Assembly (NCBI RefSeq): GCF_000482865.1
Contig: NZ_AXWW01000026.1
Span: 1-64,000, forward strand
Origin: Actinokineospora inagensis DSM 44258
Lineage (GTDB): Bacteria > Actinomycetota > Actinomycetes > Mycobacteriales > Pseudonocardiaceae
Direction: 5' to 3'
Length of the DNA: 64,000 bases
Positions 1 to 64,000 of this stretch are shown here, in pieces. The notes under the pieces were generated by a model. The model saw only the letters and a program-made list of their open reading frames with translations. It did no database searches and was not told the DNA's origin. Every line of letters begins with the position of its first letter. The first letter of the stretch is position 1. Made by a program: the position numbers and the translations under genes.

Positions 1-2
1 GC

Positions 3-1200
3 TAGTGGTGCTGCTCAGAAGGTTGGCCCGGTAACTGATCTTGGTGGTGGGTCCGCCAGGCTGGTCCCGCAGGTCGACTGTGGGAGGTGGTTGTGGCGCG
101 GAAGGCGAGTGTGTTCGTGCGCCCGGTGTCGATGGACGAGGGCCGGAGGTTGGCACGGATCACCAGGACCTCGAAGGACCCTGTGCGGTTGCGGCGGGCG
201 ATCGTGGTGCTCATGTCCGCCCAGGGCCAGGCGGTGGCCGACATCGTGTCGTTGCTGCAGGTCAGTGACGGTTATGTGCGTGATGTGATCCACGCGTTCA
301 ACGAGCGGGGGTTCGACGCGCTGGACCCAAAATGGAGAGGGGGACGCCCGAGGAGGATCGGTGAGCAGATCCGCAAGCGGATCTGTCTGATCGCCAGGAC
401 GTCTCCCGCCGATTGGGGCATCACGGCGTTCGGCACCTGGTCCCTGTCGAAACTCAGGGACCACCTGCTCGGCCGGGGCACCGTTGTCGCGCTGAGCCGC
501 GAGACCCTGCGCCGCATCCTGCGCGAGGGCGGGGTGTCCTGGCAGACCACCACAACCTGGAAAGCCTCCAACGACGCCGGCTTCATCGCCAAGATGCAGC
601 GGATCCTCGACCTCTACGACCACCGGCCCGAAGGCGGGCGGGTCATCTGCATCGACGAGTTCGGCCCGCTCAACCTCCAGCCCCGCAAAGGCAAAGCCTG
701 GTGCCCGCGAGGCAAACCCGCCCGACTACGAGCCACGTTCAACCGCAGCGACGGCGTGATGCACATGATCGCCGCCCTCGACCTCGCCACCGGGAAGCTG
801 CACTACCGGATCCGGGCCCGCAAACGCCACCGTGAACTCCTCGATCTGCTTCAGTCCTTGCGGAACCGCTGGCCGGATCAGCGCCTGCACCTGGTCATGG
901 ACAACTTCTCCCCGCACCGCCACCCCAAGGTCCGGGACTGGGCCGCGGCCAACAATGTCGAGCTGGTGTTCCTGCCCACCTACTCGTCCTGGCTCAACTG
1001 GATCGAGACCGAGTTCGCCGCACTGCGCTACTTCGCTCTCAACGGCACCGACCACCGATCCCACGAACAACAGAACCAGGCGTTGGCAGCCCACATACGC
1101 TGGCGCAACACCCACTCCCAGCCCAAGACCGGATTCGCCATCGACTCACCCATCCGAACCTGGACCCATTACCCCACCAAGGTTGCGTGACACACCACTA
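3..1200 (+). mobile_element. Intact IS630-family insertion sequence
   Basis: A complete element with one transposase gene. The outer ends read TA-GTGGTG at the left (3-10) and CACCAC-TA at the right (1193-1200). They form an imperfect inverted repeat of about 22 bp with 15 matches, and the TA dinucleotide is present at both ends, as expected for IS630/Tc1-type insertion into TA. Removing the element and one TA restores a CTAG site that carries the TAG stop codon of the minus-strand gene ending at 1198. The element therefore did not truncate that gene. Confidence 0.85.
93..1190 (+). CDS. IS630-family transposase (DDE)
   Basis: This DDE transposase of about 365 residues has an N-terminal helix-turn-helix region (roughly residues 30-90). 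The catalytic residues are all visible: Asp188 in ICIDEFGPL, Asp270 in LVMDNFSPH and Glu305 in LNWIETEF. The frame is open from GTG 87, but GTG 93 is preferred because the purine-rich GGGAGG at 82-87 then sits upstream of the start. Length and motif order match intact family members, so the gene looks functional. It cuts and joins its own element at TA targets. The stop lies only about 10 bp inside the right terminal repeat. Confidence 0.9.
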   Translation: MARKASVFVRPVSMDEGRRLARITRTSKDPVRLRRAIVVLMSAQGQAVADIVSLLQVSDGYVRDVIHAFNERGFDALDPKWRGGRPRRIGEQIRKRICLIARTSPADWGITAFGTWSLSKLRDHLLGRGTVVALSRETLRRILREGGVSWQTTTTWKASNDAGFIAKMQRILDLYDHRPEGGRVICIDEFGPLNLQPRKGKAWCPRGKPARLRATFNRSDGVMHMIAALDLATGKLHYRIRARKRHRELLDLLQSLRNRWPDQRLHLVMDNFSPHRHPKVRDWAAANNVELVFLPTYSSWLNWIETEFAALRYFALNGTDHRSHEQQNQALAAHIRWRNTHSQPKTGFAIDSPIRTWTHYPTKVA

Positions 1201-1686
1201 GTCGTCTTCGATGTCGCCGGTGCGCCACAGGTTGATCGTGTATCTCTCGTGGGAGACTTCGTTGCCGGCCGGATCAGCGTTCGGGCGGTGCTGTTCGGCC
1301 AAGGTCCGGCCGCTGTGTTCGACCACGGCGGCGTAGGTTCCGGGGCCAGTGGGCAGTCGGATGTCGACCGCTTCCGCGGTGGGTGAGGACAGCACGACCA
1401 GACCGGTGGCGAACTCCACTTCGAGCAGCGCCGTGAGCCCCGCACCGTCGCCCTGCGCGGTTACGGCCGGATCTGTGTCCCACAAACGAAGACCCACTGC
1501 GACAGGCAGTTCAGCCTGTGCGCACACCAGGTAGAGCTCCGCACCGGTGCTCGTCGCCACCGTGGCGTAGGCCTGGCCGAGGGCGTTGTCCGGGTCGTGC
1601 CCGGCGTCCGCGTCGGCGTCGCGCAGGCTGAGGATTCGGTACGCCGGGGTGAGAACAACGTTGTGTTCGTCAAGAAGGTTCGGCAT
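1198..1686 (-). CDS. Hypothetical protein, candidate inhibitor of the upstream nuclease
   Basis: A 162-residue soluble protein starting at ATG 1686 and ending in TAG, whose last bases lie in the TA shared with the IS630 end. It has no signal peptide. The middle looks all-beta, with alternating hydrophobic residues and an LPTGPGTY turn near residue 120. It follows, on the same strand, a secreted NucA/NucB-type nuclease. The Bacillus NucA nuclease is paired with a small inhibitor (Nin/ComJ) of comparable size and beta-rich character, so an inhibitor role is plausible. That is inference from position and shape; I could not establish homology. A strong hairpin separates it from the nuclease gene, so it probably has its own promoter or depends on read-through. 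Confidence 0.5.
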   Translation of the reverse strand: MPNLLDEHNVVLTPAYRILSLRDADADAGHDPDNALGQAYATVATSTGAELYLVCAQAELPVAVGLRLWDTDPAVTAQGDGAGLTALLEVEFATGLVVLSSPTAEAVDIRLPTGPGTYAAVVEHSGRTLAEQHRPNADPAGNEVSHERYTINLWRTGDIEDD

Positions 1687-1710
1687 GGGGTGTGTGGCCG
1701 TTTCGGTGCG

Positions 1711-1750
1711 GTGCTGGGGCGACCCGGGCAGTCTAGGGTCGCCCCAGCAC
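1711..1750 (-). terminator. Hairpin downstream of the nuclease gene
   Basis: A perfect 15-bp inverted repeat (1711-1725 with 1736-1750, 10-nt loop) starts just after the stop of the minus-strand nuclease gene. Its position and strength suggest an intrinsic terminator without a clear U-tract, as is common in actinomycetes. Confidence 0.7.
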
Positions 1751-1756
1751 CCGCGC

Positions 1757-2878
1757 TCAGCCGGTGAGGGCGATGAAGAACGCGTCGTTGTCCAGTACCC
1801 GGTTGGCTCCGTAGAAGTTCGCCAGCAAGGTGCCGCCCCGACCGTTGTCAGCGGCCGGGATGGGGCGGGCCGATCCGTTCCACAAGCCGGGTTGGTTGCC
1901 GGTGGACTCCGCTGCCCCCTCGTAGGTCGACTGGAACGGGTACTCGTCGCACTCCATCCCGCCTGCGGCGTAGTTGGTACCCCAGACGTTGGTGCACAAG
2001 CGCACCGCGGCATCGTGGTTGGCCCGGCGTTTGGTCGGGTCCATCAGCCGGTGCAGCGGCGCGTTCTCGCCTGGGGCGTTCTTGCCGATGACCGCGGGGA
2101 ACGTGCGCTCGGGGTGGTGGAGGGTGTCGTCGACGTGCCTGGCCTCCTCGTCGGCGCCTTCACCCGTGCGAGCGAGGGCGAAGCGGGGCACGTGGTCGGT
2201 GAAGACCGTGCCCTTGTACTTGCCGTTGCCCAGCGCCGAGTCGGCACTGTCGAACCGCACGTGGTTGATCGCTTCGGTGTCCTTGTAGAACGGGGCTGTG
2301 CGGCCATCGCGGTATTCCCCGGTGAAGCCCACGGTCTCGGTCAGGGGGACTGTCTTGTACGGGCCGGTGCCTGCGGTGTCGGGAGACGTGATGGTGACGG
2401 TGTCCATCGTCGAGCGCGCGTACCACCCGGCGATGGTGTCTGCCCGCGACAGCCCCGCCGGGCACACCAGGTCAGTGCCGCGGCAGTCGAGCCTAATGGT
2501 CAACCAGGTGAGCTCGTTGCTCATGGTGGTCGACTGGTGGACGTTCTCGACGCTGGTCACGTAGTCCACGCGGCGGCTGCCGTCGTAGGCGAACGCCAGG
2601 ATCCACAGCTCGAAGTCGAAGTACCCCAGGTATGAGCCGTTCGTGTTGTACAGCGACACTTTCTCGGTGTAGTGGTGGCACTGCTCGAACCGGCTTCGGG
2701 CCCACCCCTGCACGCGGCCCGCCTCTGCCTGGTGAGCGGCGCACTCGCCGCGCAGGTCGGTGACCGCCTGCGCCGACACTCGCGAGGCAGGGGCCGCCGC
2801 CGCGGACGTGGCGGCGGGGACGACCGAGACCAGCAGCGCACCAACGGCGGCCAGAAGGGTGACAGCACGGCGCATCAT
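1757..2878 (-). CDS. Secreted NucA/NucB-type deoxyribonuclease
   Basis: A 373-residue protein with a typical signal peptide (residues 1-28, ending in an Ala-rich stretch). The last 110 residues carry the NucA/NucB signature CDEYPF (Cys310-Asp311-Glu312-Tyr-Pro-Phe) followed by STYEG, the catalytic and structural core of this DNase family. The middle (about 40-230) is an all-beta region of unknown role that could be a targeting or adhesion domain. The start ATG overlaps the TGA of the upstream gene, which suggests translational coupling. The product probably degrades extracellular or competitor DNA. Known: the family is secreted and acts on DNA. Inferred: any antagonistic use. Confidence 0.75.
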   Translation of the reverse strand: MMRRAVTLLAAVGALLVSVVPAATSAAAAPASRVSAQAVTDLRGECAAHQAEAGRVQGWARSRFEQCHHYTEKVSLYNTNGSYLGYFDFELWILAFAYDGSRRVDYVTSVENVHQSTTMSNELTWLTIRLDCRGTDLVCPAGLSRADTIAGWYARSTMDTVTITSPDTAGTGPYKTVPLTETVGFTGEYRDGRTAPFYKDTEAINHVRFDSADSALGNGKYKGTVFTDHVPRFALARTGEGADEEARHVDDTLHHPERTFPAVIGKNAPGENAPLHRLMDPTKRRANHDAAVRLCTNVWGTNYAAGGMECDEYPFQSTYEGAAESTGNQPGLWNGSARPIPAADNGRGGTLLANFYGANRVLDNDAFFIALTG

Positions 2879-3373
2879 CGCGTGCCTCCCAGACGTGCGT
2901 TGACCAGCCGCTGGGCCTGCTGCTCGAGGCCGGCGGTGTCATGATCCGGTCGCTGGTGGCGCTCAGACCCATCTGCCCGGACATACCCGACAGCAGCCAC
3001 CCGGTCATCAGGTGGTGCGACGAGGGCCCCGGTTGCCCCCCGGTCGTGCCGACCTTCGCGAAGTCGTAGAACACGTCCCATGTCGAGCAGTTGCCGCAAC
3101 TCGGGATCGCCATGAACGTGTGCAGACGCCCGTCCGGGGCGGACAAGGCGGTGCCGACGTTGTGGTAGAGGTAATCGTTGCTGTAGTCGACCCAGTACGG
3201 CTGGAACACCGTGCCCGTGCTCGAGTAGCGCATGTCCAGACCAAACGCGAACGACTTGGTCATGGCGTCATTGGTGAAAAACTCCGTCTCGTTGTAAAAG
3301 TCTGCCGAGATCCGACGCCGAGTACGGAAACAATGGCAGCACAAATAAAGCCACGTAGGGCCAGACGTCGCAT
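2875..3373 (-). pseudogene. Small secreted protein gene with two frameshifts, coupled to the nuclease
   Basis: The reading frame begins at ATG 3373 with a signal-like peptide (MRRLALRGF, then a hydrophobic run). Near 3315 it must change frame into the segment that begins SADFYNETEFF, and near 2940 it must change again into a segment ending QRLVNARLGGTR. The final TGA overlaps the ATG of the nuclease gene. Joined up, the product would be about 165 residues, with a CGNC pair in the middle. Both breaks could be mutations or sequencing errors. I do not recognise the family. A shared operon with the nuclease is strongly suggested by the overlap. Confidence 0.5.
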
Positions 3374-3960
3374 GGACGCTAATTTCTTGTCCCCAGTGGG
3401 CGCAGTCCCCAATCGCCGCACCCAGCCGGGCAAAGATTACCCACAAATATCACTACCAGGTAGGAAAGTTCCGCCCTCTACCCCGTATGGCCCAGTCCTG
3501 GATACCGCTCTGCTGCGACGGCAGGCACCCCAGCCGCCGGGGCCGGGCGACACCGTCGCCGCACTCACCGTCCTGGCCGCGCCGCACGGCCGCGCCACGA
3601 CAGCAGGCCTGCTCCCACCGCCGGCACCAGCAACCCGGCACACCACCACCGCCGCGATGCCACACCGTCCGAGCAATCAACGAGCACCGCGCCCACGTCG
3701 CCGGACACCAGCCTCTGCGGCCGCCCCGATGAGCCACCACCCAGCAACGCCGCGACTTCGTCCGACCGACCCCACGCCGTCACCGTCACGGCCCTGCCTG
3801 CGACGGCTCCACCGACGTCAACGACAACCACAGGACACCGGAGACGATCACCACAGCCACCGCGGCCCACCCCGCCCGACCCTTCACGCGAACCCCCTCC
3901 CACACGCCTCGACAACACCTGAGTCTTCGGCCTGCGGGCGACCGGCTCACCCCGTGCCCC
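3374..3960. other. Region without a convincing gene
   Basis: The first 100 bp are less GC-rich than the surroundings and probably hold the promoter of the minus-strand secreted-protein/nuclease operon. The rest is GC-rich and contains only overlapping open frames without recognisable motifs. I see no gene here that I can support. Confidence 0.4.
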
Positions 3961-3964
3961 ACCC

Positions 3965-4115
3965 AACCGGAATGCGGGCGCCGGGCCCGACACCAACGTG
4001 ATCACCATCGGCGTCGGCGGGCACAGCATCCCACCGGACTCGATCGCGGCGACCTGCCTCACCCTCGGCGCCACCGAGCTCAACCCGACGCGACCCCGTG
4101 CAAGAACCTCCGTGA
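3965..4115 (+). pseudogene. Remnant of a secreted SGNH/GDSL hydrolase
   Basis: About 45 codons read like the block around the Gly-Asn-Asp motif of actinobacterial SGNH lipases: an upstream GPDTN, then VITIGVGG followed by HS where GND is usual, then IAATCLTLGA. No signal peptide, Ser-containing block I or C-terminal Asp-His block is visible nearby, so this is an internal fragment only. The replacement of the oxyanion Asn fits loss of function. The bases after 4115 (to about 4530) show open frames but nothing recognisable. Confidence 0.4.
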
Positions 4116-4533
4116 GGCATGGCAACACCATCCTCACGCGGAAGGAACTCGAAGCCGCATTCGACCGCGCCACCCTGGATGACTACGACCTGCTGGAAGC
4201 GTTACGCCGAACGGCCTCCGCTCGCCGGCTGGCGTCGATGGCTCCCGCATGTCCTCAACCGGCAGCACGGCAGCACAGTTCCGGACCACGTGGAACTCTG
4301 GCCAGGTCACGAGCGGCCAGCCCTTGTGCGTGCCGACAACTACCTCCCTGCAACCTCGCCCAGTCGTCGCCAGTGAACAACAGAGCCGTGCGGAGGATCC
4401 CGCTCACGACGCGGTCGCCTTGACGTGATCGGGTAACACCCGGCTCCCGTCCGCAGACCAAAGGGGCGGAGACCCCTCTCGTAGTCACTCGTGGCGTGGG
4501 CCGCGCGAAGGGGTGCGCCACCGAAGGAGCATC

Positions 4534-5304
4534 GTGGAAACAGGTTCAGCAGCGGTCGTGTCGGGCGGGGTCGGACTCGTGGTCATCGCCATCGGCCTGC
4601 TCGTCGCGTCGTCGACCAAGGGTGAACTCCTGCTCGCCAAGGTGTTCCACCCGCGCAAGGGCACGTCGTTCGACCAGGCGACCGCACGGACTCTCAGGCG
4701 GCTCGGTACGGCCGCGCTCGTCCTGGGGGTGCTGGTGGCGCTCGCACCACTGGTCGCAGCGCCCGCGACCACGTCTGCCGGACAGGCTGGCCCCGCCGCG
4801 ACCGCTACGGCCGGCACACCGATGCCGACAACCGCGGATCAGTCGTCAATACCCTCTCCGGCCGCGCGGAGCAGCTCCGCCTCCGCGGCGGGCGAGTACC
4901 TCACGCAGCTCCAGCAGCTCGGACAGCGAACCCCCACCGGCCTCCAGGTCGGCCCCGTGCGGATGAAGGGAACGGAGTACGTACAAGGTCTCCGATTCCT
5001 CTGCCAGAACACGGTCACATCAGTGGTCTATGACGTGTCAAAAGCGAAGAACCTCAAGGCCACGGTCGGTGTTCCCGACGATGCCAAGTACCAGACCTCC
5101 GGCGTGAATCCGACGATCACGTTCTACAAGGACAACTCCACGGTCGCGCTCGGGCCGCCGATCGTCGCGAACCTCGGAAGTCCGACACCCGTCTCCATCG
5201 ACTTGGACGGTGCGGTGCAGTTGACGATCTCGTGCTCGACGAACACGCCGGGCACGACGTTCTCGGACGTCGCGCTGGGTGACGCGACACTCAGCCGGCC
5301 TTGA
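4534..5304 (+). CDS. Membrane-anchored protein with NPCBM-like C-terminal domain
   Basis: A 256-residue protein starting at GTG 4534, chosen because AAGGAG lies at 4524-4529 (the frame is open to an ATG at 4513). Two membrane segments (about residues 5-25 and 60-80) bracket a short basic loop. A Ser/Thr/Ala/Pro-rich linker follows, then an exported domain of about 120 residues. That domain resembles the NPCBM carbohydrate-binding fold, with a TVGVPDDA strand, a FYKDNSTVAL strand and a GDATLS ending. It probably displays a binding domain on the outside of the membrane. The ligand is unknown. It has no clear operon partners. Confidence 0.6.
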   Translation: METGSAAVVSGGVGLVVIAIGLLVASSTKGELLLAKVFHPRKGTSFDQATARTLRRLGTAALVLGVLVALAPLVAAPATTSAGQAGPAATATAGTPMPTTADQSSIPSPAARSSSASAAGEYLTQLQQLGQRTPTGLQVGPVRMKGTEYVQGLRFLCQNTVTSVVYDVSKAKNLKATVGVPDDAKYQTSGVNPTITFYKDNSTVALGPPIVANLGSPTPVSIDLDGAVQLTISCSTNTPGTTFSDVALGDATLSRP

Positions 5305-5421
5305 CCGGCCCGGCCCGGTGGAACACCCTCACGGAGGCGCGCCCTGGCGCACGTACTGCAACCGCCTGCAGCCCCCGCCGACAGTCGATCGACGTCCTTC
5401 GACCGGCTTAGCCATCAATGC

Positions 5422-5460
5422 GATCTCCTGCCCGGCGACGAAGTCGCCGGGCAGGAGATC
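5422..5460 (+). terminator. Strong hairpin after the NPCBM-like gene
   Basis: A perfect 18-bp inverted repeat (5422-5439 with 5443-5460) with a 3-nt loop, about 120 bp after the stop of the plus-strand gene. It is a convincing rho-independent type structure and could work in both directions. Confidence 0.7.
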
Positions 5461-5590
5461 AACCCCGCTACCGGTCACGGATATCGCGCGGCGCGTCCCC
5501 AACCCAACGAGCGGCCGTGGCCACCACACAAACCTCTCATTCCGACGACCGGAACCCGAACGTGCGCTCGACCACCAGGCTGCCTGTCGG

Positions 5591-7537
5591 TGTGCGGGCT
5601 CAGGAGATCCTTGACCGATCGTTCTCGGGACATGCTTGACGGATTCTCTCCGATCGTGATCTTGTCGCTCTTGATCGAGTAGGCGGATCAGAGGCGGATG
5701 GTTGTGGATCAGCAAGCGCAGGTGGAGTACCGCTACCGAGCAGTGTGCGACGTGCTGGGCGGGTCGCCGATCGGCGAGGTCGCGGCCAGGTATGGAACCT
5801 CGCGGCAGTCGCTGCACACCTGGCGGCAACGCTTCCAGCAGGAAGGCATGCCAGGTTTGTCGGACCGCTCGCGGCGTCCGCGTACCAGCCTGAATCGCAC
5901 TGCGGCCGAGGTGGAAGCGTTGATCTGCCAGCTGCGGCGTGATCATCCTCGGTGGGGTGCTCGCCGGATCAGCTACGAGCTCGGCCGCAGTGGCGTCCAG
6001 CCGGCGCCGTCGCGGGCGACCACGCACCGGGTGCTGGTGCGCAACGGCCTGATCGATCCGCAAGCCCAGCAGCACAAGCGCAAGTACCGGCGCTGGCAGC
6101 GCGCGGAGCCGATGCACCTGTGGCAGCTCGACATCGTCGGTGGCGTGCCCCTGGCCGATGAACGGCAGTGCAAGATGGTCACCGGGATCGACGACCACTC
6201 GCGGTTCGTGGTGATCGCGGCGGTGGTCGCGGTGCCTACGGGCCGGGCGGTGTGTGAGGCGTTCACCGCGGCGATGCGCCGCTACGGGGTGCCCTCAGAA
6301 GTGTTGAGCGTCAACGGAAAGCAGTTCACCGGCAAGTACACCAAGCCGCTGCTGGTTGAGGTGCTGTTCGAGCGGATCTGCCGGGACAACGGCATCACCG
6401 CGCGGCTGACCAAGCCCCGCTCACCGACGACCACCGGCAAGATCGAGCGGTTCCACAAGACGCTGCGCGAGGAGTTCCTCGACCATGTCGCACCGTTCGA
6501 GTCCATCACCGCCGCGCAGGAAGCCATCGACGGGTGGGTCGCCGGTTACAACCACCAGCGGCCGCACCAGTCGCTGGACATGGCCACCCCGGCCAGTCTG
6601 TTCCGCCCCAACGGGCCCACCCGGCTCGAAGTTCCCCCGTCCACATCGGACGAAGCTACGCCTGATCTGGCGGTCGACGTGATCGAGCCACCCACGCCCG
6701 CCCCGGACGGGATGGCCGTGGAGTTCGAGGCACGCGTGCCGCCCAGCGGCGAGCTCAGCGTGCTGTCCGGGCGGCAGAAGGTCTCGCTGCACCAGGCGAT
6801 GGCCGGGCGGACCGTCACCGTCTGGGCCGACCAGCGCAGCGTCCACCTCAGCTGCGATGGGCACGTCGTGCGTCGTGCGCACCATCGTCTCCCGGCTGCG
6901 GCCCGAGGATCTTCGCCACCTGCTGATGCGCGGAGCCCGCACCGCCGGACCACAGCCAGCACTACCCGCCCTGCGCCGACGTGACGGCATCCCCGTACTG
7001 CCCGAGGGCGGCGCGGTCGAGATCGAGCGCACGGTCAACAAGGACGGTGTCGTCACCATCGCCGGCACCACGCACCTGATCAGTTTCGCCCACGCAGGCC
7101 GCAGAGTCGCGCTGCGACTGGACGGCCATCTGATGCACGCTGTGCTCGACAACGCCCTCATCGGCAGCAGGCCCTGTCCGATCCCCGCCGACCAGCTCGC
7201 GCGGCTGCAGGGCGCCAGTACACCGTCCAGTCCGCTGCCCCCACCACCGTTGCCCGCGGGATCGCTGCGCGCCCAACGACGGGTCCATGCCAGCGGCCGC
7301 ATCCTCGTCGGCGGCCAGCGGATCAAGCTCGGGCCGCGTCACCGCGGCAAACTGGTCACCGTGGTCATCGAGGACACCCACCTGCGTGTCCTGCACGGCG
7401 ACGAAGAGATCGCTGTCCGACCCCGTCAGAGCCTCAAACCCATCACCCGACTGCACGTCACCGGCAAAAGCGTCACGCCCGGCTGACGTCAAGCATGTCC
7501 CGACGACAAAACGTCAAGCATGTCCTGAGCCCATACA
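5591..7537 (+). mobile_element. Decayed IS481-family insertion sequence
   Basis: The transposase gene is bounded by long imperfect inverted repeats. Each end carries GGGCTCAGGA near the tip and an inner copy of TCGGGACATGCTTGACG (5625-5641 on the left, reverse complement 7487-7503 on the right). The right end has a further outer copy (around 7511-7531) that matches the left outer part imperfectly. I could not find a target-site duplication. The right end abuts an RHS gene fragment, so the insertion probably broke that gene. The transposase is frameshifted and lacks a catalytic Asp, so the copy is likely dead. Confidence 0.75.
5698..7486 (+). pseudogene. IS481-family transposase, frameshifted and catalytically damaged
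   Basis: The N-terminal helix-turn-helix (residues 15-75) and the integrase core are easy to recognise, with first Asp at residue 145 (LWQLDIVGG) and Glu at residue 250 (GKIERFH). The second Asp is replaced by Val205 in LSVNGKQFT, where the family has an Asp before the Asn. The frame then breaks because the 7-mer GTCGTGC is repeated in tandem at 6865-6871 and 6872-6878. Dropping one copy reconnects the first 390 residues with a further 200-residue tail ending at 7486. Two independent lesions make this a pseudogene. Confidence 0.85.
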
Positions 7538-7960
7538 CTTGGCGCGAAGTGTGCCGGTGGCCGAGACGTCCCGCATTTCCTTGCGGCGCGACAGTTGGTC
7601 ATAGCTGTAGGCAAGTACTACGCCGCGCGCGTCCGTGCTGGTAGCGATCCGACCCGCGTCGTCATAGGTCATCGTGGTGACGCCCTTGGCCGGATCTTCC
7701 GTCCGTGTCTTAAGACCGCGCAGATCGTAGAAGAACCGGTTCACGGAGCCCGTGGGATCGGTGATGGTGGAAAGATCGCCCCTGGCTGTGTATGTGTAGT
7801 CGGTGCTCTGGTAAGCCCCGGTGGGCGATGTGCCAAGGTAGTGCCGGGTCTGAGTGGTCTTGCCCCGAGCGTCGGTGACCGTCGTGGTCGGTGTGCCACC
7901 GTCGGGCGGGTCTACGTCGACTCGCGCGGGCCGGGTGCTGTGCGTGAGCGGGTGCGGTTG
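7538..7960 (-). pseudogene. RHS-repeat protein fragment cut by the IS481 element
   Basis: On the minus strand about 135 codons encode typical RHS/YD repeats: YTYTARGDLSTITDP, FFYDLRGL, MTYDDAGRIAT and YSYDQLSRR. The coding sequence runs into the IS481 right end at 7537, where the next expected repeat is missing. No continuation is found beyond the left end of the IS, so sequence was also lost or moved. The upstream part beyond about 7950 is also missing. It is one of four RHS fragments in the window, all on the minus strand. Confidence 0.7.
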
Positions 7961-8205
7961 GGGGCGGGCGATGTGGCCGTTGCAGACCGCGAAGGCCACG
8001 GACTCAACAGATTTACGACGATCGTAAAGCTTCTACGCCGATCATGAATCCAGACGGACAGCCCTACTGGACCAAAGGCATGTGATAAAGGGCCAGCATC
8101 CGGTAGCCTGATCCACAGCGGCGGGTGGCGGCCCGTGGGGACCGTTCAGCGGTCGCTGTGCCACTCGTGCACGTTATCCGGTGGGTCGATCGGGGAGGCC
8201 GGTTC

Positions 8206-8378
8206 ATGGTCGCGACGGTGACGGAGCTGGAGACCCGGCGGACGGGGGCCGGTGCGTCGGCGGGCAGGCTGTGCGCACGTCGGTCGACGCCTTCCTCCAC
8301 TCGCCGAGGGTGAGGACGAACCCGAGCACGCCGCGCGCCTACACCGGCGTGCTCGACCTGGTTGCCGCACCCGCCTGA
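8206..8378 (+). pseudogene. N-terminal stub of a tyrosine recombinase/integrase
   Basis: It begins at ATG 8206 (MVATVTELETRRTG). After a frameshift near 8265 it continues as AVRTSVDAFLHSPRV, then TPRAYTGVLD, which is the core-binding (SAM-like) domain of phage-type integrases. It stops at 8378, before any catalytic domain. A purine-rich GGGGAGG lies upstream at about 8191. It is a relic of a mobile element; no matching catalytic half is visible in the window. Confidence 0.45.
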
Positions 8379-8468
8379 CTAGGCACGTGATCACCGATAC
8401 GCCAATGGTTCGGTTCCTCGGCACGTCCGGCCACGTCGGCGGGAACCGGTCACCCGAGATGAGGTCAT

Positions 8469-9428
8469 ATGGGCAACGCCGAGGCCAACCCGAACCCGTC
8501 GCTTGCGATATCCCGCCGGACCCTGTTGCGGGGAACCGGGCTCGCCCTCGGCGGCACGGCCCTGGTCGACGGGACCGCCGACGCGCACCCACCGGGCGTC
8601 CCGGGCCCTGGCAGCCCGGTGCGCCCGATCCCGGTGCCCGAGCAGGTCCCGGCTGCCCAGGGCTTGTTCCAGGTGCCCGGGGCGCGGCTGTGGTACTGGG
8701 ACACCGGCGGGCCCGGTGAGCCGGTGGTTCTGCTGCACGCTCTGAGCGGTAGTGGCGAGAGCTGGCCGTACCAGCAGCCGTACCTCGCCCGTGCGGGGTA
8801 CCGGGTCATCGGCTACTCGCGTCGGGGGTACGCCAACTCGCCGGTGCAGGACCCGAACGACCCGAGGACCGGCATCGAGGACCTGCACGACCTCGTGGAC
8901 TTCCTGGGCATCGGGAGGTTCCACGTCGTCGGCGTTGCCGGTGGCGGCTGGTACGCGATGGACTACGCGCTCAACCACCCGGACCGGTTGCACAGCCTGG
9001 TGATCGGCGCGTGCGTGCTTCAAGTCCAGGAGCAGGACTACCAGGACATGGTGGAGCGGTTGCGCTCGCCCGAGGTCGACGCGCTGCCCATCCACTTCCG
9101 GGAGTTGGGCCCGTCCTACCGCGCGATCGACCCGGACGGTGTCGCCAGGTGGCTGGACATCCAGCACCGGGCCGGACCCAACGGGATCGTCCAGCCCAGG
9201 GCGACCTCGCTGAACTGGGCCGTGATCGAACGGCTCACCGTGCCCACCCTGCTGCTGTGGGGGGACGCCGACCCGCACACCTCACCACCGGTGCAGCGCC
9301 TGCTGGCCGGGCACTTCCGCAGGGTGAGCACCGTGGTAGCCAACGAGTGCGGGCACAACGTCCACTGGGAACGGTCGGACGTGGTCAACCCCGTGCTGCT
9401 GAACTTCTTCCGGGCCAACCGGCACTGA
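8469..9428 (+). CDS. Tat-exported alpha/beta-hydrolase-fold protein lacking the nucleophile serine
   Basis: A 319-residue protein with an N-terminal twin-arginine signal (SRRTLLRG, about residues 16-23). The alpha/beta hydrolase fold follows: oxyanion region LLHALSGSG, strand and elbow HVVGVAGGGW, acid in LLLWGDADPH and histidine in ECGHNVHW. The nucleophile elbow should read G-x-Ser-x-G but here is Gly155-Val-Ala157-Gly-Gly159, so the serine is replaced by alanine while Asp and His are kept. It may be a binding protein, a non-hydrolytic enzyme or an inactive paralogue. GATGAGG at 8458-8464 is a fair ribosome site. No operon partner is visible. Confidence 0.75.
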   Translation: MGNAEANPNPSLAISRRTLLRGTGLALGGTALVDGTADAHPPGVPGPGSPVRPIPVPEQVPAAQGLFQVPGARLWYWDTGGPGEPVVLLHALSGSGESWPYQQPYLARAGYRVIGYSRRGYANSPVQDPNDPRTGIEDLHDLVDFLGIGRFHVVGVAGGGWYAMDYALNHPDRLHSLVIGACVLQVQEQDYQDMVERLRSPEVDALPIHFRELGPSYRAIDPDGVARWLDIQHRAGPNGIVQPRATSLNWAVIERLTVPTLLLWGDADPHTSPPVQRLLAGHFRRVSTVVANECGHNVHWERSDVVNPVLLNFFRANRH

Positions 9429-9429
9429 G

Positions 9430-9945
9430 AGCGTGTTTGAGATCCACCGTGCGGCGAGTGGGTGTGGTCCGAGTCGGGTTGCGGCGTGTCCGTGGGGTGA
9501 TGCGGTCGGTCATGGTGGTGGTGGCCCTGCGGGTATTGGCCTCGGAGGTGGCGTTCGTGGTCGCGGGCCAGGCGAAGGTCCGTTCGACCGCCCATCGTCG
9601 GGGGATGACCGCGAACCTGTCCGGCCCGCGGGTTTGGGCATGATCTCGATCGTGGTCCGCTAGGTGCGGGCCCGGTCGACCAGGGCGCTGGCGGAGTCGG
9701 TGTCGGCGAACAGGTACCGGACGCGGCATCTGGTTTTTGGCCATGATCTGTCGGTGGCGCGGCTGCTCCCACCGGGTGAAATACCAGTACACCGTCTCCA
9801 ACGGCGGAAAGTCAGCGGGCAACGCCCGCCACGCGCACCCGGTGGCCACCACGTACAGGATCGCGTCCACGATCCCCGACGATGATGCTTCTCCGGCCGA
9901 CCACTCCGCCGATGACTCGTCGGGGACGATCGCACCTACGCGCAG
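9430..9945 (-). pseudogene. IS5-family transposase remnant
   Basis: Minus-strand codons give an N-terminal block (VDAILYVVATGCAWRALP, then ETVYWYFTRWEQ) and a C-terminal block (RRWAVERTFAW) of an IS5-type transposase. The catalytic middle is shortened and frames change between blocks. The sequence GAGCGTGTTTGAGATCC at about 9429 looks like the terminal repeat of this group. The element starts right after the stop of the hydrolase gene. It is clearly inactive. Confidence 0.6.
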
Positions 9946-9949
9946 ACCG

Positions 9950-10145
9950 TGACGTTGGACGACGAGCGGGACACCGACCAGGTGCTGTCGAACTGGCCCA
10001 CGCTGTTCTTGTTGTACCAGGACTTGGACACGTAAGCGGACCCGCCGCCCGGCGCCGTGAGGGTCGCGCACTGGCTTTTCCAGCGCCGCTGCGGGCGCGG
10101 CCTGGGCCACAACGGGTGCAAACAGCGCAGTCAGGTTTATCGTTG
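9950..10145 (-). pseudogene. Possible remnant of a small secreted peptide gene
   Basis: One minus frame gives a signal-peptide-like stretch (LTALFAPVVAQAAPAAA). The adjacent frame gives a Ser/Asn-rich tail (SWYNKNSVGQF, then SSNVTVC and a stop at about 9937). A frameshift is needed to join them, and the expected start codon position reads ATA after a purine-rich GAGAGGAAG. The joined product would be about 65 residues. I do not recognise a family, and the call is weak. Confidence 0.3.
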
Positions 10146-10291
10146 CTTCCTCTCGGTTCCTCGTTTGAGGCCTCCCTGTGCTGGTCGGAGACTCGGTCGC
10201 TAGCCTGAGCTGCTGTTGTGTGATGTTCGTTGATTGGTGGTCCGTGGCTGTTCGACTGTTGTACGGACTCCTGGTTCAGGTGTTGTCCTAG

Positions 10292-10763
<472 letters not shown>

Positions 10764-10829
10764 TAACCTGGGCGTTGGCCCCTGGCTCAGGAGGAATTCG
10801 TGCTCCTGCCCCGGGCCCATCCGCTCACA

Positions 10830-10870
10830 ACACCGCCTGCCGACCCGGAACCCGGGTCGGCAGGCGGTGT
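10830..10870 (-). terminator. Very strong hairpin after the DUF4279-like gene
   Basis: A perfect 19-bp inverted repeat (10830-10848 with 10852-10870) with a 3-nt loop, placed 6 bp after the stop of the minus-strand gene ending at 10877. It closes the RHS toxin/immunity unit. Confidence 0.8.
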
Positions 10871-10876
10871 CAGTGG

Positions 10877-11536
10877 CTACTCCGTCGGCGGGGGAACCAG
10901 TCTGACGGTGAAGGTGGCGAACCGTGCCGCGAGGGTGCGCAGCGTGTCCACCCGCAGGACGGCGCCGAACTGGCCGTTCGAGGCGATCTCCAGGACCGCG
11001 GTTTCCCGTGGCCCGTCGGTGGCCGCCAGTTCGCGGAGTCGGTCGGCGATCAACTCGCTGGTCGACTCCGAGGTGTGGTCCTCGATCTCCTCGACGGCGG
11101 CAGCGGTGTCCGATTCGGCGGACAGGCGCAGCCACTTGGTCGAGTTCGCCCGTTCGGGGGCCTCGTCGGTGGCGGGTGGGTAGGCGTCGAGCACGAACTG
11201 GAGGTTCAGGTCGGCGCACCGGGACAACAGGTCGGCGGGGAATGGGAACGAACTGGTCTCGCGGGTGTCGGGGGAGAACAGGCCGACGAACAGATCGGCG
11301 TCATCAAAGGCGTCGACCTCCCCCGCGAGGACGGTGACCGCGGCCCCGAGCACGGTCGCCGGGTCATCGCCCGCCGACCCGAGGTCGACGGACAGCACGC
11401 CGTTCCCTGCCCGGCTCGTCCAGGATTCCCGTTCCGCCGCCGCGGTCAGCCGTTCGGCGAGGTCGGCCGGGGGGTCGAAGACCCGGAGACCGACTTCGCT
11501 CCACGGGGCTTCCGCGCCGCTGTTGTCGTGTGACAT
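10877..11536 (-). CDS. Candidate immunity protein next to the RHS toxin (DUF4279-like)
   Basis: A 219-residue soluble acidic protein starting at ATG 11536, only 20 bp after the stop of the RHS toxin gene and on the same strand. Acidic cytosolic proteins directly downstream of an RHS tip are normally its cognate immunity factor. The segment FPADLLSRCADLNLQFVLDAY resembles the end of DUF4279 domains, which occur as immunity-type proteins; this match is by eye. A second half of about 100 residues (after TKWLRLSAE) is not recognised. A strong terminator follows immediately, so the pair forms a closed transcription unit. Confidence 0.55.
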   Translation of the reverse strand: MSHDNSGAEAPWSEVGLRVFDPPADLAERLTAAAERESWTSRAGNGVLSVDLGSAGDDPATVLGAAVTVLAGEVDAFDDADLFVGLFSPDTRETSSFPFPADLLSRCADLNLQFVLDAYPPATDEAPERANSTKWLRLSAESDTAAAVEEIEDHTSESTSELIADRLRELAATDGPRETAVLEIASNGQFGAVLRVDTLRTLAARFATFTVRLVPPPTE

Positions 11537-11556
11537 CAAGGTTTTCACGCTCCGGC

Positions 11557-12693
11557 TCAGAGGACGACGGCGCAGGCCGGGGCCGCCGGGCCGCACAGCG
11601 GTGAGGCGAGTTTGCCCAACCACCACAGTAGGGCACCGGTCGAGACGATCGCGGCGCCGCCCGCGACGATCTTGCCCGTGTTGTTGCTGCTCCCGGCGGA
11701 GGCCGCAGGGGCCGGGAAGTACGGGGGTTGGGACCTGGCCAGGCTTTGCAGGTGCTTCATCTCCATTTCGTCCCAGATGTTGCCGATGACCTCTTCGCTG
11801 CCCTTAACCCGTGCGTCGCCGTTGTGCACGTTGATCTCCAGGTCCGGGTTGCGGTGGACCCGGTTGCCCACACCGTGGCGCTTGAGGCGGTGGATCGCGT
11901 CCTTGACCTGTCTCCTCGACCGTCCGAGGTGGTGGGCGATGCGGCGCTCGTGATGCTCCCAGTGGCTGTGAGACTTCTTCTTGTGGCCGTCGAGGTCGGT
12001 GCTGTTGATCGGGTCGCCGGTGACGTAGTCGTAGGCGTTGGCCGAACCGCCGTCGACCGGGTCGACCGACAGGAACCGGCCGAGCAGCGGGCTGTAGGGC
12101 CGGGCGCCCATTTCCACGATGGACAGCGCGCCCGCATGCTCGTAGGGGCGTTGGTGTTGGCCGAGCCAGCCGAAGTCGTTGTTGCCGGGCTGGTTGTCGG
12201 GGACGGCTTGCGGGTCGACGGCGCCGCTGGTGTTGATCGGGTTGCCGTAGGGGTCGTAGGTGCGCAGGGCGCCGGTCTGGGTGCCAGTGGTGCCCGCCGT
12301 GAGGGTGAGGTTGCCCCGGATGTCCGGGTAGTCCCAGGTCGCGGGGGTGGAGGAGTTGCGGACGGTCAGATCGACACCGCCGGGGAGCGTGACGGTCCAG
12401 GTCACGATGTTGTGGGCGGTGTCGAGGGTGGCGGTGGCCAGGTCGGGGTTGCTGGAGTAGCCGTAGAGCACGGTGCCGGTCGGGTCGCCCTGGGTGGCGT
12501 CGCGGCGGACGATCCGGTCGAGGGCATCGCGGGTGTAGGAGACGGCGCCATTGACGGTGGCCCCGGTGGTGCTGAGCAGGATGGTGAACGCGGCGTTGAG
12601 CATCCCCGTGTACAGGTCAGCAGCCTGCAACCCGTCGTAGTCCCGGCCGGCGACCGCAACGTTCTCGGTGACCGACCGCCAGGGCACCCCCAC
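11557..12693 (-). CDS. RHS C-terminal toxin module (5'-truncated RHS protein)
   Basis: The 378-residue frame contains the last RHS repeats ([19 protein letters not shown]) and the conserved end of the RHS core ([12 protein letters not shown], residues 201-212, then [16 protein letters not shown]). A variable tip follows (237-378). The tip has a basic His-rich segment ([14 protein letters not shown]), a helical part ([12 protein letters not shown]) and [12 protein letters not shown], which recall small polymorphic-toxin nuclease domains. The extreme C-terminus holds a hydrophobic stretch. A full RHS protein would be over 1,000 residues with a secretion signal; here the 5' end is lost near 12700. 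It is likely an orphan tip kept with its immunity gene. Confidence 0.65.
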
Positions 12694-12702
12694 CGGCGAG
12701 CA

Positions 12703-12903
12703 CTACCCCGGACACACCATCTGGATGTAGTCCAACGCCGCCCGATGATCATGCCCCCGGACGTGCGCCAGTCTGGCCACCGTCCCGCACCGTCCGCCTT
12801 CCCACTCCCGCGCCGCGTAGTTGTAGCTGACGGCCAGATCGACGCGCATGGTCACGTTGGCGCGGATGTTCGCCTTGTCGATCAACACGTACACGACCGC
12901 CAC
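12703..12903 (-). pseudogene. Fragment of an unrecognised protein upstream of the RHS module
   Basis: A 66-residue frame whose middle (VTMRVDLAVSYNYAAREW) and end (DYIQMVCPG) look like real protein, with coherent codon use. It has no good ribosome site or signal peptide. It is probably the C-terminal end of a secreted or RHS-associated protein left behind when the RHS gene was truncated. Confidence 0.3.
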
Positions 12904-13331
12904 ACCGAGACAAAGATCAAAGAAGTCACCGGGAACCGAGACAGCAGAAGGCCATCATGACCTGAGACACAGGCAGGCTCAGAACTCCGCGCGCTCCAGG
13001 ACAAGCCCGTCCAGTCACGCGCCGTCGGATCCCGGACCACGTCAAGAACCGAGGCGTGGTCAACCGAGCGCGTCACCCGGGGGTCCCGACCACCCCGGAG
13101 AAGCCGACCCGCCTCCAGGAGCCGCTTGTTGTTACCGGAGGACTTGACCCACCCGCCAGGCGTCCGCCCGAAGTTCGCCGTCGGCAAACGACCGCCGGAC
13201 ACCACCACACTCCGCCGCCCTGAGCCCCACGGACCCGTGGTCAATCTCGGGTGTGGCTGGGCAAGTCGGGCTCCGCCGGGCGCGGTGCGTGGCATAGTCG
13301 TCACACAGCGGTTGAGGGGAGAGGAAGACCT
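12904..13331. other. Gene-free stretch before the vWA-PP2C-kinase operon
   Basis: I see no supported gene. The last 60 bp contain a purine-rich leader (GAGGGGAGAGGAAG) directly upstream of the vWA start, so the promoter of that operon should lie here. Confidence 0.4.
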
Positions 13332-14009
13332 GTGGCGGAGAACCTGGGCAACGTGCTTCCGGTGTACGTGGTCGCGGATGAGTCGGCGTCGATGGGCCCG
13401 GTGGTCGGGGAGCTCAACTCGGGGTTGGCGGAGTTGCACCAAGCACTGTTGCGGGAGCCGATGGCCGCGGCGAAGGTGCGGTTCACGATCCTCGGGTTCG
13501 CCGACGACGTGCAGGTTCGGCTGTCTCTGGCCGACCTGCGCACCGAGTCCGCGCTGCCGGTGTTGACCACCCGGTCAACAACCAGCTACGGCGCCGCGTT
13601 CGGCGAACTGCTGCACCGGATTCCGGCGGACATAGACGCGCTCAAGTCCCAAGGGTACTCGGTTTACCGGCCTGCCGTCTTCTTCCTCACCGACGGCCAG
13701 CCGACCGACGAGCCCGCCTGGCGCGATCCCTACGAGCGCTTGGTGGACAAAGAAATCACCCACGCGGCGCCGAACATCATCGCGTGCGGGATCGGCGCCG
13801 CGCGAGCGCGCACGATCCTGGAGGTGGCCACCCGGCCGGAATTCGCCTTCATCGGGGCGCCTGGAGTCGAGTTGGGTTTGGCGATCGCCGAGTTCAGCGT
13901 GGCGCTCACCAAGAGCATCGTCGCCTCCGCGCGTGCCGCGGCGGCCGACCGGACCGAGCTGGTCGTCGAGCGGCCGAACAGCTTCGTGATGGCCGTCGAC
14001 GTTGTCTGA
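13332..14009 (+). CDS. vWA-domain protein (TerY-like)
   Basis: A 225-residue single-domain von Willebrand A protein. The metal-binding MIDAS motif Asp16-Glu-Ser18-Ala-Ser20 follows the first strand (VYVVADESAS). Further MIDAS residues are a Thr in STTSYG and the Asp in FFLTDGQPTD. The start is GTG 13332, after GAGGGGAGAGGAAG; the frame is open further upstream but without a better site. It overlaps the phosphatase gene by 8 bp. vWA, PP2C and kinase in this order is the composition of the TerY-P triad described for tellurite-type stress and signalling loci. The vWA protein probably scaffolds or is a substrate of the kinase/phosphatase pair. Confidence 0.85.
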   Translation: MAENLGNVLPVYVVADESASMGPVVGELNSGLAELHQALLREPMAAAKVRFTILGFADDVQVRLSLADLRTESALPVLTTRSTTSYGAAFGELLHRIPADIDALKSQGYSVYRPAVFFLTDGQPTDEPAWRDPYERLVDKEITHAAPNIIACGIGAARARTILEVATRPEFAFIGAPGVELGLAIAEFSVALTKSIVASARAAAADRTELVVERPNSFVMAVDVV

Positions 14010-14859
14010 GCTGAGTGATCCGTTGGTGATCGGCACGCCGGTCGCCGTGTTCGAGCCGCGCCCGCCGCACCGCACCGGCTACCGGCCCGACACCGCGGTC
14101 GACGGGTGGTCCAGCGCGGAACTGACCGTGCGTGGCGCCTCGGTGCGCGGCTACCAACACCGCCACGACGGCAGTCCACGGCAGGACGACTTCGCGGTGT
14201 CCTGGCACGCGGCCAGCGGCGCGGTCGTCGCGGCGGTCGCCGATGGCGTCTCCAGTGTCGAGCTGGCCCACTTGGGCGCCACGTTGGCATGCCGCAGTGC
14301 GACCGACCAGTTGCTGCGCCGTCTGGACGAGGGTGCGGAACCCGACTGGCCGGAGTTGATGCGCTGCGCGAGTTGGGCGTTGGTGGAGTTCGCCCGCGCC
14401 CAACCTGGCGACGACGAGCCCGCCGCGCGGGCCGGGCGACTGCTGTCAACCACGGTGGTGGTCACGCTCGTGCGACCGCGTCCGGACGGTTCCGCGGTGG
14501 CGTCGGTGTGCCGGGTCGGAGATTCGACGGCCTGGGTGTTGGCCGGGGACCGGTGGGCGCCGGTGTTCCAGGCGACCGAGACCGACACCGCCGAGGTGGC
14601 CACCGTCGCCCTGCCGCACGTGCCGCACGAGCTCCGGGCGGAGGTCGTCGAACTGCCGGTGGGGTCGGTGCTTTTGCTGGGTACCGACGGTGTCGGGACC
14701 GCGCTGGGCGACGGATCCGGATCAGTAGGCGACGCGTTCGCCGCCACGCTGGCCACTGCCCCGCCCCCGTTGGAGTTCACCCGGCTGCTGGACTTCTCCC
14801 GGGAGACCTTCGACGACGACCGGACACTGTTGGCGGTGTGGCCGAGGGGCGGGCGGTGA
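14002..14859 (+). CDS. PP2C-family Ser/Thr protein phosphatase
   Basis: A 285-residue protein starting at TTG 14002, inside the end of the vWA gene (8-bp overlap). PP2C metal-binding motifs are present: PRQDDFAV (first Asp), AAVADGVSS (Asp-Gly) and LLLGTDGVG near the C-terminus. The final DDRTLLAVW block is typical of the family. It should remove phosphates from Ser/Thr residues with Mn/Mg and oppose the kinase encoded next. The stop overlaps the kinase start (GTGA), so the two are probably made in fixed proportion. There is no membrane segment. Confidence 0.85.
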   Translation: MSELSDPLVIGTPVAVFEPRPPHRTGYRPDTAVDGWSSAELTVRGASVRGYQHRHDGSPRQDDFAVSWHAASGAVVAAVADGVSSVELAHLGATLACRSATDQLLRRLDEGAEPDWPELMRCASWALVEFARAQPGDDEPAARAGRLLSTTVVVTLVRPRPDGSAVASVCRVGDSTAWVLAGDRWAPVFQATETDTAEVATVALPHVPHELRAEVVELPVGSVLLLGTDGVGTALGDGSGSVGDAFAATLATAPPPLEFTRLLDFSRETFDDDRTLLAVWPRGGR

Positions 14860-16328
14860 GCACGGCAACCGACATCCCCGAGGTCGACGTGCGCGGTCTC
14901 GGGCCGATGCGATTGCTCGGTTCCGGTGGCCAGGGCAAGGTGCAACTGCTCGTCGACCACGCCGATGGTCAGGACCCCCTGGTGTACAAGGAGTACAGCA
15001 ATCGGGTGATCGACGAGGTCGACGTGGACGCGTTGCGCCACTTCGTCGGGTTCGCGCACGGCCTGGCGCCGTCCGCGCGCTCGGCGCTGCTTGCCCGACT
15101 GGCGTGGCCGCAGGTCGTGGTCCGCAAGGACGGTGTGGTCAGCGGATTCCTGATGCGCAAGGCACCTGTGGAGTACTCCACACGGATGCGGTTCGGCTCG
15201 CGGACGACCGAGGAACTGGCGCTGGTGCAGTACCTGCTCAACCCGCCCGCCTACCTGGCCGACCGCGGCCTGCGAGTGACCGCGCCGTTCCGGCTGGAGT
15301 TCCTGCACGACACCGCCGAGGCGCTGGCCATGCTGCACGGGATGGGCATCTGCGTCGGCGACCTGTCGCCGAACAACATGTTGTTCAGCATGACCGCACG
15401 CCCACGCAGCTTCTTCATCGACTGCGATGCGATGCGCCTGGCCGGTGCGAGCGTGCTGCCGCAGGTGGAAACCCCCGACTGGCAGATCAGCGCCGTGGGC
15501 GCGGAAGATCTGGCGACCCCGCAGAGCGACTCGTACAAGTTGGGGCTGCTGGCCGTGCGGGTGTTCGCCAGTGACCAACAGAGCACCGACTTGCGGTCGG
15601 TGCCGGTCCGGTTGCGCGCCAAGGTGACCGCGAGCCTGTCACAAGATCCGCTCGAGCGGCCGACCCCGAGGTCGTGGGTCGGTCCGCTGACCACGGCCCT
15701 GCGCGAACTGCCCGCCGAACCCACCGAGTCCCCTGAGCCCACCCCAGAGCCCACTGTCCCGATGTCAAGGCCCGCGACCCAAGCGCGGGCCAAGCAGCGA
15801 CGTGTTGCGTTGTGGCAATGGGCGGCGATCCCGCTGTCGCTCATCCTGGTCGCGGTGTTGGCGATGATCTTCCGCAGCTCCGACAAGCCGACCTCGGGTC
15901 CCGCGCTCCCGCGCTACCAAGGGATCTATCCATCCTATACCCGCCAACTTCCATCGCTCTACGTCCCGCCCATGACCCGCCTCACCCTCCCGACGATGGA
16001 CCCCCTGCCCGACATGCCGTGTGTGTTCGCCGCGGTCGCCAGTCCCGATGTCCACGGCGGTGACGGCCTCACCAAGGCGAGGTCCGCGATAAATTCACTG
16101 GTCTGCGAGGTGAACGCCGCCAAGTTCATCATTCGGATAGTGCTCGAGGAACTCGCGGCAAAAGGCCCCTACGACAGCGGTGGCCGGATCATCGGTTTCT
16201 GGGGCGAGGGGACTTCGACGCCCCGTGCCACGGTTTCCCTGGCGACCAAGGCGGGCGGGTGCGTGCTGGCGACCGTCCGGTTCACCGCGACCTACGAGGT
16301 CTCGTCGGTCGCCGTCGCGACCTGCTGA
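14856..16328 (+). CDS. Membrane-anchored Ser/Thr protein kinase with extracellular domain
   Basis: A 490-residue protein from GTG 14856, overlapping the phosphatase stop by 4 bp. It has a glycine-rich loop (GSGGQGKV, 22-29), Lys45 in VYKEY, a catalytic loop with Asp169 (GDLSPNNMLF, where canonical kinases have HRD-x4-N) and a metal-binding motif FIDCDAM in place of DFG. The kinase domain ends near 285. A Pro/Glu-rich linker, a basic stretch, a single membrane helix (322-339) and an exported domain of about 150 residues with three Cys follow. The motif variants are typical of the divergent kinases in vWA/PP2C triads. The 3' end overlaps the convergent gene by 37 bp. Confidence 0.85.
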   Translation: MSTATDIPEVDVRGLGPMRLLGSGGQGKVQLLVDHADGQDPLVYKEYSNRVIDEVDVDALRHFVGFAHGLAPSARSALLARLAWPQVVVRKDGVVSGFLMRKAPVEYSTRMRFGSRTTEELALVQYLLNPPAYLADRGLRVTAPFRLEFLHDTAEALAMLHGMGICVGDLSPNNMLFSMTARPRSFFIDCDAMRLAGASVLPQVETPDWQISAVGAEDLATPQSDSYKLGLLAVRVFASDQQSTDLRSVPVRLRAKVTASLSQDPLERPTPRSWVGPLTTALRELPAEPTESPEPTPEPTVPMSRPATQARAKQRRVALWQWAAIPLSLILVAVLAMIFRSSDKPTSGPALPRYQGIYPSYTRQLPSLYVPPMTRLTLPTMDPLPDMPCVFAAVASPDVHGGDGLTKARSAINSLVCEVNAAKFIIRIVLEELAAKGPYDSGGRIIGFWGEGTSTPRATVSLATKAGGCVLATVRFTATYEVSSVAVATC

Positions 16329-17155
16329 GGCGTGGCGCCCTTGTGGAGCTGGTCGTTGATCGCGTCGGCCACCTCGGGTCGGAGCCCGCCGTCCACCGGG
16401 TGCCCCAGCGCTGTGGCCAGTCCGAGGTGACCCAGGTCGACCGTGGTCTCAACAGCACCGCCGAACACCTCGGCCGCCGCCCGACCTCGCCGCCAGCCAA
16501 CCACACCGGCACCAGCCGAGACCACCGCGCTCGGCCACCAGAACCACGTCGGCGCCAGGTAGAGCACACCCCAACCGACCAGGGTCGAGGCGAGGTCGAG
16601 GCGCATCCTGGCCTGTCGCACCAAGCTCCGGTTGTCGGCGTCGAGCCGCTGCCAGAGCCTCGGCCACACCAACGCGAGCGAGAGCCCGTACTGGGCGTCG
16701 ACGCGGACGTCCACCAAGCGCAGCCGGTCGCCGATCCACGTGGGGAGCGCGGGCAGGTACCGCTCGGGTAGCCGGGTTCCCGCCCGCACAAGCCGTCGGG
16801 TCACGCGCTGTGCCCGCAGCCGGGTCAGCGTGCGCGCGGGCCACACCAGAGGACCGCGCCAGCGACCCCACCACAGCGACCGGACAATGCCGCCGAGCCC
16901 GCGCGCGGTCAAGCTGGCCAGCCCCGCGCCACCTACCGCGAACGCCGCCCAGACAAGTGCTTCGGTGGGACGGTCCCGCGCAAGGGTGCCCAGGGCACGG
17001 GCGGCTTCGGTGACGACGCGCGGGTCGAACGGATGCGCGTCGCCCTGCCGGACCGCGAGCCCGACCACGGCGAGCCACAGCAGGCCGGGCAGCAGAGTGC
17101 CTGCGAGCCAGCGGTCGGGCAGCCGCTTGGTTACCTCCCCGATCAGGGCCGTCAC
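16292..17155 (-). CDS. Multi-pass membrane protein of the kinase/CHAT island
   Basis: A 287-residue protein starting at GTG 17155 (VTALIGEVTKRLPDRWL). At least three hydrophobic segments are visible: GTLLPGLLWLAVVGLAV near the N-terminus, WAAFAVGGAGLASL, and a pair of helices around LVGWGVLYLAPTWFWW and VVSAGAGVVGW. A basic cytosolic loop of about 90 residues lies between them. The family is unknown to me. It lies 10 bp behind the small Cys-rich gene, forming a two-gene minus-strand operon, and its 3' end overlaps the kinase gene by 37 bp tail to tail. The context suggests it acts in the same pathway. Confidence 0.65.
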   Translation of the reverse strand: MTALIGEVTKRLPDRWLAGTLLPGLLWLAVVGLAVRQGDAHPFDPRVVTEAARALGTLARDRPTEALVWAAFAVGGAGLASLTARGLGGIVRSLWWGRWRGPLVWPARTLTRLRAQRVTRRLVRAGTRLPERYLPALPTWIGDRLRLVDVRVDAQYGLSLALVWPRLWQRLDADNRSLVRQARMRLDLASTLVGWGVLYLAPTWFWWPSAVVSAGAGVVGWRRGRAAAEVFGGAVETTVDLGHLGLATALGHPVDGGLRPEVADAINDQLHKGATPQQVATATDETS

Positions 17156-17165
17156 CGGGGCGACC

Positions 17166-17552
17166 CTAGCCGGTGTTGCCGCGCACGAACCGCATCGGTT
17201 CGTCGAATATCGCACAGCGCGGCGGGCGGGCCTGCTCGTCGCGGTCGGCCCGGCGGGCGCAGTGCCTGCCGGGGCAGCGGTAGTCGCCGACCAGGGTCGG
17301 CGACGGCAGCCAGTCGGTGCGCACCCCCACGTCGGCTGGGTCCTCGCCGCGGTTGGGCGGGTGGGTGACATCGGTTTGCAGGCCGAGTTCGCGGCAGGCG
17401 GCCACCGCCGAACCACCACCCGCGACCTCTGCGACATGCATGTCGAGGGCGTCCTCCCAGAAGCCGCGGGCGGCACGCGGGCGCAGGTCTGGCAGCGCGG
17501 CGCAGAGCGCCGCCAGCGCCAACCGCTCGGCCTCGGCCCGGTCCGGTGGCAC
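17166..17552 (-). CDS. Small Cys-rich (zinc-ribbon-like) protein
   Basis: A 128-residue protein from GTG 17552. The N-terminal half is helical and acidic. The C-terminal part has CPGRHCARRADRDEQ followed by RCAIFDEPMRF, giving a C-x4-C...C pattern that could bind zinc with a His. The gene diverges from the CHAT protease gene across 78 bp, so the two probably share a regulatory region, and it is co-transcribed with the membrane protein behind it. I do not recognise the family. A role as adaptor or sensor for the protease or the kinase triad is only inferred from position. Confidence 0.55.
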   Translation of the reverse strand: MPPDRAEAERLALAALCAALPDLRPRAARGFWEDALDMHVAEVAGGGSAVAACRELGLQTDVTHPPNRGEDPADVGVRTDWLPSPTLVGDYRCPGRHCARRADRDEQARPPRCAIFDEPMRFVRGNTG

Positions 17553-17630
17553 GGCCGTTCACCCCTTTCGAGTCTGTCGCGCGCAGGCTACCGTGGCGAA
17601 GATCGACTCTACCCGGGAGCGCACGCGAGG

Positions 17631-20600
17631 ATGGCGGATTCGCAAGCGGCGGTGCTCGCCGACCTGGGAGCGCGGATCGCCCGGTTCGACCGCGACGGGC
17701 ACCAGACCGAGGTGCTCGACGACGCCGCGCACCGGGCCGCATTGGCGCTCTACGGCGAGGTCGTGGCCGACCGCGCGGGCGGTGTGCCGGTCCTGCGGGT
17801 CCTGGGCCGCTGGTTCCTGCGCCACTACAGCGCGTTGCCGCAGGGGGTAGGGCTGCCGTCACTGCGCTCGGCACGGTTGTGCGCGGGCCTGCTGCGTGAC
17901 CTCGATCCGGCGGCGCTCACTGACGACCTGCGTGCAGTCCTCTCGGGCGAGTCCGACCGGGTGACCGCCGCGCACGCCACGGTCGTGACGCTGCTCGAAC
18001 AATTCGAGGACACCGGCGATCACACGCGGGTTGCCGCGGCTGGGGTGCTGCTGCGCTCGGTGGAGGCCGAGTTGCCCGCGGACCACCCGCTGCGCCACGG
18101 CGTGGCGGATGCGGCCATCCAGCTGTCATCGGCGCAGTTGACCATGCACGCCGACCCGGCTGACGCCGCCGCCTTGCTGCGCGCGGCTCGGACCGCGCTG
18201 ACCACGCTCGTCCCAGACGCCCCCGGGTTGGTCGACAGCGTCAACACGCTGGCGTGGGCGTTGCTGGTCAACTACGAACTCTTCGGCGATGAGGCCCACC
18301 TGCGCGAGGCGTTCACCCTCACCGAGCGACACCTGCGCGACGATCGCGGCAAGCTGGTCGCGCACATCGCCGTGCAGCGGGCCGAGGCGCTGCGGATGCG
18401 CTTCGAGAGCACCAACGACATGGCCGACCTCGATCTGTCCGTCGCACTCGCCCGCGAGGCGGTCGCGACCGCACCCAGCGGGCACCCGATCGTCGGGGCG
18501 CTGCGGCGAGTGCTCGCGACCTGCCTGATCCGCCGGGTGGAACACCTCGACCGGGCCGACGACCTCACCGAGGCCATCGAACTGTGCCAGGTCATCCGGC
18601 CCGCCCTCGGACCAGGCGGGCCGGTGCGGGCAATGTGGTCGGTCAACGAGTCCGCGCTGCTCAACCGGCGGGCGCGCCGCGGCGGCGGGCAGACCGACCT
18701 CGACAGCGCGGTGGCGATCGCGCAGGAGGCCCTGGCGATGTCGGAGCGGCTCGACGGGATCCGGCCGATCGCCCTGACCAACTTGAGCAGCGCGCTGGCG
18801 CTGCGGTACTGCCAGCACGGTCGGCGCGAGGACTTGGCGGGCGCGATCGAGCACATCCGGGCCGCCATCGCCGCAACGCGCGCCGGTGACACCCGGATCA
18901 GCAGGTTGCACGCCCAGATGACCATGCTGACCGCCGTCGCCGCCGAGGGAGGCCAGCCCGGCACCGCCCTCGACGAGGCCATCCAACACGGCGAACAGGC
19001 CCTCGAGGTGCTGGAGGCCGGACACGCCCAACGCGCCTCCGCGCTCAACGCACTGGCCGAGGCACACCGCCAGCGCTATCTCGCCGAGGGCGACGAACAC
19101 GACCTGACCACCGCCGCGGCTCTCTGGCGCACCGCGACGGAACTGCCCGCGGGCAACGCGGGCAGCCGGATGACGGCCGCCCGGTCGTGGCTTGAGGCCG
19201 CCCTGCGGCTCCGCGACCTCCCCGGCGCCGCCGAGGCCGCCACCGCCGCGATCCGACTGCTGCCGATACTGGCCGAGCGCGGGCTGGACCGGGCCGGTCA
19301 GGAGCGCAGACTGGCTGACGTCGCCGGGCTCGCAGGCCAAGCCGCCGCACTCGCCATACACATGGGAAACCCGGAGCACGCGGTCGAACTGACCGAACAG
19401 GGCCGCACAGTCCTGTGGCGCCAGGCCGTGCAGACCCGCGGCGACCTGTCGGTGTTACGCGCGGTGGCCCCAGAACTCGCCGACCGCCTCGATGGCACCC
19501 GACGCTCGCTCACGGCCAGCGCGAACGACCCCACGTCGGCCGAACACCACCGCAGACTCGCCGCACGGTGGGAAGAACTTCTCGGGCAGGCCCGGCAACT
19601 ACCGGGATTCGGCGCGTTCCTGGACACGGTCCCGTTCAGCGAACTGCGCCGAGCCGCAGTGGGCGGCACGGTAGTGATCATCAACGTGAGCCCGGCCCGG
19701 TGCGACGCCCTGTTCGTCCGCGCGGACGGGGTGACGGTGGTGCCATTGCCCTGGTTGCGGCTCCCGGACGCACGTCGACGCGCGGACGCTTTGGCAGAAG
19801 CAGGCGGAAACCCGGTCGACCTGCGGCAGACCCTGGTCTCGATGTTGCGCTGGCTGTGGGACACCACGGCCGCCCCCGTACTGGCCGCACTGGACACCAT
19901 GGACGGTCCGGTCCGACACAGGGTCTGGTGGTGCCCGACCGGCCCCATGGCCCTACTCCCCCTGCACGCAGCAGGAAGATACGTCAACAGCGAACGCTGG
20001 CGCGTCCGACGGCGACCTACCGTGCCCGACCAGACCGTGTCGTCCTACACAACAGGACTGGGAGCGCTGATCCGCAGCCGACAACGGCAAGGCCGAGTCT
20101 CGCGGCTGCTGGCCGTGGGAGTACCGGAACGAGAAGGACGAGCACCGCTGCCCGCCGTGGTCGACGAACTGACCCACATCGCCGCCACCGTACCGGGAAC
20201 ACGCACCCTCCTCGGCCCGGACGCCACACCGGCCGCGGTGCTGTCACAACTACAAGGGCACTCCTGGGTGCACTTCGCCTGCCACGCCACCCAAAACCTG
20301 CAACGACCCGGTGAAAGCGCACTACACCTGCACGGCGGCGACCTGTCCGTACTCGACCTCGCCGCCCACGACCTCGGCGCCGCCGAACTGGCCTACTTGT
20401 CGGCCTGCCACACAGCAGGCGGCGCGGTCGCCCTGGCCGATGAGACAGTGCATTTGGCCGCCGCCTTGCAGTTGGCGGGATTCCGACACGTGATCGCCAC
20501 CCAATGGCCGGTGTCGGATCCGATCGCCGCCTCGGCCGCGCAGTCCTTGTACCGACAACTCACCGCGAGCGGCCTGCGGGCGGCCGACGCGGCACGGGGA

Positions 20601-20684
20601 CTGACGGCCACCTCGGCGGCGTTGCGGAAGCGGTACCCGAACGAGCCGGACAGCTGGGCGCCGTTCATCCACATTGGACCGTGA
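17631..20684 (+). CDS. TPR-repeat CHAT-domain protease
   Basis: A 1,017-residue protein. Start ATG 17631 follows CGAGG; the frame is open far upstream but only as a shadow of the opposite strand. Residues from about 130 to 640 consist of helical TPR-like repeats (for example ALTNLSSALALRY, ASALNALAEAHRQRY). A linker with EQGRTVLWRQ leads into a caspase-like CHAT domain. Its dyad is visible: His885 in HFACHA and Cys926 in YLSACHTAGG, followed by HVIATQWPVSD. CHAT proteases with TPRs act as effectors or regulators in several bacterial conflict systems. The neighbouring kinase/phosphatase/vWA triad may control it. There is no membrane segment, so it should be cytosolic. Confidence 0.85.
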   Translation: MADSQAAVLADLGARIARFDRDGHQTEVLDDAAHRAALALYGEVVADRAGGVPVLRVLGRWFLRHYSALPQGVGLPSLRSARLCAGLLRDLDPAALTDDLRAVLSGESDRVTAAHATVVTLLEQFEDTGDHTRVAAAGVLLRSVEAELPADHPLRHGVADAAIQLSSAQLTMHADPADAAALLRAARTALTTLVPDAPGLVDSVNTLAWALLVNYELFGDEAHLREAFTLTERHLRDDRGKLVAHIAVQRAEALRMRFESTNDMADLDLSVALAREAVATAPSGHPIVGALRRVLATCLIRRVEHLDRADDLTEAIELCQVIRPALGPGGPVRAMWSVNESALLNRRARRGGGQTDLDSAVAIAQEALAMSERLDGIRPIALTNLSSALALRYCQHGRREDLAGAIEHIRAAIAATRAGDTRISRLHAQMTMLTAVAAEGGQPGTALDEAIQHGEQALEVLEAGHAQRASALNALAEAHRQRYLAEGDEHDLTTAAALWRTATELPAGNAGSRMTAARSWLEAALRLRDLPGAAEAATAAIRLLPILAERGLDRAGQERRLADVAGLAGQAAALAIHMGNPEHAVELTEQGRTVLWRQAVQTRGDLSVLRAVAPELADRLDGTRRSLTASANDPTSAEHHRRLAARWEELLGQARQLPGFGAFLDTVPFSELRRAAVGGTVVIINVSPARCDALFVRADGVTVVPLPWLRLPDARRRADALAEAGGNPVDLRQTLVSMLRWLWDTTAAPVLAALDTMDGPVRHRVWWCPTGPMALLPLHAAGRYVNSERWRVRRRPTVPDQTVSSYTTGLGALIRSRQRQGRVSRLLAVGVPEREGRAPLPAVVDELTHIAATVPGTRTLLGPDATPAAVLSQLQGHSWVHFACHATQNLQRPGESALHLHGGDLSVLDLAAHDLGAAELAYLSACHTAGGAVALADETVHLAAALQLAGFRHVIATQWPVSDPIAASAAQSLYRQLTASGLRAADAARGLTATSAALRKRYPNEPDSWAPFIHIGP

Positions 20685-20829
20685 TCCTCCACCGCCCGGC
20701 TTGCTCGCAACAATGTCGGCTTGGGCACGTGTCGTTCAATCATGGTGGTTGTGTCGCTCATCGGGCGTGGATGGCGCGTCAGCGTGCCACCGCGATGCGG
20801 GACCGGCCGAAACCGCGGGAGCCGGAACG

Positions 20830-20950
20830 TCCGGGTCGTGTCAATGGCCGCTGCGTACCGGTACCGCAGGCGTCGTAGGTGAAAGTGGCGGTGACAGCGC
20901 CAGCCGCGTCCACCGTGGCCAGGACACGGCGACACTGGTCCGCGTGCCGT
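20830..20950 (-). pseudogene. Very short RHS-repeat remnant
   Basis: One minus frame gives VLATVDAAGAVTATFTYDACGT, close to the last RHS repeat before the core terminus, and then loses meaning. It is the third RHS piece in the window. The rest of 20685-21026 shows nothing else I can support. Confidence 0.35.
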
Positions 20951-21026
20951 CGCAGACGACGCTACGGGGAGCAGAAATGCACTGCGAACGGCACTGAACT
21001 GCCCTCAAAGACTCGGAACAAACGTG

Positions 21027-21063
21027 CGTTGACCTGCCGAAAATGCGTTTCGGCAGGTCAACG
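21027..21063. terminator. Strong hairpin between the CHAT gene and the transposase remnant
   Basis: A perfect 16-bp inverted repeat (21027-21042 with 21048-21063, 5-nt loop), flanked by A and T runs inside the stem ends. It could terminate transcription from either side. Confidence 0.65.
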
Positions 21064-21086
21064 CGATATCGCGTACATAGTTCACA

Positions 21087-21121
21087 CCGAAGGGGTCACT
21101 GGTTCGATCCGGTATCGCCCA
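21087..21121 (+). other. Possible tRNA 3'-end fragment (attachment-site candidate)
   Basis: The sequence CACTGGTTCGATCCGGT followed by ATCGCCCA looks like the T-arm and 3' acceptor strand of a tRNA, with a 6-nt instead of 7-nt T-loop. No 5' half is found upstream. Such 3' fragments are often left at attachment sites of integrative elements. Confidence 0.25.
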
Positions 21122-21239
21122 CTGGTTATATCCGCAGGTCAGCGCCCTGCTGGTGGATCACGTTGGTGGGGCGTTGATCGTTTCGGCAGCACGCGGGAGC
21201 AGCGTGGTCTGAACCCGATAGACCGAGTCCAACGTGGTG

Positions 21240-21400
21240 GTGGGTCGTTGTGGTGGTCATGAGTTCTCGAGGAAGTGTTTCCAGCAGAGCATGGCGCGGT
21301 GAGGTCGATGAAGGCGGGGTGGTTGCGGAGGTGGCGTTTGTAGCGGGACGGGAGTTGCTTGTACCGGTTAGCCTGCCGTGGTGCGTTCGATGGCCTGGCG
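21240..21400 (-). pseudogene. C-terminal remnant of a transposase
   Basis: Three minus frames in succession give IERTTAG, then NRYKQLPSRYKRHLRNHP, then MLCWKHFLEN and a stop at about 21260. This is consistent with the end of an IS5-like transposase that has at least two frameshifts. Nothing of the catalytic part remains. Confidence 0.4.
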
Positions 21401-21536
21401 CGATCCGGCACCGGATCACCCTCGCCCGCTTGTGCCCGACCGCTACAGCAGTCCCGACCGCGCCTCACGTGGGCTCGGGGCTGCGCCCGGGGGCCAGCGT
21501 GAGGAGCCGACGATCGTGCGGGGTCGCGAGTGAGCG

Positions 21537-21858
21537 CTACCGGGTCCAGTCGAACGCGTTTCCCGCGTGCATGACCGCGAAGACGAAGATGGCCGCCGCG
21601 GCCACGGCGACGAGCGGGACCGACCATGGAGCGGACTTGCGATTCGGCAGCAGGCCGACGGGGAGCGCCAAGGCCAAGGCGATCATGAGCAGGGCGGTTA
21701 GCGCACGCAGCGCGTAGTCGTAGGTGAGTTCGATGTTGGCGATGTTCGTGCCCCAGCCGAAACCGAGCAGGATGCCACCCGCGCCTGCGGCGATAAGGGC
21801 TACCTCCAGCGGGATGCCGAATGGCGACAGCAACGGGGCTGAGGACCTGCGTGATCAT
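21537..21858 (-). CDS. Small membrane protein, probably frameshifted near its start
   Basis: The main frame (from TTG 21833) encodes 98 residues with three hydrophobic helices: LEVALIAAGAGGILLGFGWG, ALRALTALLMIALALALP and VPLVAVAAAAIFVFAV. The likely true N-terminus (MITQVLSP, ATG 21858, or TTG 21882) lies in the adjacent frame. Joining the two at about 21840 gives a smooth VLSPLLSPFGIP sequence. A single-base indel there, real or technical, explains this. The gene faces away from the WXG-like toxin cassette and may or may not belong to it. The family is not recognised. Confidence 0.45.
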
Positions 21859-22038
21859 GGCGGCCAAGGCGCTGAAGGCCAAGCCCTCGACCGGCCTGCC
21901 GTGACCGGTGAGGTCGCCGCGATCGAGGGCGGCGGCGCCTCGGCCTGGTCGCTGTCTCCGCGCTCAAAGGCTGGGGGAACTGAGCGGGCCCGGGGCACGT
22001 CCAAGTCGTGATTGGGCTGAGCCGGGAGGTGCGCATCG

Positions 22039-22365
22039 GTGGCAGAGGGATTCACGGTCGATCTCGGCGCATTGGAGAAGGCGGCCGAGGGGGTCAACAA
22101 CACCCTGGACGAGCTGGCGGCCAAGAAGGTCAAGGACATCGACGCGGACAAGGGCGCCTTCGGGCACGACGACCTCGCGGACACCGTCGCCGACTTCTGC
22201 GAACGCTGGGAGATCGGTGTCGAGCACCTGGCCAAGGACGGGCAGGAGGTCTCGGCCAGGCTCACGCAGAGCGTCGCCGGGTACCTGAAGGTCGACAATT
22301 CGCTGAAAGGGCACTTCGACGGCGTCCTGCAGCGGTCCAGCGGCGATGATCCCGGGGTGCACTGA
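22039..22365 (+). CDS. Small WXG100/ESX-like protein (type VII secretion partner)
   Basis: A 108-residue, acidic, all-helical protein from GTG 22039 with no signal peptide. Two amphipathic helices (LGALEKAAEGVNNTLDELA and FCERWEIGVEHLAKDGQEV) flank a turn, as in EspC/WXG100-like substrates. TRP or Arg at the WXG position is replaced by RWE in a longer loop. The TGA overlaps the ATG of the large toxin gene (ATGA type), so the two are made together. Proteins of this type form a helical hairpin that pairs with the N-terminus of a type VII effector. Confidence 0.65.
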   Translation: MAEGFTVDLGALEKAAEGVNNTLDELAAKKVKDIDADKGAFGHDDLADTVADFCERWEIGVEHLAKDGQEVSARLTQSVAGYLKVDNSLKGHFDGVLQRSSGDDPGVH

Positions 22366-23627
22366 TGGCCAAGGAACTCGGGGAGACGTCTGATCCCAAG
22401 GAGCTGGTTCCGGGTGACGCCGACTCGGTGACCAGCACGCTCAACGCGATGCGGGCATACGGCGACGCGTTGCACGAGGCTGGCGAGGGTCTTCAGAAGA
22501 TCGACACCACCGAGGGGTGGACGGGCGCGGCGGGCGATGCTTTCCGCAAGGTGTTCGACGGCCAGCCCGGCAAGTGGTTGGAGGCGGGCGACTGCTTCCA
22601 CAACGCAGCCACCGCGCTGGAGACGTACACCTCGACGCTGACTTGGGCACAGGGACAGGCGGTCGAGGCGATCCGGCAATGGAACGACGGCGAGGCCGCG
22701 ACCAACCAGGCCAAGGCCGAACACCAACAGGACGAGCAGGAGGCCGGCCACAGCCTCCCCTTCGACGACTCCGTCGGCGAGGGCAAGCGGGCCGCCGCGC
22801 GTGGCATCCTCTCCAAGGCACGTGGCCAGCTCACGAGCGCGGGCGACACCGCCAACAAGACGGTCGGCGCCGCGCGGGACAAGGCCCCGGAGAAGCCCGG
22901 GTTCTGGTCGAAGCTGTGGGACGGCATCACGGACATCGCCTCGGACGTGGGCGCCACCCTGGAGAACGTTACGGGCGCGGTGGTCAACACCGTGGCGTCG
23001 GTCGGCAACGCAATCATCCACCATCCCGGGGACGTCACCGCGGCAGCCCTGGGCGCGTTGACGATCGCGGCCGGAGCGGGCGGGGAGGGCCTCGGCGGCC
23101 TGCTGGACGCGACCGTTGTGCTGGCACCCGCGGGCGTGGCGGTCAACGTGGGCTCTGCCGCGCTCATCGGGCTGGGCGCCACCACCGTCGCGGCCGCCGG
23201 CGGGGACATCCTGATGCACGCCGCGAGTGATGACAGCGTGTCACCGATGCGGACTGACCACACCGGATCGTCCGGTGGTGACGGGCTTGAGCCGCGGGAG
23301 GTCAACCGGCCGGACAGTGTCCCCGAGGTGAAGGTCGACGACAAGCAGTTCGGCACCAAGGTCGGCAAGCACGCCCAGGACTACGGTCTGAACCCGGGCG
23401 ACGCCGAGTCCCGGGCGTGGGTCCGGCAGCACGTCGACGACATCTCCCGCACGCCCAACGAGGTCCGCCAAGGCCCCTGGAACCCGCAGGGTGGCGGGGG
23501 CAGCGACTACTATTTCCTCCGGAAGGGCGAAGACGTGGTGGTCACGAAGAGTGATGGAACGTTCGTCACCGTCCTCAAGGGCGGCCAGTCCAACGGCTGG
23601 TTCAACGGCGCCACTCCGGTGAAGTGA
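22365..23627 (+). CDS. WXG-like polymorphic toxin (type VII effector)
   Basis: A 420-residue protein. Residues 1-130 are a WXG100-like helical domain (WTGAAGDAFRKVF matches the W-x-G region, then QWNDGEAATNQAKAEHQQ). Residues 210-290 form a hydrophobic, Gly/Ala-rich stretch that could insert into membranes. After a Pro/Asp linker, the last 95 residues are a compact domain (KVGKHAQDYGLNP, WVRQHVDDI, RQGPWNPQGGGGSDYYF, VVVTKSDGTFVTV, SNGWFNGATP). The layout is typical of small RNase-like toxin tips of the BECR type; that assignment is inferred. The downstream gene starts 7 bp later and is the likely immunity gene. Confidence 0.7.
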   Translation: MAKELGETSDPKELVPGDADSVTSTLNAMRAYGDALHEAGEGLQKIDTTEGWTGAAGDAFRKVFDGQPGKWLEAGDCFHNAATALETYTSTLTWAQGQAVEAIRQWNDGEAATNQAKAEHQQDEQEAGHSLPFDDSVGEGKRAAARGILSKARGQLTSAGDTANKTVGAARDKAPEKPGFWSKLWDGITDIASDVGATLENVTGAVVNTVASVGNAIIHHPGDVTAAALGALTIAAGAGGEGLGGLLDATVVLAPAGVAVNVGSAALIGLGATTVAAAGGDILMHAASDDSVSPMRTDHTGSSGGDGLEPREVNRPDSVPEVKVDDKQFGTKVGKHAQDYGLNPGDAESRAWVRQHVDDISRTPNEVRQGPWNPQGGGGSDYYFLRKGEDVVVTKSDGTFVTVLKGGQSNGWFNGATPVK

Positions 23628-23634
23628 GGACACG

Positions 23635-24066
23635 ATGACCATCGATTTCCGCGCGTACCTCGGCGACACTCTGGCTGGCGTGCGCCGGATCCATCACGCC
23701 GTCGGCGAGACCGTGGAGCGGTCGGTCGGCGCCGTGGAGTTCCGGTTCGAGTCCAGCCGAGTGCTGTTCATGGACTCCGGCCCGGACGGCGAGTCGATCC
23801 GGATGTCGGCCGAGGCATGGGTGGACCCGTTCGAGGGGAACATGACCCCGGAGAACGTCGAGTTCGTCAGGCGGTCTGGCAAGCTCACCGCGTTCGACGT
23901 GTCCGACGAAGAGCCGTTCGCGTCGCTGATCGGCACGAAGGTGATCGATCTCGCCCCGATGATGGCCCTGTCCGACAAGGTCATCGGCTGCGTCGTCAAC
24001 ATCCACGGGGTCTTCGTCGCCGTCTACGCCAACTTCGACGAGTGCTACGTCGTCCGGCTCCCGTAG
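23635..24066 (+). CDS. Candidate immunity protein for the WXG-like toxin
   Basis: A 143-residue cytosolic protein starting 7 bp after the toxin gene, with GAGGACACG before the ATG. It is acidic, mixed alpha/beta, and has no signal peptide or membrane segment. Position, size and charge match cognate immunity proteins of polymorphic toxins. The sequence (FRFESSRVLFMDSGPDGE, VIDLAPMMALSDKV) is not one I can place in a named family. The three genes 22039-24066 form one transcription unit. Confidence 0.6.
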   Translation: MTIDFRAYLGDTLAGVRRIHHAVGETVERSVGAVEFRFESSRVLFMDSGPDGESIRMSAEAWVDPFEGNMTPENVEFVRRSGKLTAFDVSDEEPFASLIGTKVIDLAPMMALSDKVIGCVVNIHGVFVAVYANFDECYVVRLP

Positions 24067-24589
24067 TCCACCAGGCAGGACCGCCGGACGGCCGTGTTCA
24101 ACCGCTGTTGACGGTCCTCGGCCTCGACGGTGACGCCATTACTCGTACAACCGAAGCCGCGCAGACCGCGTCTTCGACGACAAACGACTCCGCCATCCCC
24201 GACCGAGGAACCATCCACCGAGAACAGCACCAGAAGCGATCGAGGACCGATCCGCGTCGTGCACGGCTTGGTGATTGACGCACTCTGCCACCACCGACCC
24301 CACAGCTCAACCGGCGGCAAGCCGCCGGTCACCCGGCTGACCAACCTCCCTGGACATCCCAATTGGACCTGTGTAGTGGCCAGCGTCGAGTGGGACGATG
24401 TGGATCATTGTTGCCTCGGTGTCGCCTGCCGTGAGCAGTCGTCGCACTGCTCGGGCATGACGTCGTGGCCGCCGACGAGGTGCCTGCGTCCGGACTCGCT
24501 CATGCCGCCAAGCACGCTCATGTGCATCTTGGGAGGGGTTGCGCGGGTCGTACTTACCGCCCAATTCCGACCGACAGGTCCACCCTCAT
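24067..24589. other. No supported gene
   Basis: Open frames exist on both strands, the longest about 85 codons on the minus strand (24307-24564), but none has a plausible start site or recognisable motif. The stretch follows the toxin/immunity operon and precedes two gene fragments, so it is probably decayed sequence. Confidence 0.35.
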
Positions 24590-24985
24590 ACGCCGCGAAA
24601 CGCGGTGCGATCAGCGACGGTGGACACTTTCGTCGGGTGATTGCGGCGAGGAACACGCCCGGGAGCGGGAGTGCGACATCGAAGACCTCGGCCCACACTG
24701 TCAGCCTGTCGCGATGGGCGAGGTCGGCGGGGCTGGGGGCGAGGATCAGGACCACCGTGGCGGCCCGGAAGAGCCAGCCGCGGGCTTCGAGACGGCGCTT
24801 GAACGCGCGGTTGGCCAAGGTGGCGGCGACGATGACGAACAGGGTGCCGAGGGCCATCGTAGCGATGGCGACCGTCTCCTCACCGCTGCCGGTGGCGAAC
24901 GGGGAGGAGACGGTGCCCCAGACCTTGGCGCGGACGAAGTAGCTGAAGAGGCATCCGACGTCCTCTTCACCGGCGGCGACCCTCT
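24590..24985 (-). pseudogene. Fragment of a small multi-helix membrane protein
   Basis: Minus-strand codons give three hydrophobic stretches: MALGTLFVIVAATLANRAF, LFRAATVVLILAP and FDVALPLPGVFLAAITRR. The pattern recalls the C-terminal half of actinobacterial DUF6069-type four-helix proteins, by eye only. The N-terminal part is missing: the fragment starts exactly where the headless radical-SAM fragment begins on the other strand. After TRRKCPP the frame drifts into unrecognised sequence. Confidence 0.35.
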
Positions 24986-25730
24986 TATCATGTCGGCAGC
25001 CAGGCAGGAGTCCTGGGTTGATCCCCTGCTGAAGCACGACTTCGACCACATCAGGAACCTACGGTTCGGCACCAAGGCGCTCTCATATTGGCCGTACCGC
25101 TTTTTCGCCGACGGCGACGCGGATGATCTATTGCGACTCTTCGAACGCTGCGTCGATGCCGGGCGACATGTCGCGCTCATGGCTCACTTCTCCCATCCGA
25201 GAGAATTGGAAACCGACGCGGTACGCACCGCGATCAGCCGCATCCGATCCACCGGGGCAGTGATCCGCGCCCAAGCCCCTGTCGTGCGACATGTCAATGA
25301 CGACGCGGAGACGTGGGCTTCGATGTGGCGGGAATTGGTACGTCTCGGCGCGATGCCGTACTACATGTTCGTCGAGCGGGACACCGGAGCCCGCAGCTAC
25401 TTCGAGCTTCCCCTGCTGCGCGCGTTCGAAATCTACCGCGACGCGTTCAGCAGGGTGTCCGGGTTGGAGCGGACCGCGCGGGGGCCGGTGATGTCGACCG
25501 CGCCGGGTAAGGTACTGATCGACGGTACGGTCCAACTCGGCTCCGGTCCGGCATTCGCGTTGCGCCTACTGCAGGCGAGGAAGCGTTCGTGGCTGGCACG
25601 CCCGTTCTTCGCCCACTTGGACGAGCACGCCGTGTGGTTCGACGATCTGCGCCCGGTCGACGGAGACCGTTGGTTCTGGGAGGAGTCGCACGGAGACGAT
25701 GACCTCACGTTCGACTCCATGCCTGCCTGA
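24945..25730 (+). pseudogene. 5'-truncated KamA-like radical SAM protein
   Basis: About 255 codons correspond to the C-terminal two-thirds of a lysine 2,3-aminomutase-like radical SAM protein: SDVLFTGGDPLIMS, HIRNLRFGTKALSYWPYRF, VALMAHFSHPRELET, GAVIRAQAPVVRHVND, MPYYMFVERDTGA. The [4Fe-4S] CxxxCxxC block and everything before it are absent; upstream bases belong to an unrelated minus-strand fragment. The frame stays open upstream only as its shadow. Codon use is intact over the preserved part, so the truncation looks recent. A translated product could not do radical chemistry. Confidence 0.6.
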
Positions 25731-25991
25731 ACCTGGCGGGCGCTCCAACGGAAACAGTGCCCGCTCCGCCCGAGGCGGGGACATCGGAGGTTCGGCGGTC
25801 GCAGCCGAGTGCCGCACGCTCACGCGGTCCGAGGCGGGCACATCCGCCGTTTTGTCGTCCTCCGGGTTACCGCGCTCGCGAGCGCGGCTCGGGAGGCCAA
25901 CCCCACCTTCGCGTATCGCCGTGGTGGAGCGTGTATTAGCCATCGGGGACTGTGGTGGTCGAAATGCTGTCACGGGCTGTGAGCTGCGGGT
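25731..25991. other. Intergenic stretch with a short GC palindrome
   Basis: No gene is seen. An 18-nt self-complementary sequence (CCGCGCTCGCGAGCGCGG, 25870-25887) could form a small hairpin. Confidence 0.35.
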
Positions 25992-26215
25992 TCAGGCGGC
26001 TGGCTGGTAGTGGTTGAGCAGTCCCGCGAGTCGTTGTGTACGTGTGATCCGGTCGGTCGGGGTAGGACGGGGACTCAATTCCGGATCATCGTCGGGTGCT
26101 TGTAGTTCTATGCGGTGGCCTTGGTGGCTGCGGTTGGCGTTGTAGTGCTCGACGTAGGCGCCCAGTACGTGCTGAAATTGACTTTGGCCGGTGATGAGTA
26201 GCCGGTCGGTGCATT
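25992..26215 (-). pseudogene. C-terminal end of an integrase-type transposase
   Basis: Minus-strand codons read ECTDRLLITGQSQFQ, VLGAYVEHYNANRSHQG and end RLAGLLNHYQPAA. This is the usual C-terminal tail of actinobacterial integrase-core transposases (TDR-x-LI...EYxxHYNxHRPHQ). The part upstream of ECTDR is replaced by an RHS fragment in another frame. The missing N-terminal blocks of the same family occur at 10310-10625 on the plus strand. Confidence 0.6.
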
Positions 26216-26610
26216 CGCGTCGCCGTTTACGGTGCGGGTGGAACTGTTGCCCGCGTTGTCGTAGCCGAAGGTCGACGAGGTGGTGCAGGCAGGCCCCGAC
26301 ACCGTCGTCGAGGTCAGCGCGTGCGGGCGGACCGCACCGGCGCCCGAGGTCGGGTAGGTGTACCCCGTCGTGGTGTCGGCCTGGCCGATGCCGTGCTGGA
26401 CCTGGCCGGTGCGCAGCCCGATGTCGTTGAACGTCCACGACGTCCAGTACGGCGAAGCGCCGCCGACCGTGGTTGAGCCCGGCGTCGTGCTGGGCTGGCC
26501 CGCGCAGTTGTCGGTCGCCGTCCACGCCCGGCCAAGCCGCAGGTCGATTCCGTCGCGAAAGGAAACCCAAGCCAAATTGGCGGCGCTGAAGTCATTACGT
26601 TCGAAACGGT
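26206..26610 (-). pseudogene. RHS-repeat protein fragment
   Basis: About 130 minus-strand codons are typical RHS sequence: RLGRAWTATDNCAG, SPYWTSWTFNDIGLR, VQHGIGQADTTTGYTYP, HALTSTTV and FGYDNAGNSSTRTVNGD. It begins near 26600 after unrelated sequence and stops at the transposase tail near 26206. The repeats belong to a different part of an RHS protein than those at 7.5-8.0 kb. No secretion signal or toxin tip is attached. Confidence 0.65.
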
Positions 26611-26639
26611 TGCGGCCGTTCAGCTCCGACATCAGTGAA

Positions 26640-27240
26640 AGTCCTGATCAAGTTGGAGCAACTCCTGGTGGACGCGATCGGGCGTCGGTGATGCGATATA
26701 GCGCCTGATAGCGCACGAGAGCCTGTTGCCACACATCTCCGTGCGTCCTGCTGTCGACCAGGCAGTTGAAAGACCTGAGCCGGTCGATCGAGGATATCGG
26801 CTTCGTAGTACTTGAGTCCTGGCTCGCGACAACCACCGAGCGACTTCTGATGGTAGTCCAACGTTTGCTCGTCGTGGCCGCGAGGTGGGAAAAGCGGCCC
26901 AGGTTGTCTGGTTTCCCGGCCGCCACGTGCTCGTTGCCGTGGGATCGGCCCAAAGCGAGGGCGGTCTCGCAGTAGCCACATCTTAGATCGTGGGCCTGTT
27001 CTTCGCGGTGGTCGGCACGCTCGACCAAGACGAGTGCCTGTTCCAGATGGCGTACGCCCTCCGCGTGAGAGCCGGATCAAGTCGTGCTCCTGCACCAAGT
27101 GGGCATTTCCAGCTCCTGCAAAGCAGACCTGACGCGAGAGTTGGACATCGCGGTGAGGCCGACGGCGGCCTGCAAGCTGAGTTGAGAACCAGACTCGGGT
27201 TCCGAACTCACATCGGACATCCCCACCCCCGTGAGACCGG
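26640..27240 (-). pseudogene. Frameshifted C-terminal part of a TPR regulator
   Basis: Pieces from several minus frames line up as TPR-like helices: HLVQEHDLIRLSR, HLEQALVLVERADHREEQA, ALALGRSHGNEHVAAGK, LDYHQKSLGG and DVWQQALVRYQALYRI. At least four frame changes are needed. This looks like the TPR end of an AfsR/SARP or NB-ARC type regulator. It lies upstream of the halogenase cluster, and the intact gene could once have been its regulator; that is speculation. Confidence 0.35.
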
Positions 27241-27461
27241 GAGATCCGAGCGTAGTGACGGCGCGCGCCTGCAGTCACGAACCCGTGCAGTATGGGCAAC
27301 CGGGCATCCACGCGGGGGCCGAGTCGACACGGCGAACACTGATCACCGGCGCTGGAACACCGTTGTCGAGACAGGCCCGGCGCATGCACCGGATGGGTGA
27401 TGTTGGTTGAACGATGGTGTGCGGCCCGCTATGCAGGGCACAGAGGTCATTGCTCACCCAC

Positions 27462-27470
27462 GGAGGTGAT
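27462..27470 (+). promoter_or_regulatory. Perfect Shine-Dalgarno site of the MIO enzyme gene
   Basis: GGAGGTGAT is fully complementary to the 16S rRNA 3' end and lies 5 nt before ATG 27476. It decides the start in favour of this ATG over the GTG 3 bp upstream. Confidence 0.75.
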
Positions 27471-27475
27471 GCGTG

Positions 27476-29089
27476 ATGTCGCACGACGTCAGCGGGTCCG
27501 CGCTCCCCGGCGGGGGGCCCAGGGAATCCGTTGCCTTGGACGGCCACGGGTTGACCTTGGGCGAGGTGTTCCGGTGCGCCAACAACCCCGGTGCGTTCAC
27601 CTACCTCCTGGATGACCGGACGCGGGTCCGGATGGACCGGTCGGTGAGTGCGCTGGAGCGGCTGATCGCGACGGGGTCGACGGTCTACGGGGTCACCACC
27701 GGGATCGGTGACAGCGGCGACCGGCGGATCGCGACCGAGAAAAGCGAGGCGCTGCAACGGAACCTGGTGCGCCTTCTCCGGGTCGGCGCGGGCTCTTGTG
27801 CGCCGCCGGAGGTGGTTCGGGCGACGATGCTCATCCGGGCCAACAGCGCCGCGCGGGGCTACTCGGCGATCAGGCCGGGGGTTGTGCGGACGCTGTTGAG
27901 ACTGCTCGAAGAAGACGTCCTGCCGGACATCCCCGAACGCGGATCGGTGGGTGCCAGCGGCGATCTCGCGCCGCTGAGCTATCTCGCCGCCGCCCTCATC
28001 GGCGAGGGAACGGTCAGGCACGCGGGCCGGGAGACCACGGCGGCGAACGCGATGCGCGAACTCGGTCTGCCGCAGGCGCGGCTGCGCGCGAAAGAAGCAC
28101 TCGCCCTGGTGAACGGCACGTCCTTCATGGCGGCCTACGCGGCCGTCGCACACGCGGAGGCGACGGAGCTGGCGCTGGTCGCGGAGCTGTGCACGGCCCT
28201 GGCGACCGAGGTTCGCCGGGGCCCGGTCGAGCAGTTCGCCGCCGCCGCGCACGCGCACAAGCCGCACCCGGGTCAGCGAGCGAGCGCCCGGCGCGTTGAA
28301 CGCCTGCTGGCGGGTTCGGGCCTGGCCACCGGCGCAGGCGCGGAATCGGAACGGCACATCCAGGACCCGTACTCGATCCGCTGCGCTCCCCACGCCATCG
28401 GCGTCCTGCGCGACACCCTGTCCTGGACCGGCGACTGGCTCACCATCGAGATCAACTCCTGTACCGACAACCCGCTGATCGACCCGGACACCGGGACCGC
28501 CCACAACAGCGGCCACTTCTACGGCGGTCACGTCGCACATGCCGCGCACGCCATCTGCTCGGCCGCCGCGAGCGTCGCCGACCTGCTCGACCGGCAACTC
28601 CAACTCGTCGTCGACCACAAGTACAGCCACGGACTCCCACCGAACCTCGTCTCCCCCACCGACCCTGCCGAACGCGGCCTGCACCACGGTTTCAAAGGCG
28701 CGCAGGTGGCGGCCTCGGCGTTCACCGCGGAGGCGTTGCACCTGACCATGCCCGCGGGTTCGTTCTCGCGCTCCACCGAGTCGCACAACCAGGACAAGGT
28801 GAGCATGGGCACGATCGCCGCCCGGCACGCCCGTGCCGCCGTGCACCTGGCCATCGAGGTCGCCGCGGTGCACCTGCTCGCCTTGGCCCAGGCCGCCGAC
28901 TTGCGCGGTGCCGACAGCCTCGCACCCGGCACCCGGGCCGTGCACGACGTGGTGCGCCTGCACATCCCGTTCTCCGACCACGATCGCCCGCTCGACGCGG
29001 ACATCGCCCGCGCCGCCGATCTGATCCGTGCCGGTGGCATGGGTGGTGACGTCTCGCCTGATCGTCGTAGTCAGGGTTCCGGTTGGTGA
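27476..29089 (+). CDS. MIO-dependent aromatic amino acid ammonia-lyase/2,3-aminomutase
   Basis: A 537-residue member of the histidine/phenylalanine/tyrosine lyase family. The MIO cofactor forms from Ala160-Ser161-Gly162 in GSVGASGDLAPLSYLA. The catalytic Tyr71 lies in YGVTTGIGDSG, and the active-site Asn in NLVRLL, QDPYSIRC and the Gln/Asn-rich EINSCTDNPL block are all present. It removes ammonia from an aromatic L-amino acid or shifts it to the beta carbon. The GDS variant after YGVTTG recalls aminomutases of natural-product pathways more than housekeeping HutH (inference). The neighbouring halogenases and P450 support a beta-amino acid building block. Length is normal; the C-terminal 15 residues look atypical. 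Confidence 0.85.
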   Translation: MSHDVSGSALPGGGPRESVALDGHGLTLGEVFRCANNPGAFTYLLDDRTRVRMDRSVSALERLIATGSTVYGVTTGIGDSGDRRIATEKSEALQRNLVRLLRVGAGSCAPPEVVRATMLIRANSAARGYSAIRPGVVRTLLRLLEEDVLPDIPERGSVGASGDLAPLSYLAAALIGEGTVRHAGRETTAANAMRELGLPQARLRAKEALALVNGTSFMAAYAAVAHAEATELALVAELCTALATEVRRGPVEQFAAAAHAHKPHPGQRASARRVERLLAGSGLATGAGAESERHIQDPYSIRCAPHAIGVLRDTLSWTGDWLTIEINSCTDNPLIDPDTGTAHNSGHFYGGHVAHAAHAICSAAASVADLLDRQLQLVVDHKYSHGLPPNLVSPTDPAERGLHHGFKGAQVAASAFTAEALHLTMPAGSFSRSTESHNQDKVSMGTIAARHARAAVHLAIEVAAVHLLALAQAADLRGADSLAPGTRAVHDVVRLHIPFSDHDRPLDADIARAADLIRAGGMGGDVSPDRRSQGSGW

Positions 29090-29268
29090 GCTGTGTCGCG
29101 CTCGACTCCGCCGACCAGGTCAACTTCTCGCAGGACCCTCCTCTTGAGTGTTAGTCTTTGACCACGATTGACGAGGTCATTCCGAGATGGGCGATCAGAC
29201 CTTCTCGAGTAGCCATCGGATGCTTCGCGCTCGCGATAGCAGCGCCCCACTGGATCGGGGTACTCATT
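29090..29268 (+). promoter_or_regulatory. Former leader of the tryptophan-type halogenase gene
   Basis: This stretch joined directly to the halogenase start before the IS5-family insertion. It ends in CGGGGTACTCATT, where a weak ribosome site (GGGG) would have served the TTG start. No intact gene is seen in it. Confidence 0.45.
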
Positions 29269-30210
29269 GAGCCCTTTTCATCCTGTGGTGGTTTCGTGGT
29301 TCTGCAGTACGTGGATGGCTTTGGCGAGTCGGCCGATGCGGCGTGGGCTGACTCGGACTTTGCGCAGGATGCGCCAGGTCTTGAGTTGGGCGTTGGCGCG
29401 TTCGCCGGGGCCTCGAAGGCGGGCGTGGGCACGGTTGGCGTCCTTCTGTGACTCGGGTTTGTTCTTGCCCTTGTAGGGGGTGATGACGTGCCGGCGGGTG
29501 GGGTCGTAGCCGTGATAGCCCTTGTCGCCCAACGCGATCAGCCCGGTATCGCGCAGAGCGGCGAGAATCTGCCAGATCCGGGCCGCGGCGGTGTCGTGGG
29601 TGCTGCCGGGCAGATCGCCCGACACCCACAGGATGGTGCCGTCCGGTGACGCGAGGACCTGCAGGTTCATCCCGTGCATCCGGTGTTTGCCCGAGTAGAA
29701 CGGTCGGTCCGCGGCGATCCGGTCGATCGGGATCAGCGTGCCGTCGATCACCACGAAGGCCGTGCCCCGCCGTTTCGCCTCCCTCAGCGCCTCGCGTAGT
29801 TTCGGGGACCGTCGTGCGAGCAGTTCCACGGTCTCGCCGACGTAGCGCCAGCAGGTCGTGGTCGAGACCCCGAACCCGGCGCCGACCTCGGCGAACGGCT
29901 CACCCTTACGCAGGTACACCAGCACCAGCAGGGCCTGTTCACCCGGGTCGAGCTTGCGCCACACCGAGCCCATGTCCCTGCGATGGGCGCGGATCAGACC
30001 GGACACGAAGGTCAGGGTCCGATGTGACAACGGCAGAGCGGCACGGTAGAACAGCATCTGAAGCCCCTGGGTGCTACAGGACGATCTTGGTCGAGAGTTC
30101 TGCTACCAGGGGCTTCGCCACATCCAGGCGTCGACGCGCCGGTGGTCATCAACCTGTTATCCGCAAGAACCCCTGCCCGCCAACACATCCAGCCCAGGAT
30201 GAAAAGGCTC
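29269..30210 (-). mobile_element. Intact IS5-family insertion sequence
   Basis: A 942-bp element with a single transposase gene. The ends are inverted repeats of about 16 bp (GAGCCCTTTTCATCCTG on the left, GAGCCTTTTCATCCTG read inward from the right, differing by one C). A 3-bp direct repeat ATT flanks it (29266-29268 and 30211-30213). The right copy of ATT contains the first two bases of the TTG start codon of the halogenase gene. Everything needed for activity appears present. Confidence 0.85.
29278..30057 (-). CDS. IS5-family transposase
   Basis: A 259-residue transposase starting at ATG 30057. It has a helix-turn-helix segment (PFAEVGAGFGVSTTTCWRYV) and a DDE catalytic core: Asp in VVIDGTLIPI, Asp in ALGDKGYHG and Glu in GPGERANAQLKTW. 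The protein is complete and without frameshifts, unlike the other IS5-like remnants in the window, and its sequence differs from them. It is transcribed away from the halogenase. It probably moves the element by cut-and-paste with a 3-bp target duplication. Confidence 0.9.
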   Translation of the reverse strand: MLFYRAALPLSHRTLTFVSGLIRAHRRDMGSVWRKLDPGEQALLVLVYLRKGEPFAEVGAGFGVSTTTCWRYVGETVELLARRSPKLREALREAKRRGTAFVVIDGTLIPIDRIAADRPFYSGKHRMHGMNLQVLASPDGTILWVSGDLPGSTHDTAAARIWQILAALRDTGLIALGDKGYHGYDPTRRHVITPYKGKNKPESQKDANRAHARLRGPGERANAQLKTWRILRKVRVSPRRIGRLAKAIHVLQNHETTTG

Positions 30211-30211
30211 A

Positions 30212-31759
30212 TTGATCAGGAAAGTGGTCGTCGTCGGCGGCGGTACCGCGGGGTGGATGACCGCCTCGTACCTGAAAGCAGCATTCGGTGACCGGATCTC
30301 GGTCACGCTCGTCGAGTCCGGGAAGATCGGCACCATCGGCGTCGGCGAGGCGACCTTCAGCGATATCCGGCACTTCTTCGAGTTCCTCGACCTCAAGGAA
30401 GAGGACTGGATGCCCGCATGCAACGCCACGTACAAACTGGCGGTGCGGTTCCAGGACTGGCGCGGGCCTGGTCATCACTTCTACCACCCCTTCGAGCAGA
30501 TGCAGTCGGTCAAGGGGTTCCCGTTGACCGACTGGTGGTTGCGGGGCGGGCCGACTGACCGGTTCGACTCGGACTGCTTCGTGCTGGCATCGCTCTGCGA
30601 CGCCGGGCGCAGCCCGCGTCACCTGGACGGATCGTTGTTCAAGCGGGGATCCGGCGACGAACCCCTCGGTCTCACCATGTCCGAACACCAGGGCAAGACG
30701 CAGTTCCCGTACGCCTACCACTTCGAGGCCGCGTTGCTGGCGAAGTACCTCACCGGGTACGCGACCGACCGCGGCGTGCGGCACGTGATCGATGAGATCT
30801 CCGACGTGCGGCTCGACGACCGCGGCTGGATCGACCACGTGCTGGCCAAGGAGCACGGCGAGTTGCACGCCGATCTGTTCGTCGACTGCACCGGCTTCCG
30901 GGGCCTGCTGCTGAACAAGGCGCTCAAGGTCCCGTTCGTGTCCTATCAGGACACCTTGCCGAACGACAGCGCGGTCGCCATGCAGGTACCGCTCGACATG
31001 AAGGAGTTCGGCATCCGGCCGTGCACCACGGCGACCGCCCAGGGCGCGGGCTGGATCTGGACGATCCCGTTGTTCGGCCGGATCGGCACCGGCTACGTGT
31101 ACGCCAAGGACTATTGCACGCCCGAGGAGGCCGAGCGCACCCTGCGCGAGTTCGTCGGCCCGGCGGCGGCCGAGGTCGAGGCCAACCACATCCGGATGCG
31201 GATCGGCCGCAGCGCGCAGGCGTGGCAGCACAACTGCGTCGCGATCGGACTCTCCAGCGGTTTCGTCGAGCCCCTGGAGTCGACCGGGATCTTCTTCATC
31301 CACCACGCGATCGAGCAACTGGTCCGGCACTTCCCAGACGCGGATTGGCATCCGAGGCTGCGCGAGCAGTACAACTCCGCCGTCGCGCACGTGATGGACG
31401 GCGTCCGCGAGTTCCTCGTGCTGCACTACCGCGGCGCCGCACGTCATGACACGCAGTACTGGAAGGACACCAAGACCCGCGAGCTCCCGGACGGATTGGC
31501 CGAGCGGATCGAGCACTGGCAGGTGCAACTCCCCGACACGGAGAACGTATTTCCGCACTACCACGGCCTGGCACCGTACTCGTACATGTGCGTCCTGATC
31601 GGCACCGGCGCCATTGCGCTCCGGCCCTCGCCCGCGCTGAGCCTCACCGACGACACGGCAGCGCGCAAGAGGTTCGCGGAGATCCGCGACAAGGCTCGCC
31701 ACCTCGTCAGCACATTGCCTTCGCAGTACGAGTACTTCACCGAGATACGCCGCACATGA
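30212..31759 (+). CDS. Flavin-dependent tryptophan-type halogenase
   Basis: A 515-residue FADH2-dependent halogenase. FAD binding is shown by GGGTAG (9-14) and the second motif GLSSGFVEPLESTG. The signature Trp281-Ile-Trp-Thr-Ile-Pro286, which blocks monooxygenase activity in these enzymes, is present. The Lys that forms the haloamine should be in KIGTIGVGEAT. The likely substrate is free tryptophan or another indole; regiochemistry cannot be read from sequence. The start is TTG 30212. Since the IS insertion, the purine run AAAAGG (30202-30207), contributed by the IS end, lies just before the start. The stop overlaps the antiporter start (ATGA). Confidence 0.9.
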   Translation: MIRKVVVVGGGTAGWMTASYLKAAFGDRISVTLVESGKIGTIGVGEATFSDIRHFFEFLDLKEEDWMPACNATYKLAVRFQDWRGPGHHFYHPFEQMQSVKGFPLTDWWLRGGPTDRFDSDCFVLASLCDAGRSPRHLDGSLFKRGSGDEPLGLTMSEHQGKTQFPYAYHFEAALLAKYLTGYATDRGVRHVIDEISDVRLDDRGWIDHVLAKEHGELHADLFVDCTGFRGLLLNKALKVPFVSYQDTLPNDSAVAMQVPLDMKEFGIRPCTTATAQGAGWIWTIPLFGRIGTGYVYAKDYCTPEEAERTLREFVGPAAAEVEANHIRMRIGRSAQAWQHNCVAIGLSSGFVEPLESTGIFFIHHAIEQLVRHFPDADWHPRLREQYNSAVAHVMDGVREFLVLHYRGAARHDTQYWKDTKTRELPDGLAERIEHWQVQLPDTENVFPHYHGLAPYSYMCVLIGTGAIALRPSPALSLTDDTAARKRFAEIRDKARHLVSTLPSQYEYFTEIRRT

Positions 31760-33018
31760 ACGTGGCGGACTTCCTACTGCGCGGCACGCACGCGGCGGCG
31801 GCGCTGACCGTCGTACTGGCCGTCGGCCGACTCGGCCGCGCTGCCGCCCGGCGGCTGCGCCAACCGGAGGTGATCGGCGAGATCGTCGCGGGCCTGGTCG
31901 CCGGGCCCGCGGCGGTCGCGGTGCTGGGTGCCCGGACGTTCGCCGTCATGCTGCCCGGCCGGGTCGTCGATCTGCTGAAGCTGTGCGCCGAGGTCGGGCT
32001 GGTCCTGTTCCTGCTCGGGCTCGCGCACAGGTTCCACCAGGGCGAACAGCGACCGCCGCGCCGCGCGGCCTACTGGGTCGTCGCGGGCGGGCTCGCACCC
32101 GCGCTGCTCTCGGGTGTCGCGTTCGCGGGGTGGATCCTGCTCGCCGAAGACCACGACGTACGCGGGAACGCCCCGTTACCCGCGTTCTTGCTGATGTGCG
32201 GAGTGGCGCTCTCGATCACGGCGGTGCCGGTGCTGGCCCGAATCCTCGCCGACCGCGGTGCCACCGACACCTCCGAAGGCCGGTTGTCGATGACCGCCGC
32301 GGTCGTCATCGACACCGTCGGCTGGCTGCTGCTCTCAGCGACCGTTGGCCTGGCTTCCGGGCGGCCGCACGGACTCCTGCAAGCCATCGCGGTGCTCACC
32401 TGCGGCGTGCTGGTCGCGTCGGCCGTGCGGTACGCGCTGCGCGGCCAAGCCGCCACCGCCCTGTGCCGGAGTGCGCCCGCGATCACCGCCGTGTTCCTCG
32501 CCGTGCTCGCCTTGGCGGTCGCCCTGGGCGTTGAACACCTCGGTCTGACCGCCATCCTCGGCGCCGTCCTGATCGGACTCGCGGTGCCCGCCGACGACTC
32601 GTGGGCACGGGTCGTCGCCTCGGTGACCAGGGTCGGCCGCGCACTGGTCCCGGTGTTCTTCGTCGTGACCGGGCTGACCGTGTTCGCCGCCGGGATCGGC
32701 ACGTTGTCGTGGTCGCTGATCGTCGTCGCGACCGTCTTCGCCGTGGTCGGCAAAGGCGCGGGCAGCTACCTCGGCGCGCGCATGGCGGGCGAGGACAGCC
32801 GTACCGCGGCGAAGGTCGGCGTCTTGATGAACACGCGTGGCCTCACCGAACTCATCGTGCTCAAGGTCGGCCACGACACGGGAATCCTGACCCCACCGGT
32901 GTTCGTCGCGCTCGTCGTGATGGCGGTGGCGACCACCTCGGTGACCGGCCCACTGCTGCTGGTGCTCGACCGGTGCGTGCCAAGGACCGCTGCCGACACC
33001 GAGGGAACAGCCGGATGA
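31756..33018 (+). CDS. CPA2-type cation:proton antiporter
   Basis: A 420-residue integral membrane protein from ATG 31756, overlapping the halogenase stop by 4 bp. About 11-12 hydrophobic helices are visible, with family motifs such as QPEVIGEIVAGLVAGP near the N-terminus and VVGKGAGSYLGARMAG, MNTRGLTELIVL toward the end. These match Na+/H+ exchangers of the CPA2 group. In halogenated glycopeptide and related clusters, such antiporters are thought to help resistance or export. Here it sits between biosynthetic genes, which supports that role. It could equally exchange K+ or Na+ for general homeostasis. Confidence 0.8.
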   Translation: MNVADFLLRGTHAAAALTVVLAVGRLGRAAARRLRQPEVIGEIVAGLVAGPAAVAVLGARTFAVMLPGRVVDLLKLCAEVGLVLFLLGLAHRFHQGEQRPPRRAAYWVVAGGLAPALLSGVAFAGWILLAEDHDVRGNAPLPAFLLMCGVALSITAVPVLARILADRGATDTSEGRLSMTAAVVIDTVGWLLLSATVGLASGRPHGLLQAIAVLTCGVLVASAVRYALRGQAATALCRSAPAITAVFLAVLALAVALGVEHLGLTAILGAVLIGLAVPADDSWARVVASVTRVGRALVPVFFVVTGLTVFAAGIGTLSWSLIVVATVFAVVGKGAGSYLGARMAGEDSRTAAKVGVLMNTRGLTELIVLKVGHDTGILTPPVFVALVVMAVATTSVTGPLLLVLDRCVPRTAADTEGTAG

Positions 33019-33073
33019 ACGACTCGACCGGCCGGGGTGGCCGCGGTGACCGGGTTCGACCGATGGAGACGTC

Positions 33074-34321
33074 ATGCCCTTCGACGCACGCGCGTTCAGC
33101 TTCAGCAATACGAGCCTTGTCGTCGATCCATACCCGGTCTACGCGGAGATCCGCGAACGCGAACCGATCCACCACTCGCGGATGTACGGCGGTTCCTGGC
33201 TCCTGTTCTCCTACCAGGACGCCGCCGCCCTCGCGCGCGACCCCAGGCTGACCAACAACCGCGCCACGCTGCCCATCATGGCCCTGCCCGAGCACCAGCG
33301 CGGTGAGTTCGACGAGTTCGTCACGTTCCTGCGCATGTGGACCGGGTTCCTCGAAGGCGAGGAACACACGGTCCGGCGGGCGCGGATGGACGAAGCCTTC
33401 CGGGTGCTCACCCCGTCGCTCGTCGCCGAGGTGGTGCGGGGCGTGGTCAACGGGCTCATCGACGGATGGGACGGACGCGATCAGGTCGACCTGGTGGCCG
33501 ACTTCGCTCGGCCGATGCCCGCGATGGTGCTCACCACCCTCATCGGAGCCCCGCAGAGTGATCACGAACAGTTGGACCGCTGGTCCGACGACCTCGTCTA
33601 CCTGTTCGGCGCCAGCGCACTCACCGTCGAGGACGTCCGGCGCGGCTGGGCAGGCGGTAGGGCCCTGATGGCCTACCTGCGCGAACTCGCCGCCGACACG
33701 GGCGGGCTTCCCCACCGCGGCCTGCTGGGGGAACTGATGGCACAGCGGGACGGCGGGTTCGGCTTCACCGCGGCCGAGGCCTGCGCGCAGTGCGTGATGA
33801 TGATGTTCGCGGGGATCGAGCCCGCCCGCCATCTGATCGGCAACGCGATGATGGCCCTGCACCGGTTCCCGGACCAGCGACGGCTGCTGGTGGACGCCCC
33901 GCGCCTGTGGCCCGCCGCGGTGGAGGAGTTCCTGCGCTTCGACCCACCTGTCCAGTACATCGGGCGGCTGGCCGCCGAGTCGTTCACCTTCCGCGGCCAC
34001 GATTTCGAGAAGGGGCAGCCGGTGCTGCCGTTCATCGGATCGGCCAACCGCGACCCGGACCAGTTCACCGACCCGGACGTGCTCGACATCCGCAGACGCC
34101 CCAGACACCTGTCGTTGGGCGGCGGAGCGCACCGCTGCATCGGCGCGGGGGTCGTGCGGATCCAGACCGCGGTCGCCCTGCGCACCCTGCTGGACCGGGT
34201 CCCCGACATCGCTGTGCGCGAGGACCCGCCGCCGAAGTGGAACGCCTACTTCGGCTTCCACGGATTGGAGTCCCTGACCGTGTCCACATCGCACGTCGAG
34301 CGAAGAACCCCCAGGAGGTAA
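33074..34321 (+). CDS. Cytochrome P450 with atypical oxygen-activation residue
   Basis: A 415-residue bacterial class P450. Heme ligand is Cys355 in LSLGGGAHRCIGAG, with Leu where the usual FGxGxHxCxG motif has Phe. The ExxR pair is in EEFLR. In the I-helix, AGIEPAR (Ala246-Gly-Ile-Glu249-Pro250) has Pro at the position of the conserved Thr that helps protonate the oxygen complex. Such P450s often do cross-linking or act on carrier-bound substrates rather than plain hydroxylation (general knowledge). ATG 33074 follows GGAGACG. The gene lies 55 bp behind the antiporter and 6 bp before the second halogenase. Confidence 0.85.
   Translation: MPFDARAFSFSNTSLVVDPYPVYAEIREREPIHHSRMYGGSWLLFSYQDAAALARDPRLTNNRATLPIMALPEHQRGEFDEFVTFLRMWTGFLEGEEHTVRRARMDEAFRVLTPSLVAEVVRGVVNGLIDGWDGRDQVDLVADFARPMPAMVLTTLIGAPQSDHEQLDRWSDDLVYLFGASALTVEDVRRGWAGGRALMAYLRELAADTGGLPHRGLLGELMAQRDGGFGFTAAEACAQCVMMMFAGIEPARHLIGNAMMALHRFPDQRRLLVDAPRLWPAAVEEFLRFDPPVQYIGRLAAESFTFRGHDFEKGQPVLPFIGSANRDPDQFTDPDVLDIRRRPRHLSLGGGAHRCIGAGVVRIQTAVALRTLLDRVPDIAVREDPPPKWNAYFGFHGLESLTVSTSHVERRTPRR
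34313..34318 (+). promoter_or_regulatory. Strong ribosome site AGGAGG of the second halogenase
   Basis: AGGAGG overlaps the end of the P450 gene and sits 9 nt before ATG 34328. It favours high, coupled translation of the halogenase. Confidence 0.6.
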
Positions 34322-34327
34322 CCCGTC

Positions 34328-36109
34328 ATGGACAAGGCGATCGACTACGACGTGGTCATCATGGGTGGCGGACCCGCGGGCGCCACGCTCGGCGCGTTGC
34401 TGGCCCGCCGCCCGGGGCTGCGCGTCGCGATCTTCGACAAGGAGCGGTTCCCGCGCGAGCACATCGGTGAGTCGTTCGCCCACACCATGATCCCGGCACT
34501 GGAGCAGAGCGGCGCGCTGGCCAAGGTGCTGGCGAGCGACTGCTGGGTCAAGAAGTTCGGCGGCGGCCTGTTCAACTGGGGCGACACGCCCATGTTCGCC
34601 TTCTTCGACCAACCCAACTACCGCCGCGACGGCGTGCACCGCTTCGCCGTCCACGTGAACCGGGCCGAGTTCGACCACGTACTGCTCCGGCACGCGGCCG
34701 ACTCCGGTGTCGAGGTGTTCGAGGGAACCCCGGTCAGCCAGGTCGATTCCGACGACGACGGCTGCACGGTGACGCTCAAGGACGGCACCGCGGTCCGGTC
34801 GCGCTACTTCGTCGACGCGTCCGGCCGTCGCAACAGCATCGCCACCAAGCAGAAGCGGCAGTGGCTCTCCGGATACCGCAACATCGCCATCTGGCAGCAC
34901 TTCACCGGCGGCAAACCGGTGCAGTCCCTGCCCGGCGACTGGAACATCTTCCGTGCGAACGACCTGTCCCCGATCGGCTGCTTCGCCTTCCGCGACGGCT
35001 GGTGCTGGTACATCCCGGTCCGCAAGGTGGTCAACGGCGAGCGCAGGCGGACCTACTCGATCGGCATCGTCACGATCCCGGAGATCCTCAAGCGGGACGG
35101 CTACGACCTCACTGACCAGAGCACGTTCGTCAAGACCATCAAGTCCGTGCCCTACCTGCGGGACCTGATCGCCGATGCCGAACCGGTCGCGGACGGCATG
35201 CTCACCGCGACGAACTACTCGATGATCAACGGCCAGTTCGCCGACTACGACAAACGATGGCTGCTCGTCGGCGACGCCGCGTACTTCGTCGACCCGCTGT
35301 TCTCCTCCGGAGCCGGATTCGCCACCACCATGGCCGTCAACGCGGCCACGGTCCTGGACCGCACACTCGCGGGCGACCTCGATGACCGCGACCTCCGCGA
35401 CCTGTGGGACGACTACGACGACGGCTGGCACAACATGGCCGAGACCTTCGCCCTGGCGATCGACCAGTGGTACCACGCGCTCGGCAAGAGCGACCCGGAC
35501 AGCGTCTACTGGACCCACCGCGGCACCAGCCCCGATCTCGACATCCAGCCACGCACCTTCGACGTGCTGATCAACACCGCGGTCACCGCGCACGTCCTGC
35601 AGAACATCGTCGACACCCGGGTGGACGGCCTCGCCCCGCCCCCGGTACACGGCGAGGGACCACTGTCCCGGGTGATCGAACACGACCGACACCCGAAGGC
35701 GGACCCGGACGCCCCACTCGCGTTGGCCCCGAACGTGTTCGTGCGCAAGGGAATCGGCCTGGACGTGCCCGGGTTCAAGGGATTCCTCCCAGTACCGCCG
35801 TTCGACAGCGAGATCGACGAGCGCACCAGGGCCGCCGTCGCGAAGTACTGGTCCGACCCGATCGCCCACCACGACGCCATCCCCTCCCCGGTGGCCGAAC
35901 CCACCACCGCCTACCGCTTCTCGTTCACCGACGACGACACCCGCACCCGCATCCGCGGACTGGACCGCGAGGGAACTGCGCGGCTGCTCGCACTCCTGGC
36001 CACCAAACCGACCACGCGCCAACTGGCCGGGCAACTCTCCCCAATCCAACAACACCTCCTGCGACGCCTCATCCGTGCCGGACTGGTCACGACATCCGCT
36101 ACCACGTGA
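34328..36109 (+). CDS. FAD-dependent halogenase of the phenol/pyrrole type with C-terminal extension
   Basis: A 593-residue flavoprotein. FAD motifs are GGGPAG (13-18) and LLVGDAAYFVDPLFSSGAG. FPREHIGES (41-49) is the hallmark of CndH/PltA-like halogenases that usually act on aromatic rings held on carrier proteins. The product would halogenate a phenol, pyrrole or indole. The usual family length is 450-520; the last 70-90 residues (after about 510) form an extra domain. This has a helical end (LLALLATKPTTRQLAGQL, HLLRRLIRAG) that looks like a small winged-helix. The gene completes the five-gene operon that begins with the first halogenase. Confidence 0.85.
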   Translation: MDKAIDYDVVIMGGGPAGATLGALLARRPGLRVAIFDKERFPREHIGESFAHTMIPALEQSGALAKVLASDCWVKKFGGGLFNWGDTPMFAFFDQPNYRRDGVHRFAVHVNRAEFDHVLLRHAADSGVEVFEGTPVSQVDSDDDGCTVTLKDGTAVRSRYFVDASGRRNSIATKQKRQWLSGYRNIAIWQHFTGGKPVQSLPGDWNIFRANDLSPIGCFAFRDGWCWYIPVRKVVNGERRRTYSIGIVTIPEILKRDGYDLTDQSTFVKTIKSVPYLRDLIADAEPVADGMLTATNYSMINGQFADYDKRWLLVGDAAYFVDPLFSSGAGFATTMAVNAATVLDRTLAGDLDDRDLRDLWDDYDDGWHNMAETFALAIDQWYHALGKSDPDSVYWTHRGTSPDLDIQPRTFDVLINTAVTAHVLQNIVDTRVDGLAPPPVHGEGPLSRVIEHDRHPKADPDAPLALAPNVFVRKGIGLDVPGFKGFLPVPPFDSEIDERTRAAVAKYWSDPIAHHDAIPSPVAEPTTAYRFSFTDDDTRTRIRGLDREGTARLLALLATKPTTRQLAGQLSPIQQHLLRRLIRAGLVTTSATT

Positions 36110-36418
36110 TTGCGTTACAGGCACAACTCCCAGTCCTCCTGCACTGGTCGAAAATGCCTGTCAACCCGATCCCCGTCGCATGCCCTGAACCATCCGGCAG
36201 ACCGAGCCGGACCGCGTGTCTGTTCATACGTTTTGTGACCGGGTTACAGTTTTCGCCGCGATCTTGGCTGAACCTGTGTTGCTCCCGTCAGCGCAAGGGC
36301 TTGAACCGAAGTCCGCAATGGTGCTTGCGGGTATTTCGCCGGAGCGGAAACTCGGCAACGATACGAGTCGTGTCCTGCGGCAAGTAGGCCGCACCACTTC
36401 AACGAACGGGACGATTTC
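36110..36418. other. Intergenic region after the halogenase operon
   Basis: No gene is seen. It must hold the end of the operon transcript and the promoter of the small secreted protein that follows. I could not identify a convincing hairpin or -35/-10 pair. Confidence 0.4.
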
Positions 36419-36697
36419 ATGAAACGTGTCATGACCGGGTTTGTGGTCGTCGCGACCGGTCTTCTCGCCACGGGGATGTTCGCAGGCACCGCGAGCGCGG
36501 ATGGCCCGCCGCGCCCGCCCGGCGTACCGGCGAACTACGTCTACTACAAGGACATCCGCGGCGGCATCGGTGAGTGCAACAGCGCGGGCGCCTACTTCGT
36601 GCAACAGGGCTTGATCAAGTCCTTCATCTGCGACCAGATCCAACCACCCACAGCAACCGCGGCGGGCGACAGCGAACTGTGGGCATACCTGCCCTGA
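36419..36697 (+). CDS. Small secreted protein
   Basis: A 92-residue precursor with a clear signal peptide (MKRVMTGFVVVATGLLATGM, cleavage after TASA at about residue 28). The mature part of about 64 residues is Pro-rich at the start (DGPPRPPGVP) and has two Cys that could form one disulfide (GECNSAG and FICDQ). Many actinomycetes secrete such small proteins of unknown role; I do not recognise the family. The gene follows the halogenase operon on the same strand but at 310 bp distance, so it is probably transcribed alone. Confidence 0.65.
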   Translation: MKRVMTGFVVVATGLLATGMFAGTASADGPPRPPGVPANYVYYKDIRGGIGECNSAGAYFVQQGLIKSFICDQIQPPTATAAGDSELWAYLP

Positions 36698-36984
36698 GCG
36701 CGCCACACCGACTGCGCCCAGCGGGAGGGTACCGAAGTCGACCACCCGCATGCCTGCCGAGTCCCGGTCGATCATGAGCGACTCGATCGCACGCAGGAGC
36801 CGCGATAAGAGGTGCGTCAACCAGCCGCGCAGCCACCATCAACAAGCCGGCTCGCGCCCTGAACTGCTGACGCGGCCCGTCACCTGACCCGGAAACCCAG
36901 CGGGGAGGCGCCCGCCGAGCGGGAAGCGGTGGACGCCCGCATCCGCGCACTCAAGCCGAACCCCACCACGCTGTGAACCGGCGC

Positions 36985-37139
36985 GACCTCGGGTCGAAGG
37001 GCGGACGCCCGCCTGCCTTCGACCCGAGGTCTGCGACAGCGCAATGCCGTGGAATGTGGCATCAAACGCAACTGCGGCATGGCCACCCGCTGGGCGAGGC
37101 AGGCCGTGCGCTACCAGGCGATCAACGAATGGTTCTGAC
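36985..37139 (+). pseudogene. C-terminal remnant of an IS5-like transposase
   Basis: Plus-strand pieces read GGRPPAFDP, then RGLRQRNAVECGIKRNCGMATRWARQ in a neighbouring frame, and end AINEWF with a stop just before the epoxide hydrolase gene. The blocks match the IS5-type ending. The 36698-36985 stretch before it shows nothing else I can support. Confidence 0.45.
36986..37030 (-). terminator. Inverted repeat downstream of the epoxide hydrolase gene
   Basis: A perfect 15-bp stem (36986-37000 with 37016-37030) with a GC-rich 15-nt loop that can pair internally. It lies about 110 bp after the stop of the minus-strand hydrolase gene, within the transposase remnant. Confidence 0.45.
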
Positions 37140-38102
37140 TCACTTACCGGACGCGTCTCGGGCGGCGGCTCGCCGGTCCAGCCAGTTCAGGATCGCCTGG
37201 TTCGTTTCGTCCGGCTTTTCCTGCTGGATCCAGTGACCGCAGTCCAGGTCGACCACTTCCACGTTGGGCACGAACTCGGCCAGTCGTTCCGACTTCAGGA
37301 TCGTGTCACGCTCGCCGTAGATCATGAGTGCGGGCTGCCGGATGACCGGGTCCACGTCGGCCACCAGACGCCAGTTGCGGTCGAGGTTGCGGTACCAGTT
37401 GATGCTGCTCGTGAAGCCTGTCGACTCGAAGGCGGAGACGAAGACGGCCAGTTCGCTCTCGCTCATGACGGGCTCGCCGAGGGGTGTCTCCGCTCTGGCG
37501 AGATCGATCATCGTCATACCCGGCTGAGGCGGTGCCGGGGGCAGGTTCTTCCGGAACATGTTGCGCAGGAACTGGGCCGTGTGCTCGTCGAGCACGGCGT
37601 CTGCGACGCCCGGCTGCCGGTTGAAGTGGACGAAGTAGAAGTCGCCGCCGAGCACGGCCTCCATGAACTCGATCCAGGGCATCTCCCCGCGCTCTTGGTA
37701 GGGCAGGCTCAGCGCCACCACGCCGTTCACCCGGTTCGGGTGCAGCAGGGTCAGGCCCCAGACGACGAACGCGCCCCAGTCGTGGCCGACGAACGTGGCG
37801 TCCGCGTAGCCGTAGTGATCGAGGAGTGCGACGAGGTCACCCGACAGGTGCTCGATGTCGTAGTCCGTCACGTCGGCAGGACGGGACGAGTTGCCGTAGC
37901 CCCGCTGGTTCGGGACGATGACGTGGTAGCCCGCCGCGGTCAGGGCCCGCACCTGGTGGCGCCAGGAAAAGGCATGCTCCGGCCAGCCGTGGCAGAGCAC
38001 GATGGGCTTTCCCGCGTTCTCTCGGCCCGCTTCGAAGACCTCGAGTTCCACACCGTTGACGGGGACAATGGTGGGTTCGGGAAAGTCGGTCGGATTGAAC
38101 AT
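37140..38102 (-). CDS. Epoxide hydrolase-type alpha/beta hydrolase
   Basis: A 320-residue soluble enzyme of the alpha/beta hydrolase fold. The oxyanion motif HGWP (38-41), the nucleophile Asp108 in GHDWGA, Tyr in INWYRNLDRNW and the catalytic His in CGHWIQQEKPDE are exactly those of epoxide hydrolases, which open epoxides to diols. A haloalkane dehalogenase is less likely because the lid Tyr and HGWP context fit epoxide hydrolases better. It is divergently transcribed from a WYL-type regulator 126 bp away, which probably controls it. Confidence 0.85.
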   Translation of the reverse strand: MFNPTDFPEPTIVPVNGVELEVFEAGRENAGKPIVLCHGWPEHAFSWRHQVRALTAAGYHVIVPNQRGYGNSSRPADVTDYDIEHLSGDLVALLDHYGYADATFVGHDWGAFVVWGLTLLHPNRVNGVVALSLPYQERGEMPWIEFMEAVLGGDFYFVHFNRQPGVADAVLDEHTAQFLRNMFRKNLPPAPPQPGMTMIDLARAETPLGEPVMSESELAVFVSAFESTGFTSSINWYRNLDRNWRLVADVDPVIRQPALMIYGERDTILKSERLAEFVPNVEVVDLDCGHWIQQEKPDETNQAILNWLDRRAAARDASGK

Positions 38103-38228
38103 CGTATTTCCTCTCGGTCGCTTGGGGCGTCAGCGTCGGTGCGACTGACGGCCGATGCGGTCATGTCGCCATCGTGCCGGTGGAAACAGGTCACCCAATG
38201 ACCGGTTTTCTGTGGGAGTGTTGGCGGT

Positions 38229-39179
38229 ATGCGAGCCGACCGGCTGATGGCCATCCTCCTGCTGCTGCAACAGCGCGAGCAGCTCACAGCGGCGGACGTC
38301 GCCCGGGAGCTGGAGGTGTCCGAGCGCACCGCCCGCCGTGACTTCGACGCCCTGGCCATGGCAGGCGTGCCCGTCTACTCCATACAGGGCCGGGGCGGCG
38401 GCTGGCGCCTCGTGGGCGGCGCCCGCACCGACCTGTCCGGGCTGACCGCGACCGAGGCCCGCGCCCTGTTCCTGGTTGCAGGCCCGGCCTCGGCCGCGAG
38501 GCCACCCGTGAAAGCAGCGCTGCGCAAGCTTGTCCGTGCCCTGCCGGAGCCTTTCCGGGTGCAGGCCGAGGCGGCAGCGGCGTCGTTGGTCACGGACCCG
38601 CAACGGTGGGGGTCGGGTCGGATCCAGCACCGGCCGCCGCCCCGCTTCCTCGACGAACTCCAGGACGCGGTGATCCGCGGCGTCCAGGTGCGGCTCGGCT
38701 ACGTCGACGGCAACGGCGCCGAAACCGAGAGAACCACCCACCCGCTGGGCATCGTCGCCAAGGGCGCGTCGTGGTACCTCGTCTGCAACACCGACGCAGG
38801 CAGGCGGACCTTCCGGATCGACCGCGTGTCGTCCGCCGACCCGACCGACGATCCCGTACACCGACCCGACGACTTCGACCTCGCCGAGAGCTGGCGCGAT
38901 ATCGCCGACGAGGTCGAACGCAGGCGGACCCCCCTCGAAACCCAGGCGACCTGCACACCCGACGGGATAGCCCGGCTCCGGATGGTGCTCGGCGACCGGC
39001 TCGAGATCGGAGGCTCCACCACCGACGGCCGCATCGAGGTCGTGATCCGCGGCTACAACGAGTACGCGCTCGCCGGCGAGCTCGCCGGACTGGTCGAATG
39101 GCTCGAGGTGACCGGCCCCACGGGTGTGCGAGACCACTTGGCCTCGATCGGCAAAGCACTCGTCGAGCTGTACGGCTGA
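38229..39179 (+). CDS. WYL-domain transcriptional regulator (DeoR-type HTH)
   Basis: A 316-residue regulator. Residues 1-60 are a winged helix-turn-helix (RADRLMAILLLLQQREQLTAADVARELEVSERTARRD pattern, given here as its limits RADRL and TARRD). A central WYL domain follows with LGYVDGNGAE and GIVAKGASWYLVCNTD, which bind ligands or nucleic acid ends. A C-terminal WCX-like part ends in VRDHLASIGKALVELYG. Its gene faces the epoxide hydrolase across a short shared intergenic region, so it is likely the local regulator. Whether it represses or activates cannot be seen. Confidence 0.8.
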   Translation: MRADRLMAILLLLQQREQLTAADVARELEVSERTARRDFDALAMAGVPVYSIQGRGGGWRLVGGARTDLSGLTATEARALFLVAGPASAARPPVKAALRKLVRALPEPFRVQAEAAAASLVTDPQRWGSGRIQHRPPPRFLDELQDAVIRGVQVRLGYVDGNGAETERTTHPLGIVAKGASWYLVCNTDAGRRTFRIDRVSSADPTDDPVHRPDDFDLAESWRDIADEVERRRTPLETQATCTPDGIARLRMVLGDRLEIGGSTTDGRIEVVIRGYNEYALAGELAGLVEWLEVTGPTGVRDHLASIGKALVELYG

Positions 39180-39738
39180 GACCTGCCCGTCGCCGATCTT
39201 CTTACTCGGCTCAGTGTCTCTGACCTGCGGGTTAGGCAGCAGCGAGCCTGTACTCGTTCGCTCGCGGGCAGCGCGCAGCGATCTTCACGACCTCGATACC
39301 GGAGTCCGCCCAGGACACCGTCGAACGCCGCAGTGAACTGCCCGCCACGATCGCGGTACACCCGTTGCGCCCCAGCGTCGGCGAACCTGCCCAACACGTC
39401 GGTGCGCTGGTCGGTTGACCCCTGCACGTTGATCTCGTCGAGTACCTCGGCGGTGCGGGTTCGCGGGAACCGGCGCGGGCTGGACGGGGCCGATTGACCG
39501 TGCGGTGTACGAGCTTTGCCGGTGGGATGAGGGCCGGTTGGAGTCACTGTGGGTGAGGGGGTGAACACGCAGGATGTCGGGGGCGATCAGCTGGGTGGAT
39601 GGGTCGCGACGGCGCGGGTCCGACTGGGGAGGGGGAGTTCTATGCACAAGCCAGGGGGTGGCGATCTCGCACGTGCCCCAGTTGCGCGGGCGGCACTTCC
39701 GCAATGACGGCATCGGCAACTTCACGGAGGTCTGAGCA
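39180..39738. other. Mostly decayed sequence, possible LLM-oxidoreductase remnant
   Basis: On the minus strand around 39345-39450 the codons read EVLDEINVQGSTDQ and VLGRFADAGAQRVY, which resemble the end of a luciferase-like (LLM) flavin oxidoreductase. It has no start or catalytic region. The last 80 bp hold the leader of the next gene, with GGAGG 8 nt before its ATG. Confidence 0.35.
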
Positions 39739-40278
39739 ATGGCGAAGAAACTCGGCGTCCTCGGCGTGGCCGCGGTGCTCACGCTGGCCTTGGCGTCCCC
39801 GGCGAGCGCGGGCGAATGGAACGCGCCGTTCTCTGGTGACGTCGACGGCGACGGGCGGGCCGACGTGGTCACCCTCACCGGCAGTGTGGGCTCGACGTGC
39901 ACGTTGCAGATCGCCCACGGCCTGCCCGGTGGCGGGTACGGCGCCGCGATCACCTACAGCTTCCCGAATCCCCTCCAGTACCCGGTGTGCGGCGACATGG
40001 GCGAGGTCGTCGACCTCGGCGGTGACGGCACGAACGAGATCGTGACCACCGACTACGACGCGTTCGACACCGCGTACGCCTTCTACGTGCTGCGCCAAAC
40101 GGACCCGACAACGGTGACCTTCGTCAGCAGGGAATACGGGGACATCATGCCGAACCGAATCTGGCAGACCGACTTCAACCACGACGGCCGCCAGGACATT
40201 TGCACGTACACCGACCAGGGCCGGGGCGTCGACTACTACCTCAACACCGAGTCCGGCGGGCTTTTGTGGCTCTTTTGA
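39739..40278 (+). CDS. Secreted FG-GAP/VCBS-repeat protein
   Basis: A 179-residue exported protein. The signal peptide (MAKKLGVLGVAAVLTLALAS) ends at ASA near residue 25. The mature protein contains calcium-binding FG-GAP-like repeats: GDVDGDGRADVVTLT, DLGGDGTNEIVTTD and TDFNHDGRQDICTY. Two Cys in the middle (TCTLQ and PVCGD) could pair. Such short repeat proteins probably form a partial beta-propeller on or outside the cell wall. The binding partner is unknown. GGAGG lies 8 nt before the start. Confidence 0.75.
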   Translation: MAKKLGVLGVAAVLTLALASPASAGEWNAPFSGDVDGDGRADVVTLTGSVGSTCTLQIAHGLPGGGYGAAITYSFPNPLQYPVCGDMGEVVDLGGDGTNEIVTTDYDAFDTAYAFYVLRQTDPTTVTFVSREYGDIMPNRIWQTDFNHDGRQDICTYTDQGRGVDYYLNTESGGLLWLF

Positions 40279-40304
40279 GATACGGGTCGAGCCACTGGAA
40301 CACT

Positions 40305-40967
40305 TCACGCCGGGTGGATGAGGCGGCTTTCGTAGGCGAAGATCACGGCCTGGATTCGGTCGCGGAGTTCGAGTTTGTGCAGGATTCGGCCGAGGTGGGA
40401 CTTCACGGTCGCCTCCGCGAGGCTCAGGGTGGCGGCGATCTCGGCGTTGGACAGGCCGGAGCCCACCTGGACGAGCACTTCGCGCTCACGGGCACTGAGC
40501 TTGCCCAGCCGCTCGTCGCGGGCGGTGGTGACGGCGTCGGGGATGTGCGGGCGGAACTTCTCCAGCAGGCGGTGGGTGACGCGGGGGGAGACCACCGCGT
40601 CGCCCGCGGCCACGGTGCGGATCGCGGCGAGCAGTTCCTCGGGCCTGGTGTTCTTCAGCAGGAAGCCCGAGGCCCCGGCTTTGAGCCCGGCGAAGGCGTA
40701 CTCGTCCAGGTCGAAGGTGGTGAGGATCAGCACCCTGGTCTGCGGGCGCGTCCGGACGATCTGCCGGGTCGCCTCGATCCCGTCGGTTCCCGGCATCCGG
40801 ACGTCCATGATGACGACGTCGGGGCGCAGGTCGGCGGCGAGGCGGATGGCGGTGGCGCCGTCCTCGGCCTCGCCGACCGACTCCAGGTCCGGCTGGGCCG
40901 CCAAGACCATGCTGAACGCCATGCGCAGCAGCGCCTCGTCGTCGGCGATCAGGACGCGGACCGTCAC
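40305..40967 (-). CDS. NarL/LuxR-family response regulator
   Basis: A 220-residue two-component regulator from GTG 40967. The receiver domain has the acidic pair Asp9-Asp10 and the phosphoacceptor Asp55 (VVIMDVRMPG), plus Lys in GFLLKNT. The C-terminal LuxR helix-turn-helix reads LSAREREVLVQVGSGLSNAEIA in outline (limits LSARE and SNAEIA) and ends in RDRIQAVIFAYES. It is coupled to the sensor kinase by a 4-bp GTGA overlap. The target genes are unknown; the adjacent exported hydrolase is a candidate. Confidence 0.9.
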   Translation of the reverse strand: MTVRVLIADDEALLRMAFSMVLAAQPDLESVGEAEDGATAIRLAADLRPDVVIMDVRMPGTDGIEATRQIVRTRPQTRVLILTTFDLDEYAFAGLKAGASGFLLKNTRPEELLAAIRTVAAGDAVVSPRVTHRLLEKFRPHIPDAVTTARDERLGKLSAREREVLVQVGSGLSNAEIAATLSLAEATVKSHLGRILHKLELRDRIQAVIFAYESRLIHPA

Positions 40968-42061
40968 GGGACGCCGCCGAAGACGAGGCGCGTGTGCACT
41001 CCCCAGCCGCCGCCGGGGAGCGGTCCGGCCAGCACCGTCCCCCCGTAGTCCGCCGAACGCTCGCGCATGCCGGTGATGCCGTGGCCGTAGGTGGTGACGG
41101 GAGGAGCCGGCGGGCCGGTGTCGGTGACGTCAACCGTGACGGTCTCGGCGGCGCACTCGATCCGGACCTTCGCGCACGTGCCGGTGGGGGTGTGCTTGAG
41201 GGTGTTGGTCAGGGCCTCTTGCACCAGCCGGTAGACGGTCAGTTGCGCGGTCGCGGGTATGTGCGCGTGGCCGCCGTCGATGTCGAGGCCGGTGGGGAGC
41301 CCCGCGGCGCACATCTGGCCCGCGAGGGTCTCCAGTTGTGCGATGCCGGGCAGCGGGTGGCGCGCCGCGTCCGGCTCGTCGGTGCGCAGGACGCCGAGTG
41401 AGCGCCGCATGTCGGTCAGCGCCTGCCTGCCCGTTTCGGAGACCTGGAGCATCGCGGTGGTGGCCTTGTCCGGCGACCGGTGCTGCGCGTAGACGGCGGC
41501 GTCGGTGAGCGCGACCATGACGGACAGGTTGTGGGTGACGATGTCGTGCATCTCCCTGGTGATCCTGGCCCTTTCCTCGGCGACGGCCCGGTCCCGCACG
41601 GCACCCAGGTAGGCACGTGTGGTCCGGTCGTTCACACCGAGGACAGCCGCGGCGACGACCATCGCGGTGAGCGCGGCGAACGGGGTCAGGAACGCGCTGT
41701 CCGTCGCCCAGCGCAGGCAGGCGAGGACGGCCCCGACCTCCACGACGGCGACGGCGACGAGCGTGACGCGCCTGCTCGAGTTCGCGGCCACTGTGTACAG
41801 AGCGACCAGCAGTGCGACGTCCGCGGGCAGTTGAATGTCCACAAGCCACTGGACGACGGCCGCGGCCGTCACCACGCCGAACACCGTGAGCGGAGCCCGG
41901 CGCCGCCACACCAGGGGCAGCGCGAGTGCGACGGTGAGCGCGGCGGCCACCGGCAACTCCGCGGGCGTCCACATGGTCAGGACGTTCAGCAGGAGAAGCG
42001 CAGGTAGCAGCGAGTCCCACGCCGCCTGCGGCAGCCGGGACGCCCAGTGCCGCTCGGTCAT
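40964..42061 (-). CDS. Sensor histidine kinase (HisKA_3 type)
   Basis: A 365-residue membrane kinase from ATG 42061. Four to six helices in residues 15-145 form the membrane sensor. The dimerisation box has His172 in MHDIVTHNLSVMV, typical of HisKA_3 kinases that pair with LuxR-type regulators. An N-box (VQEALTNTLKHT) and a G-box (YGHGITGMRERSADYGG) make up the ATPase domain. The signal is unknown. The gene overlaps the regulator by 4 bp. The 42062-42237 interval separates it from a divergent membrane hydrolase and should hold both promoters. Confidence 0.9.
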   Translation of the reverse strand: MTERHWASRLPQAAWDSLLPALLLLNVLTMWTPAELPVAAALTVALALPLVWRRRAPLTVFGVVTAAAVVQWLVDIQLPADVALLVALYTVAANSSRRVTLVAVAVVEVGAVLACLRWATDSAFLTPFAALTAMVVAAAVLGVNDRTTRAYLGAVRDRAVAEERARITREMHDIVTHNLSVMVALTDAAVYAQHRSPDKATTAMLQVSETGRQALTDMRRSLGVLRTDEPDAARHPLPGIAQLETLAGQMCAAGLPTGLDIDGGHAHIPATAQLTVYRLVQEALTNTLKHTPTGTCAKVRIECAAETVTVDVTDTGPPAPPVTTYGHGITGMRERSADYGGTVLAGPLPGGGWGVHTRLVFGGVP

Positions 42062-42237
42062 CACATGACGATGGTAGGTCGACGGCCCGCCGCGCACATG
42101 AGCCCGCCGTCTGACCGCGGCGAGCCGGATTGCGACCACGGTAGGAGTCCCGATACCTCCCGTGGTCGTAGTGCGGCCGCTGATCCGGGCTGCTCGATTG
42201 CCACCGGGGACGGCACGGGGACCGCGCCAGGGGAGCG

Positions 42238-43707
42238 ATGTGGGCGCACGGGTCCGGCATCGAATATGACCTGGTGACCGACATCATCTCGGGACTGAAC
42301 CTGTCCCCACTGGAACTCCTGACGTTGCTCAGCGCCCTCGCGCTGGTGGTGGTGCGCTGGCTGCCCGCCGCCGCCCGCCGACACGTCACCATCGCCTCGG
42401 GGGCGGTGTTCCTGCTGTCCGCCATCTTGCTCTGCGTGACCGGGCTCCGCTGGCAACTGCTGCCGGTGCTGGCGGGTGCGATCGTCGCGGCGCCGTTCGC
42501 GGTCTCCCCGCTGGTGCGGGGCCGCGCTCGGCGGGTCCGCTGGTGGCTGGCGTTGCCGGGATCGGTGGCCTGCGCCTGCCTGGTCGCCACCGGCCCCGTG
42601 GCGGCGTGGGCATTCCCCGTCCCCGTCTTCCCGGAGCCCACTGGCGACTTCGCCGTCGGCACCCGCGTGCTGCAGTGGACCGACCCGGACCGCCCCGAGA
42701 CCTTCACCGCCGACCCGCAGGACCGGCGCACGGTCGTCGCCCAGCTCTGGTACCCCGCGCGGAACAGCCCGGCGGACGCACCGCGCGCCCAGTACCTCGG
42801 CCGCACCGAGGACGAGGCGCGCACCGTCTCCGAAGCACTCGCCGGCGGAGTCGGCCTGCCGGGTTTCCTGTTCGACGGTGTTCCGCTCGCCCGCACCCAC
42901 GCGGTTCCGGACGCCGCGGTAGCAGATGGGGGACAACGGTTCCCGATCGTGCTGTTCTCGCCAGGGTCCAGCGGAGTGCGCACCCAGAACACCGCGTGGG
43001 CGGAGGAACTGGCCAGCCACGGCTATGTGGTCGCCGCGCTCGACCACCCGTACGACTCCGCCGCCGTCGTACTCACCGACGGCCGGACGATCACCAGCGC
43101 GACCGTCTCCACCGGCGACCGGGACAAGGACGACAAGCTGGCCGACGACTGGACCGCGATCCGGGCCGCCGACCTCAGCTTCGCGCTGACCCGACTGGAA
43201 GGCCTCGACGGCGCCGACCCGCTGGCCGGTCGCCTGGACACCAGCCGAGTCGCCGCGACCGGCCACTCCATGGGGGGCGCCGCCGCACTGCAAGCGGCCA
43301 AACGGGACCACCGGTTCACCGCCGTCATCGACCTGGACGGCTACCCCCGCGGCCCCCAATCACCCGACCTCAACCAGCCGACACTCGCGCTCACCCAGGC
43401 CATCACCCCGGACACCGATCCGCGCTACCTACCCCAGCTCACCGACGTACTCACGCGCGGCACGGCGAAGAACTACCGCCTCACCATCCCCGGCGCCGCA
43501 CACCTCACCTTCACGGACGCTCCCCTGTACCTGCCACCGCTCCCCTCGATCGTCGGCTCCCTGGGCCGCACCGAAAGCCCACACGTCGTCGCCGCTACCA
43601 CTCTCGCTTTCCTGGATTCCGTTCTGCGCAACGGATCCGGTGACCTGGCAGGCACCCTGTCGACCTACGGCGAGCTCAGCGTCTACCACCCTGACAACAA
43701 CCGCTGA
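42238..43707 (+). CDS. Membrane-anchored PAF-acetylhydrolase-like alpha/beta hydrolase
   Basis: A 489-residue protein. The first 125 residues hold three or four membrane helices. The rest is an alpha/beta hydrolase: FSPGSSG (oxyanion side), nucleophile Ser in ATGHSMGGAA, Asp in IDLDGYPRGP and His in PGAAHLTFTD. The arrangement matches bacterial platelet-activating-factor acetylhydrolase-like lipases/esterases. The catalytic domain probably faces outward. AGGGGAG lies just before ATG 42238. The divergent two-component system may regulate it, since the two promoters share 176 bp. Confidence 0.75.
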   Translation: MWAHGSGIEYDLVTDIISGLNLSPLELLTLLSALALVVVRWLPAAARRHVTIASGAVFLLSAILLCVTGLRWQLLPVLAGAIVAAPFAVSPLVRGRARRVRWWLALPGSVACACLVATGPVAAWAFPVPVFPEPTGDFAVGTRVLQWTDPDRPETFTADPQDRRTVVAQLWYPARNSPADAPRAQYLGRTEDEARTVSEALAGGVGLPGFLFDGVPLARTHAVPDAAVADGGQRFPIVLFSPGSSGVRTQNTAWAEELASHGYVVAALDHPYDSAAVVLTDGRTITSATVSTGDRDKDDKLADDWTAIRAADLSFALTRLEGLDGADPLAGRLDTSRVAATGHSMGGAAALQAAKRDHRFTAVIDLDGYPRGPQSPDLNQPTLALTQAITPDTDPRYLPQLTDVLTRGTAKNYRLTIPGAAHLTFTDAPLYLPPLPSIVGSLGRTESPHVVAATTLAFLDSVLRNGSGDLAGTLSTYGELSVYHPDNNR

Positions 43708-43782
43708 CCGGCTCAGGCTGGGATGCCACCATCCCGCCCGGGGACCGGAAGATGGCGGTCGACCGCGAAGGTCGGTCCGACT

Positions 43783-43824
43783 GGCGCAGGCCTGGGGAAA
43801 CCTGGGTTCCTCCAGGCCTGCGCC
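43783..43824. terminator. Hairpin between convergent genes
   Basis: A 13-bp perfect stem (43783-43795 with 43812-43824) lies between the convergent hydrolase and DJ-1/PfpI genes and could terminate both. Confidence 0.65.
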
Positions 43825-43861
43825 ACGTTGGGCCATGGCCCGTCATGGTGTCCGGTGGGGG

Positions 43862-44554
43862 TCAGGCGAGGTGGTCGATGAGTGCTGTGGCGATCACCGG
43901 GGCGCTGGCCGGGTTCTGGCCGGTGATCAGCGGGCCGTCCTGGACGACGTTGGGCTGCCAGTTGGCGGCGGACCTGGTGAAGGTCGCGCCGCGCAGGGTG
44001 AGGTCGTCCTCCAGGGAGAAGAGGAGGTGGCGGGACAGGTCCAGTTCGTCGTCCTCGGTGTTGGCGAAGCCGGTGACCTTGCGCCCGGCCACGTACGGGT
44101 CCCCGGTGGGTGACTTGACGTCGCGCAGGATGCCGGGGGCGTGGCAGACCATGGCGACCGGTGTGCCGGAGGCGAGGGCCTGTTCGACCATCCGGATCAC
44201 CCGCGAGTCGACGGCGAGGTCCCACAGCAGGCCGTAGCCGCCGGGGAAGAACAGCGCGTCGAAGTCGCGGTGGTCGACGTCGGCCAGCCGGGCGGTGTCC
44301 CGGATGGCGAGCATCCCGGCCGGGTCGTCGAGGAAGCGGTCGGTGTTGGCCGTGGTGAACGGTGCCCGCAGGCTGAGGTGGTCCAGGGGCGCCTGCCCGC
44401 CCAGGGGCGAGGCGAAGACGACCTGGAACCCGGCCGCGGTGAACAGGTAGTACGGGGTGGCGACCTCTTCGAACCAGGTGCCGGTCTTCTTGCCGCTGAC
44501 GCCGAGGTCGGCGTGCGAGGACATCGTGACGAGGATCCGCCGGGGACGGGTCAT
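43862..44554 (-). CDS. DJ-1/PfpI-family protein (Hsp31-like)
   Basis: A 230-residue class I glutamine amidotransferase-fold protein. The reactive Cys lies in MVCHAPGIL with the nucleophile-elbow shape of the family, and the acidic and oxyanion side is FFPGGYGLLWDL. The N-terminus (ILVTMSSHADLGVSGKKTG) is typical of Hsp31/type I DJ-1 proteins, which act as glyoxalase, chaperone or deglycase (debated). It is divergent from a TetR regulator, with two palindromes between them, so it is probably an inducible detoxification gene. Confidence 0.8.
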   Translation of the reverse strand: MTRPRRILVTMSSHADLGVSGKKTGTWFEEVATPYYLFTAAGFQVVFASPLGGQAPLDHLSLRAPFTTANTDRFLDDPAGMLAIRDTARLADVDHRDFDALFFPGGYGLLWDLAVDSRVIRMVEQALASGTPVAMVCHAPGILRDVKSPTGDPYVAGRKVTGFANTEDDELDLSRHLLFSLEDDLTLRGATFTRSAANWQPNVVQDGPLITGQNPASAPVIATALIDHLA

Positions 44555-44573
44555 GTGCGCTCCTTCAGGTGTT

Positions 44574-44591
44574 CTACCTACTAGTAGATAG
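44574..44591. promoter_or_regulatory. Operator 1 of the TetR regulator
   Basis: CTACCTACTAGTAGATAG is an 18-bp palindrome with one mismatched pair, located 20 bp upstream of the DJ-1/PfpI start. It shares the CTACCTA half-site with the second palindrome. Confidence 0.65.
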
Positions 44592-44641
44592 GCTGATGGT
44601 CCGTGCGGCGGACCGTCAAGGTGGTGAGATCGCCGTCACGC

Positions 44642-44659
44642 CTACCTATCGACAGGTAG
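44642..44659. promoter_or_regulatory. Operator 2 of the TetR regulator
   Basis: CTACCTATCGACAGGTAG is an 18-bp palindrome with a mismatched centre, located 9 bp before the TetR start codon. Its position would allow autoregulation by blocking transcription or a very short leader. Confidence 0.65.
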
Positions 44660-44668
44660 GGTGTGGTC

Positions 44669-45238
44669 ATGGACCGTGTCGACACCCGGGGCGCCCTGCT
44701 CGACCACGCGACGCGACTGGTTCGCACCCGGGGCTACTCCGCGTTCAGCTACGCCGACCTCGCCGCGGCCGTCGGCATCCGCAAGGCCAGCGTCCACCAC
44801 CACTTCGCGACCAAGGAACAGCTCGGCGTCGAGTTGGTGGCCCGCTACACCGCGCGGTTCCAGTCCCGCTTGGCGGACATCGACCGCCTCGCCACCAACC
44901 CCGTGGACGCGCTCGAACGCTACGCCGCGCTGTACCGCGAGGGTCTGACCGACGGCGAGGCGTGCCTGTGCGGGGTGATCGCGGCCGAGATCGCCGCCGT
45001 CCCACCCCCGGTCGCCGCCGGGGTGGCGGAATTCTTCCGCGTCAACCGGGAATGGTTGGCCACCCGCATCGAGAACAGCGGGTTTCCGAGAACCCCGCAC
45101 CCACGACACACCCCCGACGACCACGCCGCCGCCTTTCTCGGCACTCTGGAAGGCGCCGTCCTCATCGCCAGAACCCAGGACGACATCGCCCTTTTCGACC
45201 ACATCGCCACCACCGCCATCTCCATGCTCACGACTTGA
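44669..45238 (+). CDS. TetR-family transcriptional regulator
   Basis: A 189-residue TetR protein. The helix-turn-helix is in residues 10-55 (FSYADLAAAVGIRKASVHHHF, given by its limits, then KEQLGVELV). The C-terminal ligand domain has two Cys close together (GEACLCGVI), which could sense thiol-reactive or electrophilic compounds, fitting control of a DJ-1 type gene. The start at ATG 44669 is chosen over GTG 44663; the purine-rich GGTAGGG of the operator lies just before it. It probably represses both itself and the DJ-1/PfpI gene through the two palindromes. Confidence 0.85.
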   Translation: MDRVDTRGALLDHATRLVRTRGYSAFSYADLAAAVGIRKASVHHHFATKEQLGVELVARYTARFQSRLADIDRLATNPVDALERYAALYREGLTDGEACLCGVIAAEIAAVPPPVAAGVAEFFRVNREWLATRIENSGFPRTPHPRHTPDDHAAAFLGTLEGAVLIARTQDDIALFDHIATTAISMLTT

Positions 45239-45372
45239 TGCTGTCCATTTCGGTGTAAAGGCCTGCCACCTGGGCTGGTGGGTGCCACCCGGATTGGTAT
45301 TCCGCGTCGTTCGGGTCGGGCCTGCTTGTCCGTCGTGCGGCGTGGGTGGCCTGCGCGCACTAGGGTTGGGCG

Positions 45373-46422
45373 ATGCGGGTTCTCATCACCGGCGGTGCCG
45401 GGTTCATCGGGTCGCACGTCGCCGAGGTCGTGCGGGGCTCGGGGCACTCGGTCGTGGTGCTCGATTCGCTGTTGCCGCAGGCGCATTCCGGTGGGGAGTT
45501 CCCCGAGTGGCTGGATGGTTTCGAGGTCGTGCGCGGTGATGTCCGTGATCGCGACGTGCTCGGTCGGGTTCTGCCGGGGGTCGACGTGGTGTGCCACCAG
45601 GCGGCGATGGTGGGGCACGGGGTCGACCCGTCGGACGCGCCGGACTACGCGGGGATCAACGATCTGGGGACGGCGGTGGTGTTGGCCGCCATGTACGAGC
45701 ACGGCATCGATCGGTTGGTGCTGGCCAGTTCGATGGTCGTCTACGGCGAGGGCCGCTACCGCTGCGAGGCGCACGGCACGGTCACCCCGGGGCAGCGCCG
45801 CGTCGACGACCTCGACGCCGGGCGGTTCGAGCCCGGGTGCCCGCTGTGCGGCGAGCCGCTGGAGCCGGGGTTGGTGCCGGAGGACGCCCCGCTGGACCCG
45901 CGCAGCACCTACGCGGCGACGAAACTGGCCCAGGAACACCTGAGTTCGGCGTGGGCACGCCAGACCGGCGGGACCGTGTGGGCGTTGCGCTACCACAACG
46001 TCTACGGTCCGCGGATGCCCAAGGACACGCCCTACGCGGGGGTCGCCTCGATCTTCCGGTCCGCCCTGGAGCGCGGCGAGGCCCCCCGGGTGATGGAGGA
46101 CGGCAAGCAGCGGCGCGACTTCGTGCACGTATCCGATGTCGCCATGGCGAACCTGGCCGCCATCACCACCCCCGGCAGTGCCGGGACGTGCCGCCCGGTC
46201 AACGTCTGCTCCGGGTCCCCGCACACCGTCGGGGAGATGGCGGTGGCGTTGGCCGAGGCGATGGGCGGCCCCGTCCCCGAGGTGGTGGGTGGGGCGCGTC
46301 CCGGCGACGTGCGGCACGTGGTGGCCGATCCGGCGCGGGCTCGCGACGAACTCGGGTTCCAAGCAGGGATCGCGTTCGAGGACGGCATGGTGGAGTTCGC
46401 GAAGGCTCCGCTGCGCGGATAG
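45373..46422 (+). CDS. NAD-dependent epimerase/dehydratase with zinc-knuckle insertion
   Basis: A 349-residue extended SDR. The NAD-binding motif GGAGFIGSH (7-15) and the active site Ser (SSMVVYG) with Tyr-x3-Lys (STYAATKLAQ) are present. This points to a nucleotide-sugar epimerase, dehydratase or reductase. Between the Ser strand and the YxxxK helix it has an insertion with Cys131-x2-His134 and Cys156-x2-Cys159, a zinc-knuckle pattern that is unusual for SDRs. The gene heads a set of sugar and membrane enzymes. Its 3' end abuts the convergent membrane glycosyltransferase-like gene with stop codons back to back (TAGCTA). Confidence 0.85.
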   Translation: MRVLITGGAGFIGSHVAEVVRGSGHSVVVLDSLLPQAHSGGEFPEWLDGFEVVRGDVRDRDVLGRVLPGVDVVCHQAAMVGHGVDPSDAPDYAGINDLGTAVVLAAMYEHGIDRLVLASSMVVYGEGRYRCEAHGTVTPGQRRVDDLDAGRFEPGCPLCGEPLEPGLVPEDAPLDPRSTYAATKLAQEHLSSAWARQTGGTVWALRYHNVYGPRMPKDTPYAGVASIFRSALERGEAPRVMEDGKQRRDFVHVSDVAMANLAAITTPGSAGTCRPVNVCSGSPHTVGEMAVALAEAMGGPVPEVVGGARPGDVRHVVADPARARDELGFQAGIAFEDGMVEFAKAPLRG

Positions 46423-47784
46423 CTACCAAACGGTGAGCAGCAAGTGGTTGACCAGCAGGGCGAGCACCGCCTGCCCGGCCAACCACCACCGATGGTGGGT
46501 CCGGGGCAGCCACGCGCACGCCGGCACCAGCCAGGTGCCGAAGGGCAGCCAGATCCGCTCGACCTCGGCTTTGCTCAGGCCGGAGATGTCCGCGACGAGG
46601 ACCACCGCCAGCGCAGCGGCGGCCAGCACCGCGACACCCGACGACACCAGTCTCGGCGCGGCCACCGCGTGTCGTAGGCCCGCGATGACAGCGGGTCCCA
46701 GTGCGAAGACCAGTGCGGCGAGGTTGGCCCAGATGAAGTAGGAGTAGGGCCGCGACTGGGCGATGCTGCCCGCGTAGAGAACCTTGGTGAGTTCATACCC
46801 GGTGATCCACCAGAAGCCCGCCACGGTGAAAGCCGCCACCACGGCCGCCACGCCCAACGCGGCGAACAGCGCCGTGCGCCACGCTTTCGTCATCGCGATC
46901 ACCGCCACCACCAAGGCGGCGCCCAGCGCGAGTCCGTACGACAGGTACAGACAATATCCCAACAGGACACCCGAACCCGTAGCGACCAAAGCGGACACCC
47001 GACCACGGCGAGCGCTCGCCCACGCGACACCCGCGACGCCCCAAGCCAACACCGCGGCGAACAAGCCGTCGGCCGATACCCCGACCCAGACCGCGCCGGG
47101 GAAAAGCACTGAGAACGGCAGCAGCACGCGAGCCAGGTCCTCGTCCGCGAGCGCGCGCACGGCGACCGCCACGGCCACGCACGCCGAGGACCCGACCAGT
47201 ACGCACAACGCCGAGGCCGCCGGGCCACCACCCAGACCGATCCGGTCGAGCCAGACGAACAGCAGGAAAACGCCCGGCGGGTGGGCGCCGACGTGGGTGG
47301 TCCAGGCACCGGGTTGGTCGGTGAGGATGTGGGAGGTGAAGTCCCGCAGCATCGCGGGGATGTCGGTCACCCGGGGAACGTCGTGCAGGTACTCGTCGCG
47401 ACTGGTGAGCCGGGTGGCGAACCCCTTGGCGTAGCCGTCGGAAAGTGCGAGCGCGAACGTCCACGCGAGCGAGGTCGCCCACCCGACCACGAGCAGGTTC
47501 CGCCAGCGCATCCGCCCGGCCAACGCGGGACCCCAGGCCACCACCCCGACGGCGACCATAACCGCGAACGCCGTGCCCGGACCGACGTGCGGCAGCCACT
47601 CCGCCAGCAACGGCGGGAACGGCAGGAAAATGTCCGTGCCGTCGCGTTTGAGCGCTCGTCCAACCAGCGCGGAGGCCAAGACCACCCCCGCCACGACCGC
47701 GATGACCAGCAGATCGAGGATCGCGGCACGCCGAGGACGAGAACCGGTCGGCTTGTCCGTGATGGGGGAATCTGGAGAGCGCAC
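46423..47784 (-). CDS. Polytopic membrane protein, glycosyltransferase-like
   Basis: A 453-residue protein from GTG 47784 with about 11-12 membrane helices. The first loop after helix 1 carries acidic residues, and a large loop includes TSRDEYLHDVPRV and HVGAHPPGVFLLFVWLDR. HPPG after helix 3-4 is seen in lipid-linked-sugar glycosyltransferases of the GT-C type. Substrate and product are unknown. It is convergent with the SDR and divergent from the GT2 gene. A polyprenyl-phosphate sugar made by the GT2 enzyme could be its donor (inference from neighbours). Confidence 0.65.
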   Translation of the reverse strand: MRSPDSPITDKPTGSRPRRAAILDLLVIAVVAGVVLASALVGRALKRDGTDIFLPFPPLLAEWLPHVGPGTAFAVMVAVGVVAWGPALAGRMRWRNLLVVGWATSLAWTFALALSDGYAKGFATRLTSRDEYLHDVPRVTDIPAMLRDFTSHILTDQPGAWTTHVGAHPPGVFLLFVWLDRIGLGGGPAASALCVLVGSSACVAVAVAVRALADEDLARVLLPFSVLFPGAVWVGVSADGLFAAVLAWGVAGVAWASARRGRVSALVATGSGVLLGYCLYLSYGLALGAALVVAVIAMTKAWRTALFAALGVAAVVAAFTVAGFWWITGYELTKVLYAGSIAQSRPYSYFIWANLAALVFALGPAVIAGLRHAVAAPRLVSSGVAVLAAAALAVVLVADISGLSKAEVERIWLPFGTWLVPACAWLPRTHHRWWLAGQAVLALLVNHLLLTVW

Positions 47785-47879
47785 CGACGCGAGTCTAGGG
47801 CCGCCGGCACCGACCCGCAGACCGCCGGAAATCCCCTTCGACGGGCAATCCGCGCCGAACTGCAGTACGAATCAGCGAT

Positions 47880-48536
47880 GTGACCGAAACAGTCGAGGTG
47901 GTCCTGCCATGCCTCAACGAGGCTGAGGCGTTGCCCGCTGTGCTCAACGCACTCCCCGACGGCTACTCCGCGCTGGTCGTCGACAACGGCTCGACCGACG
48001 GTACGGCCGAGATCGCTCGCGGTCTGGGTGCCCGGGTCGTGGTCGAGCCGCGGCGCGGGTACGGCGCCGCTGTCCACTCCGGACTGGCCAACGCGCGGGG
48101 CGATCTTGTCGCCGTCCTGGACGCGGACGGCTCCATCCACCCGTCGGAACTGCTCACCCTGGTGGGTCTCGTGCACGACGGCGCCGACCTGGCCGTCGGC
48201 AGGCGGGTGGCGGCCGACCGCTCGGTCCAGCCCTGGCACGCCCGCGCGGGTAACACCGTGCTGTCGGCGATGCTGCGCCGTCGCGGTGTCCCGGTGCACG
48301 ACATCGCCTCGGTGCGCGTCGGACGCCGGGAGAACCTGCTCGCCCTGGGGGTTGCGGATCGCGCTTTCGGGTATCCGGTGGAACTGCTGGTGCGCGCCGC
48401 CGCCGCGGGGTGGCGGATCGAGGAGGTCGACGTGACCTACCTGCCCCGCGCGGGCGGCAAGTCCAAAGTGTCCGGTTCGGTGATCGGTACCGTCCGGGCG
48501 GTACGCGACCTCGGAACGGCGGTACTCCGCGCATGA
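47880..48536 (+). CDS. GT2-family glycosyltransferase (dolichol-phosphate mannosyltransferase-like)
   Basis: A 218-residue soluble GT-A protein from GTG 47880. It begins with VEVVLPCLNEAEALP, then VDNGSTDGTAEIA, and the metal-binding DADGS in AVLDADGSIHP. These are the motifs of GT2 enzymes that transfer a sugar from NDP-sugar to a polyprenyl phosphate. There is no membrane helix. It starts a tight operon: DUF2064 follows with a 4-bp ATGA overlap. The product could feed the adjacent membrane protein. Confidence 0.85.
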   Translation: MTETVEVVLPCLNEAEALPAVLNALPDGYSALVVDNGSTDGTAEIARGLGARVVVEPRRGYGAAVHSGLANARGDLVAVLDADGSIHPSELLTLVGLVHDGADLAVGRRVAADRSVQPWHARAGNTVLSAMLRRRGVPVHDIASVRVGRRENLLALGVADRAFGYPVELLVRAAAAGWRIEEVDVTYLPRAGGKSKVSGSVIGTVRAVRDLGTAVLRA

Positions 48537-49204
48537 CCTCGCCCAAGACGGCCCTGCTCGTGCTGGCCAAGTCCCCGAGACCGGGACTGGTCAAGACCCG
48601 GCTCTGTCCACCCGCGACACCCGAGCAGGCGGCCAGGATCGCCGCCGCCGCGCTGCTGGACACCCTGTGCGCCCTGCGCGCTGTCCCCGACGCCCAGCCG
48701 GTCGTCGTGCTCTCCGGTGAGCTCGACGACGCGGTCGAACGCGACGAACTGCGCCGCGCCGTGCGCGACCTCCCGGTCATCGTCCAGCGCGGCGACACCC
48801 TGGGCGAGCGCATCAGCGCCGCGCACCGCGACGTGGCCGAACTGCTGCCGGGCGCGGCGAGCCTCCAGGTCGGCATGGACACCCCGCAGATCAGTCCGGA
48901 GCTGATCGCGGACTGCCGTCGGGCGTTGCGCGAACCGGGCACCGACGCCCTGCTCGGCGCGGCCACCGACGGGGGCTGGTGGGTCCTGGGCCTGCGCGAC
49001 CCGACCGCGGCATCGGCGATCACCGACGTACCCACTTCGCGCGCCGACACCGGCAGCCGGACCGCGGACGCGCTGCGCGCCCACGGCCTGTGTGTCGTCG
49101 GGGCGCCGGTGTTGACCGATGTGGACACGATGGACGACGCCAGGCTCGTCGCCGCTTCCGTTCCCGGTAGCCGCTTCCGCACCGCCGTCGAGGACCTGGC
49201 GTGA
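48533..49204 (+). CDS. DUF2064/TIGR04282-type nucleotidyl- or glycosyltransferase-like protein
   Basis: A 223-residue protein with the nucleotide-binding start ALLVLAKSPRPGLVKTRLCP, typical of DUF2064 (TIGR04282, related to CofC and GT-A folds). Acidic GMDTPQIS and ATDGGWWVLGL blocks complete the active site. The precise reaction of the family is not settled; it is often found with GT2 enzymes and SAM methyltransferases as here. It overlaps the neighbouring genes by 4 bp on both sides, so the operon is tightly coupled. Confidence 0.8.
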   Translation: MTSPKTALLVLAKSPRPGLVKTRLCPPATPEQAARIAAAALLDTLCALRAVPDAQPVVVLSGELDDAVERDELRRAVRDLPVIVQRGDTLGERISAAHRDVAELLPGAASLQVGMDTPQISPELIADCRRALREPGTDALLGAATDGGWWVLGLRDPTAASAITDVPTSRADTGSRTADALRAHGLCVVGAPVLTDVDTMDDARLVAASVPGSRFRTAVEDLA

Positions 49205-49854
49205 CCGCCCTCGCCTCGGTACCGGACGAGTTCGCGAGCGTGCTGACCGGGCACGCCACCGCGCTGGAGCTCTCCGACGGGGGCCACTGCCCGATGGAGC
49301 CCGACCGCTGGCGCGACCGGGCCGCGGGCGGCGACCACTGGCTGCTCGACCGGTGCCACGGACCAACCCTGGACCTCGGGTGCGGGCCGGGAAGGCTCGT
49401 CCAAGCGCTGCGCCTGCGCGGCTTGCCCGCGTTGGGGGTGGACAAGTCCGACCAGGCGATCGCCCAGTGCGACGACCGCGGTGTGCCGGTCCGCCGGGCC
49501 GACATCTTCACCAGCCTGCCCGACGAGGGCCGGTGGGACCACGTGCTGCTCGCCGACGGCAACATCGGCATCGGCGGCGACCCGGTCGCGTTGCTGCGCC
49601 GAGCCGCCACGCTGGTTCGGGCCGGTGGCAGCGTGTTGGTGGAGACCGCCCCGGGCAGGCGGGGCCTGTGGCGCGGCGCCGCGCGAGTGCGTGGCGGGGT
49701 CCACAGCGGTGTCCTTGGCCAGTGGTTCGCCTGGGCGGAGGTCGGCGTGGACGCCATCGTCGGCGTGGCGCTGCGGGCCGGGTTGCGGGTGGCCGAGCAG
49801 GGCGCGTTGGCGGGTCGCGGTTTCGCCCGGCTGGGATTGGTCCATGGCGGCTGA
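49201..49854 (+). CDS. SAM-dependent methyltransferase
   Basis: A 217-residue class I methyltransferase from GTG 49201. Motif I is TLDLGCGPGRLVQAL, with an acidic end of strand 2 (ALGVDKSDQAI), and a post-motif region DHVLLADGNIGIGG. The acceptor is unknown. It lies inside the GT2-DUF2064 operon (4-bp overlap before, 11-bp overlap after), so it probably modifies an intermediate or product of the same pathway. Confidence 0.85.
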   Translation: MTALASVPDEFASVLTGHATALELSDGGHCPMEPDRWRDRAAGGDHWLLDRCHGPTLDLGCGPGRLVQALRLRGLPALGVDKSDQAIAQCDDRGVPVRRADIFTSLPDEGRWDHVLLADGNIGIGGDPVALLRRAATLVRAGGSVLVETAPGRRGLWRGAARVRGGVHSGVLGQWFAWAEVGVDAIVGVALRAGLRVAEQGALAGRGFARLGLVHGG

Positions 49855-51136
49855 CCCGCGTCTGCTCCGGTGGTTGCGCGCACACCGACCGGGCGGCCCG
49901 TTCCGCCCCGAGGCGTGGCGCAGCCCGCTGCGCGGTCCGTGGCTGACCTCGGTCCTCGGCCTGGTCCTGCTGACCACGCTGCCGACCGTGGTCGTGACGG
50001 GGCTGTTGTCCTACATCGCCTACGGACCGCAGTTCGGGCAGGCGATCCCGGGCGATGTCGGTTGGCTGAGCCTGCCCTGGTTCGACTGGCCGAGCCGACC
50101 GTCCTGGCTCTACCAGCTCACCCAGGGGCTGCACGTCGGCCTGGGTCTCGTGCTCGTGCCGGTCGTGCTGGCCAAGCTGTGGTCGGTGCTGCCCCGGCTG
50201 TTCGCCTGGCCCCCGGTCCGGTCGGCGACCCACCTGTTGGAGCGGGTGTCGGTGCTGCTGCTGGTCGGGTCGGTGCTGTTCGAGATCGTCACCGGCCTGC
50301 TCAACATCCAGTACGACTACGTCTTCGGCTTCAGCTTCTACACCGCCCACTACTGGGGCGCGTGGGTGTTCATCGCCGCGTTCGCCACCCACATCGTCAT
50401 CAAAGTCCCGGCGATGGCGCGGGCACTGCGGTCCCGGTCCTTGCGCACCGAACTCCGCACCAAGCGCGTCGACACCCGCCCCGAACCGGTCGAGAGCGGC
50501 CTGGTGGCCACCGCGCCCACCCCGGCGACGATCAGCAGGCGCGGCGCCTTGGCCGTGGTCGCGGGCGGCTCACTGCTCGTGGGCGCGCTCACCGTGGGCC
50601 AAACCGTCGAATGGCTGCGACCGCTGGCCCTGCTCGTGCCGCGTGGTCTGGTACCCGGCGACGGGCCGAACGGTTTCCCGGTCAACCGGACCGCCACCGC
50701 CGCCGGGATCACCGCGGCCGCCACGGGCCCCGCGTGGACCCTGCTCCTGCTCGGCGGCCCCCGACCGGTCACATTGGACCGTGCCCGTCTCGCCGCCCTG
50801 CCCCAACACACCGCCACCCTGCCGATCGCCTGCGTGGAAGGCTGGTCCACCACCCAGGACTGGACCGGTGTCCGCCTCGCCGACCTGGCCACCCTCGCGG
50901 GCGTCGACTCCCCCGCGTCGGCGCACGTGCGGTCCCTCGAACGCGACGGACCCTTCGGCCAAGCCACCCTCCAGGGCAACCAGATCGCCAATCCCGACGC
51001 GCTGCTCGCGCTCCACGTCAACGGCGTGGACCTGTCCCCGGACCACGGCTACCCGGCGCGCGTGATCGTCCCCGCGCTGCCGGGCGTGCACAACACCAAA
51101 TGGGTCCGCTCCATCGAGTTCCGGCGGGCACCATGA
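49844..51136 (+). CDS. Fusion of cytochrome b-like membrane domain and molybdopterin oxidoreductase
   Basis: A 430-residue protein from ATG 49844. Residues 30-190 hold four helices with conserved His (LHVGLGLVLVP, THIVIKVPAM) as in cytochrome b561-like heme domains. A linker with a twin-arginine motif (ISRRGALAVV, Arg232-Arg233) precedes a fifth helix. The last 160 residues are a sulfite-oxidase-type molybdopterin domain with the Mo-binding Cys330 in LPIACVEGWS. The enzyme probably passes electrons between a substrate outside and the quinone pool. The internal Tat-like motif would export the Mo domain after folding, which is uncommon topology. Confidence 0.8.
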   Translation: MAADPRLLRWLRAHRPGGPFRPEAWRSPLRGPWLTSVLGLVLLTTLPTVVVTGLLSYIAYGPQFGQAIPGDVGWLSLPWFDWPSRPSWLYQLTQGLHVGLGLVLVPVVLAKLWSVLPRLFAWPPVRSATHLLERVSVLLLVGSVLFEIVTGLLNIQYDYVFGFSFYTAHYWGAWVFIAAFATHIVIKVPAMARALRSRSLRTELRTKRVDTRPEPVESGLVATAPTPATISRRGALAVVAGGSLLVGALTVGQTVEWLRPLALLVPRGLVPGDGPNGFPVNRTATAAGITAAATGPAWTLLLLGGPRPVTLDRARLAALPQHTATLPIACVEGWSTTQDWTGVRLADLATLAGVDSPASAHVRSLERDGPFGQATLQGNQIANPDALLALHVNGVDLSPDHGYPARVIVPALPGVHNTKWVRSIEFRRAP

Positions 51137-51594
51137 CCCGGCATTCCGAGCCGCACGCCCACGGCCCCTGGCACACGGTCGTGCTCTTGGCGGGCTTCGC
51201 CGTCACCGCCTACGCGACCCTGCGCGTCCTGGACGACCCCGACCTGCCGAGGATGCTGACCTGGTTCCTCGCCGCCGCCGTCGCCCACGACCTCGTCCTG
51301 TTCCCCGCCTACACCGCTGCCGACCGGCTGATCGCTCGCATCGACACCCGCGTGCCCCTGGTCAACCACATCCGGATCCCGCTGCTGGCCTCAGGACTGC
51401 TGTTCCTGATGTTCCTGCCCGGCATCCTCCGCCAAGGCGGCGACACCTTCCACACCGCCACCGGCCTGACCCAGGACCCCTTCCTGCACCGCTGGCTCCT
51501 GCTCACCGCCCTCTTCCTCACCACCAGCGCCACCCTCTACACCGGACGAGTGACCCTCACCCGCCCAACCTCCCGAACCACTCCTCGACGCTAA
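51133..51594 (+). CDS. Small membrane protein of the redox operon
   Basis: A 153-residue protein from ATG 51133, overlapping the previous gene by 4 bp. It has four hydrophobic helices: VVLLAGFAVTAYATLRVL, MLTWFLAAAVAHDLVLFP, IPLLASGLLFLMFLPGI and WLLLTALFLTTSATLYTG. Conserved His in VAHDLVL and VNHIRIP may matter for cofactor binding. I do not recognise the family, but it is likely a partner subunit of the preceding membrane oxidoreductase. Confidence 0.65.
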   Translation: MTRHSEPHAHGPWHTVVLLAGFAVTAYATLRVLDDPDLPRMLTWFLAAAVAHDLVLFPAYTAADRLIARIDTRVPLVNHIRIPLLASGLLFLMFLPGILRQGGDTFHTATGLTQDPFLHRWLLLTALFLTTSATLYTGRVTLTRPTSRTTPRR

Positions 51595-51710
51595 CGCCGC
51601 GACCGGTCGGATCCTCGTCGCCCGCACCGCCGAACACATCGCTTGACGCAAGCCTGGCGCCGGCGTCCACCCCTTCGCCAACCCACCTCAGCCTCCGGGA
51701 TTTCCCTTGG

Positions 51711-51728
51711 CGGCAAAGGGTTTTGCCG
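51711..51728. terminator. Weak hairpin between convergent genes
   Basis: CGGCAAA (51711-51717) pairs with TTTGCCG (51722-51728) across a 4-nt loop. It sits between the convergent membrane protein and STAS genes. Confidence 0.4.
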
Positions 51729-51754
51729 CGTGATGTGGGTGTTCGGTGTGTGGG

Positions 51755-52114
51755 TTACTGCGTGACGGGACGAGCGCAGGCGGCGATGGCTTCGGTGGTC
51801 AGGGTCCAGCAGGGCAGGACATCCAGCAGGGCGAGTAGGTCCAGCGGGCGGCGGACCACCCGCGGCACGGCGGCCAACTGCAGTGTGTGGCCCGCGTGGT
51901 GCAGACGGGCGCGGAACTCCAGTAGCGCGGTGATGGCGGCGGCGCCGAAAAACCGCACGTCGAACATCTCGATGACCACGTCGTCGGTGGCCGGGATGGC
52001 GAGGAGTTGTTCTCCCACCGCTGGGGCGCTGTACAGGTCGATCTCCCCGCCGAGCCGCAGCAGTCGCGGCGCGGAGCGGCCCGCCACCACGCGCAGCGAC
52101 GCCACGGCGGGCAT
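51755..52114 (-). CDS. STAS-domain protein (anti-sigma factor antagonist-like)
   Basis: A 119-residue STAS domain protein from ATG 52114. It has the strand LRLGGEIDLYSAP and the conserved loop MFDVRFFGAAAITAL, where anti-sigma antagonists have D-x-S-G; here the phosphorylatable Ser is replaced (RFFGAA, with Phe/Gly at that position). Loss of the Ser suggests it is not switched by a classical anti-sigma kinase. Its start overlaps the stop of a small upstream ORF (TGATG), which suggests coupling. Confidence 0.75.
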   Translation of the reverse strand: MPAVASLRVVAGRSAPRLLRLGGEIDLYSAPAVGEQLLAIPATDDVVIEMFDVRFFGAAAITALLEFRARLHHAGHTLQLAAVPRVVRRPLDLLALLDVLPCWTLTTEAIAACARPVTQ

Positions 52115-52284
52115 CACACACACCCCGTCAGGTCGAATGCCTGCCGCGCGGTGCGGTGGTGGCGGACCACGAGGATGCCCTTGGCGTGGATGGCAACTAC
52201 CGCAACAGGTGTCGCCGGGGCCCGGAAGGCGGTGTGGTGGGCGGTCTTGGCGTGGTCGCAGACGCGGAATCGCTGCATGACCAT
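52114..52284 (-). CDS. Small protein coupled to the STAS gene
   Basis: A short ORF (56 codons from ATG 52284, or 54 from ATG 52278) ends with TGA overlapping the ATG of the STAS gene. It is basic and His-rich (MQRFRVCDHAKTAHH at the start, VVRHHRTARQAFDL near the end), with no membrane segment. It is too short to place in a family. The overlap and clean codon use support a translated protein or a leader that couples STAS expression. Confidence 0.4.
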   Translation of the reverse strand: MVMQRFRVCDHAKTAHHTAFRAPATPVAVVAIHAKGILVVRHHRTARQAFDLTGCV

Positions 52285-52709
52285 GGTCTGGTCCCTGTCG
52301 ACATGTCACACGAGGGTGTGGTCTGACTGCCGAGGTCGGGGACAGCCTTCACTTTCGACGATGCATCCGCCGCAGTCTACGACCTTGACGACGATCGGAA
52401 GACCAGGTGGTGGTGTCTTTGTAGCACGCGTGGGCCAGTCTGTCAGCCTCCCCACTGGGTGGATTGTGCCCACCCGGCGCAATCGCCACGAGGCCGGGGC
52501 TCGCGTGCGCGTCGCGCACCGTCAGGTAGCCGACGCGCGTCGGCGTCGGGACAGGGCTACCCTCGGCCGGGAACACGCGTCTTGGTGTGGGCCCTGAACC
52601 TGTCACCACCGGGAGGCCCTGTGGCCGAGTCCCGAGGTGAGGGTGAGCGAAATGCCTGTCAGGCGGCCCTGGGCATGCCTGGCTCCCCTTGTGCACGAGG
52701 GTGCCTTGG
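52285..52709. other. Intergenic region between divergent regulators
   Basis: No gene is supported. It should contain promoters for the minus-strand STAS unit and the plus-strand GAF-ANTAR gene. The last 15 bp hold CACGAGG, which serves the GTG at 52710. Confidence 0.4.
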
Positions 52710-53456
52710 GTGAGCGGTGACCATGCCGTTCCAGATCCGGCGGTCTCACTGGAGCGGTTGCGGGCCGCGGTCGCGCTCGCGCTGCGCGAGCACATCGACG
52801 TCGTGGACCCGTTGGCCCGGCTGTGCCAGGCCTGCGTGCAGTTGTTGCCGGTCGACGGCGCGTCGGTGTCGCTGATGACCGGCACCGACCAGCGCGAGAC
52901 CATCTACGCCAGTGACGCGGTCGTCGACCACATCGAGACGTTGCAGTTCAGCCTTGGCGAAGGACCCTGCTTCGAGGCGTTCACCACCGGACGGCCGGTG
53001 CTGGTCACCGACCTGGCCGCGGACGCGGCCACCGCGTGGCCGGTGTTCGCCGCGCAGATGGCCGACCGGCCGGTGGGGGCGATCTTCGCGTTCCCGCTGG
53101 TGCACGGCGCCGCCCGGGTCGGCGCGATGGACCTGTACCGCACTCGCCCCGGCTGGCTCACGCCGCCGGAGTTGGCGATCGCGCTGCAGGTCGCCGACAT
53201 CGCCGCCGCCGCGCTGATCGGCCCACCCGCCGCCGGACCCGGTGCCGAGATCGACGAGGAGTGGCTGGCCTCGCTGCCCTTCCACCGGGAACACGTGCAC
53301 CAGGCCACCGGCATGCTCATCGCCGAACACCGCGTCCCGGCCGGTCAGGCGTTGGCGCTGCTGCGCGGCTACGCGTTCGCCACCGGGCGGTTGGTCGACG
53401 AGGTCGCCGCCGACCTGGTCAACCGCCGCCTGCACCCCCGCGAGATCGCTCAGTGA
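52710..53456 (+). CDS. GAF-ANTAR RNA-binding antiterminator
   Basis: A 248-residue protein from GTG 52710, chosen for the purine-rich CACGAGG 9 bp upstream. A GAF domain (about 15-165) shows DGASVSLMTG, FSLGEGPCFEAFTTGRPV and PVGAIFAFPL. The C-terminal ANTAR domain has VHQATGMLIAEHRVPAGQALALLRGYA (limits VHQAT and GYA) and ends in ADLVNRRL. ANTAR proteins bind paired hexaloop RNA stems to prevent transcription termination. The signal for the GAF domain is unknown. A second GAF-ANTAR gene follows 84 bp later. Confidence 0.85.
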   Translation: MSGDHAVPDPAVSLERLRAAVALALREHIDVVDPLARLCQACVQLLPVDGASVSLMTGTDQRETIYASDAVVDHIETLQFSLGEGPCFEAFTTGRPVLVTDLAADAATAWPVFAAQMADRPVGAIFAFPLVHGAARVGAMDLYRTRPGWLTPPELAIALQVADIAAAALIGPPAAGPGAEIDEEWLASLPFHREHVHQATGMLIAEHRVPAGQALALLRGYAFATGRLVDEVAADLVNRRLHPREIAQ

Positions 53457-53540
53457 AATCACCGCCGAACCACAACCCGACCACGCACCACAACCGACCA
53501 GCACCGCTACCCTGGGACAAGAGTATTGGAGACAGCGACG

Positions 53541-54320
53541 ATGACTGACACATCTTCCGTCGCCACCGCCCGGGAAGCCCGGATGGTGGCCGCGTTCGTC
53601 GAGATGGCCGATACCCTCGTGGCCGACTACGACGTTGTCGACGTCCTGCACCGCCTGGTCGAGCACACCGTCGCGCTGCTGGACGCCGCCGCGGCCGGTC
53701 TTCTGCTGGCTGATCAGCGCGGCAGCCTGCAGGTGTTGGCCTCGTCGACCGAAGCGGTCCGGTTGCTGGAGTTGTTCCAGGTGCAGGCCAACGAGGGCCC
53801 CTGCCTGGACGCCTACCGCACCGGCGAACGCATCCTGGCCGACGACCTTTCCACCGTCGACCGGCGCTGGCCGTCCTTCGCGCCGAAAGCCCTCCAGCAG
53901 GGGTTCGCGTCCGTGCACGCCGTTCCGCTGCGGTTGCGCGGTGAGGTGATCGGCGCGCTGAACCTGTTCGGCAGCCACACCGGTCGCCTGTCCACGGCCG
54001 ACTTGCTCGTGGCCCAGGCGCTGGCCGACACCGCGACCATCGGCATCTTGCAGGAACGCGCCATCCGCCGCGGCGAGGTCCTCACCGAGCAGTTGCAGAC
54101 CGCGTTGAACAGCCGCGTCATCATCGAGCAGGCCAAGGGTGTGCTCTCCCACGCGGGCGACCTCGACATGGACCTGACGTTCGAGGTGCTGCGGGACTAC
54201 GCCCGCCACCATTCCGCGCGCCTGTCCGACGTCGCCGCCCAACTGGCCAACGCCACCCTCGATCCCCGGACGGTCCTGACCCACCACAGCAGGCAGCGAC
54301 ACTCCGCACCGCCGCACTGA
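53541..54320 (+). CDS. GAF-ANTAR RNA-binding antiterminator (second copy)
   Basis: A 259-residue protein from ATG 53541 (GGAG about 10 bp upstream). The GAF domain (25-175) contains AGLLLADQRGSLQVLAS, QVQANEGPCLDAYRTGERI and VIGALNLFGSH. The ANTAR part reads LNSRVIIEQAKGVLSHAG and then ARHHSARLSDVAAQL. It is clearly related to the preceding protein but far from identical, so the pair arose by an old duplication. They may sense different ligands and share RNA targets. Confidence 0.85.
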   Translation: MTDTSSVATAREARMVAAFVEMADTLVADYDVVDVLHRLVEHTVALLDAAAAGLLLADQRGSLQVLASSTEAVRLLELFQVQANEGPCLDAYRTGERILADDLSTVDRRWPSFAPKALQQGFASVHAVPLRLRGEVIGALNLFGSHTGRLSTADLLVAQALADTATIGILQERAIRRGEVLTEQLQTALNSRVIIEQAKGVLSHAGDLDMDLTFEVLRDYARHHSARLSDVAAQLANATLDPRTVLTHHSRQRHSAPPH

Positions 54321-54373
54321 CCGCCGCCGTGTGGCGGGCACTCGCCGGTATCAGCCGCCCGAGCACACGGGTG

Positions 54374-55228
54374 TCATGAGGTCAACAAGGTCATCGCCGC
54401 GGACAGGCTGTCGACGTGGTCGACCCCGGCGAGCGGCCGCCGCGGCCATCCCGGGCCCGCGATGACACGGCGCGACGAGAAGGACCGCAATGCCCGTAGC
54501 GCGTCAGGTTGTGCGGTCTGGGGTCGCTGCGCCCAGAGCACCACGGCAGCGGGCGCGGCGATGGCCGCCGCGTGCACGAGGCTCGGCATCGGGACCGCCG
54601 CACCAAGCATCCGCACCGGTACCCGGCTTTCCGCCAGTGCCGCCGCCAGCGCTTCCAACCCGAGCGTGTGCTGCTCGGTCGCCGCGCACGCCAACAGCAC
54701 GGGTGCCGCCTGCTCCGTCGGCGGGCGGGACACCCGGTGCAGCACCGCCGTGATGGCCCAGGACAGGACGTGCTCGGTGTCGATCCCGTCCTCGGCACAG
54801 GGCCCGTCGTCGAGGGCCGTCAGCGCCGGGCGGCACACCCGCTCCCACAGGTCCACCACTCCGACGTCGGCGAAGACGTTCTCCAGCAGATCCACACAGC
54901 GCGCGTTGTCCAACTCCCGCGCGGCGGCGAGCACCTGTGGAAGGGCCTGGGCGGCCGATATGGCCGCGGTGATCGCGCGGGCGGCCTCCGAGGGCAACGT
55001 GCCCGCGTCGATGAGATCCCGCATCCGCCGCAACCGCGCGATGTCCTCGGCCGTGTACCGCCGATACTGCCCCGCCCGAGCGGCGTGCGGCCCCACACCG
55101 TAGCGGCGATGCCAGGCGCGCAGCGTCGACTCCGCGATCCGCAACTGCCGAGCGACCTGCCCCGCGGTCCAGACCACACCGTCAACCGCCGCACGCTCCA
55201 CGGTCCCATCCTCACCCCCGAGCCACAT
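54374..55228 (-). CDS. MerR-type regulator with B12-binding-like C-terminal domain
   Basis: A 284-residue regulator from ATG 55228. Residues 18-80 form a MerR HTH (TAGQVARQLRIAESTLRAW, then YRRYTAEDIARLRRM). The rest matches the arrangement of CarH/LitR-type regulators: a helical cap (VDLLENVFADVG, WERVCRPALTALDDG) and a Rossmann-like part (PVLLACAATEQHTLGLEAL, PVRMLGAAVPMPSLVHAA). The cobalamin-binding His of the E-x-H signature of CarH is not obvious; CAATEQHTLG has a QH. It might sense light, oxygen or another ligand. It is convergent with the GAF-ANTAR gene. Confidence 0.75.
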   Translation of the reverse strand: MWLGGEDGTVERAAVDGVVWTAGQVARQLRIAESTLRAWHRRYGVGPHAARAGQYRRYTAEDIARLRRMRDLIDAGTLPSEAARAITAAISAAQALPQVLAAARELDNARCVDLLENVFADVGVVDLWERVCRPALTALDDGPCAEDGIDTEHVLSWAITAVLHRVSRPPTEQAAPVLLACAATEQHTLGLEALAAALAESRVPVRMLGAAVPMPSLVHAAAIAAPAAVVLWAQRPQTAQPDALRALRSFSSRRVIAGPGWPRRPLAGVDHVDSLSAAMTLLTS

Positions 55229-55293
55229 CGAGCGTGGCGGTGCGCCCCCGGCGACCTGGTTGATCCCGTCATCGATCGAACTCGGTACCCGCG

Positions 55294-55731
55294 TCAGACC
55301 GCGGTGGCGTCGACCGCGGCCGCCAGGGAGTCGACCACGGCGTCGCCCAGTTTCTCGAACTCCCGCTTCAGGAACGGGTCGGCCAGTTTGGCCAGACCGT
55401 GGAACACGACGGTGGCCTCGTAGGTGATCACCGTGCCATCCGGGGTCGAGGTCAGGGTGAGGTCGTCGGTGGAGGTCGCGGTCTTGTTCTTCCCGACGAA
55501 GACGAGGTGCTCCGGCTCCAGCAGGGCGAGCTCGTACACCAGCTCGGTTTCCCTGCCCTTGAACCAGGACACGTTGCGCCAGCGGGCACCGACCCGGATC
55601 GGCCCCTCGTCGAGGCGGGTGCAGGACAGGGTGCCGGGATCCCACGCCTCCGCTCGGGCGAAATCCTTCAGGTAGTTCACAACAACAGCAACGGGTTTGC
55701 GCACGGTGATCGTGCGCCGCACCTGGACCAT
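55294..55731 (-). CDS. SRPBCC-fold protein
   Basis: A 145-residue protein of the START/SRPBCC lipid-binding fold: VRRTITVRKPVAVVVNYL at the start, PIRVGARWRNVSWFKG and GTVITYEATVVFHGLAKLADP in the middle, then a long C-terminal helix. The hydrophobic cavity should bind a lipid or aromatic molecule; the ligand is unknown. It is transcribed in the same direction as the MerR-type gene, 65 bp upstream of its start. Two more SRPBCC genes occur within 2 kb. Confidence 0.75.
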   Translation of the reverse strand: MVQVRRTITVRKPVAVVVNYLKDFARAEAWDPGTLSCTRLDEGPIRVGARWRNVSWFKGRETELVYELALLEPEHLVFVGKNKTATSTDDLTLTSTPDGTVITYEATVVFHGLAKLADPFLKREFEKLGDAVVDSLAAAVDATAV

Positions 55732-56248
55732 GGCGGTTCTCCCCTGACGCGGGACTGTGGACGGTGATCGGTGCGCCCGCCGGACGGCGCCGTGACGGCC
55801 GTGCGGCAGCGGACCCTGGCGACGACGCCTGCCCAGGCGTGTTCCGGTCCGGCTCTGCGTCGCGTGGCCAGTGTCCTCGTCATGTCGGCACCTCGCCGAA
55901 CGACGCGCCCCCGGTGCGTTCGCTCCGCGCCGGGTGCCCGCTCATCTTGCCGGGGCGCATCGCTTGTGCAACGATTGGGCGAGTTCATGATCCTGGTCCG
56001 GTACGCGGTGCACGCGAGTCGAGCGTCCGCGGCGACGGGGTCATCGAGTTTCACCACCGCCCTTGCCCCTGGCGGCACCCGCACACAGGTTGCGCAGTGC
56101 GCCAGAGAGATCGGCGGTCCATGGTTCCTTCCGCACAAAAGCCCGTTGCGCTGTTCGCCCGCCGCTCGACACAACCCGATGACGGGTCGCACGTGGTGCT
56201 GGACAGGCCCTGCCCGACCCGCGTCGCCGGTGACCGGAGCGGGTCACC
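55732..56248. other. Gene-free region before whiB
   Basis: Several overlapping open frames exist, but none has recognisable features. This should be the promoter and leader region of the whiB/SRPBCC operon and of the divergent SRPBCC gene. Confidence 0.4.
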
Positions 56249-56605
56249 GTGGTCGATGTGAGCCGTCTGCCGCGCCCGGTCACCGCCGTGTGGGACTGGC
56301 AGCTCCACGCGGCGTGCCGCGAGATCGACAGCACGACGTTCTTCCATCCCGAGTACGAACGCGGCCCGGAGAAGGACGAGCGTGATCGCCGAGCCAAGGC
56401 GGTCTGCCGCGCCTGTCCGGTGATCCGGGCATGTCGCAGGCACGCGCTCCTCGTGCGGGAGCCCTACGGCGTGTGGGGTGGCCTGACCGTCGCCGAACGC
56501 ACGGCGCTCTTGCGCCGCATCGACTCGGCCACCTGGCCCGATCACTACCCCCACCACGAACCACGCAGCACGATCCAGCCGACGGAGGCACGACAACATG
56601 GGTGA
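56249..56605 (+). CDS. WhiB-family iron-sulfur transcription factor
   Basis: A 118-residue Wbl protein. The four Fe-S ligands are Cys23, Cys53, Cys56 and Cys62 (CRACPVIRAC), and the turn GVWGG follows (about residues 74-78). These hold a [4Fe-4S] cluster that senses redox state or NO and contacts the primary sigma factor. GTG 56249 is taken as the start; GTG 56258 is an alternative. The 3' end overlaps the next gene by 8 bp, so WhiB and an SRPBCC protein are co-expressed. Confidence 0.9.
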   Translation: MVDVSRLPRPVTAVWDWQLHAACREIDSTTFFHPEYERGPEKDERDRRAKAVCRACPVIRACRRHALLVREPYGVWGGLTVAERTALLRRIDSATWPDHYPHHEPRSTIQPTEARQHG

Positions 56606-57005
56606 TTTCCAGGCGGCGACAACCGTGGACGCCGCGCAGGACGCGGTGTTCGGCTACTTGTCCACAGTGGACAACCTGCCGGCGTACTTCACGCGCATGA
56701 CGTCCGCGACCGCCGGTGACGGCGAGGAAGTGCACACCTCGGCCCAACTGCCCCACGGCAAGCACGTCGAGGGCAACGCCTGGTTCCGGGTCGACCCCGA
56801 CAACCGCCGGATCGAGTGGGGATCCAAGGGCGACAACAACTACCACGGCTCGCTGGAGGTCCACGACGCCCGCGGCAACTGCGAGGTGCGCGTGAGCGTG
56901 CACACCACACGCGTGCCCGATGGCGACAACGACGTGCAGCGGGGTTTGCACGAGACCCTGGCGAACATCAAACGCCTCGTCGAACAACAACACGTCGCCG
57001 GTTGA
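56598..57005 (+). CDS. SRPBCC-fold protein co-transcribed with whiB
   Basis: A 135-residue polyketide-cyclase/SRPBCC-like protein. It begins with FQAATTVDAAQDAVFGYL, has MTSATAGDGEEVHT and ends with a C-terminal helix (LHETLANIKRLVEQ). ATG 56598 lies within the end of whiB, with GGAGG 10 bp upstream. It probably binds a small hydrophobic ligand. Known relatives occur in actinobacterial stress loci; the ligand is unknown. Confidence 0.75.
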   Translation: MGDFQAATTVDAAQDAVFGYLSTVDNLPAYFTRMTSATAGDGEEVHTSAQLPHGKHVEGNAWFRVDPDNRRIEWGSKGDNNYHGSLEVHDARGNCEVRVSVHTTRVPDGDNDVQRGLHETLANIKRLVEQQHVAG

Positions 57006-57129
57006 TCGCGGTCCACCGATCTGCGCACACTGTGCGCGGCCCGGCAGTGGACTCGCCACGGACCTGCTCGTCGTCCCCGACGACCCCGCCGACCGGACGA
57101 GCACACAACACGAGAAGGAGGTCTGTCCA

Positions 57130-57597
57130 ATGAGTACCATCACCGAATCCGTCGACGTGAAGGTCACCGTGTCCACCGCCTACAACCAGTGGACCCAGTT
57201 CGAGTCGTTCCCGCGGTTCATGGACGGTGTCGAGGAGATCCGCCAAACCGGCAGCACCCACACCCACTGGAGGATCACCGTCGCCGGGGTGACCAAGGAG
57301 TTCGACGCGACGATCACCGAGCAGAAACCCGACGAGCGGGTCGCCTGGAAATCGGACTCCGGCCCCACGCACGCCGGGGTGATCACGTTCCACTACATCG
57401 ACGAGGACACCACCCGGGTGACCGCGCAGATGGACATCGACCCCGAGGGGTTCGTCGAGAACGTCGCGGACAAGCTCGGCATCCTCGACCGCAAGGTCAA
57501 GGGCGACATGGAACGCTTCAAAGCGTTCATCGAGAACCGCGACGGGCACGAGACCGGCGCGTGGCGCGGTGACGTCGACCATCCCACCCAGCACTGA
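57130..57597 (+). CDS. SRPBCC-fold protein
   Basis: A 155-residue SRPBCC/cyclase-type protein. AGGAGG lies 9 nt before ATG 57130. The sequence opens with TESVDVKVTVSTAYNQWTQF, then FPRFMDGVEEIRQTG and VTKEFDATITEQKPDERVAW, a pattern common in cyclase/dehydrase-like proteins of actinomycete stress regions. The C-terminal helix ends in FKAFIENRDGHETGAW. It lies 124 bp after the previous SRPBCC gene and probably belongs to the same transcript. Confidence 0.75.
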   Translation: MSTITESVDVKVTVSTAYNQWTQFESFPRFMDGVEEIRQTGSTHTHWRITVAGVTKEFDATITEQKPDERVAWKSDSGPTHAGVITFHYIDEDTTRVTAQMDIDPEGFVENVADKLGILDRKVKGDMERFKAFIENRDGHETGAWRGDVDHPTQH

Positions 57598-57716
57598 CTC
57601 CCGCGGCTGTCCTGATTTCCCCCTGACGTCCACGTGAAGGGGGGCGGGCAGGCTCTCCCCGGCCGCCTCCCTCCCGCCGCACACCCAGTTCCCCACCACT
57701 GACAAGGGGTTTGCCA

Positions 57717-58208
57717 ATGGCCACACCACACCACCCTCAGCCAGGACCAGCCACCAGCGGCATCACCCCCGGCAAGGCCACCCCGGCGCAACTGGTCGCC
57801 AGGGCCTTCGGGGTTGTGTTCCTGTTGGTCGGCATCGGCGGCTTCATCCCGGGGCTGACCACGAACTACGATCAGTTGTCGTTCGCCGGACACGGCTCGA
57901 TGGCGATGCTGCTGGGGTTGTTCATGGTGTCGATCCTGCACAACGCCGTGCACCTGTTGTTCGGCGCCGCCGGGCTCGCACTGGCTCGCACACCGGGCTC
58001 CGCGCGGACATACCTGATCGGTGGCGGCCTGATCTACCTGGTGCTGTGGGTCTACGGACTCCTCGTCGACCACAACTCCACCGCGAACTTCGTGCCGGTC
58101 AACACCGCCGACAACTGGCTGCACCTGGGCCTCGCGGCCGTCATGATCGCCCTCGGTCTGCTCACCGCTCGCGTTCCGAGTCCATCCGCGCCCGAGAGCC
58201 GCCGGTGA
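57717..58208 (+). CDS. DUF4383-like membrane protein
   Basis: A 163-residue protein from ATG 57717 with AGGGG upstream. Four helices are seen: LVARAFGVVFLLVGIGGF, MAMLLGLFMVSILHNAVHLL, ARTYLIGGGLIYLVLWVYG and NWLHLGLAAVMIALGLL. HNAVHLLFGAAGL and the helix count match the DUF4383 family. The family is common in actinobacteria; function is unknown. It lies in a stress region next to a catalase gene and a WhiB operon. Confidence 0.75.
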   Translation: MATPHHPQPGPATSGITPGKATPAQLVARAFGVVFLLVGIGGFIPGLTTNYDQLSFAGHGSMAMLLGLFMVSILHNAVHLLFGAAGLALARTPGSARTYLIGGGLIYLVLWVYGLLVDHNSTANFVPVNTADNWLHLGLAAVMIALGLLTARVPSPSAPESRR

Positions 58209-58314
58209 CCACCACCACCGCGCAGTAGGGGTGGTCGCCACGCACTACCCATTGTGGACAGACCGGTTCGTCGCTCGCCTGGACGCCCGGCGGTCGTGGG
58301 TGGTCGGAGCAAGC

Positions 58315-58480
58315 CCGCGCATCGAAGACACTGGCCGTCGACCGGCTCGACGCCCTGCACGCGGCGGTGAGGGGTGGGACGGCGTCGGTGTCGGGCGTGT
58401 ACGGCGGCGAGGTCGATGATGGAGATGTTCGACCGGGGCATCCAGTTGCGCATGGGCGTCCGCAAATGGGCCTGCGCGGC
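58315..58480 (+). pseudogene. Remnant of a zinc-dependent alcohol dehydrogenase
   Basis: One plus frame reads SKTLAVDRLDALHAAVRGG, TASVSGVYGGEVDD and then, after a frame change, MEMFDRGIQLRMGVRKW. This matches the NAD-domain end of Zn-ADHs (GG-x-VS-x-SGVYGG and FDK-QIQLRMGQ). About 55 residues are left. The remaining 58209-58619 interval is otherwise without a gene and ends with GGAGG before the catalase start. Confidence 0.5.
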
Positions 58481-58619
58481 GGCGAAGTGGGGGCAGCGTG
58501 CACGTGTGAAGCGGGAGTTCGCGGGGTAGACGAAGACAAGATCGTGGGCCTGTGACACCTGACAGGCCCGTGCGCCCCAGACCCCGGCGTATCCACATTT
58601 CCTGGTACCTGGAGGCGCC

Positions 58620-60731
58620 ATGCCCACGTCCCGCAAGTCCGACCAGAGCGCACCGGCGCCGACCGGTCCCACCGGCACCGTCGAGGGTGACCCGGCGACC
58701 GGGGACGCCCGCGCCCAAACCGGTGAGTTCCTCACCACCGCGCACGGGCTCCGGCTGCCCGACACCGACCATTCGCTGAAGGCGGGCGACCGCGGGCCGA
58801 CGCTGCTGGAAGACTTCCACCTGCGCGAGAAGATCACCCATTTCGACCACGAGCGGATTCCCGAACGCGTGGTGCACGCCCGAGGGGCCGCCGCGCACGG
58901 GGTGTTCGAGGCCTACGGCACCGCCGGTTCGGTGACCAAGGCGGGATTCCTGGCGCAGGAGGGCCGCCAGACCCCGGTGTTCGTCCGCTTCTCCACGGTG
59001 CTGGGCTCCCGCGGTTCGGCCGACACGGCTCGGGACACCAGGGGCTTCGCGGTCAAGTTCTACACCGACGAAGGCACCTTCGACCTGGTCGGCAACAACA
59101 TCCCGGTGTTCTTCATCCAGGACGGCATCAAGTTCCCCGACATCATCCACGCCGCCAAGCCCCACCCGGACCGGGAGATCCCGCAGGCGCAGTCCGCGCA
59201 CGACACGTTCTGGGACTTCGTGTCCCTGCACACCGAAGCCACCCACCACGTCATGTGGAACATGAGCGACCGGGGCATCCCGCGTTCCTACCGGACGATG
59301 GAGGGATTCGGGGTGCACACCTTCCGGCTCGTCGACGCCGCGGGCGGGTCGAGCCTGGTGAAGTTCCACTGGAAGCCGGAGGCCGGGGTGCACTCGCTGG
59401 TGTGGGAGGAAGCGCAGATCGCCGCAGGTGTCGACCCGGACTTCCACCGCCGTGACATGGCCGACGGGATCGAGGCCGGTGCGTACCCGGTGTGGGAGTT
59501 GGGCATTCAGGTGATGCCCGACGACGGCACCGACTCCTTCGAGGGCATCGACCTGCTCGACCCGACGAAGATCGTGCCCGAGGAACTGGCCGCGGTGCAG
59601 GTGGTCGGCAGGCTGACCCTCAACCGCAACCCGACGAACTACTTCGCCGAGACCGAGCAGGTCGCCTTCCACACCGGCAACCTGGTACCCGGCATCGAGG
59701 TGACCAACGACCCGCTGATGCAGGCCCGGTTGTTCTCCTACCTGGACACTCAGCTAACCCGGTTGGGCGGCCCGAACTTCACGCAGCTACCGATCAACCG
59801 GCCGCACTGCCCGGTCAACGACATGCTGCGCGACGGCATGCACCAGACCGCGATTCCCACCGGTGTGGCGCCCTACCGGCCCAACAGCCTGGACAACGGC
59901 GAGCCGCTGGTCGCCACCGCCGAGGAAGGCGGCTACGTCCAGACCCCGCGCCGCATCGACGGGACGGCGGTGCGGGCCAACCCGGTGTCGTTCGCCGACC
60001 ACTTCTCCCAGGCGACGATGTTCTACCGCAGCCTCACCCCGCTGGAGCAGGCCCACATCGTCGAGGCGTTCACCTTCGAACTGGGCAAGTGCTACGAACA
60101 GGCGGTCAAGGAACGCGAACTGGGAGTGTTGGCGAATGTCGACGCCGAACTGTGCGCCCAGGTCGCCGCCGGTCTCGGCCTACCGGCGCCGCAGGGCGAG
60201 CCCGCCGAGGACGGTGCGCTCTCGCCGAGTCTGTCGCAGATCGTGACCGAACCGGGTCCCGTCACGGGCCGCACGGTCGGGGTGATCGCCGACGCGGGCG
60301 CCGACCTGCCCGGGATCGCCGCGCTGCGCAAGGCGATCGAGAAGCTCGGCGTGACCGTCCACGTCATCGCGCCGTTCGGGGGTGTCCTCAGCCGCGGCAA
60401 CAGCAAGCAGACCGTGACGCGAACCCTGCTGACCGCCCGCTCCATCGAGTTCGACGCACTGGTCGTCGCGGGTGGCACGACGCCGAGCACCGACATCAAG
60501 CTCGTGGTGCTGCTCCAAGAGGCATACCGGCACTGCAAGGCCCTGGCCGCCTGGGGTGACGGCGACGGGATCCTGCGTGCGGCGGGCGTCGCCCTGGACG
60601 CCCCCGGCGTGCTGCTGGCCGAGGCCGCGGACAAGACCTTCACCAACGATCTGGTGGTCGCGCTGGGGCTACACCGGGCATGGGACCGCGCCGACCTCGT
60701 GATGAACTCGGCGATCGCCCCCTCCGGATGA
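58620..60731 (+). CDS. katE: Large-subunit monofunctional catalase (KatE type)
   Basis: A 703-residue heme catalase. The distal His86 lies in [12 protein letters not shown], the Asn in [14 protein letters not shown], and the heme ligand Tyr374 in [15 protein letters not shown]. The usual small-subunit catalase core ends near 500; the extra C-terminal 150-200 residues form the flavodoxin/GATase-like domain of large-subunit catalases ([27 protein letters not shown]). It breaks down hydrogen peroxide in the cytosol. GGAGG precedes ATG 58620. No regulator of the OxyR or FurA type is adjacent, so it may follow general stress control, like many KatE enzymes. Confidence 0.9.
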
Positions 60732-60902
60732 GGACCAACCCGGCCCGCGCGGTCGGGAACTGCCGCGCGACACCGACAAGGCGACAGCAGGGGAACCGAT
60801 CCCGACCCGACACGGTGTCGCCGAACAGCGGTGGGCGACCCGTTCCGGGAGCAGCCAGAGGGAGAACCGCACCTGGGCAACCGAACACCCTCCGCGCACG
60901 CC

Positions 60903-61274
60903 ATGACCAATCGCGATCCGGCGTTCGCACGACCGCTGGCCGAGCAGACCGGCTTGGGCGCGATCGACATCCGTGCGGTGGACACGATCCGCGTGCCGGC
61001 CGCAGACGCGGTGCAGAAAGCGGTCAACGGCCACCCCGGCACGGCGACGAGCCTGGCGCCGTTGGCGTACTTGCCGTTCCAGCAGGTACTGCGGCACAAC
61101 CCGGACGACGACCAGTGGCTGGGGGCGGGACCGGTCCGTGCTCTCCGGACCGCCCGCGTGGACGGGAACGTGTCGCGCCTGGACGTGCTTGCCACCCCCG
61201 AAGCACTCGAGCTCAAGGGAAAGGCCGCGGTGCGAGAGCAAGCCGTACCGCGGCACCGCCACACGGGTTCATGA
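60903..61274 (+). pseudogene. Transketolase-transaldolase deletion fusion (remnant)
   Basis: From ATG 60903 about 75 codons match the N-terminus of transketolase: AVDTIRVPAADAVQKAVNGH, PGTATSLAPLAYLPFQQVLR and then HNPDDDQWLG. After a frame change (DRSVLSG) the frame continues as VDGNVSRLDVLATPEALELK, GKAAV, which resembles the C-terminal third of transaldolase. Transketolase and transaldolase genes are neighbours in actinobacterial pentose-phosphate operons, so this is probably what remains after a large internal deletion in such an operon copy. No catalytic residues are left. Confidence 0.5.
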
Positions 61275-61445
61275 GCAAGACGAGTCGTGTCGTGGGGGCA
61301 GATCCCGACGACGTCTTCGCCGTACTGGCCGATGGCTGGTCCTACGCGGGCTGGGTCGTCGGCGACTCATACATCCGGGGACGTTGACGCTGGTTGGCCG
61401 TCGGTGGGTACACGCATCCACCGCAGTGCGGGAGTGTGGCCTGCG
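61271..61445 (+). pseudogene. SRPBCC gene remnant, frameshifted and truncated
   Basis: ATG 61271 opens SKTSRVVGADPDDVFAVLAD, then GWSYAGWVVGDSYIRG, the N-terminus of an SRPBCC protein. A fourth G in GGGG (61377-61380) shifts the frame; removing one G reconnects DVDAGWPSVGTRIHRSAGVW. The rest of the gene is missing because the end of the ABC-transporter gene follows. Confidence 0.5.
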
Positions 61446-61449
61446 CGGG

Positions 61450-63456
61450 TTACTCCCTCTCGATGGCGGCCGAAGGCTGTTTGGTGTCGAGGGGTCGGGG
61501 TGGTTGGTTGTCGAGGTAGGGGGCGGCTTGGAGGTGGAAGAGTTCGGCGTAGGTGCTGCCGGGGTGGGTGAGGAGGGTGGTGTGGGTGCCGGTTTCCACC
61601 AGGGTTCCGTTGTCCAGGACCAGGATTGTGTCGGCGTGGCGGACGGTGGAGAAGCGGTGGGAGACGTAGAGGACGGTGCGGCCTTGGGAGAGAGCGGTGA
61701 GGCGGGTGAAGAGGTCGGCTTCGGCGCGGGCGTCCAGGGCGGATGTGGGCTCGTCGAGGAGGAGGAGACCTGGTTCGGCGCGGAGGAAGGCGCGGGCCAG
61801 GGCCAGGCGTTGCCATTGGCCGCCGGAGAGGTCGGTGCCGCGGCCGAACCAGCGGCCGAGCATGGTTTGGGGGCCTGCGGGGAGGGACTTCACGATGGAT
61901 GTCGCGTCGGCGCGGGCCAGGGCGGTTGTGATGGCGTTGGTGTCGTCGATGTGCGGGACGTCGCCCAGGCCGACGTTTTCTTGGACGGTGGCCTGGTAGG
62001 TCACATAGTCCTGGAACATGGCGGCGGTGCGGGCGTGGACGGAGGCGGGGTCGTACGTGGCCAAGTCCTTGCCGTCCAACAGGACTCGGCCGGATGTCGG
62101 GTGGTAGAGGCCACAGGCCAGTTTGACCACAGTGGACTTACCGGAGCCGTTGGGGCCGACGAGGGCGGTGACTCCGCCTGCGGGGAGGTCGAAGCTCACG
62201 TCGCGCAGGGCCCACTCCGCCGAGTCCGCGTAGCGGAAGGAGACGTTCTCGAAGGTGATTCGAGGGGCGCCGGGGGCCAACCGCAGTGTCCCGCCCGGGG
62301 TGTCGGGCCGCACGGAGAGCAGGGCGAACAGTTGGTCGAGGTACAGCGTGCTCTCGTGCATTGTTGACAGGGCGGAGAAAATCGCCTGGATTGACGCCTG
62401 CAAGGTTACCGCGGCGGCGGTGTACAGCATGAGGTCGCCGACGGTCAGTTTGCCTTGTGTGGCCGCCAGGGCGATGTAGAGGTAGGTGCCCGCGCCGACG
62501 AGTGTGCTCAGCACCCCCCACAGGGCGGCGGCGATCTGGCGGCGGCGGACCTGGGTGCGCAGACGCCGGTAGTAGCGGTCGCCGATGAGGCGGAAGCGTT
62601 CGGTCAGGTAGGCGCCGAGACCGAGGACCCGGACTTCCTTGGCGTAGGTGTCCGTGGTGAGCAGGGACGACAGGTAGTCCATCCGCCGTCGGGCCGGGGC
62701 GGCCAAAGTGGACAATAGGAACGCTTGCGTACCGTGCCGGGCGTCGGCGATGAACGCCGGGACCGGGGCGAGCAGCGCCAGCAGGGCCAACCACGGGCTC
62801 ACCGTCACCAGCAGCACGGCCAGGCCCGCGAACATGACCAGGTTCTGCAGCAGGCCGAACGCGCTGCCCACCATCCCAACCGGACGGACGGCGGCCTCCT
62901 GCTGGGCTTGGCGCAGCAGGTCGTAGGACTTGCCGCGCTCGAAGAAGGCCAGGTCGAGGCTCGCGGCGTGGTCCATGATCTGGGCCCGCACGTGCTGGGT
63001 CACCTTCTCCTGCAACAACTGTTGCGTCCCCGTCCGCACGGCCGAGGCCACGCCGCCGAGCAGGGCGACGGCGAGCTGGGTGCCGACCAGGACGACCACG
63101 GCGGTGGTGGTGGGCAAGGCGGGCAGGTGGAAGGCGAACCCGGGCAGTCGCACGTCCAGCGGGCCGCCGCCCTTGCCGGACAGCGCCGCCAGTACCGCGT
63201 TGACCAGCACCCGGACCGTGGCCGCGGTGACGACCGGGACCAGCCCGGCGACGACGATCGCCGCGCCCAGCCACCCGGTCAGCCGCGCGTCCACCCCCCA
63301 CACCAGCCGCAGCACCCGGACCACGCCGGTGAGCGCGGCCAACGGGTGGCGGCGGCCCGCGGGCGCGGCAGGCGCGGCGCCGAGGTCCGGGTCGCCGGTG
63401 AGGCCGCTGCCGCCCGCGTCGCCCGCGGATTTGGAAAACACGAAACGCACCGACAT
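61450..63456 (-). CDS. ABC exporter, fused permease and ATPase
   Basis: A 668-residue half-transporter from ATG 63456, with GGGGAGAG just upstream. The membrane domain (about 55-380) has six helices. The ATPase domain has Walker A GPNGSGKST, Q-loop region AAMFQDYVTY, signature LSGGQWQRLALARA, Walker B LLLLDEPTSALD and the switch His in VSHRFSTV. It probably works as a homodimer to export a lipid, drug or peptide. There is no partner ABC gene inside the window. The unusual N-terminal 40 residues are Gly/Ala/Pro-rich. Confidence 0.9.
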   Translation of the reverse strand: MSVRFVFSKSAGDAGGSGLTGDPDLGAAPAAPAGRRHPLAALTGVVRVLRLVWGVDARLTGWLGAAIVVAGLVPVVTAATVRVLVNAVLAALSGKGGGPLDVRLPGFAFHLPALPTTTAVVVLVGTQLAVALLGGVASAVRTGTQQLLQEKVTQHVRAQIMDHAASLDLAFFERGKSYDLLRQAQQEAAVRPVGMVGSAFGLLQNLVMFAGLAVLLVTVSPWLALLALLAPVPAFIADARHGTQAFLLSTLAAPARRRMDYLSSLLTTDTYAKEVRVLGLGAYLTERFRLIGDRYYRRLRTQVRRRQIAAALWGVLSTLVGAGTYLYIALAATQGKLTVGDLMLYTAAAVTLQASIQAIFSALSTMHESTLYLDQLFALLSVRPDTPGGTLRLAPGAPRITFENVSFRYADSAEWALRDVSFDLPAGGVTALVGPNGSGKSTVVKLACGLYHPTSGRVLLDGKDLATYDPASVHARTAAMFQDYVTYQATVQENVGLGDVPHIDDTNAITTALARADATSIVKSLPAGPQTMLGRWFGRGTDLSGGQWQRLALARAFLRAEPGLLLLDEPTSALDARAEADLFTRLTALSQGRTVLYVSHRFSTVRHADTILVLDNGTLVETGTHTTLLTHPGSTYAELFHLQAAPYLDNQPPRPLDTKQPSAAIERE

Positions 63457-63530
63457 GACTCTCCCCGTGTTGTCCGGTCCACCATTCGGTCGCTGGACAG
63501 CGGTCGCGCGCGATCAACATACTGACCGCC

Positions 63531-64000
63531 GTGACCGAGCCCAGGATCATTCCGCGCGCGATTCTGTTCGGAAACCCGGACCGGATGAGCCCGGCATTGT
63601 CGCCGGACGGGCGGCGAATCGCGTTCATCGCCCCGGTCCGGGGTGTCAAGAATGTGTTGTGCGGTCCGGTCGGCGGCCCGTACGAGCCGGTGACCGACGA
63701 CCGCGGCCGCGGCGTGCACGTGTTCGCGTGGGCGCACGACGGCACCACGCTGCTCTACGCCCAGGACCGCGACGGTGACGAGAACACCCACCTGCAGGCG
63801 GTCGACGTCACCGCCCCCGAGCCGCGCGACCTCACCCCGTACCCGGGGGTCCAGGCGCGGCTGGTTGCGCTGCGGCCGAACCGCCCGGGGCACGCCCTGA
63901 TCACGCTCAACCGCCGCGACCGCGCCAGCGCCGACGCCCACCTGCTCGACCTCCGCACCGGCGACACCGAGTTGGTCGCCACACGGCCCGGAGTGACCGC
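63531..64000 (+). CDS. S9-family peptidase, N-terminal part (runs off the window)
   Basis: An open frame from GTG 63531 to the window end (156 codons, no stop). It encodes blades of a beta-propeller: RMSPALSPDGRRIAFIAPV, VHVFAWAHDGTTLLYAQDRD, GDENTHLQAVDVTAPEPRDL. This is the usual start of acyl-peptide hydrolase/prolyl oligopeptidase-like S9 enzymes, whose catalytic alpha/beta domain would lie beyond 64000. There is no signal peptide, so it should be cytosolic. It is divergent from the ABC exporter across 74 bp. Confidence 0.75.
   Translation, partial: MTEPRIIPRAILFGNPDRMSPALSPDGRRIAFIAPVRGVKNVLCGPVGGPYEPVTDDRGRGVHVFAWAHDGTTLLYAQDRDGDENTHLQAVDVTAPEPRDLTPYPGVQARLVALRPNRPGHALITLNRRDRASADAHLLDLRTGDTELVATRPGVT

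Follow-up and report, generated by a model that had tools for sequence, protein, structure and literature searches.

Do the genes for a vWA protein, a PP2C phosphatase and a kinase, and those for a membrane protein, a small Cys-rich protein and a CHAT protease that lie beside them in the soil bacterium Actinokineospora inagensis DSM 44258, work together, and what would such a block do? The initial annotation had read the first three as the known TerY-P triad and the whole as a candidate signalling or defence island, in which a kinase-controlled protease kills or arrests the cell. To our knowledge, the activators and substrates of actinomycete CHAT proteases are mostly unknown. We analysed the window, that is, the whole stretch of 64,000 nucleotides taken from contig NZ_AXWW01000026.1, and found all six genes to be real and intact where they had been placed:

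13332..14009, plus strand: vWA protein gene, 225 aa, MIDAS intact (D16-x-S18-x-S20, T84, D121).
14026..14859, plus strand: PP2C phosphatase gene, 277 aa (285 aa from an alternative TTG start at 14002), acidic residues conserved.
14856..16328, plus strand: divergent protein kinase gene, 490 aa.
16292..16328, no strand: tail-to-tail overlap of the kinase and membrane-protein genes, 37 bases.
16292..17155, minus strand: membrane protein gene, 287 aa, helical model.
17166..17552, minus strand: small Cys-ribbon protein gene, 128 aa, directly upstream of the membrane-protein gene.
17553..17630, no strand: intergenic region between the divergent small-protein and CHAT genes, 78 bases.
17631..20684, plus strand: TPR-CHAT protease gene, 1,017 aa, CHAT domain 738-1016, dyad H885/C926.

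The kinase gene does overlap the next unit tail to tail, as had been described, with 37 bases shared with the membrane-protein gene. The description of the triad as three overlapping genes holds for the phosphatase and kinase genes (4 bases); overlap of the vWA and phosphatase genes hinges on the start of the latter, with TTG at 14002 giving an overlap and GTG at 14026 none. By our own gene calls relatives vary at this junction too, with no overlap in L069 and L070 and 4 bases in L074, L272 and L273. A search of 17553..17630 for a sigma-70-type promoter gave no match.

By domain score and dyad, the 1,017-residue protein belongs to the CHAT family and is a predicted protease. The CHAT domain was found by Pfam at 3.8e-46 (158.3 bits against a curated cut-off of 24), and the reported dyad is intact, H885 and C926 being invariant in 34/34 aligned CHAT proteins, a hand pick out of 58 rows; Pfam confirmed the domain in all 34, and also in L166 and L170. 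Both residues align with H585 and C627 of the solved Craspase TPR-CHAT protein in a weak pairwise match (E about 0.08). No TPR model of Pfam matched the window protein at E<=0.1, TPR_10 and TPR_12 were detected in 10/34 and 8/34 of the aligned proteins, and the CHAT family profile matches TPR structures. We rejected a Csx29/Craspase identity for this protein, which scores 20.1 bits against the NCBIfam Csx29 cut-off of 300.

Catalytic and metal-site residues are likewise preserved in the triad. The vWA protein stays under the curated Pfam vWA cut-offs (20.4 against 27 bits and 20 against 23.8 bits), and D16, S18, S20, T84 and D121, which we take to be the MIDAS positions, are invariant in 9/9 aligned vWAs, in agreement with the intact MIDAS first described. 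Identity of the second protein as a PP2C phosphatase was confirmed by Pfam PP2C_2 (7.4e-24, above cut-off), and D54, D73, D221, D264 and D265, presumably the metal-binding residues, are invariant in 11/11 aligned proteins. The third gene encodes, judging by fold and catalytic residues, a predicted Ser/Thr-type protein kinase of putative specificity: its model had 1,774 PDB matches at E<=0.001, the best 50 of these 1,774 all being kinase structures or complexes, and K45, G168-D169, N174 and D189 are invariant in 12/12 aligned kinases. It had been called divergent and transmembrane, and both terms are apt, with a Pfam score of 15.2 bits against a cut-off of 31.7 and a single strong hydrophobic helix at 321-339, which follows a kinase domain of about the first 285 residues. 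Beyond the helix lies a predicted outer domain (about 388-490) with C389, C417, C469 and C490 invariant in six orthologues. Neither a zinc ribbon nor an OB-fold was seen at the C-terminus of the kinase, which instead has this hydrophobic helix and four cysteines spread over about 100 residues. We therefore rejected filing the triad as canonical TerY-P and call it TerY-P-like: the three families and their conserved residues are those of the known triad, whereas the kinase tail differs.

The six genes form one inherited unit. An identical six-gene architecture is present in seven genomes from two families (the window, L069-L071, L074, L272 and L273), and in an eighth genome, G002, the vWA, PP2C, kinase and CHAT genes stand together (L072), CHAT being next after the kinase gene, in the same orientation and overlapping it by 1 base by our own gene calls, and the small and membrane pair lying elsewhere (L073), about 153 kb from CHAT. 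The congeneric genome G015 (L224) has the shared flanks and lacks the whole block, so that triad and CHAT are gained or lost together; presence in the genus is patchy (5/16 genomes). All five vWA genes that scored above 350 bits in 397 order genomes adjoin CHAT, and in Streptomyces (L101) a divergent triad adjoins CHAT, small and membrane genes. From these observations taken together we read the block, as the initial annotation did, as one unit.

One could argue instead that triad and CHAT cassette landed side by side once and have been co-inherited without working together. Their halves are common and mostly apart: CHAT was found at 0/36 triad loci of the class sample and 0/16 of the order sample. 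Apart from the CHAT-linked loci above, 54 triad loci were fetched; CHAT was absent in 53 of them and present as broken pieces in one. The same genus also has CHAT cassettes that lack a triad (L274, L275), and in G002 the membrane pair has its own place. What makes such hitch-hiking improbable is that the triad-CHAT link has been kept in two families, at more than one chromosomal site and with tight gene overlaps, that the G002 triad keeps CHAT in a four-gene run, and that the Streptomyces locus is a second, divergent case. A finding of the two mostly apart in related genomes had been named beforehand as evidence against the unit; apart they are across the class, and in this clade every triad has CHAT (5/5 in the order sample of vWA genes, plus L069-L071).

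The comparison also brought out what the initial annotation had missed, namely that CHAT proteases of actinomycetes usually have the Cys-rich protein and the membrane protein as partners. Small Cys-ribbon protein, membrane protein and CHAT make up a core cassette that is widespread without the kinase triad, and the triad is an add-on to it. Of the 45 class-sample places of the membrane family, 34 had a CHAT match in the stretch read (a few of them fragments only), against 0/36 triad loci and 0/20 control stretches, the CHAT and membrane profiles having been trained on the very loci scored; in L073, L144 and L145 the stretch read has the small and membrane pair and no CHAT. Among these 45 places the triad is confined to the window and L074, hence the core cassette can do without phosphorylation from a linked triad. 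CHAT-domain and membrane-protein distances correlate (r 0.78, 35 loci, 0/2000 permutations), a correlation that may largely reflect shared species history. Relatives of the membrane protein also lie on ten plasmid records, and on three of these the match spans 80% or more of the query; in three plasmid records read by annotation, a CHAT gene is listed once, some 6 kb away from a fragmentary match, and two list none. In a literature search with most subscription papers outside its scope, we found no published description of CHAT with a Cys-ribbon and a membrane protein, or of CHAT joined to a vWA-PP2C-kinase triad.

The two partner proteins resemble little that is catalogued. The membrane protein is hydrophobic at 17-35 and at 66-84; a third peak, seen family-wide, lies near 196-220, and the part in between (about 92-185) is basic. 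Its model (pLDDT 92.1) is helical without strands. This model had no PDB match at E<=0.001, the protein no Pfam family at E<=0.1, and neither it nor the Cys-rich protein matched the family libraries above any cut-off. We considered a bacterial gasdermin and rejected it: the gasdermin fold is mixed alpha/beta, and the model here is all helical. Since the model has no clear match to a known pore former or other fold, membrane damage by this protein is a guess. In the small protein C17, C93, C98 and C113 are invariant in 13/13 window-type members; in a wider set of 28 this holds for C93 and C113 alone. In 47/52 cases a Cys-ribbon tail ends, by our judgement, immediately upstream of the membrane gene (in the same 52 a loose Cys-ribbon pattern was found in 50 and the window-type profile in 25). 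At L169 a kinase (Pkinase 1.9e-23) itself bears the Cys-ribbon and the membrane gene follows, which suggests that enzyme, ribbon and membrane protein act in one pathway.

Could the block serve defence, as had been proposed? The neighbourhood test gives no support to a defence role or to the term defence island. Among 133 neighbour genes of cassettes we counted 24 PADLOC families against 22 in 133 controls, and 35 against 28 member-family matches (E<=1e-10), a coarse measure that counts families and members per family rather than distinct proteins. Neighbours were proteins of 100 to <1300 aa, up to two per side of 36 cassette or pair loci, excluding the window's own flanks; from 137 we dropped by hand two L101 triad genes, a doubtful long frame in L144 and a likely ribbon gene in L158, and the last four of 137 controls were dropped to equalise numbers. 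Anti-phage abortive infection, in which phage damage to the envelope would activate kinase, CHAT and membrane effector so that the infected cell stops, is unlikely. It would fit the company that TerY-P-like modules keep with restriction-type systems and the OB-fold variant described as a stand-alone anti-phage system in parts of PMC11090510, as well as the patchy presence of the block, its absence as a whole from the G015 site, and the transposases, RHS fragment and T7SS-signal protein near it in the window. Among the neighbours of other cassettes, individual proteins match the models for ShosA (9e-60) and for a type IV restriction enzyme (1e-45), yet strong single matches occur among the controls too (PDC-S01, 2e-102) and there is no clear PADLOC excess. 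Moreover, neither CHAT nor the membrane or the small protein was matched by any PADLOC model at E<=0.1, and the membrane protein had no match in phage records and none confirmed in viral contigs, scanned with two short patterns only.

We tentatively favour a reading of the block as a single functional unit, a proteolytic switch located at the membrane that takes its input from reversible phosphorylation; we infer a phosphorylation-gated protease that acts on a membrane partner via a ribbon adaptor. The kinase would sense a signal outside the membrane via its four-cysteine domain, and its phosphorylation state would be reset by the PP2C phosphatase, scaffolded by the metal-binding vWA protein. 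That state could set the TPR-CHAT protease active or inactive. The enzyme may be coupled to the membrane protein by the Cys-ribbon protein as adaptor; once active, the protease would cleave the membrane protein or this adaptor and so change the membrane, with a stress response, arrest of growth or death as the outcome. In this scheme the triad would be an interchangeable input module, and ribbon protein, membrane protein and CHAT a constant output module. Of the earlier interpretation, this reading keeps the triad-CHAT unit, the composition and the catalytic residues, and leaves aside the defence island and canonical TerY-P.

Regulated proteolysis without cell death, with CHAT cleaving the adaptor or membrane protein so that a regulator is released or envelope physiology or development changes, is a possibility that we rate somewhat lower. 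Its precedent is the TPR-CHAT protease Csx29, which cleaves the sigma-factor inhibitor Csx30, fragments of which were not toxic when overexpressed in E. coli according to sections of PMC10028731. Housekeeping-like genes, as judged by eye, surround some cassettes or pairs (L139, L144, L145), and a kinase with an outer domain would suit such a role. However, no sigma factor or DNA-binding protein was matched by Pfam among the six proteins, and core developmental regulators are less usually distributed so patchily within a genus.

Returning to the membrane-located switch, we hypothesise, more speculatively, that CHAT proteases of actinobacteria have in the ribbon and membrane pair a widespread output module not described before, an in-principle bacterial counterpart of caspase-gasdermin. 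Through a metal-ribbon adaptor the protease (or a kinase, as at L169) would act on a helical membrane protein whose fold is unrelated to gasdermin. Other genes that we propose as input modules encode a WD40 protein (L275) and an AAA ATPase (L087), and swapping of inputs on the same output module would give a phosphorylation-gated membrane execution switch in the window's clade. The comparison gives CHAT a concrete and frequent pair of partners, the cysteine-ribbon protein and the helical membrane protein, and one clade has that cassette hard-wired to a kinase/phosphatase switch. Two questions thereby become open to direct test: is the pair what CHAT cleaves, and is a bacterial caspase-like protease gated by phosphorylation? 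If so, a new type of membrane protein would belong to a pathway that leads from protease to membrane.

Several known systems share features with the block. The TerY-P triad, a TerY-like vWA, a PP2C and a Ser/Thr kinase found for example in CoCoNuT loci (as described in parts of PMC11090510), has the same three families as adjacent genes, with MIDAS, PP2C acidic and kinase residues conserved; the window differs in its kinase with hydrophobic helix and four-cysteine outer domain and in the linked CHAT cassette. In the GAP1-N2 GTPase-centred conflict systems, the main text of Kaur et al. 2020 (PMC7159879) describes an actinobacterial kinase-PP2C-vWA theme, whose kinase is sometimes fused to TM helices and accompanied by PP2C and stand-alone vWA genes. 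The partner in the window is a CHAT cassette, and no GTPase domain was matched by Pfam at E<=0.1 in the six proteins; that main text has 0 occurrences of the word CHAT and speaks of caspases instead. Craspase, in the portions of PMC9729208 and PMC10028731 that describe Csx29 and its substrate Csx30, shares the His/Cys dyad at aligned positions, TPR-type repeats with relatives of the window CHAT, and a neighbouring gene as the likely substrate, and CHAT substrates are, according to PMC9729208, commonly encoded close to their protease; its input is a CRISPR RNA complex, whereas that of the window would be a kinase. Finally, the EACC1-caspase two-gene system, as given in the text of PMC7159879, also has a conserved membrane component adjoining a caspase-superfamily peptidase, but EACC1 is a single-TM protein with short extensions, whereas the membrane protein of the window is helical, has 287 aa and two to three hydrophobic peaks, and comes with a separate Cys-ribbon partner.

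We found that three genes with vWA, PP2C and kinase domains (the triad), the genes for a small Cys-ribbon protein and a membrane protein (the pair), and a TPR-CHAT gene form one unit in the window, with their catalytic residues intact:

13332-14009, + strand, vWA protein with intact MIDAS (metal site)
14026-14859 (alternative start 14002), + strand, PP2C phosphatase with intact acidic residues
14856-16328, + strand, kinase with intact K45, D169, N174 and D189
16292-17155, - strand, membrane protein
17166-17552, - strand, small Cys-ribbon protein
17631-20684, + strand, TPR-CHAT protein with intact dyad H885/C926

Sequence alignment bore out both the MIDAS and the His885/Cys926 dyad claimed in the initial annotation. 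The kinase is identified as such by a structure search with its predicted model, despite a Pfam score under the cut-off.

In a first survey of 61 genomes (own, genus, family and order), strong relatives of the kinase (E below 1e-70) were present in six, the window's own (G000), G002, G005, G006, G011 and G050, each next to a CHAT gene akin to that of the window, and the small protein as a lone query returned the same six genomes; diverged copies of it were picked up later with profiles in G009 and G013. The order and orientation of all six genes are identical in the window and at loci L069, L070, L071, L074, L272 and L273. The two named loci nearest to the window's are those of A. globicatena and A. 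terrae. In G002 the CHAT gene directly follows the triad on the same strand (L072), and the pair lies alone about 153 kb away (L073). The triad-CHAT block was found in 5/16 genomes of the genus and is therefore accessory, not core genome of all relatives. It occupies a common chromosomal site in G005, G006 and G011, while G015 has the same flanks and no block, about 1.0 kb there taking the place of the roughly 8.7 kb that separates the matching flanks of G006; the window's block is at another site, as no window gene outside it matched flank genes of L069.

Within this unit, the ribbon, membrane and CHAT genes constitute a recurrent core. At E<=1e-5, 38 of the 394 genomes sampled from the class have the membrane family (46 rows, 45 places); at E<=1e-30, so do 39 of the 397 from the order. 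Of the 45 places in the class, 34 had a CHAT match in the stretch read (32 of 43 fetched, 29 of these above 100 bits, plus the window and L074), some of these CHAT genes being fragments, against 0/20 arbitrary 12-kb control stretches; the triad was at two places only, the window and L074. The profiles for cassette counts were trained on these same loci; Pfam, independent of them, placed CHAT in all 34 of the proteins that were aligned, and also at L166 and L170. Two genus cassettes, L274 and L275, carry the core and no triad. The 11 places lacking CHAT in the sequence read were L144, L145, L164 (an 8-kb contig only), L165, L167, L168, L169, L171, L174, L175 and L177.

Several single loci are worth describing. 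At L144:9335-10831, L145:9162-10559 and L073:9194-10404 the stretch read has the pair by itself and no CHAT; in the first two, the surrounding genes look housekeeping-like by eye. Diverged membrane-family homologues in L167, L168 and L175 lie beside genes resembling, by eye, a succinate dehydrogenase operon, and no ribbon gene beside them was convincing. At L169:8231-10363, where the stretch read holds no CHAT, a membrane-family gene comes directly after the gene of a protein kinase that ends in a cysteine ribbon, and to judge from this arrangement the pair's enzyme partner may be a kinase. A WD40-repeat gene (L275:8296-14453) and an AAA ATPase gene (L087:7728-15844) appear as extras beside CHAT, which suggests interchangeable input modules. 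Plasmid pSTRVI01 (L250) has a fragmentary membrane-family match; an annotated CHAT-domain gene is about 6 kb away, and a TPR protein of the FxSxx-COOH system lies close by.

The triad's link to CHAT is clade-specific. The vWA family was present in 34/394 class genomes (E<=1e-20), and of 36 further class vWA loci fetched, 32 had all three triad genes and none a CHAT, small-protein or membrane-protein match with our own profiles (stretches up to 20 kb, 8 under 15 kb). Among 397 order genomes, every one of the five vWA genes that score over 350 bits (G000, G002, G050, G607, G751) lies beside CHAT, as does none of 16 other complete triads fetched; L076, a triad fetched early, also lacks CHAT. Whether triad and CHAT lie mostly apart in related genomes, as the initial annotation had asked, is thus answered in two ways: apart across the class, together for the order's closest vWA genes. 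A divergent triad adjoins a CHAT, small and membrane cassette in Streptomyces (L101, reached via the CHAT search). The window's genome holds a second, diverged triad locus (L075, G000:C48:1-19000) with two kinases, a membrane-type protein, a small protein TIR-like by eye and adjoining broken CHAT pieces.

A test of neighbouring genes gave no support to the suggestion of a defence island, though the block may still have a part in defence: at E<=1e-10, PADLOC families numbered 24 (35 member-family matches) among 133 cassette neighbours versus 22 (28) among 133 controls, and the same broad families were the most frequent in both. Each set also had strong single matches, near cassettes to ShosA and to a type IV restriction enzyme, in the controls to PDC-S01. 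The membrane protein had no match in phage records or in viral contigs, the latter scanned with two short patterns, and its relatives were found in ten plasmid records. Genes near the block are consistent with the proposed setting among toxin and mobile-element remnants. Two transposase-type genes (93-1190 and 5698-6984; DDE_3 and rve_3 matches) lie left of the block, with a NucA/NucB-type DNase-domain protein (1757-2878) and an RHS-repeat fragment (7514-7999); a T7SS-signal protein preceded by a small gene is at 22039-23627. The DNase-domain, RHS and T7SS-signal genes look like interbacterial toxin genes or remnants. Translations read by eye at 27473-36109 (ammonia-lyase-like, two flavin halogenase-like and P450-like genes) indicate a possible small natural-product cluster.

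The kinase has a hydrophobic helix (residues 321-339) and a domain at about 388-490, modelled with fair confidence, whose four cysteines are invariant in six orthologues and which is probably positioned outside the membrane. With moderate confidence, we hypothesise that a signal from outside would be received first and would shift the kinase/phosphatase balance, leading to CHAT activation, and that active CHAT would cleave the membrane protein or the ribbon adaptor, with an effect on membrane or growth. Cleavage of a neighbour is proposed because PMC9729208 states this pattern for other CHAT systems, and a membrane output solely because the partner is a membrane protein. A close rival reading is that the outcome is signalling that does not kill the cell, given that Csx29, according to PMC10028731, relieves the inhibition of a sigma factor.

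The observation of the six-gene unit is solid, and every enzyme in it is of a known kind. Neither the joint unit nor the ribbon-membrane pair as a frequent actinobacterial CHAT partner was found in the literature searched or above cut-offs in family libraries. Actinobacteria are known to have, in another context, kinases with transmembrane helices next to PP2C and vWA genes (PMC7159879), and many other triad kinases fetched here have a hydrophobic helix too, so that the helix is not itself new. The TerY-P composition claimed initially stands for the vWA, PP2C and kinase with intact residues and fails at the kinase tail: PMC11090510 describes TerY-P kinases with a zinc ribbon, or an OB-fold in a variant reported as anti-phage, whereas the kinase here carries a hydrophobic helix and a four-cysteine outer domain.
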